A program made the position numbers and the translations under genes. A stretch of 32,946 nt of DNA, from positions 1 to 32,946 of the forward strand of contig JABSRV010000018.1 in assembly GCA_013214905.1 (NCBI GenBank). Direction: 5' to 3'. Positions 1-32,946 of the stretch are shown here, piece by piece; position 1 is the first letter of the stretch; each line of letters opens with the position of its first letter. This DNA comes from Psychrobium sp. (GTDB lineage Bacteria > Pseudomonadota > Gammaproteobacteria > Enterobacterales > Psychrobiaceae). The notes beneath the pieces are model-generated. The model worked only from the letters and a program-made list of their open reading frames with translations. It did not search any database and was not told where the DNA came from.

Positions 1-1537
1 CGGCGGCAGTGCTTCGCGCCGCTAAATTTCTCACTTCATCGGCAACAACAGCGAACCCTCATCCCTACTCGCCAACTCTAGCCGCTTCAATGGCAGCATT
101 TAGTGCTAATAGGTTGGTTTGTGCAGCGATTTCGTCAATCGTACTGATAAAGGTCGAAATACTCACGCTCGCTTGTGAAATTTCATCCATTGCCGCAATC
201 ATTTGCGTCATTTTTTCACTACCAACTTTCGCTTCTTGTTGTGCTTCATTAGCGAATTCTTTGGCTTGGTTAGCATTTTGAGCATTAATATTGATTTGCG
301 AGGTTAGCTCATTGAGCGACGATGAAATATTTTCTAAACTGACGGACTGTGTTCTACCTAACACATCATTGAGATTATTAGACATAGATTGTAAAGCGTG
401 GCCTAACGTATCATCTGCTGACGCTAGTTTTACGTCATGATTTAACTCACCAGCGGCGATTTTGCTAGCCAGTGCTCTTTTTCACGCAATGCTTCCATCA
501 TGTTTTTCATTTGTGCGTAAATACTTTCACCGTTGCTTGATAACTCTAACTGCATGGTTAAATCACCCTTGGCAACAGTTCTCGCGATGTTAGCAATCGC
601 AATTGGTTCACCACCTAGCAATATCATCACATGATTTGTTAAGCAAATAGCGATACTAATGCCAATAATAATCGCGAGTAATGTACTAAACATTGTTGTG
701 GCGATAAATGAATTTCCTGTATTACGCAATTCATCTCTACGCTGCGCCATTAGGCTGCTTTCGCGACTATTGAATGTTGCAATTTGCGCTCGGAATTTAT
801 CAAAGTAGACCTTGCCTTTCGCTTGGCCCACAATGTCTGCCATGTCGTCCATTGTTTTGGCGCTACCAATATCACGGCGTAATTCAAGTTGAGGTTCAAC
901 AACATCACGAACCCAATTATCGATGGTTAGCTTTGCTTCTCCTAGCAACTGAACCTGCGCATTATTGTCTGAGACTGTAGTAGACAATTGAGCGATTAAT
1001 TGGCCAAAGCTCTGTTTTTCATTATTAAATCGTTCAAAAAATTCTTCTTTACCAGCAAGTAAGAAGCCTCTCATGCCTGTTTCCATATCTACCGCGGCAG
1101 CGCAAAATGGCTTGAGCCTTAGCAATAACGTTGTAAGTATGCTCAACCCATTGTGTTAGTTGTCGTAACTCTTCTATATCGCTACTTGTTTTGGCCTGAG
1201 CTTGGCGGGTGGTCATTAATGTATTTTCGCGTTCGATAAAAAGTGCTAATTGGCCACGAAATTTGTCGAAATACGCTTTACCTCGCGCTTCACCAATAAG
1301 CTGAGCCATGTCGTTCATGGTATGAGCATCACCAATTTCGGTACGCAGTTGAATGACAGGCTCTGTCACTTTGACATGCCACTGCTCAATCGTTTCAGAG
1401 ACTTCTTTTAATAGTTTAACTTGGGCGGGATTGTCAGAGACTGTCTGACTTAAATAATGAATCAATGAACTGAACGTTTTATTACCGTTTTCATAAGGGG
1501 CTAAGAATTTTTTACCTCCTGCTAACGGGTAATACCA
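1..1537 (-). pseudogene. Degenerate methyl-accepting chemotaxis protein with two tandem CHASE3-like sensor segments, HAMP and MCP signalling domain
   Basis: Minus-strand fragments 1049-1465, 442-1146 and 65-385 in different frames; signalling-domain text ...[41 protein letters not shown]; 5' end lost at an IS630 end. Confidence 0.85.
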
Positions 1538-1854
1538 ATCTAGCTAATTAACTGGCCAAATTTATCCAGTCTCTTGTACACATACTTGTTACTCTTTCGG
1601 CACTGTTTAAAAATGAATTCCAAGCTTCACAAATACTACTGACAATATCGTCGTAGCCTTTGAATGATCGGTTAGCTAAGTGGTGTTGTCTCATCCAACT
1701 CCACACCTGCTCGATTGGATTTAATTCGGGTGAATAAGGTGGCAATTTGATCATACTGACATTAGGGAAATCCGCCGATATGTCTTCATTGTGCCAACTA
1801 GCACCATCCATGATGACAATTGCATGTCTCTCTGGATCGGTAATATTTGCAATT
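1530..1854 (-). mobile_element. Truncated IS630-family element, 3' part of transposase (ORF 1548-1868) plus one terminal inverted repeat
   Basis: VIMDGASWH...LPPYSPELNPIEQVWSWMR IS630 DDE motif; TAATACCAATCTAGCTAATTAACTGG end resembles the ends of the neighbouring element. Confidence 0.8.
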
Positions 1855-1914
1855 AATACCAATTGCATTAAATATATGATCTAATGATGCATCGTATTTC
1901 ATAGTAGTTATCTT

Positions 1915-2394
1915 ATGCCTATATTGGAACTTAAGCGTTTAGCTAAAACAGAAAAGAACAGTCGAACAAGACTTCGATATTTAGCTGTCTCTCACTTTGT
2001 TGAGGGGGAATCGCGAACGGCTATCGCTAAGTATTTAAAAGTAGCGCGAGGAAGTGTTAATAGTTGGGTGACCAACTATCTGAATCAAGGAATTGATGGA
2101 CTCAAAGACGCAACGCATTATGGTCGACCGCCTCGTTTATCTTCTCAACAACAGACTTTACTCATTAAATTTGTTGATGATGCTAGCCGTAGTGATAGCG
2201 GTGGTCGCCTACAAGCGAAAGACGTTCAGCAGTTTATAGCCGATAAATTCGATATTGGTTATAAGATTAGGAATGTTTATCGGTTATTGCATCATTTAGG
2301 TTTTTCATGGATAACTAGCCGCTCACGACACCCCAAACAGGATATGAACGCTCAACTCCTTTTTAAAAAGCTTCCTAGTGGAAACGATCCTTAA
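1915..2394 (+). CDS. IS630-family transposase, N-terminal helix-turn-helix part (OrfA)
   Basis: HTH region RTAIAKYLKVARGSVNSWVTNYLNQGIDGLKD; continues in another frame. Confidence 0.8.
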   Translation: MPILELKRLAKTEKNSRTRLRYLAVSHFVEGESRTAIAKYLKVARGSVNSWVTNYLNQGIDGLKDATHYGRPPRLSSQQQTLLIKFVDDASRSDSGGRLQAKDVQQFIADKFDIGYKIRNVYRLLHHLGFSWITSRSRHPKQDMNAQLLFKKLPSGNDP

Positions 2395-2941
2395 CACCCC
2401 TGCCTATTTGCCATTGGATCGCGTCGATGTTTGGTTTCAAGACGAGGCAAGATTTGGTCAACAAAATACAACAACCCGGCTATGGGCAACGAAAGGTAGT
2501 AGGCCAAGAGCCGTTAAACAGCAACAATTTGAATATGCGTATTTATTCGGTGCAGTTTGTCCTAGCACTGGAGAAACGCAAGCTATCATAGCCCCTTACA
2601 GTAATAGTGAAATAATGAGAGAACACTTATTATTAATTTCACAATGTACACCGCCTGATCGTTATGCTCTTGTGATTATGGATGGTGCCAGTTGGCATCA
2701 AGATTATCTTGGCGACCAATTCGATAATTTATCAATCATGAAACTTCCGCCGTATTCACCTGAACTCAATCCAATAGAACAAGTCTGGCAATGGATGCGC
2801 CAAAATGAAATAGCAAACCGTTGCTTTGATGGATATGAAGACATTGTCGATGCATGCAGCAATGCATGGAATCGATTTAGAGAAGACAAAAATCGAGTAA
2901 CAAAATTATGTAATAGAGACTGGATCAATCTGGTCAATTGA
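2378..2941 (+). CDS. IS630-family transposase, C-terminal DDE part (OrfB)
   Basis: DRVDVWFQDEARFGQQNTTTRLWA ... VIMDGASWHQ ... LPPYSPELNPIEQVWQWMRQ. Confidence 0.85.
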   Translation: METILNTPAYLPLDRVDVWFQDEARFGQQNTTTRLWATKGSRPRAVKQQQFEYAYLFGAVCPSTGETQAIIAPYSNSEIMREHLLLISQCTPPDRYALVIMDGASWHQDYLGDQFDNLSIMKLPPYSPELNPIEQVWQWMRQNEIANRCFDGYEDIVDACSNAWNRFREDKNRVTKLCNRDWINLVN

Positions 2942-3066
2942 TTAATGCATTTGGTATTAGTTGCATCTCGTTTCCTCGAACCTTGTTCGAGGGACTTTAA
3001 TACAAGACCCACTAACACGGTTTATCTGGCACAGAGACGGCCATTGCTATTTGCCACGTGATTCCT

Positions 3067-3172
3067 GTCATCCCCTAGGTGTTTTTATAGGGGATCTCAT
3101 ATAGCCTTTTATTCACCTACTGGGCAGTAATACGCTGCATGAGATACCGCATAAAAGACTTGCGGTATGACG
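3067..3172. repeat. Two-hairpin dispersed repeat, copy 1
   Basis: GTCATCCCCTAGGTGTTTTTATAGGGGATCTCA ... TGAGATACCGCATAAAAGACTTGCGGTATGACG. Confidence 0.8.
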
Positions 3173-3221
3173 ATGCGGTTATAGAACAGGGAAAGCCATT
3201 GCTGCTATATCCGCGCACACC

Positions 3222-3327
3222 GTCATCCCCTAGGTCTTTTTATAGGGGATCTCATGCAGCCATTTATTCACCCACTTAGCAGTAATACGTGGCAGGAGAT
3301 ACCGCATAAAAGACTTGCGGCATGACG
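3222..3327. repeat. Two-hairpin dispersed repeat, copy 2
   Basis: GTCATCCCCTAGGTCTTTTTATAGGGGATCTCA ... GGAGATACCGCATAAAAGACTTGCGGCATGACG. Confidence 0.8.
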
Positions 3328-3566
3328 AGGCGGCTATAGCACAGAGACGACAGTTGCTCACTGCGCATAATAATATGTCTCTTTAGCGCTACGGTTTTCT
3401 ACATCATTTTGATGAGTAATTTACTACTTACGAGTGAAAATCTTTCACCAAGTTGAATTAAAGTAATAATTTTGTAAATGATTTGCTCTAATACCCTTGT
3501 GTTTAACATTTAGCTCCCCATATCTATTTTATCGAAAGTAAAAAATAATAATTATCAGGAAAAAAT

Positions 3567-4271
3567 ATGGCTTCTCAAATTAAAGCGTTAAGTTCAGTTG
3601 ATCACAGTAACGTAAAAATTAAGGACGGATCTAATTTAGATCTGACCAAAAATCAGCAAATTTTACCGCTGATTATCCATGAATTTGCACAAGCTGGTGC
3701 CGCAATGCCAGTTATCTTCATCAAACCAACGGATAAAAAAGTTTATGAGCCTGCTTGTTTACTTGGCTTAAAACCAGAAGAAAACTTATTCTACAAAAGT
3801 GAGAGTGAATGGTTAGGAGATTATGTGCCGGCATTAATCTCACATCATCCTTTTGCTATGGTGCAGACTGAAGGTGAAGAAAATCGTTTGCAAATGTTAA
3901 TTGACGAAAACAGCGATCGTATTAGCAAAGAGGGCGGTGAGTCTCTTTTCGTTGAGGGCAAAGAAACTGAATATCTAACTAAGCGTAAAGAAACACTAGC
4001 TAATTACATTAACAGTGTACAAATCACTCGTGCTTTTTGTACTTATTTGACTGAAAAAGACCTGTTAATAGAACAAACTCTAACAATTGATATTGCTGGT
4101 GAAAAAGTCCAATTAAACGGCATTCACTTGGTTGATGAGAAGAAGTTGAATGAAATGAGTGATGAAGATCATTTGGAGATGCGTAAGCGCGGTTACCTAG
4201 GTCCAATCTATTCACATTTGGGCTCTTTACGACAAGTAAATAGACTGGCCAAATTACGTCAAGAAGCGTAA
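3567..4271 (+). CDS. SapC family protein
   Basis: 234 aa; SapC-like text PLIIHEFAQAGAAMPVIFIKP...LLGLKPEENLF...WLGDYVPALISHHPFAM. Confidence 0.8.
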   Translation: MASQIKALSSVDHSNVKIKDGSNLDLTKNQQILPLIIHEFAQAGAAMPVIFIKPTDKKVYEPACLLGLKPEENLFYKSESEWLGDYVPALISHHPFAMVQTEGEENRLQMLIDENSDRISKEGGESLFVEGKETEYLTKRKETLANYINSVQITRAFCTYLTEKDLLIEQTLTIDIAGEKVQLNGIHLVDEKKLNEMSDEDHLEMRKRGYLGPIYSHLGSLRQVNRLAKLRQEA

Positions 4272-4287
4272 TAATATCAGTTAAATA

Positions 4288-4315
4288 AAATACCGCCAAT
4301 TGGCGGTATTTTTGT
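4288..4315 (+). terminator. Rho-independent terminator
   Basis: AAATACCGCCAATTGGCGGTATTTTT stem followed by T run, just after the SapC-family stop codon. Confidence 0.85.
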
Positions 4316-4328
4316 GTCTTAATTTTGA

Positions 4329-5885
4329 CTACTCTCTTCGAATTAAGTAATCAAAGGCGCCTAGTGCTGCAGTTGCGCCACTGCCCATGGCGATAATAAT
4401 TTGCTTATACGGACTATCCGTCACATCACCCGCGGCATACACTCCAGCCATTGACGTTTCACCCTGCTTGCTAGTAATTATCTCACCGCGATTAGTCAAT
4501 TCAATGTCGCCCACTAAAAACTCACTGTTGGGCATTAAACCTATTTGTACAAATATCCCCGCTAGCGTAATTTCATGTGATTGGCTGGTTTGACGATCGG
4601 TATACTGCAGCGCTGTTACACGTTTACCGTCACCAATAACGTTAGTGGTTTGAGCATTTAGAATGATCGTCACGTTTGGCAATGATTTTGCTTTACGAAC
4701 CAGTACTTCATCGGCGCGTAATGTGTCAGCGAACTCCAATACCGTTACATGTTCAACAAGGCCAGCGAGATCAATAGCCGCTTCAATACCTGAATTGCCA
4801 CCGCCAACTACCGCAACAGATTTCCCCTTAAATAATGGACCATCACAATGTGGGCAATATGCGACACCTTTGCCGCGATATTCATTCTCGCCAGGCACAT
4901 TCATTTCACGCCATCTCGCGCCAGTGGCTAAAACCACAGATTTACTGCTTAACGTTGCACCATTTTCCAATGTAATATCAATGAGGCCGGTTTCGACATT
5001 GCGAACAACTCGCTTAGCTTTATTGTTATTCATGATATCAACATCATATTCTTTAACGTGCTCTTCCAAGCTAGCCACTAATTTAGGGCCTTGCGTTGCC
5101 TTTACCGAAATGAAGTTTTCAATGGCTAACGTATCACTAACTTGTCCACCAAAGCGATCCGCCACCAAACCTGTTTTTATGCCTTTACGTGCGGCATAAA
5201 TAGCTGCCGCTGCGCCAGCAGGTCCGCCGCCCACGACAAGAAAGTCGAAGTTATCTTTATTACTCATCGCTTTGGCTTGTCTTTTATCTGCACCGCTATC
5301 AACTTTACTCAAAATCTCAGTGAGCGATATACGTCCTTGACTAAAAGACTGACCATTTAAATAAACAGTAGGCACAGCCATGATATCGCGATCAAATACT
5401 TCACTTTGAAATAACGAACCGTCGATCATCACAGACTTTATTTGAGGGTTTATCGCCGCCATCATGTTTAATGCCTGCACTACTTCAGGACAATTTTGGC
5501 AGCTTAAAGAAATGTAAGTTTCAAATTGATATTTCCCCTCAAGGTTTCTCACTTGCTCAATAACCTCGGCATCAATTTTCATGGGGTGTGAGCCACTGTG
5601 CAGCAACGCCATAACCAATGAAGTGAATTCATGACCCATAGGCAAGCCAGCAAAGCGGATCTCACTATCGACCGCGATGCCTCGAACTAACATTGAAGGC
5701 ACACGTTCATCATCGCTGTTACCGCTAACAATAGTAACCAAAGGAGAGAGCGTGGCTATTTGCGCGACTAGGCGGTTTAATTCTTGTGATTTCAAACTAT
5801 CATCTGTGAAGGTGACTAGTTCGACTGGTGTTTTTAAATTGATTAAATAAGTTTTTAACTGGGCTAGCATGGCTGCGTCTAACAT
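4329..5885 (-). CDS. ahpF: Alkyl hydroperoxide reductase subunit F
   Basis: 518 aa; two CxxC motifs ([15 protein letters not shown]), FAD motif [22 protein letters not shown] motif [14 protein letters not shown]. Confidence 0.95.
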
Positions 5886-5957
5886 AGATACCTCGACAAA
5901 TAATATTCAGAAAATGAGGGAGTAGTCATGTAACTACTCCCAATAGATTGTTGGCTG

Positions 5958-6527
5958 TTAAATCTTGCCAACTAAATCTAAAGACGGAGCTAATGTTTCA
6001 CCGCCTGGCTGCCAAGCTGCTGGACAAACTTCGCCATCATGTTCTGCAACATATTGCGCGGCTTTAACTTTACGTAATAACTCGCTTGCGCTGCGGCCTA
6101 TGCCAAGATCATGTACTTCAGAAATCTTGATTTCACCTTCAGGATTAATCACAAAAGTACCGCGTAAGGCTAGACCTTCAGCTTCAATCATTACACCGAA
6201 GTTGCGAGTAATAGCGCCGGTAGGATCGCCAATCATTGGATACTGAATTTTTTTGATAGTGTCTGACGTATCGTGCCATGCTTTATGCGTGAAATGAGTG
6301 TCGGTAGACACCGAATAAACTTCTACGCCCATCTTTTGCAATTCTTCGTAATGGTCTGCCATGTCGCCTAACTCGGTAGGACATACAAATGTAAAGTCAG
6401 CAGGGTAGAAGAAAACGATTGACCATTTGTTGGCTAAGTCAGCTTCGGTTACTTCTACGAATTCACCTTTGTGAAAAGCAGTTGCATTGAATGGCTGTAG
6501 TTTGGTGTTAATGAGTGATTGGTTCAT
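5958..6527 (-). CDS. ahpC: Alkyl hydroperoxide reductase subunit C (2-Cys peroxiredoxin)
   Basis: 189 aa; peroxidatic DFTFVCPTE and resolving EVCPAAW motifs. Confidence 0.96.
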
Positions 6528-6594
6528 GTGTTATTCCTATTAATGGGTTTGTTGAAGACCGGGTAATAATAGGAATATTATTGATATCTGTATA

Positions 6595-6631
6595 ATCGAT
6601 AGTAATTATCGAGATGATAGGTTTTGCCTAT
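6595..6631. promoter_or_regulatory. Putative OxyR binding site upstream of ahpC
   Basis: ATCG-n7-TTAT-n7-ATAG-n7-CTAT, 14/16 match to the ATAG/CTAT/ATAG/CTAT tetranucleotides at correct spacing. Confidence 0.65.
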
Positions 6632-6659
6632 GGGTTGTTTTGTTAATCGGTCAGTTGAT

Positions 6660-7571
6660 TTATGGAAGCACACTACTTACCGATTTTCTAACACTCGAGA
6701 CAATAGTACGGACACATTGCATGCGAGAGTAATTGCTTCTAATGAGCAAAGAAATACCGCGCACTGGTTTAGGTTCCACAAAATGTTGGTAGCAGATTTG
6801 CTCATTAGCCAAGTTATTAATGGTAGCAAGCGCTGGCAACATCGTAATGCCCATACCACTGGCCACCATGTGGCGCAGGGTTTCTAAACTAGTACCTTGA
6901 AAGCTGGTGTCCTCTTTGGCGCCTGCCGCAAAGCAATAACCCATAGCTTGATCTTTAAGGCAATGCCCATCCTCTAAGGTCAGAATTCTTTTACCATGTA
7001 GATCGCTTAGACTTAAATTCGCCTTATCAGCCAATGCGTCATCTTTTTGGGTAGCAAGCACTAAAGGTTCATTGAACAAATGATAAGACTCAAAGTTAGA
7101 CATTTCAGTTAAGTAAGGCAATATCAATACGTCTAACTTACCTTCGTGTAACTGTTGCAGCAAAACATCGGTTTTATTCTCATGCAAGAAAAAATTAATG
7201 CGCGGTAACTGACTATTCAGATCGGCCATGATGTGCGGTAATAAATAAGGTGCCAAGGTAGGGATTAGGCCTAAATGTAAATCACCCGCAAATGGATCTA
7301 ACAACGCTTTCGCCGACGATTCAAATTCATCGGCTGCCCTTAATACCTTGCGCGCTTGCTCAACCAATTTTTCCCCCGCAGGCGTAAGCATCACATTGCC
7401 GCGATGACGCTCTACTAGTTGCAAGCCCAATTGCTGTTCTAATTTCATTAGCTGACCGCTTAACGTCGGTTGGCTAACAAAACATGCTTGCGCAGCGTGG
7501 CCAAAATGTCGGTGCTGGTCAATCGCATCAAGGTATTCTAAATCTCGTAATTTAATCATTGGTTTAATCAA
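6660..7571 (-). CDS. oxyR: LysR-family hydrogen peroxide sensor/regulator OxyR
   Basis: LysR HTH at the N-terminus; redox region LEDGHCLKDQAMGYCFAAGAKEDTSF with both OxyR cysteines. Confidence 0.92.
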   Translation of the reverse strand: MIKPMIKLRDLEYLDAIDQHRHFGHAAQACFVSQPTLSGQLMKLEQQLGLQLVERHRGNVMLTPAGEKLVEQARKVLRAADEFESSAKALLDPFAGDLHLGLIPTLAPYLLPHIMADLNSQLPRINFFLHENKTDVLLQQLHEGKLDVLILPYLTEMSNFESYHLFNEPLVLATQKDDALADKANLSLSDLHGKRILTLEDGHCLKDQAMGYCFAAGAKEDTSFQGTSLETLRHMVASGMGITMLPALATINNLANEQICYQHFVEPKPVRGISLLIRSNYSRMQCVRTIVSSVRKSVSSVLP

Positions 7572-7738
7572 TCATATTTATCATTATATAAGACTATACC
7601 AATTAACTTAAAGCGAGCCAAACAGTGCTGCTTGCTTAATTTCGACGGAAGGCAAATAATTTGTAACAGATACCTACTTTGAAATTAAACGAAGTTCAGT
7701 ATATTAAATAAGCATGAAGCTTATTAAGGAGTCACATT

Positions 7739-8293
7739 ATGCCATTACCCCTACTAATTATTGGTGTAGCCGTCGGCGGTTTATTACTACATGAAGATCA
7801 AAAAGAGTACTTAAAAGATCAAGATGAAAATCGCCATAAAATAATAGACCATCACATGGGCCGTGAGCCATCAGAGATCCTACCAAGTAAATTTCAACGA
7901 AAGCTGCAACCGGGCGCTATTGTATGCTGCGAAGTATTTGAAGCCTTTATTCATACAGGAATCGTGGTAGACGACGAGACGATAGTCGAGCTTCATGGTA
8001 GTGGTTTGATCCGAGCTATTTCTAAAAAACGATTCCTAGAAGAGCGTAGTGGTAAACATATATTTGTCGCATGTGATCAACAAGGCAAAACAATACAGCT
8101 TCCTAGTGCCGAGCAACGGGCAGCTGAAGACATATTTACATTCCACGAATATGATTTATTACAAGCCAATTGCTACTTTCATACATGGCGCTGGTTAACG
8201 GGTGAATATACACCAATAGACAGTTTTAGCACCTTTAATAAACAACTAAGTCAGTTGGTCAACGCGGCAATTTATTGGGATCAAGTACTTTAA
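7739..8293 (+). CDS. LRAT/NlpC-P60-like (permuted papain fold) domain protein
   Basis: PGAIVCCEVFEAFIHTGIVVDDETIVELHGSG ... YDLLQANCYFHTWRWLTGE: His and NC motif arrangement. Confidence 0.55.
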   Translation: MPLPLLIIGVAVGGLLLHEDQKEYLKDQDENRHKIIDHHMGREPSEILPSKFQRKLQPGAIVCCEVFEAFIHTGIVVDDETIVELHGSGLIRAISKKRFLEERSGKHIFVACDQQGKTIQLPSAEQRAAEDIFTFHEYDLLQANCYFHTWRWLTGEYTPIDSFSTFNKQLSQLVNAAIYWDQVL

Positions 8294-8493
8294 CGATCGG
8301 TAACCATAATCGAAGCGAAAATAAGTCTAGCATCGCTGTTTTATCGTCAAACGTGATTACATGAATAGATTAATATCGGCAAGATAGTGTTACAAATAGA
8401 CTATTTGCTATTTTTTCATAAAATGACCAGCGGGATGACGAGGTGTGGCAAGACCAGCGAGGTGACGTGTATGGTCGACCCAAAGCCCACACC

Positions 8494-8595
8494 GTCATAC
8501 CCGAGTTGTTTTTATCGGGTATCTCACGCCGCGCGTTGCGTCTAGAGAGTAAAAGGCTGCCTGAGATCCCGCATAAAAAGACCAGCGGGATGACG
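8494..8595. repeat. Two-hairpin dispersed repeat, copy 3, with partial tail units on both sides
   Basis: GTCATACCCGAGTTGTTTTTATCGGGTATCTCA ... TGAGATCCCGCATAAAAAGACCAGCGGGATGACG. Confidence 0.8.
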
Positions 8596-8666
8596 TACTA
8601 TCGAATAGGAGGTGACGAAGGTTGAAAAATCAGCGGGTGACGAGAAAGCCAAACCCGCTGAAAAAA

Positions 8667-9443
8667 CTACTTAGGAGGCATGCGTATCGCGGCGTCTAAA
8701 CGAATCGTTTCGCCGTTTAAGTAACTATTTTCAATCATATGCACAGCCAAACGACCAAACTCAGACGGTAAACCCATGCGTTTAGGGAATTGAATCTTCT
8801 CTATCAAAGACTCTTGCACGTTATCAGGCATAGCCAATAACATTGGCGTACCCATAATGCCAGGCGCAATCGTATTAACACGAATACCAGAACGGGCTAA
8901 GTCACGTGCCATTGGTAATGTTAAACCAACAATACCGCTTTTACTGGCAGCGTAAGCCGACTGGCCCATTTGACCTTCATAAGCGGCAACAGACGCCGTA
9001 TTAATAATAATGCCGCGCTCATTCGCTTCACCACTGGCTTCATTTTTAGCCATCATTTGCGCCGCAATGCGTGCCACATTAAAGGTGCCAATCAAATTGA
9101 TATTAATCACGTTAGCAAAACCAGCTAGCGGCTGTGCTTGACCCTCACGATCTAACACTTTCTTGGCTGGCGCAACACCTGCGCAGTTAATACAAATATC
9201 AACACGACCAAACTTAGCAATGACCTGATCAAACGCATCGGTAACCGACGTTTCATCACAGACATCAGTCTTAATAAACATCACCTTATCATCACCAATC
9301 AACGCCACGATTTCGTCACCAGCTTTCTGGTTTAAATCGAAAATAGCGACCTTAACGCCAACCTTTAATAACTCGTCTAACGTAGCGCGACCAAGACCTG
9401 ATGCGCCGCCAGTTACAACCGCAATTTTATGTTCAGTATTCAT
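8667..9443 (-). CDS. SDR-family oxidoreductase, 3-hydroxyacyl-CoA dehydrogenase type 2-like
   Basis: TGGASGLG, NCAG, YAASKSG motifs; next to an acyl-CoA dehydrogenase gene. Confidence 0.85.
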   Translation of the reverse strand: MNTEHKIAVVTGGASGLGRATLDELLKVGVKVAIFDLNQKAGDEIVALIGDDKVMFIKTDVCDETSVTDAFDQVIAKFGRVDICINCAGVAPAKKVLDREGQAQPLAGFANVININLIGTFNVARIAAQMMAKNEASGEANERGIIINTASVAAYEGQMGQSAYAASKSGIVGLTLPMARDLARSGIRVNTIAPGIMGTPMLLAMPDNVQESLIEKIQFPKRMGLPSEFGRLAVHMIENSYLNGETIRLDAAIRMPPK

Positions 9444-9464
9444 TTTTATTCCTTATTATGTTTG

Positions 9465-10613
9465 TTAGTCGGCCAGTAAATCACGCGCGATAATCACTCG
9501 CTGAATCTCACTAGTACCTTCATAAATAGTGGTAATGCGCACATCACGTGCTAATCGCTCTAACGGATATTCTTTAATATAACCAGCACCGCCCAATAAT
9601 TGAAGCGCGGTATAACAAGCATCATTAGCTTTTTCAGACGCAAAAACCTTGGCCATTGACGCGCTGGTGGAAAATGGCAGGCCATTATCCTTATTGCTCG
9701 CCGCTTGCATGATTAACAAACGAGCCGCTTCAAGTTCCGTGTAACGGTCAGCGACCATCCATTGCAATCCCTGAAAGCTAGCCAAAGGCTTGCCGAACTG
9801 TTTGCGCTCCTTAATATAAGCCGTTGCATAGTCCATAGCCTCAAGACCCAAACCTAACGCTAAAGACGCAATGCCAATGCGGCCACCGGCCAGCTCGGTC
9901 ACCGCTATTTTAAAACCTTTATTTAGCTCACCCAACAACGCACTGGCTGGAATAATACAATTATCAAAGGTCACTTCGTTAGTCGACGAGGCTTTTTGCC
10001 CCATCTTATCTTCAGGCTTGGCAACGGTTAAACCAGCAACATCACCATCAACCAAGAAACAACTAATGCCTTTACCACGAGGCGCATCACTGTCGGTAAC
10101 AGCCCACACCACAAAAACACCGGCATATTCAGCAGAGGTAATAAATATCTTACTGCCGTTTAGCACAAAGTTATCACCGTCACGTTTCGCCGTAGTCTTC
10201 ATTGCCGACGGATCAGAACCCGCACTCGACTCGGTCAAGCAAAAACCACCGGCATAAAACTCACCACTACAAATTTTTGGCAGGTAGTGATCTTTTTGCT
10301 GGTCATTGCCTACCGCCTGAATCACCTCAGCCACCATATTAGTCACCGACGTTGTCACAGCCGTTGAAGCACAACCACGAGCCAGTTCGGTAATCGCCAA
10401 ACTAAAAGCCGTGCTGCCAGCACTTATGCCGCCATATTGTTCATTAATATTAATGCCCATGAAGCCAAGTTCGCCCAGCTGCTTAATTTGCGCCAAAAAC
10501 AACTCACGATCACCCACGTGATCTAATTTCTCGGCGTTGGCTTTCAATTGATTTTGCGCAAATTGACGAGCCGTGTCTTGAATCATTACTTCTTCTTCGC
10601 TAAAGACGATTTG
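9465..10613 (-). CDS. Acyl-CoA dehydrogenase
   Basis: CLTESSAGSDPSAMKTTA, QLLGGAGYIKEYPLERLARDVRITTIYEGTSEIQRVIIAR; start set at MQIVFSEEE rather than the ORF start at 10691. Confidence 0.92.
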   Translation of the reverse strand, partial: QIVFSEEEVMIQDTARQFAQNQLKANAEKLDHVGDRELFLAQIKQLGELGFMGININEQYGGISAGSTAFSLAITELARGCASTAVTTSVTNMVAEVIQAVGNDQQKDHYLPKICSGEFYAGGFCLTESSAGSDPSAMKTTAKRDGDNFVLNGSKIFITSAEYAGVFVVWAVTDSDAPRGKGISCFLVDGDVAGLTVAKPEDKMGQKASSTNEVTFDNCIIPASALLGELNKGFKIAVTELAGGRIGIASLALGLGLEAMDYATAYIKERKQFGKPLASFQGLQWMVADRYTELEAARLLIMQAASNKDNGLPFSTSASMAKVFASEKANDACYTALQLLGGAGYIKEYPLERLARDVRITTIYEGTSEIQRVIIARDLLAD

Positions 10614-10778
10614 CATGAGTGACCTTAATAATTGATATGAGCAATAAAGCGCTATTGTCGACCAAAAAACGATAAATAAACAGGACATCAACTAACAAAT
10701 AAGACACAATATCGCTCACTAAAGTCTAATAAATAGTATCTAAAGCGTAAATAAGGTACTAAACCGCGCAGAGAGCAC

Positions 10779-11771
10779 ATGGCAACTATTGGTGAGTATT
10801 ATTTAAAATCGTGTTCGTCGGCCGCTTTTTCGCAAGGCATAGACATCAAATCGTTAATGATGAAAGCAGGCATAGCGCCAAGACATCATGCCAAGCAAAG
10901 CAAACGCATTATAGATAGCTCAATGGTATTATTGCTACGCTCAATTAGCGATGCAACCAACGACGCCTTTTTAGGCTTTGCCAACCAGCCAATTACGCCA
11001 CAGTTTTTTAAACTGCTCATGCAAAGCGCAGCCTTGTGTCCTACCATCGGCGAAGCCATCAACACCCTTAGCAGTGGATTTTCGCTGGTGGGCTGTGAAT
11101 TAAGCATGCAACGCACGAACAAGCAGCAAATAGCGCTGACGTTTTCACACCAACATAAAGACCCAGACAACTTCCTGTTGGAATACCTGCTGGTCTTTAT
11201 ACATCGTTTATTGAGTTGGCTGGCGGGAAAACAATTGCCATTGCATTGTGCCAATGTGAACTATCGCCCACAACACTATCAACAAGAATTCACCCTGTTG
11301 TTCCGCTGCCCAGTCGCCTTTGAGCAACGCACTAATAGTTTGGTTTTTGACAATGCCATTGTCGATTGGCCGGTAATGCGTGAACCAAGCGCTATTCATC
11401 AAGTGATAGCGCAATTCCCGCTGATTGTACTGCGATTCCCCGGCGCAGAAAACGCAACAGACAGACAAGTTCATCAATTATTGCAACGTGAGTTTTTACG
11501 CACAGGCCACTTATTAGAATCGTCGCTAGCGGCAAAACAAATGCACATAAGCAGCGCGACCTTGCGCCGACAATTGGCAAAACTCAATACTAGCTTCTCA
11601 CAAATAAAGACAGAACTTAGGCATGAACAAGCCATCAAACTGTTAAGCGATAGCACACTGTCAATTGAGAGCATCGCAAGTCAATTGGGCTATAGCGAAG
11701 CGAGGGCATTTTCACGAGTATTTAAACAGTGGACCGAGCTTACCCCAACGCAATATCGCCAGTTATTGTGA
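10779..11771 (+). CDS. AraC-family transcriptional regulator
   Basis: C-terminal double HTH LSIESIASQLGYSEARAFSRVFKQWTELTPTQYRQ. Confidence 0.9.
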   Translation: MATIGEYYLKSCSSAAFSQGIDIKSLMMKAGIAPRHHAKQSKRIIDSSMVLLLRSISDATNDAFLGFANQPITPQFFKLLMQSAALCPTIGEAINTLSSGFSLVGCELSMQRTNKQQIALTFSHQHKDPDNFLLEYLLVFIHRLLSWLAGKQLPLHCANVNYRPQHYQQEFTLLFRCPVAFEQRTNSLVFDNAIVDWPVMREPSAIHQVIAQFPLIVLRFPGAENATDRQVHQLLQREFLRTGHLLESSLAAKQMHISSATLRRQLAKLNTSFSQIKTELRHEQAIKLLSDSTLSIESIASQLGYSEARAFSRVFKQWTELTPTQYRQLL

Positions 11772-12096
11772 TCAAAAAATAAACGTAAAGTCTTGAGCAG
11801 TAAATTAAGCAAGATGCCCAAAGCGCGACTTACAAAAATAGAGTTATTAGCAACAGCGAATACACGGTGATTTATACAAGTTACCCTAGCTTAAAGTTGT
11901 GTTTTTTAACGTTTAATACGATTTCAATGCTGATTTTTTTTCGTGCGACCGATGCGGTGTTAAGCATAGTTATCTATAAGAATTATAAAGTTAGCAATAT
12001 TCAGACTAGAAAATCAAACTTAATTGACGTAAGCTGAGAAGCAATAATGCCGCGCTAATGCAAAGCTCTAAATAGATGAAATGCGAAGGAAAAGCA

Positions 12097-12990
12097 GTGA
12101 ATAACTTCAATCAGCAGTTAGAAAAAATTAAAACACAACCAGGATTTATCGCGGCGCTTGACCAAAGCGGTGGCAGCACGCCCAAGGCACTGCAACAATA
12201 TGGCGTTGAAAGCGATGCATGGAAAAACGACGAAGGCATGTATGGCGTCGTTCATGAAATGCGTTCACGCATTATGACCAGCCCAAGCTTCACCGGTGAG
12301 CGCGTTATCGGTGCCATTTTATTTGAAAACACCATGGATCGCGACGTAGCCCAAAAAACTACCGCCGAATATCTGTGGGACGTTAAGCAAGTGGTGCCAT
12401 TTTTAAAAGTGGACAAAGGCTTAGCAGACGAAGAAAACGGTGTACAGCTAATGAAAGCGATGCCACAACTTGAGCAATTGCTGAGTAAAGCAAAAGCCAA
12501 AGGCATCTTCGGCACCAAAATGCGATCGGTGATTAAACTCGCAAACGAGCAAGGCATTAACGCCGTGGTTGAGCAACAGTTTAGCGTGGCCAAACAAATC
12601 ATTGCCGCTGGCCTAATGCCGATAATCGAACCTGAAATAGACATTCACAGCAAAGAGAAAGCGCAAGCAGAGCAAATGTTGCAAAAAGCGCTAATCGCCG
12701 CGTTGAATGAACTAACAAGCGACCAGCAAGTGATGCTAAAGGTTACGTTACCAGAAGTAGAAAACTCTTATACCGACTGCATCAATCATGACAACGTTGT
12801 TAAAGTAGTGGCCTTATCGGGCGGTTACGATCGCGAACACGCTAACCGACGCTTAACAGCCAACAAGGGCATCATTGCTAGTTTCTCAAGAGCCTTGTCA
12901 CAAGGATTGTTAGCACAGCAAAGCGACAGTGATTTCGACGCCACCATCAACACCTCAATTGAAGCTATTTATCAGGCATCAAAAACCTAA
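12097..12990 (+). CDS. Fructose-bisphosphate aldolase class I
   Basis: FIAALDQSGGSTPKALQQYGV ... LPIIEPEIDI-like and LSGGYDREHANRRL; GTG at 12097 preceded by GAAGGA (12085-12090). Confidence 0.88.
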   Translation: MNNFNQQLEKIKTQPGFIAALDQSGGSTPKALQQYGVESDAWKNDEGMYGVVHEMRSRIMTSPSFTGERVIGAILFENTMDRDVAQKTTAEYLWDVKQVVPFLKVDKGLADEENGVQLMKAMPQLEQLLSKAKAKGIFGTKMRSVIKLANEQGINAVVEQQFSVAKQIIAAGLMPIIEPEIDIHSKEKAQAEQMLQKALIAALNELTSDQQVMLKVTLPEVENSYTDCINHDNVVKVVALSGGYDREHANRRLTANKGIIASFSRALSQGLLAQQSDSDFDATINTSIEAIYQASKT

Positions 12991-13020
12991 GATAAACCCC
13001 AATAGTTAAAGCGACTAAAC

Positions 13021-13056
13021 AAAGGCCAATAACAGTGATGTTATTGGCCTTTTTGT
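13021..13056 (+). terminator. Rho-independent terminator
   Basis: AAGGCCAATAACA-GTGA-TGTTATTGGCCTTTTTG. Confidence 0.88.
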
Positions 13057-13158
13057 TTTAAGTGCAGTACAAACTTAATTCATCATTGATATGTACTATA
13101 AATATCAATGTGTTAATGTGCGAACCTCTGTGCGACATCAATAGCGGAAAGACAATAA

Positions 13159-14904
13159 ATGGATTTAAAGTCGGCTCAATTTTATCACCAACATGCAGCG
13201 CCGCTAGCGCAACAATACCTCTCAAAAACATTTGAAGAAGTTCATCAATCATGGCGTCATTTTCTAACGCCGCTACTGACTAAGCCTAATGCGCGCATTC
13301 TTGATATAGGCGCAGGAGCAGGGCGCGATAGTAAATATTTAGCCGAGCAAGGCCAATTAACCAATCTATCTGTTACCGCCATCGAACCCGCCGCCGCACT
13401 AGCCAAAATAGGCAAAGCGCAGACCCAAGGATTAAATGTTGATTGGCTAGAAGACTCACTGCCAACGCTTGAAAATGTCACCAAACAAGAAATAAGCTTT
13501 GATCTAATATTGATAAGCGCAGTGTGGATGCATATACCGTCTAGCCTTAGAGCGCGCAGCTTACGCAAGCTGGCTAACTTATTAAAACCCGGCGCTAAAT
13601 TAGTTATCTCACTGCGCCACGGTAAAAGCACCGACGAGCGCATCATGCATGAAGTATGCAGCGACGAGCTAACCAGCTTAGGAAAAACCGTTGGTTTATT
13701 TACAGCACTAATCACCGACATTGAAAGTGACAAACTAGGTCGCAGCGAAGTGCATTGGCAAACGGTAGTCTTGCAACTGCCAGACGATGGCAGCGGCGCG
13801 TTCCCTTTCATTCGTCATGTTGCGATTAACGATGGCAAAGCAGCCACCCATAAACTAGCGCTTATGCGTATTTTACTACGCATCGCCGACGGTCATCCAG
13901 GCGCGGTAATACGCCGCGAAGACAATAGAGTGATTCTACCCGCTGGGCTGGTGGCGCTTTATTGGTGCCATCAATACAAATTATTAATTGATGACAACAA
14001 CCTGTTTCAAACTCCGAATAAAAACCCGAACATGGGTTTTATGAAAGCAAACGGTTGGCACAAACTCACCAATCGTGCGGCTAGTGATTACAGCATCGGT
14101 AACTTATTTAGCGGTGATGACGCGCTAGCACTGCATAGAACTCTTAGCGCAGCGGTGAAAAACATTCGCGAGATGCCCTGTAAATACATCACCTTGCCCA
14201 ATAGCGAACAAAGCGTTTTTGAGATTGATAGCAAAACCGTGAAAGCAAAAGACAGCCTTTTTTTAGACATGCAGTCACTTAGCCAGTGGGGTGAGTTCTC
14301 ATTGCCTGAACACATATGGCTAGCCTTTAGTCGCTTTGCCTGTTGGATAGAGCCTGTGCTGGTTAGTGAATGGGCAAGCACCATGGCGAAATACCAAGGC
14401 AACGCTTCAGCAGAGCAGCAGGGTGTTATTCATAGCGCATTGCAATGGCTAGAACCAACACGCACAACGGTTGAAGTGCGAAAGAGATTTGATCAAATCA
14501 ACAACGCTAATAATCCGCAACATTGTGTGTGGAGCCAAAAGCGCTTATCGATGAGTAGCAGCGCCAAAAGTAATGTTCAAATTGACCATTGTTTTCCGTT
14601 TGCACGCTGGCCAAACAATGATCTATGGAACCTGTTGCCGACAGACGCTAAAACCAACTTAGCAAAAAGTGACCGCCTACCAACCGAGCAGCGAATGAAC
14701 AACGCCAAAGAACCCATCAGCCAATGGTGGCAAACAGCTTGGCTTGATAACACTAACGCGCAAGTTAGCCGACAATTTTTCGCCCAAGCCAATATCGCCC
14801 TACCGGGTTTAAATACAGACAACACCTCAATTGATGATCTTTTTGACGCCCTAGCGTTACAGCGCGGACGGCTAAGAGAAATGCAGCAGTTGAGGGAGTG
14901 GTAA
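13159..14904 (+). CDS. Fusion of class I SAM-dependent methyltransferase (N-term) and HNH endonuclease (C-term)
   Basis: N-term ARILDIGAGAGRDSKYLAEQG; C-term CVWSQKRLSMSSSAKSNVQIDHCFPFARWPNNDLWNLLPTDAKTNLAKSD (HNH-like). Confidence 0.8.
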   Translation: MDLKSAQFYHQHAAPLAQQYLSKTFEEVHQSWRHFLTPLLTKPNARILDIGAGAGRDSKYLAEQGQLTNLSVTAIEPAAALAKIGKAQTQGLNVDWLEDSLPTLENVTKQEISFDLILISAVWMHIPSSLRARSLRKLANLLKPGAKLVISLRHGKSTDERIMHEVCSDELTSLGKTVGLFTALITDIESDKLGRSEVHWQTVVLQLPDDGSGAFPFIRHVAINDGKAATHKLALMRILLRIADGHPGAVIRREDNRVILPAGLVALYWCHQYKLLIDDNNLFQTPNKNPNMGFMKANGWHKLTNRAASDYSIGNLFSGDDALALHRTLSAAVKNIREMPCKYITLPNSEQSVFEIDSKTVKAKDSLFLDMQSLSQWGEFSLPEHIWLAFSRFACWIEPVLVSEWASTMAKYQGNASAEQQGVIHSALQWLEPTRTTVEVRKRFDQINNANNPQHCVWSQKRLSMSSSAKSNVQIDHCFPFARWPNNDLWNLLPTDAKTNLAKSDRLPTEQRMNNAKEPISQWWQTAWLDNTNAQVSRQFFAQANIALPGLNTDNTSIDDLFDALALQRGRLREMQQLREW

Positions 14905-15167
14905 TAAATTAAATCGTAAGGCGTTATGGGGCAGAAAGCGCCATAAGAACCATCGTGCCAATATTGGATTTTGGATTAGGTTTTGTATGGTAAAAGTATT
15001 CTTAGACAAGCAACCTGACCCCTTATTCTCTTATCTTCTTAATTCAATATCGACAAGCTCACATTGGATTCCATTATGAGCGATTAGAACGATATTGGGG
15101 GTTGGTAATTTACCACTTTGATTTCTCATTTTTTCCCTTAATTAAATTTTACTAACTTAGCTGAAGT

Positions 15168-15225
15168 GCCTAACATCGAAAAAATGTGACAGCTTTAGCC
15201 GTCAGTGTGATTTAGCTTGTTAAGC
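15168..15225 (-). other. Integron attC-like site (attC-a)
   Basis: Minus strand: GCTTAAC ... TGACGGCTAAAGCTGTCA hairpin ... GTTAGGC; R''/R' consensus RYYYAAC/GTTRRRY. Confidence 0.7.
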
Positions 15226-15226
15226 G

Positions 15227-15832
15227 CTATTTACCATCATCCCAAGAATTCAAGTAATCAGCTAATACATCGCCATGACAGCTTTGAGGCTTACAGAAAC
15301 AACCTAAACGCTTACCTACTAGCTTATAAACTTCTGACTTTTCCTTATTTAGGAACTTCTCATAGTCGAAATCATATTTATACTTTCTTATTACTTCTTC
15401 GCGGGTGTCGCCTTCCTCATACATAGAATAAGGGTTTCCCCAGTATGAACCACGACCAATATACTCGTATTCATCAGTTGACTTCGCTGCTGAATGCTTT
15501 GTATCTACCTTAATGTTAATAACGCGCGTAATTTTTATTTTAATCAGCCTAAGTGGAGTTTTTAACTCTTTTAGTGACGCTAGTTCATCAGGGAAACATT
15601 CCCCATCGTCGAATATAATTGAATGAGTAATACTCGAAAAATCTATTACATCACATGATACTAAGGGCGTTTCTGGGTAATTATCAGTAAATAGCTGACT
15701 AATAAAACCATTAGAATCTTCAGAATATACAACGGAATAATCTTGTATATTTTCGACTATCCGTACAACCTTTCTTTGAAATTTTTCAAAACAATTAAAT
15801 TGCTTAGGATACAATACTAGTACTTTTTTCAT
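15227..15832 (-). CDS. DUF4326 domain-containing protein
   Basis: C-term YIGRGSYWGNPYSMYEEGDTREEVIRKY...LVGKRLGCFCKPQSCHGDVLADYL. Confidence 0.8.
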   Translation of the reverse strand: MKKVLVLYPKQFNCFEKFQRKVVRIVENIQDYSVVYSEDSNGFISQLFTDNYPETPLVSCDVIDFSSITHSIIFDDGECFPDELASLKELKTPLRLIKIKITRVINIKVDTKHSAAKSTDEYEYIGRGSYWGNPYSMYEEGDTREEVIRKYKYDFDYEKFLNKEKSEVYKLVGKRLGCFCKPQSCHGDVLADYLNSWDDGK

Positions 15833-16273
15833 TTAATATAGGTGCTTAACTTTTAAATTCAGATCAGAGCTTTCATTTAAATACTCAACAACTAATCGTC
15901 TGTGACATAAATGAGGCTCATGCTCACTGCATAATAGACAGCCATTGTCTAATAATGCAGGTTTTATCGTTTTTTCAATTTGTCTTTGCGACATTAAATT
16001 AAGAAACTTATCCTCATATTTCTCCCAAGGCATCTCACCTTTTTTATACAAATTTAACATTTCTTTGGTTGGTGCTAATTCAGGGGTATGAATATACTCA
16101 GTGCCACATAACTCTTTTAAAAAAAATTTAAGGTCATCTCTTTTAGCAAATCCAGCTAATTGCGAAACATTATTCAACCGAACATCAAGTAATGTTGAAA
16201 CATTTGCCGATTTAATAAACCCAAAAAATGTTTCAGCATTTTTTTTAGTAAACCCGATAGTAAAAATGTCCAT
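15833..16273 (-). CDS. DUF488 family protein
   Basis: IFTIGFTKKNAETFFGFIKSANVSTLLDVRLN ... CLLCSEHEPHLCHRRLVVEYL. Confidence 0.85.
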   Translation of the reverse strand: MDIFTIGFTKKNAETFFGFIKSANVSTLLDVRLNNVSQLAGFAKRDDLKFFLKELCGTEYIHTPELAPTKEMLNLYKKGEMPWEKYEDKFLNLMSQRQIEKTIKPALLDNGCLLCSEHEPHLCHRRLVVEYLNESSDLNLKVKHLY

Positions 16274-16282
16274 TTAGTATCC

Positions 16283-16894
16283 TTAAAAGATAGTAGCGAC
16301 TAGTTTATAACAATTACCTTTATATTCTTCCCCAAGACTAATACAAAGGACTCCAATAATCCCTGAAAAGTCATTAACAAGGTTACTAAAATTAGGATCT
16401 GTTACCGGTAGTTCATATGGTATTCCATTATACGTAAAAGATATTTTTCTTTTTTCGTCTTTCATATATAACTGAATATTGTCTACTTTTACCAAATAAA
16501 GCGATTGTTCTATTCTAATTGTGCCGAGTTGAATTTGAATATGAGGGACTAGATTACCTTCTCCCCAAAGATCATTGGGTTGATCTAGATGATTATTTAT
16601 TTCATCTAAATTAATAGAGTAATTTTGTGTCCAAACCGTGTCATCTATTAAATAATTTTCCGGTTGGTGAGACAAAGGAACGTGACGTGAAAATTTCATC
16701 ATAATTTTCTGCAATGGCTTTACAGTAAATGTTCCATATGGATTTTGATATTTTGCTTGATTATGGCTTAATTCCCCTCCAATTTCGCTTGAAACTGGAC
16801 GAACCCATTTTCCATTCGCAAGATACTTCCCTGCGACACAATGCTGCTGATGTTTAACTGAGTTAGCTAAAACAAGAATCTCTACTTGGCTCAT
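16283..16894 (-). CDS. Uncharacterised protein, resembles dual-OB (DuOB) proteins
   Basis: ILVLANSVKHQQHCVAGKYLANGKWVRPVS start typical of this family; operonic with DUF488/DUF4326. Confidence 0.55.
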   Translation of the reverse strand: MSQVEILVLANSVKHQQHCVAGKYLANGKWVRPVSSEIGGELSHNQAKYQNPYGTFTVKPLQKIMMKFSRHVPLSHQPENYLIDDTVWTQNYSINLDEINNHLDQPNDLWGEGNLVPHIQIQLGTIRIEQSLYLVKVDNIQLYMKDEKRKISFTYNGIPYELPVTDPNFSNLVNDFSGIIGVLCISLGEEYKGNCYKLVATIF

Positions 16895-16926
16895 TCGGCC
16901 TCCGTGCTGATTGATATATGATTGGC

Positions 16927-16976
16927 GCTTAACGCCTACCTAACCAGCGGTGTGCTGGATTAGTTTTTTGTTAGAT
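16927..16976 (-). other. Integron attC-like site (attC-b)
   Basis: Minus strand: ATCTAAC-AAAAAA-CTAATCCAGC-ACACC-GCTGGTTAG-GTAGGC-GTTAAGC; symmetric spacers and one extrahelical T. Confidence 0.82.
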
Positions 16977-17927
16977 GTGCTCACTGAATAGCTTCCCTTG
17001 AGCCTCAAGCTGATCTCTTAAAAAATGATAATTTTTTCCTTGAAGTGTTTCAATAATTTGAGAATCATCTGTTTTCCGTATTACGGTCGCTACAGAGTAA
17101 CCTGTTTTTTGAATTTCTCCTGTTTCATCAAGCTTTCGGTGCTCTAATAAAACACACTCAATCCAAGCACCATGCTGGAAGCTTATTGTTCCGTTCAAGA
17201 CATCTTCTTTAAATTCATGATCTGCCATTGAAAATGATATAGCTTCATTTTTGTATATTCCTTTCCATTTGTATCGGCCCTCTTTTAAGACGGGCGCGAC
17301 AATTTCTATGATTGCATCATCGATCTTAATTGGAGTCAAATTATGGGAATGGAGGATGAATTTACCAAAGTCTGCACGTTGAACTGTGCGTTCATCTGAT
17401 ACCGGAAAGCCTTTCCCATCGAGCGCTGTAAAGCTAATTATATGGATTTTTTGGTAATGGCTGAGATGTTTATAAAAGTTGGATTTACGAGTTATGACTT
17501 TTAAATTTGACTCTAAGATCTCTACAACCTTAATTTTGGTATTCTCGCTTACATTTCCAGCGCTGACTTCTAATTGAAGTTTTTTTATTCTAAGTTTTCT
17601 TTCTTCAATACTGAATCGTAAGTCTTGCTTCTGAAGTTCTTCCAGTTCGTTATCAGTAATTGGTATTCGAGAAGCAATTAACGCAACAATTGATATGAAT
17701 ATTGAGATTTGACCAGCGTTTTTTCCAAATACTTTCCATCTATCGCGTAGACCACCTTCACGATAGGCTTCTGAATCTATTTGTATAACAAAACCTAACT
17801 CTTTAGCTGTTTCAAATGCTAATGCTAAAAGTTCAGCTTCACAACTATTTCGAACCAGCGCATTCATTGAGTGAGAAGTATCATTGAAAAAATAATGTAG
17901 TTCTAATTTTTCAGCGCATATTACCAT
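16971..17927 (-). CDS. Uncharacterised cassette-encoded protein, 318 aa, possible single TM segment
   Basis: Long ORF whose TAA stop lies inside the attC-b R'' site; no family recognised. Confidence 0.75.
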   Translation of the reverse strand: MVICAEKLELHYFFNDTSHSMNALVRNSCEAELLALAFETAKELGFVIQIDSEAYREGGLRDRWKVFGKNAGQISIFISIVALIASRIPITDNELEELQKQDLRFSIEERKLRIKKLQLEVSAGNVSENTKIKVVEILESNLKVITRKSNFYKHLSHYQKIHIISFTALDGKGFPVSDERTVQRADFGKFILHSHNLTPIKIDDAIIEIVAPVLKEGRYKWKGIYKNEAISFSMADHEFKEDVLNGTISFQHGAWIECVLLEHRKLDETGEIQKTGYSVATVIRKTDDSQIIETLQGKNYHFLRDQLEAQGKLFSEHI

Positions 17928-18003
17928 AGCTATTCCTAACGTCCTTTTAATCTAGATTTTTTTCGAGTATCAATTTTGATGCCATACAATCAATTAGATG
18001 CAC

Positions 18004-18064
18004 ATCTAACTATTAAGAATTTATCTCTCGTCTGCGCAGCATGAGAGATAAATGTCTGTTGGAC
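18004..18064 (-). other. Integron attC-like site (attC-c)
   Basis: Minus strand: GTCCAAC ... ATTTATCTCTC-n13-GAGAGATAAAT ... GTTAGAT; perfect 11-bp stem. Confidence 0.75.
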
Positions 18065-18223
18065 GAAACCATGTGACTCGGCTTAAGATGGTTTTTGTTT
18101 ATTGTGCCGTCAGCCTCAATATAACAAGGATGGGACGCACAAAATCTTGTTCGTAAGTAATATTTAACGACTGCAGTCCCCATAGTTAGATGAGGGGATT
18201 GCAAACAGAGTATCCATAGCGGG

Positions 18224-18430
18224 TTAAGCTTGCTTTGTCACTTTATCTTGGGTATCTATTTTAGACTTTTTATTTATAGCGTCTATGATTCCTGCACCGA
18301 CAAAAAACACAGTACCTATTAGGAAAATTAATAGTCCGACAGTCTCATGCATTGCGCTTTTTGCGGAAGAAAACACGCTATACCCCATTACATATGCTAG
18401 CAATCCAAGTATAAAAAAGAGTATGTTCAT
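18224..18430 (-). CDS. Small membrane protein, two TM segments
   Basis: 68 aa: MNILFFILGLLAYVMGYSVFSS...VGLLIFLIGTVFFVGAGIIDAINKK. Confidence 0.5.
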   Translation of the reverse strand: MNILFFILGLLAYVMGYSVFSSAKSAMHETVGLLIFLIGTVFFVGAGIIDAINKKSKIDTQDKVTKQA

Positions 18431-18735
18431 AATGTTATTTCCTTATAAATATTTCAAAGATAGATTTTTTTTGTGGTAAATTTGGGATAGGAAAAAAGTT
18501 AATTGATATTCAATCACTTTCAATGCCAAAGTTATTATAGGACGTAATCTATCACCAATATAATTACGGTGCAATAAATGTTCAATTGTTTAGTTTTCGT
18601 AATAACATCAAGTAATAAGGCTGATTGGGATGTATTAGAAAAAGTATCGAGCAATGAATAAATCATACCGTCAATTAAGGCTCTGTCTAAGGCGGTTTTG
18701 CGCGAAAAAAACCTAAAACACACATTCTAAATACC

Positions 18736-21700
18736 CTAACCAATCGCTAATTTCGCCGTTTCATGCCACATACTTGCTGGCATTGGGTGTTGTAGTTGCC
18801 AAGTGATGCTCATTGGTTGGCTGCCTTGGTGTTTGATGTAGTTAATTGGGCCGAAATTCACAAAACCCATGGTTCTCTTGTTTTCATCTTTCGCTTGTTC
18901 ACGCACAAATAAAATAATCTGTTTTTTTGTCTTTCTATGTTCGATGTAAGCTAGCCCTTTGCCTCGTTCGGGGCGGGCGCTATTTTGTGATTGCCAATGA
19001 AACAACTTTTCGCTGATCGCGTAATCATGGTACATGGTGGTTGGCGAAAACTGTTTTTCACATTTATTAAGGGTAACAAATAGTAATTCGGTATTTGTTG
19101 CGGGTAAGTTTAAAACCCCTTCACGTGATGGCGATTTCTTATCAAAGGTACTGGCGCCAAAGCCCGATAGAATTTGTTCTCTGGTATATCTGGCGTGTAT
19201 TTTTATCGCGCTACTTCTTACGCTGTTTTTGGCGTTAGGGTTGGTGCTATTGATGGTGAACTCTTGATGATGAATGCGGTTTACCAGCAGCGTTAATACG
19301 TCAATAAGCTCTAACTGTAATTGAGGGTGTCGTAATGCCTGCAAGCTTTGTTGCAGCGAGCCAAAGCCTAGTTTTGTTCCTGTTTTTTCCCAGAAGTTAT
19401 AGTGGCACATTAATGCGAAATCAAGCGCGTCAGTTTGTGAAGCGTCGAAATTAAAATCGTTTTCGCATAGCGTTTTAATAAAGGATAAATAAGAAAGCGA
19501 GCTACACGATAACAGGTGATTATTGATCGCACGATAATAGGCTTTCGTCAGGTCTAGTTGCTTATTCGCTAGTACATTAGGTTCATTGACCTGATGCGCG
19601 CTAATGTCGGCATTGTTGTCGACGTTATTGTTGGTATTGCTTTCATAATTGTTGTCTGCGTGTAGTAATGCAGTCCAACCGCCTTTCTTGTCTACTTTTA
19701 TGCGATATATGTCTTCTAGGCTAATACTGGGGTGCATGTGTAAGAAGTTGATTAACGTTAATGGTAAATCGCTATGTAATGGGTAACTGTTGATAAGCCC
19801 TATCAGTCGGCTGCGGTTTAGCGTGGCGCTGCGAATGTTTTTGAGGATCATTTCCTGCGTTTTTTCCTGCAACTCTATGCGACAACTTAGCGGCAAGTGC
19901 GGGAAACCATCTGTGATTTCTTTAGATATCGATTGGTTTGTTTTACCCACTAATGCTCTAAACTTTTGCGAGAAATCGTATTCACTGCGAGCGTTGCCAA
20001 CAAAGTCTAAAACGGTGCAACACTCTTTACCATCGACTAAGCGTAGTCCACGGCCTAGTTGTTGTAAAAATATGGTTAGGCTTTCAGTGGGGCGTAAGAA
20101 CAACAAGGTATCTACTTCTGGGATATCGACCCCTTCGTTAAATATATCAACCACAAACAATATGTTGATTGCGCCTTGTCTTAATTTTTGCTGTTTTATA
20201 TCTCGCTCGTTGCTGTTGTCGCTGGTCAGTACATCACAGGCGATGCCGCGCAATGTGAACTTTGTCATCATGTAGTTTGCATGATCTTTACTGACACAAA
20301 AGGCTAATGCTCGCATTGTTGATATGTCGGTGACTATCTCATTAAGGCTCAGCAGAATGCGGTTAACACGTTGTTCGTTGTGGGTGTAAACGTTGCTAAG
20401 TTCACTAATGTCATAACGACCTTTATTCCAAGGTACTTGGCTTAAGTCTGTTTCGTCGTCAATGCCGAAATATTGAAATGGTGATAAATGACGGCGATTA
20501 ATTGCTTCGGGTAGTCGGATCTCAGCGGCAATGACGCCACCAAAGTCACTAAGGATATTACCGCCATCATGGCGCTCTGGCGTAGCGGTTAAGCCTAGTA
20601 ATATCTGAGGTTGGAAATTATTTAATATCGCGCGATAACTACTTGCAGTGATGTGGTGCACTTCGTCGATAACGATGTAATCAAAAAAATCAGGGCTCAA
20701 GTTTAGGCGGTCAATGTTGTTGTTAATGCTTTGAACCGAGGCGAATAGTTGATTGTAATGGTTTGGTTGATGATTACCGACCCATAACTCGCCAAAATTA
20801 CTGTCTCTTAATACGCCGCGAAAGGCGCTTTGTGCCTGTTTTAATATCTCTTGGCGATGCGCTACAAATAAGAATTTTGCTTGCGGATTTTGTTGATAGA
20901 AGCGTGCAAAGTCAAATGCTGAGATGATGGTTTTTCCGGTGCCTGTCGCAGCAACCACCAGATTGCGATAACGATTGTGTAATACACGTTCGGTGTGCAA
21001 TTGTTCTAAGATCTCACGCTGATGAGGGAATGGCTTTATTTCAAAATGATAGCTGTGATTCTTGTTGAAATTGCCTTTGGCCTCTCTTAACGCATTGTGT
21101 AGTTTTTCTTTGCTGGTGGCTTTACCGTCGAACAGTTCAAAATCGCTAGACTGCCAATAGGTTTCAAAGGTGCTTAGCGATTTTTCGATAATGTGTGGTA
21201 TTTCTTGCGAGGTGATCTTCAAGTTCCATTCTAAGCCGCTGGTGAGGGCAGAATGCGATAAATTTGAAGAGCCAATATAACCGGTGTGAAATTGGCTATT
21301 ACGCATGAATAAGTATGATTTTGCGTGCAGCCGTTCCCGTTGCGTGTTGTAGCTGAGTTTAACTTCTGTGTTGGGTAGCGACGCTAAAAACTCAACGGCT
21401 TTGGCATCGGTCGCGCCCATATAGGAAGTCGTAATGATCTTTAACTGTTTTCCGCTGCGGGTGAATTCTTCAAGTTCCTTTTTGAAAATTCGAATGCCTG
21501 TCCATTTGATAAATGATACTAGCCAATAGATTTTGTCTGATGACTTTATTTCACGTTTAAGTTCGGTCTCTAAAGATATGCCTGCATTGCTGCCACAAAA
21601 CAATTCGCTTTGGGTAAGGCCCGTTAACGGGAAAATAGACTCTGCGTATTTAGGTAAATCGGCGGCAATGGGATTAGATTTATCAAATAGTGCGGTAAGG

Positions 21701-21990
21701 ATTTTTCCTTGGCTATCGATAAGGTTTTCACTAATGAAATCATCGTCGTTGATATGCGCTTTTAGCCACATCACTAAATCGTTAGCTAACTTTATTTGCG
21801 CCAATAAGCGTTCGTCACTCGCTGGCACGGCGTCAATGGCAAAAGCCATTACTCTATTGAGAAAACGTGATAACCAAGTTGATGCTTCTGATGGTTCTAA
21901 TTGGCGCTCGCCGACATAGAAAGTATCGCGGTTTAGGTTCTTTTCAATGAGCTGCGTTATAAGCTGTTCGTAAATGCCAGTTTGATTCAT
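18736..21990 (-). CDS. PLD-nuclease-like / SF2 DEAD-DEAH helicase / DUF3427 protein
   Basis: PLD motif HAKSYLFMRNSQFHTGYIGSSNLSHSAL; Walker A VAATGTGKT; DEVH; QQLGRGLR; long C-term of DUF3427 type. Confidence 0.88.
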   Translation of the reverse strand: MNQTGIYEQLITQLIEKNLNRDTFYVGERQLEPSEASTWLSRFLNRVMAFAIDAVPASDERLLAQIKLANDLVMWLKAHINDDDFISENLIDSQGKILTALFDKSNPIAADLPKYAESIFPLTGLTQSELFCGSNAGISLETELKREIKSSDKIYWLVSFIKWTGIRIFKKELEEFTRSGKQLKIITTSYMGATDAKAVEFLASLPNTEVKLSYNTQRERLHAKSYLFMRNSQFHTGYIGSSNLSHSALTSGLEWNLKITSQEIPHIIEKSLSTFETYWQSSDFELFDGKATSKEKLHNALREAKGNFNKNHSYHFEIKPFPHQREILEQLHTERVLHNRYRNLVVAATGTGKTIISAFDFARFYQQNPQAKFLFVAHRQEILKQAQSAFRGVLRDSNFGELWVGNHQPNHYNQLFASVQSINNNIDRLNLSPDFFDYIVIDEVHHITASSYRAILNNFQPQILLGLTATPERHDGGNILSDFGGVIAAEIRLPEAINRRHLSPFQYFGIDDETDLSQVPWNKGRYDISELSNVYTHNEQRVNRILLSLNEIVTDISTMRALAFCVSKDHANYMMTKFTLRGIACDVLTSDNSNERDIKQQKLRQGAINILFVVDIFNEGVDIPEVDTLLFLRPTESLTIFLQQLGRGLRLVDGKECCTVLDFVGNARSEYDFSQKFRALVGKTNQSISKEITDGFPHLPLSCRIELQEKTQEMILKNIRSATLNRSRLIGLINSYPLHSDLPLTLINFLHMHPSISLEDIYRIKVDKKGGWTALLHADNNYESNTNNNVDNNADISAHQVNEPNVLANKQLDLTKAYYRAINNHLLSCSSLSYLSFIKTLCENDFNFDASQTDALDFALMCHYNFWEKTGTKLGFGSLQQSLQALRHPQLQLELIDVLTLLVNRIHHQEFTINSTNPNAKNSVRSSAIKIHARYTREQILSGFGASTFDKKSPSREGVLNLPATNTELLFVTLNKCEKQFSPTTMYHDYAISEKLFHWQSQNSARPERGKGLAYIEHRKTKKQIILFVREQAKDENKRTMGFVNFGPINYIKHQGSQPMSITWQLQHPMPASMWHETAKLAIG

Positions 21991-23012
21991 TATTTGTTGC
22001 CAATCTCATACTTAGTGCTTTGTTCGCAATCGCTGCAATTTAGGTTGTAATCATCTTTTCTTTTACTAACTTTTGTTTGCTTACTATTACAGTGAGGGCA
22101 CGGCTGTTTCATTGCCGTGTTTCCGCTGCACTGCTGGCATTTTAGGTAATAACCATATTTACCATGACTAGGGACTAGTTGTTTAGTCGCTTGGCATTTT
22201 GAACAACATAGGTTGATAGTTTTTGCTTTGGTATTTACTGATTTTATTGTAGGTGGTTGAGTCTTTTCGTCGTTTGAGACGGGATTAATTACTTTTGGTT
22301 CTGCCGTGTTGGTGATATTTTTTACTACAGATTTTTTGCCATTGGAAATGTCTTGTTCAAGTAAGAAATTGGCGATTGACTGCATTTCATCAGCATTAAA
22401 GTAAGGGCGAATATCGGCGAAATTTAGCATGTAGATAAATTTATGTCGTAGCTTCATGAGCTTGTTTATTTTATCAACTAGAAATTCTGATTTAACTAAT
22501 TGCGCTGAAATGTCTGTCGGCATTTCTGTGCGGTCAATAATCGCATTGCTAGAAATCGCACAAATATTGTTCCAACAGCGCCCACCAAAACCCTTTTGTG
22601 CAAATAACATTTTTTCTAAAATATTTACTCTGTTTTCAGATAGCAATTCTTTTAAAAGATCTTGTTGCAACTCCACCTGTTTAATCGGCGAGGGCATGCC
22701 TTGCCATTTACCTTGATAGCTACGAGACCATTCCTGTTGTTTGTTTACTTTTACTTCACCGGTGATGCTTTTAGATTCAATTAAGATAAAGCCATAGGTA
22801 TAGACAATAAGGTGATCTATTTGCGCCGTTTCGTTGTTGTGTTTAAATTTTAGATCGTTAAAAACAAATACCTGTTGATGATCTTTAAAGCTTCGACGTA
22901 GAAAAAAGGCAACATCTTGCTCTTGTTTTAGTCCTGCTTTAGCGGTTGGTGAACTAGCATTAATGGGGGCTTTATCCTTTAAGATCAAAATGTACGTCCT
23001 TTTACTCATCAC
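21990..23012 (-). CDS. NERD-domain protein with C-terminal zinc ribbons
   Basis: AQIDHLIVYTYGFILIESKSITGEV (NERD); CCSKC, CQQC, CPHC, CSDC at the C-terminus. Confidence 0.85.
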   Translation of the reverse strand: MMSKRTYILILKDKAPINASSPTAKAGLKQEQDVAFFLRRSFKDHQQVFVFNDLKFKHNNETAQIDHLIVYTYGFILIESKSITGEVKVNKQQEWSRSYQGKWQGMPSPIKQVELQQDLLKELLSENRVNILEKMLFAQKGFGGRCWNNICAISSNAIIDRTEMPTDISAQLVKSEFLVDKINKLMKLRHKFIYMLNFADIRPYFNADEMQSIANFLLEQDISNGKKSVVKNITNTAEPKVINPVSNDEKTQPPTIKSVNTKAKTINLCCSKCQATKQLVPSHGKYGYYLKCQQCSGNTAMKQPCPHCNSKQTKVSKRKDDYNLNCSDCEQSTKYEIGNK

Positions 23013-23100
23013 TTCACAATGAGCATGAGGTTAACATGATTGAACTTGATTTAGTGGGAATTATTATCAATAAGTAACTGAATTTATTGGAAGGTTAGGA

Positions 23101-23877
23101 ATGGGAATTAATTTATTCACTGTGTTTTTCGAAGCTGCGATGCATTTTTGGTTCATCGGCGTATTAGTGCTGCTGACTTGGTTGTTGCGCTTGCCGTGTA
23201 TAAAAGGAATGCTGGGCGAGTGGCGCGTGAATAGGGCGTTGAGTGGAGAATTATCGCAAGACACTTATCAGTTATTTAAGAATGTCACTTTGCCCACGAA
23301 AGATGGCCCCACACAAATTGATCATATTTTATTATCGCCATTTGGTATTTTCGTCGTTGAAACAAAAAACATGAAAGGTTGGATTTTTGGTAATGAGCGA
23401 CAGTCACGCTGGACTCAGAAAATTTATCGTCATAAATCTTCATTTCAAAATCCGTTACGACAAAATTATAAGCATACCCAAACCTTGTGCCAGCTATTGG
23501 ACTTAGATAAAGAGGTAGTACACTCGGTGATTATATTTGTTGGCAGTGCAACATTAAAAACTGCGATGCCAGATAACGTCGGCCATCTTAGGCAGGGACT
23601 TGACTATATTCGCTCAAAACAGACAGTGTTATTTAGCCCCGAACAGGTTGTGCAATTCGCTGCCATATTAACGAGTAATAAATTGTCTGCTGGTTTAGGA
23701 ACACATCTCAATCATGTGCAACATGTAAAAGAAATTGTCAGCGAACGCGAAAATGGAAAGACTAGTTGCCCCCGCTGTAATAGCGTGTTAGTTGAACGAA
23801 AGAATCGCAAGACTGGTGAGTTATTTATTGGTTGCAGCGCTTTTCCTAAGTGCCGTTATTTAAATAATGAATATTAA
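23101..23877 (+). CDS. NERD-domain protein with topoisomerase-type C4 zinc finger and N-terminal TM segment
   Basis: TQIDHILLSPFGIFVVETKNMKGWIFG; CPRCNSVLVERKNRKTGELFIGCSAFPKCRY. Confidence 0.88.
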   Translation: MGINLFTVFFEAAMHFWFIGVLVLLTWLLRLPCIKGMLGEWRVNRALSGELSQDTYQLFKNVTLPTKDGPTQIDHILLSPFGIFVVETKNMKGWIFGNERQSRWTQKIYRHKSSFQNPLRQNYKHTQTLCQLLDLDKEVVHSVIIFVGSATLKTAMPDNVGHLRQGLDYIRSKQTVLFSPEQVVQFAAILTSNKLSAGLGTHLNHVQHVKEIVSERENGKTSCPRCNSVLVERKNRKTGELFIGCSAFPKCRYLNNEY

Positions 23878-24109
23878 GGGGACCCAATTAACTCGTCAGT
23901 AATATTCGCAATGTTCGCATAATTCACGTGAGACAAGGGCTTTATAATCGTCGAGCCATTTAGTTTAAATACTCGTTACAGCAACATGTTTGTTTACTTT
24001 CGAGTGACTTAATATTTTAATTTTGGTGTTTGTTATTTTATAACGCTAATAACGATTAAATTGAATTAGTATAATAAGTAGTAGTTTATCTGGTTGTTTT
24101 ATATATATA

Positions 24110-24874
24110 ATGCATCTTTTTTTGCAAGGGATGCGAATGAGTATTTCACCAGAAATTTTGACAGAACAGTCTACGCCACATATACCACAGAACAATGCCT
24201 CTTTGGATAATAAGCCTGAAGATAGCGCTATACCACAAGACACTTCCAGTTCGCCTCCCCTAAACGATAAGTCAGAAAACAGTGCGTTAGCACGCGAATG
24301 GCAATTAATGGAAAAGCAGCGGCACAAAATCCGATTGTGCGATCCACGAGGTGTTTATTTTTATCGTCATATTCCTTGTGGTTGGTTTGCTAGTTTATTG
24401 CACTTTGTTACCTTATTAATCTCAAGCCTTTTGATTGCGGCTGCATTTTTGTTTTGGTTGTTCTTGCCCAAGGTTGTAGAAGTTGATGTTATTGGGGTTG
24501 GTTCGGTAGCTAATGTAACCATTATAGATGCGCTTGAATTATTTTTTACTGCATTAATAGTGACAATCGGAATTCATCGTTTAGTACGTCAAACACGTAA
24601 ATTTTCAGTTAAGCGTTATGGCATGGCTATGTTGGCCAATGCTTGTAACCGAGTGATTGTTAGCTATTTAAAGTTAACAATCTATGTCTCTGCGTTGTTG
24701 ATGGTTGGCGTGTTTTCTGTGCTAGAAAATGAACAGGATGCTTCTTTTCTTTTTGAGCGTTTAAGCAACGGAGTCGTTGGCGATGTCGTTAGTGTAATGG
24801 GATCAGTGGCGAGTATTATCATATTTTATCGCGCATTTTCTTCTTGTCATAAGGAGTTGTCATTATGCGATTAA
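24110..24874 (+). CDS. Uncharacterised membrane protein
   Basis: Several hydrophobic segments (WFASLLHFVTLLISSLLIAAAFLFWLFLP etc.); overlaps next gene; start may be internal. Confidence 0.65.
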   Translation: MHLFLQGMRMSISPEILTEQSTPHIPQNNASLDNKPEDSAIPQDTSSSPPLNDKSENSALAREWQLMEKQRHKIRLCDPRGVYFYRHIPCGWFASLLHFVTLLISSLLIAAAFLFWLFLPKVVEVDVIGVGSVANVTIIDALELFFTALIVTIGIHRLVRQTRKFSVKRYGMAMLANACNRVIVSYLKLTIYVSALLMVGVFSVLENEQDASFLFERLSNGVVGDVVSVMGSVASIIIFYRAFSSCHKELSLCD

Positions 24875-25350
24875 TTATCTTAAGTATGTTGTTCTGCTTG
24901 TCTATGGTTAATGCCAACAGCGCACTGGCTAAAGTAGACGTATATGGTGATTGCAAGCAGCAGTATCAAGGAATGGTGGCATCGTCATTTGTGCTTTTTA
25001 GTAAAAAGGAATTAATGGAATTAGGGACTTGCACTGGCGTCGCGCTATTAAAGAGAAACAGACTATCGACGTTGGTTTACTCTTGCAATGAAGCACAGGA
25101 GGCAAGAAGTGTGTTTGGTATTGCAACATTAAGCAAAGCCGAAGCTATTCAAGTGGGGCAATGTGTCGGGGTCATTAACTATATTTATGACCGCTATGAC
25201 GGTGAGCGTTTAGACTACTCTGCATATAGGCGTAGTAATTATGTCTATTCTTGTATTCGAGGGCGAGCAGCGGTGGATTTATTGTCTAAAGAGCCGAAAC
25301 GAAGTTATGGACGAAATACTGTACGTGATCTGTTGTGTGATCGTCACTAA
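24865..25350 (+). CDS. Secreted/periplasmic protein, Rap1a/Tai immunity-like (tentative)
   Basis: Signal peptide MRLIILSMLFCLSMVNANSALA; two Cys-containing modules of similar layout. Confidence 0.5.
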   Translation: MRLIILSMLFCLSMVNANSALAKVDVYGDCKQQYQGMVASSFVLFSKKELMELGTCTGVALLKRNRLSTLVYSCNEAQEARSVFGIATLSKAEAIQVGQCVGVINYIYDRYDGERLDYSAYRRSNYVYSCIRGRAAVDLLSKEPKRSYGRNTVRDLLCDRH

Positions 25351-26105
25351 TGGCTAGCCATAAAACAATAGATACAGAAGTACTCACAATTGGCCAGTTT
25401 GCATTAGGTTTTTTGACGCAAGATAGGTCGGTGAGCTTGCCAAAAAAAATCCATGATATGTTGCAAAATGTACTGACAAAACGTGGCGGTGATGCGCTTC
25501 GTTATCGTGAAGCGATAGTGCTTAAAGTGCCGGTTAAAGATCCAACCAGTAAAAACACTGAGCGGCATCAGGTTATTCGTAATCGCAGTTATGCCATATT
25601 TAATATTTTGTGTTTATATGCATTTATGGACACTAAGAATATTAAGTGTTTGTTTCAGCATTATTATGAGACACGGCATGACCCTTCTGCACGAGATTTT
25701 TCAATGCTTCATCAACAGCAGCAGTCGCAATATTTGGCTTATTTTTGTTTTGGTATTGATATGGCCCAAATAGCTAAGATAGAACATCGATTACTCGATG
25801 TTAAATTCGATTTATTTACCCAAAAACTGCCATCACCTTTTAATGAAAACTCAGAAGGTGATCTGTCACCTTTGTTAATTAAGGTGAGCGAAGCGATTGA
25901 TTGGACTAGTTATCGAGTGTTGTATCAACAAGCAGAAGACTGTTTCGAGCAAAAAGACTTTTGTCGCGCTAAGTCATTGTTAACGCAACTCGATCAGCAA
26001 GCGCTTATAACACTACCGGTGGTTGACTCGTTACGACGTAAAATAAGTAGGATTGAAGATGAATCTCAAGAGGCGTTTGATTATTTACAAAACCTGTTAA
26101 ATTAG
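25350..26105 (+). CDS. Uncharacterised protein, 251 aa
   Basis: ATG overlaps previous stop by 1 nt (TAATG); no family recognised. Confidence 0.65.
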   Translation: MASHKTIDTEVLTIGQFALGFLTQDRSVSLPKKIHDMLQNVLTKRGGDALRYREAIVLKVPVKDPTSKNTERHQVIRNRSYAIFNILCLYAFMDTKNIKCLFQHYYETRHDPSARDFSMLHQQQQSQYLAYFCFGIDMAQIAKIEHRLLDVKFDLFTQKLPSPFNENSEGDLSPLLIKVSEAIDWTSYRVLYQQAEDCFEQKDFCRAKSLLTQLDQQALITLPVVDSLRRKISRIEDESQEAFDYLQNLLN

Positions 26106-26164
26106 TCCTTGGTTGTGCCCGGCACAATCTCATGATGGCTCCAGTTAATCAATTGGAGCATCTT

Positions 26165-26434
26165 ATGCAAATCCTAGAAAAATTATTCTCAAGGTTTGAA
26201 CCTCAAGTTTATTCTCGCTATTTTTCGCGTGCCTTTAAATTATTAGAACAGCTTAATTCTGGTGTTGATTCGCGTGTGTTAGGCGGTCGTTGTCTGCATC
26301 AAAATAGAAAATTTATCCGTTTTAAATTTGGTCACTATCGACTGATCATAAAACATGACCATGGTGTGATTAAGCCGCAGGTATTCCTTCATCGTAAAAA
26401 TTTAGAGAGTTTTATTAAACGAAGGTGCAGCTAA
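26165..26434 (+). CDS. Uncharacterised small protein
   Basis: ATG 26165 preceded by TTGGAG; alternative start at 26132; basic C-terminus FGHYRLIIKHDHGVIKPQVFLHRKNLESFIKRR. Confidence 0.5.
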   Translation: MQILEKLFSRFEPQVYSRYFSRAFKLLEQLNSGVDSRVLGGRCLHQNRKFIRFKFGHYRLIIKHDHGVIKPQVFLHRKNLESFIKRRCS

Positions 26435-26476
26435 TTTGCTGCAGTGAATTAAATTTTTTAGAAGGAAGGTAATATT

Positions 26477-27016
26477 ATGCAATTAAATACTGTGATTAAT
26501 CACGATGAAAAAGCCCCGTTAATGCCCGATGGAGAACGCCCGATCGAATTTGATGAGAAAGTGGTTGCACTTAATTTTGATAAGCTGAAGTGGAAGTTAA
26601 CAAAATCATCGGAAAGTAGCTGGGCTGATAACTTGTGTGATTATGCTGAGCGCGAATACCGTAAGTTGTTGTCACTAAAAAAATGGTATCCGAAGTTGTC
26701 GTTTGTACCCAGCAAATTGGCGGATAAGTTTTGGCACGAGCATATTTTAGATACTCAAAATTATGCTGACGATTGCCATGCGGTGTTTGGTTATTTTGTT
26801 CATCATTATCCTTATTTTGGTATTTATGGTGATGAGGATCAAAGCAAACTGCAAACTGCATTTGACGAAACTGTTCTGTTATATGAACAACATTTTGGCG
26901 CGTTTCCTACTAGTGAGTTGTTCGGAGGAAAATCGTTAGAAGCATCCCGTTGTGAGGGACATGCGTGCCATGCACCTAGCACTTGTGCGTGCCGCTCTCC
27001 GGGAGCGTGTAAGTAA
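26477..27016 (+). CDS. GRDP-like (DUF1399-type) protein with Cys-rich C-terminal tail
   Basis: SKLADKFWHEHILDTQNYADDCHAVFGYFVHHYPYFG; AGAAGGAAGG upstream; tail CEGHACHAPSTCACRSPGACK. Confidence 0.65.
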   Translation: MQLNTVINHDEKAPLMPDGERPIEFDEKVVALNFDKLKWKLTKSSESSWADNLCDYAEREYRKLLSLKKWYPKLSFVPSKLADKFWHEHILDTQNYADDCHAVFGYFVHHYPYFGIYGDEDQSKLQTAFDETVLLYEQHFGAFPTSELFGGKSLEASRCEGHACHAPSTCACRSPGACK

Positions 27017-27204
27017 GTTGTAACGTAAGCGTCAGCAATGGCGCTTTTATTGAGAGCAAAGAACAGTGATGAATATGAAATTGAACAATACAAGTTTGTT
27101 GACGATATATTGATTTTGCTGGTATGTTTTATTTTGCATATTAATCAGCTAGTTATTAATGGTTTATTATGCGATTATTTTAATTATAATGTAAGGGAAT
27201 ACCA

Positions 27205-28119
27205 ATGGGTAAGTTAACATTTGCAGTGCTAGTCGATGGCGAAAATGCTGCTTATAGTGACTATTTAGCGACGTTAGAAGAAGTCGAGAAATATGGTACG
27301 GTGGCGATTAAATGGGTGTATGCCGATTGGACATCGCCTAACCAAAATGGTTGGAAGGATATATTGAAAGAAACGGCATCTAGTCCTAAACAGCAATTCC
27401 ATTATGCCAAAGATGCCGCGGATCATGCCTTGGTGATGGATGCTATAGAGCTAATTATTACCAACCCAAGAATCACAGGGGTGTGCATTGTTTCAAGTGA
27501 CGGTGGCTTTGGTAGTTTAGCGCAAAGGATCCGTGAAAAAGGCCAGCATGTAATGGCGATTGGCCAAGAAAATACACCAGAGCATTTTAGACGAGCTTGT
27601 CATAATTTTGTATATACCAAAAATCTATCAGTTACTGAAAGTAGTAACGTCAATGTCGATCTTGCAGAGCTATTAATTGAGGCGTATCAGCGATGCGCAT
27701 TGTCGCAAGAGCGAGTCTATTTAGGTGATATGGGTACGATACTAAAACAAATTAACTCATCTTTTGATTGCCGTAATTATAATTTTCAAACACTCGGTAA
27801 ATTGATTAAACAGCAGTCGGGATTATTTGATGTTGATATAGAAAACAGTAGTTGCTATATCACGCTAAAAAATCCAATTAAAGACAGTGAGATTAATACG
27901 ATGAATGGCAAAGTCCGAAAGTTAAATGAAGGGAAAGATTATGGTTTTATTCGCAGTGACGCTGGAGATTTTCATTTCAAGCTCGTTGAGATTACATCCA
28001 AAGAGCAAACAATAAAGCAAGGTAGCTCGGTCATGTTTGATGTAAATACAATAGACCTTGCTAAGGACAAAAGCAAAACCTATTCTCCATCAGCCTTCAA
28101 TATTCGGTTAGCTTCTTAA
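27205..28119 (+). CDS. NYN-domain predicted RNase with OST-HTH/LOTUS and C-terminal cold-shock-like domain
   Basis: LVDGENAAY..., VSSDGGFGSLAQRIREKGQHVMAIG (NYN); VDLAELLIEAYQ...GDMGTILKQINSSFDCRNYNFQTLGKLI (LOTUS); NGKVRKLNEGKDYGFIRSDAGDFHF (CSD-like). Confidence 0.85.
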   Translation: MGKLTFAVLVDGENAAYSDYLATLEEVEKYGTVAIKWVYADWTSPNQNGWKDILKETASSPKQQFHYAKDAADHALVMDAIELIITNPRITGVCIVSSDGGFGSLAQRIREKGQHVMAIGQENTPEHFRRACHNFVYTKNLSVTESSNVNVDLAELLIEAYQRCALSQERVYLGDMGTILKQINSSFDCRNYNFQTLGKLIKQQSGLFDVDIENSSCYITLKNPIKDSEINTMNGKVRKLNEGKDYGFIRSDAGDFHFKLVEITSKEQTIKQGSSVMFDVNTIDLAKDKSKTYSPSAFNIRLAS

Positions 28120-28181
28120 TCGTTAATATCATTGGGGAAGTTAGTGGGCTTTCGAACATCATCATATTACCCTCTTGCGCG

Positions 28182-28206
28182 GGTAAGTGTGCCGTTAACA
28201 CTTACC
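28182..28206. terminator. Hairpin between convergent genes, overlaps stop codon of the ATPase gene
   Basis: GGTAAGTGT-GCCGTTA-ACACTTACC, perfect 9-bp stem. Confidence 0.45.
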
Positions 28207-29517
28207 AATCAATGCCTCAATTTTCCCCGCATAATAAAGCGGGGCGACTATTGCCTTTGGATCGTCTAATGAACCCGTTGAGCCTATTAGTTTGAGTGTT
28301 TTTGTTGGCTGATAGCGCAGCACGTAACTAGCGAGTGATTTAGCGCGGGTGCGTTTTCCGCTTTTGACTTCAACGGGGATGATGTCGCCGTCGTTTGTCT
28401 TTATCACAAATTCAATTTCGGCGCGGGCATACTCCCAAGAGTAAGTTGGCTGATGGTTGTGGGCAATGAGTTCGTTTTGCACGAAGTTCTCGCTGATGTA
28501 ACCTTTGTAATTAAAACTCTGCTGTTGGTGTTCTTGGAAAGTGATACCTAGCATGTGGCCTAGTAAGCCAAGATCAAAGAAAAAGAGTTTAAAGTAATTG
28601 TCTTTGGCTAGCGCGGGCAGTGGCGAGGTTGGTTGGCTTTCTATTGGGTGGCATTTTGAGATTAGTTTACATTTCTCTAGATAATTGATTAGCCCAGCTA
28701 ATTCTTGGTATCTATTTTTTTTCTCGATAACATCTTTAAACTTGAAACGTTTTACAGAGTCATCAATGTTTTTGGCTAGCTGTGTCGGCACCTGTTTGAA
28801 CACTTGTTGAATATGCTGCGCCGACATTTTCCCTGAGTATTTCCCGAAATCTCGCTCGTAACCGGCAATGAGTGAGGCGTGTATTTGTGATACTTGTTGT
28901 GTGCATTCTAATATGCCGTGAGTTTCTTTAGCGGTAAACCATTGTGCAACGGCTTCTGGCATACCACCTACAAAGTAGTATTGGGTCAGTAAATCAAATA
29001 GTTTTTTATGGGCAATGCTACTCATATTTATCTGCTCATATGCTTTTATTAGCGCAGGTTGCTTTGACGCCCATAAAAACTCTTCGAAGGTTAATGGCGA
29101 TAGATGAAATAACTCAACCTTGCCGACAGGGAATGAGCCAAGCAAACCAATGTTTGAGCCCGACGCGCAAATAAACATTTCTGGCTGTTGTTCTGCAAAA
29201 AATTTGAGAGAGTTGATGGCCGCCTGACACTCGCCAATTTCGTCAAATATGATAAGGGTATTTAATTTGTCGATGCTTAAATTAAGGGTCAATTCGATGT
29301 TGGCTAGGATGTCATCTGGGTTTAGCGAATCAGCAAAAAAATCGGCATAACTTGGTTGTTCTAGGAAGTCTAATCTCACTACTTGCCTAAACTGTTGGCC
29401 AAATAGTTGTTGCAGCAGATAAGATTTCCCTGTTTGGCGCGCGCCGTCGAGCAGTATAGGCTTTCTGTGTGGCGTTTCTTTCCACGCGATAAGTTTGTTT
29501 AGTAGGCGGCGCTGCAT
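28195..29517 (-). CDS. AAA_14 / DUF4143 family ATPase
   Basis: MQRRLLNKLIAWKETPHRKPILLDGARQTGKSYLLQQLFG; IIFDEIGECQAAINSLKFF; C-term VEVKSGKRTRAKSL; start chosen at internal Met. Confidence 0.9.
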   Translation of the reverse strand: MQRRLLNKLIAWKETPHRKPILLDGARQTGKSYLLQQLFGQQFRQVVRLDFLEQPSYADFFADSLNPDDILANIELTLNLSIDKLNTLIIFDEIGECQAAINSLKFFAEQQPEMFICASGSNIGLLGSFPVGKVELFHLSPLTFEEFLWASKQPALIKAYEQINMSSIAHKKLFDLLTQYYFVGGMPEAVAQWFTAKETHGILECTQQVSQIHASLIAGYERDFGKYSGKMSAQHIQQVFKQVPTQLAKNIDDSVKRFKFKDVIEKKNRYQELAGLINYLEKCKLISKCHPIESQPTSPLPALAKDNYFKLFFFDLGLLGHMLGITFQEHQQQSFNYKGYISENFVQNELIAHNHQPTYSWEYARAEIEFVIKTNDGDIIPVEVKSGKRTRAKSLASYVLRYQPTKTLKLIGSTGSLDDPKAIVAPLYYAGKIEALIGKC

Positions 29518-29570
29518 GATATATTTAACCAAATATGACGATTGAATAAGCACATGTTAGCACATGGATT

Positions 29571-29660
29571 ACACTTTAATGCGCATTAAAGTGTGGTAAA
29601 ACTACATTTTAATGCGCGTAAAAATGTAAAATTATCACATTTTTGTGCGCTTTAACGTGG
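29571..29660. repeat. Three 24-bp palindromic iterons at 33-bp spacing
   Basis: 29571 ACACTTTAATGCGCATTAAAGTGT; 29604 ACATTTTAATGCGCGTAAAAATGT; 29637 ACATTTTTGTGCGCTTTAACGTGG. Confidence 0.85.
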
Positions 29661-29671
29661 GCGTGTTGACG

Positions 29672-30667
29672 CTATTTAGGCTGTTTAATCCAAAAAACGT
29701 GATTGAACAGTTCACTAGGGATAAAGGGGGTGGGCTCAAGCATGGATGTCTTTTCGATGGTAATTAGGCCAAATAAATTCCAAAAACGATGGAGCATACG
29801 CAATGAATAGGCGTTAATGGTCCGCTCATAAGGTGTCTGATATTTGTCATCAATAAAGTCTTCCACGGCCATTGGGAAGCTGTCGATAATATGTTGTGCA
29901 AAACCCTTGGTGGTGAATTTTTTATTTTGTTGTTGCAGCTGGGCTAATTGCCATAGCGCATAGCTGGTGGTTTGAGGCAAAAATCGTGATTCGTTATAGC
30001 CGTCTTCATAGGCCCAGTTGTAGCTTAGGGTGTAGTAGTCAAACAGGGTTTGATAGATTTGCACGATGCTAAGTTTCTTGCCCCTTTGGGTTAGGGAGAA
30101 ATGTTTTTTCTGGAATTTTATGATGCCTAAATCGGTTAATAACAGGCGCACTACATTGAGGCTGGAAAAATCATCTTCTTTACTCACTACGTTATGGTTG
30201 TAGCTAAGCCCTGCATCAATGAATTGCTCAGCCGCTTGAGCGTAAATGAATTTTACTGCCGCTGCCGGTAGATTTCCTTTGGCGGTGGCTTTAAGCGGAG
30301 CTTCATGTAATAGCGCCAGTAAATGAAGGGTAATTTGCATGACCGGTGTTTGTGTTATGGTTTGTTCGTCTAGTTCTGGCTGCCAACCAATTAATTCTTG
30401 TTCGTCTAGCGGTAACATCAGCATGTGATGGACGTGCTCGGACGACAGGCCATGAAATTCATCACGTTGCTGGTCGTTATGCTCCATCACTTGTTGGTCA
30501 AGAAATTCCTGCATTTCTTCGAGTGACGCAAAGTCTTGTGCCGCAATAGCGGCGGCTAATTGCTCGGTGACTTCGCTCGCTGGCGATGGCATGTCGGCTA
30601 GGCAACATTTTTTATATTTTTTTCCACTGCCACATGGGCATGGTTCATTACGAGATACTTTTGTCAT
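29672..30667 (-). CDS. SEC-C motif-containing protein
   Basis: N-term VSRNEPCPCGSGKKYKKCC. Confidence 0.85.
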   Translation of the reverse strand: MTKVSRNEPCPCGSGKKYKKCCLADMPSPASEVTEQLAAAIAAQDFASLEEMQEFLDQQVMEHNDQQRDEFHGLSSEHVHHMLMLPLDEQELIGWQPELDEQTITQTPVMQITLHLLALLHEAPLKATAKGNLPAAAVKFIYAQAAEQFIDAGLSYNHNVVSKEDDFSSLNVVRLLLTDLGIIKFQKKHFSLTQRGKKLSIVQIYQTLFDYYTLSYNWAYEDGYNESRFLPQTTSYALWQLAQLQQQNKKFTTKGFAQHIIDSFPMAVEDFIDDKYQTPYERTINAYSLRMLHRFWNLFGLITIEKTSMLEPTPFIPSELFNHVFWIKQPK

Positions 30668-30738
30668 TTGAATGCCGTTGTTATTTTTTATAGCCGTATA
30701 ATAACGCTAATGAACCGATTGTGGTAATGGGATGTAGC

Positions 30739-32109
30739 ATGAATAAACAATTGCAGCAGTTGTTAGCTAAAGCGACGGAAACAGAGCTTAAAGAGATAGT
30801 AACCGGCATCTTTGGGCTTAGTAGCGCTGTCGATGCGCGTATTGAGAGTATGTTATTAACGAGCAGCCCTAAAGCTTTGGCTATTGCGCTAAAAAATCGC
30901 ATTGCTGCTGTTAAGCGTGGGCGAAGTTTTATTGACTACCGTCTATGCGCTGAATTTAGCGGTCAGCTTGACGCTATTGTCGATGATATTACCCTATTAG
31001 TTGATAGTGCGCCGCAATTGGCGTTTGAGTTAGTCGATGCCTTTATTGCAACCCATACCAGTGTTTACGAACGCAGTGATGACTCATCAGGTTATATCGG
31101 CATGAGCTATCAAGAAGCAGTAACACTGTGGCTTAAAGTAGCCAGCGCTTGGCGCGTTATTGATGCTCAGGCAATTGATTGGGTTGAGGTGGTGTTTAAT
31201 TATCATAATGATAACGAGTATGCGGTATGGGATGAACTCATCAGTGGCAGCGGTCCGTTATTAAGTGACGACGAATTAACGCAACTGGTTTGGCGTTTTG
31301 AAGCGCAATTTAAGCAAGCACAGATACAAGATGATTCGGGTTACAGTGCGAAAAATACTAATGCTACATTCGCTATTGCGGGTGTTGCACAAGCGCTGGG
31401 TAGTGTTGAGCTGTTTGAACGCGCGACCTTCCTTCGATCGCCGTCGCCCAATGAGTTACAAAAGGCTAATATTGTTGAGTTTTGTCTGGGCGTGAACGAT
31501 GGTGATGCCGCGTTAAAATGGTTAGCGCCAACATGGAGTGGCTATCATGAGACAACGCGGTTAGGTTTGCTCGATAAAACGCTCAACTTGCTAGGAAAAC
31601 ATGATGAGTTGAGGGCTTTGCGAGTTCAGCAATATGAATTGCAACCAGATCATCTTCGTTTAAGCGCGTTGCTCGAAGTCTCTAGTGGTGAACAAGCCAA
31701 TGAACTTCGTCAGCACGCTCTTGGGAAAAGCCTCAGCCTTAGTAATTTAACGCTGAGGATCAGAGCTGTCATTGATCTAGGTGCCGTCGATATCGCGGCG
31801 GCACAAATTATTGAGTCTCGGGAGCGCTGTGATGAGATATGTTTTAGTCATTTAGGTGATATAACTAAGGTGTTTGTTAAAGCGGGAGAGTTCGTGGCGG
31901 CGGTAATCTGTTATCGAAGCTTACTCGAAGATATTTTAAATGACGGACGCTCAAAGGCTTATCATTATGCGGCGAGTTATTATCAGAAACTGGCAACGTT
32001 TGATGAGGTAATTAATGACTATCAGCCAATCCAAAACTGGCAAGAGTATCAAGAATGTTTACGCAAAATACACGGTCGAAAATCTGCTTTTTGGCGTAGG
32101 ATTAAGTAA
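30739..32109 (+). CDS. DUF6880-like protein
   Basis: Long ORF, divergent from the SEC-C gene; MNKQLQQLLAKATETELKEIVTGIFGLSSAVDARIESML. Confidence 0.6.
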   Translation: MNKQLQQLLAKATETELKEIVTGIFGLSSAVDARIESMLLTSSPKALAIALKNRIAAVKRGRSFIDYRLCAEFSGQLDAIVDDITLLVDSAPQLAFELVDAFIATHTSVYERSDDSSGYIGMSYQEAVTLWLKVASAWRVIDAQAIDWVEVVFNYHNDNEYAVWDELISGSGPLLSDDELTQLVWRFEAQFKQAQIQDDSGYSAKNTNATFAIAGVAQALGSVELFERATFLRSPSPNELQKANIVEFCLGVNDGDAALKWLAPTWSGYHETTRLGLLDKTLNLLGKHDELRALRVQQYELQPDHLRLSALLEVSSGEQANELRQHALGKSLSLSNLTLRIRAVIDLGAVDIAAAQIIESRERCDEICFSHLGDITKVFVKAGEFVAAVICYRSLLEDILNDGRSKAYHYAASYYQKLATFDEVINDYQPIQNWQEYQECLRKIHGRKSAFWRRIK

Positions 32110-32225
32110 TTGAGTATATCGTTTTTTTCGCGTTCAAATATTTATTAGAGACGTGATCAAATTTATATTGAACGTTTTCTGGCATGTTTTTTTAAGTTAG
32201 CGCTGTACGTCAAAGGGGATTTATT

Positions 32226-32654
32226 ATGGTTAAGGTTAGTCAAAGAGAATTGTCATTTGCATTAGATGCGTCCACGTTTATGTCGTCTGATGATATTGAA
32301 GCGTTCGTTTGCACGAAAACGGGCAAAGTATGGGTTGCAGGTCTTGACGATGTTACTGGAGAAGAAGAGGCGTTGCCGGATGATTTATATAGTAATGAGC
32401 AGTATATTTTGTTGCCAGATAAGCGCGATTTAGATCTTGGTCGTGATTTGGTGATGCAGTTTGTTAATGAATTTTTGCCCGATGAAATTGAACGTGTTTA
32501 CGGATATTTCCGCCGTTCGGGTGCTTATGGTCATTACAAAGCGCTGTTGCAAACTAATGAGCTCTTAGATGAGTGGCATCAATTTGAAGAGCAGCAAGTG
32601 GATAAAGCGCTGCGAGATTGGTGTGCTGAGAATAATTTACAGATGGAAGAGTGA
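32226..32654 (+). CDS. UPF0158 family protein
   Basis: LPDKRDLDLGRDLVMQFVNEFLPDEIERVYGYFRRSGAYGHYKALL. Confidence 0.8.
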   Translation: MVKVSQRELSFALDASTFMSSDDIEAFVCTKTGKVWVAGLDDVTGEEEALPDDLYSNEQYILLPDKRDLDLGRDLVMQFVNEFLPDEIERVYGYFRRSGAYGHYKALLQTNELLDEWHQFEEQQVDKALRDWCAENNLQMEE

Positions 32655-32661
32655 TCATATT

Positions 32662-32784
32662 GTTATCCCGCTGGTGTTTTGATGCGGGATCTTATGAGGC
32701 GCGTTACTCTGGTTTAGGCAGCGCTTAGTTTAAGGGAGTAACAGGCTGCGTGAGATCCCCGATAAAAAGAACTCGGGGATGACG
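32662..32784. repeat. Two-hairpin dispersed repeat, copy 4
   Basis: GTTATCCCGCTGGTGTTTTGATGCGGGATCTTA ... TGAGATCCCCGATAAAAAGAACTCGGGGATGACG. Confidence 0.75.
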
Positions 32785-32872
32785 GGTTTCTTCGACCTCG
32801 GGGATGACGGGGCTTTTTCGATCTCGGGGATGCGGGTCTGTTTCGACCCGGGGATAAAGGGTCTATTTCTAC
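32772..32872. repeat. 25-26 bp minisatellite, four units, derived from the repeat tail
   Basis: Units start at 32772, 32797, 32823 and 32848: CTCGGGGATGACGGGTTTCTTCGAC and variants. Confidence 0.8.
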
Positions 32873-32946
32873 CACAGGGTTGGCGCTTTTCTTTCGTTTG
32901 CTCATTAATAATTAACCAACTTTAATTTGCCATATATCTGCCATAT

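Follow-up and report, generated by a model that had tools for sequence, protein, structure and literature searches.

The stretch of Psychrobium sp. DNA analyzed here (32,946 nucleotides; hereafter the window) contains, between 15168 and 18064, three sites resembling the attC sites of integrons, and an earlier note interpreted them as a gene cassette array without an integrase, that is, a CALIN. Does this region consist of genuine integron cassettes, are all three sites attC, and how could such an array come to lie away from an integrase gene? It is bounded by two genes of the host side, encoding a methyltransferase-HNH protein on the left (13159–14904, plus strand; PF13649, PF13395) and a protein with PLD, ResIII helicase, and DUF3427 domains on the right (18736–21990, minus strand; PF04851, PF11907, PF13091). 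Between them, four minus-strand ORFs occupy two units. The surrounding interval 13159–32109 resembles a defense-type island, with the HNH-methyltransferase, the PLD-helicase-DUF3427 protein, two NERD proteins, a ParE-like protein, an NYN-LOTUS-CSD protein, and an AAA_14-DUF4143 protein. Two intergenic repeats in it are dispersed in this genome and its congeners, the one at 14914–14996 in more than 20 copies (about 76–92% identity) and the one at 18478–18726 in several (about 70–81%).

Ends of the form RYYYAAC...GTTRRRY are present, as described in the earlier note, at 15168–15225 (site A), 16927–16976 (site B), and 18004–18064 (site C). This pattern is not diagnostic alone, being found 165 times in the genome versus 136 times for a reversed control, and one could regard both the sites and the complementarities around them as coincidental. 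The complementarity between the start of each cassette and the R'' of its own attC, claimed in the same note, is exact: 11 nt for the start at 18010 and the R'' ending at 16976, and 9 nt for the start at 16933 and the R'' ending at 15225. In 300 dinucleotide shuffles, matches averaged 0.013 per window, and no shuffle produced two units with a common site (0/300), so that the note was right to call chance agreement unlikely; with the chained units and the covariance model match at site B described below, coincidence is an explanation of vanishingly small probability. As a positive control, the boundary rule recovers long intI-adjacent arrays in relatives, with more than 12 cassettes each in G003 and G015. 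The boundary test is symmetric, and identical units are also found when the plus strand is read; the minus orientation of the array is assigned because all its ORFs are on the minus strand and because of the neighboring insertion sequence end discussed below.

An attC covariance search, proposed in the earlier note, was run with a model of our own, trained on 45 attC sites from the intI-adjacent arrays of relatives and from other loci, with the genome of the window excluded. The helices of the model covary well above slid and shuffled controls. When the window was searched with the filters off and E-values up to 10, the best two matches were sites B (29.5 bits, E = 4e-6) and A (13.4 bits, E = 0.24), each on the minus strand and with its ends placed exactly, and site B was also recovered in the whole-genome search. 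Site B (R'' ATCTAAC, R' GTTAAGC) is a clear attC. Site A (R'' GCTTAAC at 15219–15225, R' GTTAGGC at 15168–15174) is weak by the model alone and is supported by the boundary complementarity with the start of its own cassette. Both units are integron cassettes. The Rfam search at gathering thresholds gave no match. Other model matches in the genome are G000:C273:188-279, C147:1866-1960, C191:4099-4153, and C279:20393-20483. On another contig (G000:C95, locus L020), two sites of the attC pattern, unscored by the model, flank a gene for a 308-aa tyrosine recombinase (3189–3253 and 6027–6081).

The first cassette (16933–18009, minus strand; G^TT boundaries, 11/11 complementarity) comprises attC site B and a single gene for a 318-aa protein (16971–17927), which matches the PADLOC candidate defense family PDC-S42 (PDLC05016, 5.2e-122). 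The domain search assigned this protein to no Pfam family, and with 53.8 bits it is under the 60-bit cut-off of NCBIfam NF053583. The second cassette (15174–16932, minus strand; G^TT boundaries, 9/9 complementarity) ends with attC site A and contains three genes tightly packed as an operon. They encode a 203-aa DuOB protein (16283–16894; PF22557, 6.4e-47), a 146-aa DUF488 protein (15833–16273; PF04343, 1e-22), and a 201-aa protein combining the mSLOG (PF22565, 5.9e-38) and DUF4326 (PF14216, 1.9e-19) domains (15227–15832); the first two match PDC-M45A (PDLC04653, 1.2e-40) and PDC-M45C (PDLC04658, 8.8e-69), respectively. Homologs of the cassette genes occur on plasmids. We regard the cassettes as probable carriers of two candidate anti-phage systems, a role assigned through PADLOC families, PDC-M45 and PDC-S42, that are themselves candidates. 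Integron cassettes with anti-phage systems are described in recent studies (Darracq 2025, Kieffer 2025, and Getz 2025, as cited in PMC12444791); the cassettes of the window likewise hold candidate defense genes, here known from PADLOC candidate families only.

Site C (18004–18064) has no match to the attC model even with the filters off and E-values up to 10. The window at 18007–18122, covering this site and 58 bp upstream of it, is 97% identical to positions 591–706 of contig C250 of the same genome. On the cassette side, the identity stops precisely at G^TT, and C250 continues with a different cassette that has its own matching R'' 428 bp further. The cassette-precise change at 18009/18010 that had been put forward as a test of the array is therefore found within the genome itself. 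Directly upstream of the terminus, C250 encodes a 361-aa IS91 transposase (NF033538, 380.8 bits, cut-off 125) and a 284-aa tyrosine recombinase (P0002), and the element is essentially full-length there. The recombinase is IntI/Xer-like and falls under the integron integrase cut-off (TIGR02249, 178 bits versus 265), with no match to the IntI-specific profile positions ~177–236. The terminus is also 90–91% identical to sequences on contig C14 of G006 and contig C87 of G004, both congeners, and in both genomes an IS91 transposase gene is located directly upstream of it. By these identities, 18010–18122 (minus strand) is the truncated right end of an IS91/tyrosine-recombinase element, which lowers the count of cassette attC sites in the array from three to two. 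What remains of the element in the window is ~113 bp long and lacks a transposase; site C is formed by its last 55 bp, namely the subterminal GTCCAAC (18058–18064), a hairpin, and then the G^TT junction. Of the three sites claimed as attC-like, A and B thus stand as cassette attC, and C is the terminus of an IS91-family element.

The locus could also be viewed as a plain CALIN with three ordinary attC sites left after the loss of intI, site C belonging to a decayed upstream cassette. Such a view would account for the hairpin bordered by R''-like and R'-like ends and followed by a real cassette at G^TT. Against it, the independent attC model fails to match site C as well as the matching termini in L088, L089, L092–L094, L117, L118, L120, and L122, the upstream intergenic stretch contains no start matching the R'' of site C, and in C250, G006, and G004 the conserved terminus directly follows IS91 transposase genes. 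We consider three ordinary attC sites highly improbable; in particular, the C250, G006, and G004 termini led us to reject a lost cassette as the source of site C. The stretch 18162–18229, considered as a fourth site, forms a hairpin and was rejected, as it has neither a boundary partner nor a model match.

Searches for intI gave no match on the contig of the window (C90), in agreement with the absence of an integrase gene from the window reported before. With at least two attC sites (A and B, the former matched only weakly by the model) and no neighboring intI, the locus qualifies as a CALIN. The absence of an integrase does not extend to the genome as a whole: the genome-wide search recommended in the earlier note finds an intact intI on contig C154, at 402.6 bits against TIGR02249, above the cut-off and over profile positions 1–315, accompanied by attI and a cassette. 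A second, partial intI is located at a contig end (L018, G000:C397, 2–564) in two overlapping frames, which could be a broken gene or an assembly edge. CALINs are well known (PMC9024848), and their mobilization in trans is stated in PMC12444791. The cassettes of the window are presumably mobilizable in trans by the IntI of C154. Further, contig C250 begins inside a cassette that is also located beside attI on C154, a sign that repeats have fragmented the arrays in the draft assembly (447 contigs).

The history of the locus is suggested by G006, where the syntenic locus on contig C11 lacks the region 14908–18739. The flanks of the window align to G006:C11:23364-24271 and 22381-23026, and the same two flanking genes are only ~340 bp apart there, with an intergenic sequence that cannot be aligned to the window. 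Given this short distance, the lineage of the window probably gained the array, though the short locus of G006 could be a loss and not the ancestral state.

The element whose end remains in the window belongs to a wider family. A search with the terminus in 395 genomes of the order matched only within the genus of the window, a terminus search of plasmids gave no match, and a scan of genome contigs yielded two loci only, both from one MAG labeled Psychrobiaceae. Reached through the transposase protein and not the terminus sequence, the two-gene element was also found on Pseudoalteromonas and Vibrio plasmids, in Thiothrix, in Ca. Thiodictyon, and in other genomes of the same order; the distant relatives L123 and L125 (38–40% identity), without a GTTGAAC start, were left out. 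The resulting sample consists of 26 right ends, from full copies or remnants, which are related and not fully independent of each other.

In this sample, the right end repeatedly abuts a cassette start: 13 of the 26 ends do so with a complementary run of at least 9 nt, compared to 1.4% of 1251 control GTT[AG] sites, and under a looser test (at least 7 nt) the counts are 18/26 and 11.8%, respectively. In the remaining eight ends the run is below 7 and a good cassette start is lacking; for at least two of them (L117 and L124), the R' spacing rule is the only one violated. GTTR adjoins the right end in 26/26 cases, partly by construction, as the junction strings were required to be followed by GTT. 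The cassettes that follow the element on its right carry ordinary attC sites. For instance, in the V. harveyi plasmid p345-185 an arr cassette follows the element end with a 12-nt match. Behind the IS91 end on contig C14 of G006 (L079, 5982–7100) is a cassette which, read by eye, encodes a SLATT-looking membrane protein and has a second ORF; it is followed by TIR-like ORFs, also read by eye, and could be a defense cassette. On the left side, intI is directly upstream of the element in L088 and L104 (the cases of pPBSW1 and Thiodictyon), and in about half of the copies the flanks resemble the attI ends of intI-adjacent arrays (e.g., CTAATAAGCT|GTT), a likeness that, scored with a model of six attI sites, is only half convincing. 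Truncation as in the window is also seen in seven Pseudoalteromonas plasmid records (L095–L101), which retain only the terminal ~100–320 bp without the genes of the element, in some of them followed by cassettes. We found no paper on the recurrent junction of an IS91 end with a cassette in the literature searched, a search that was not exhaustive.

What places the element at this junction? One possibility is that it travels as an integron cassette, inserted by IntI at attI via its attC-like end. In 13 of the 14 full copies, the start of the element, GTTGAACTAANCCGC, is complementary over 11–14 of 15 positions to its own subterminal R'', located 60–97 nt from the element end, as would be expected of a cassette; the elements occupy the first position, two of them with intI upstream and about half with attI-like left flanks; and one such case was named 'a new gene cassette structure' in PMC9229058. 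The subterminal repeat was at first sight a proof of IntI action and was dropped as such: the rhizobial and Aromatoleum relatives (ISAzo26), none of them adjoining integron cassettes, show the identical subterminal repeat and hairpin layout (13/14). Since relatives outside integrons share this layout, the repeat characterizes the element family and does not prove mobility by IntI. Further, the element ends are unrecognized by the attC model, and carriage by IntI seems to us possible but doubtful.

We somewhat favor another explanation, in which the element is an insertion sequence that uses its own enzymes, the tyrosine recombinase and/or the IS91 transposase with the target GTTR, to enter the junction of attI and the first cassette independently of IntI. 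It encodes both enzymes, it is found in replicon stretches without nearby intI, and its right neighbor always begins with GTTA or GTTG. IS91 elements abut a fixed tetranucleotide, and the rhizobial relatives and ISAzo26 end at a different right core, TTAT and not GTT. On the other hand, attI-like left flanks are seen in only about half of the copies, and for no single copy could an uninterrupted target site be identified. By analogy with the marine elements and their integron junctions, the rhizobial ones may target recombination sites of neighboring tyrosine-recombinase elements. On the rhizobial plasmids L126, L129, and L130, IS91/tyrosine-recombinase elements adjoin other tyrosine recombinases, which in L126 form a RIT-like row of three. 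A bolder and rather unlikely reading is that the elements are self-mobile gene cassettes, whose own IntI/Xer-like recombinase would insert them by the attC-like end into attI-like sites anywhere in a genome, with cassettes then collecting behind them.

Compared to known systems, the array resembles the CALINs of IntegronFinder 2.0 (PMC9024848) in having two attC sites in an array, no intI nearby, and cassettes on one strand. It differs from them in having only two cassettes, an IS91-type terminus at the head, and an intact intI elsewhere in the genome. The element of the window is ISAzo26/ISShvi3-like. A precedent for its position is ISShvi3, an IS91-like element adjoining attC in Shewanella sp. 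Choline-02u (PMC9229058); only one case is given there, whereas here the junction recurs and both ends are defined, the comparison being by published description. ISAzo26 and the rhizobial IS91/tyrosine-recombinase elements (L127, L126, and L129) share the two-gene layout, the start complementary to the subterminal repeat, and the long right-end hairpin, but are located away from integron cassettes and have the TTAT core. Finally, IS1111-attC elements and group IIC-attC introns are mobile elements that also target integron recombination sites (PMC9229058), but their enzymes are unrelated and they interrupt attC, whereas the element of the window is at the G^TT junction.

With considerable confidence, we conclude that the region holds two genuine cassettes assembled at G^TT, forming an integrase-less array headed by what is left of the right end of an IS91/tyrosine-recombinase element, and that the end of this element mimics attC. 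We suggest the following order of events. Integron recombination at G^TT would have assembled the two cassettes, with the element located where an attI-like sequence meets the first of them, its right end against the G^TT of the cassette. Later the element would have lost all but its last ~113 bp, leaving the attC-mimicking hairpin, and the intact IntI of C154 could mobilize the cassettes in trans.

These observations bear on the origin and spread of CALINs away from intI. A concrete and testable vehicle is offered by the IS91/tyrosine-recombinase element, which recurs in several genera at a defined position, with an attI-like sequence on one side and the first cassette on the other. If the elements were self-mobile cassettes, they would seed and spread integrase-less arrays like that of the window. 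The attC-like ends of such elements can be miscounted as cassettes in integron surveys. Finally, the candidate phage-defense genes in the cassettes fit recent work on integrons as defense libraries.
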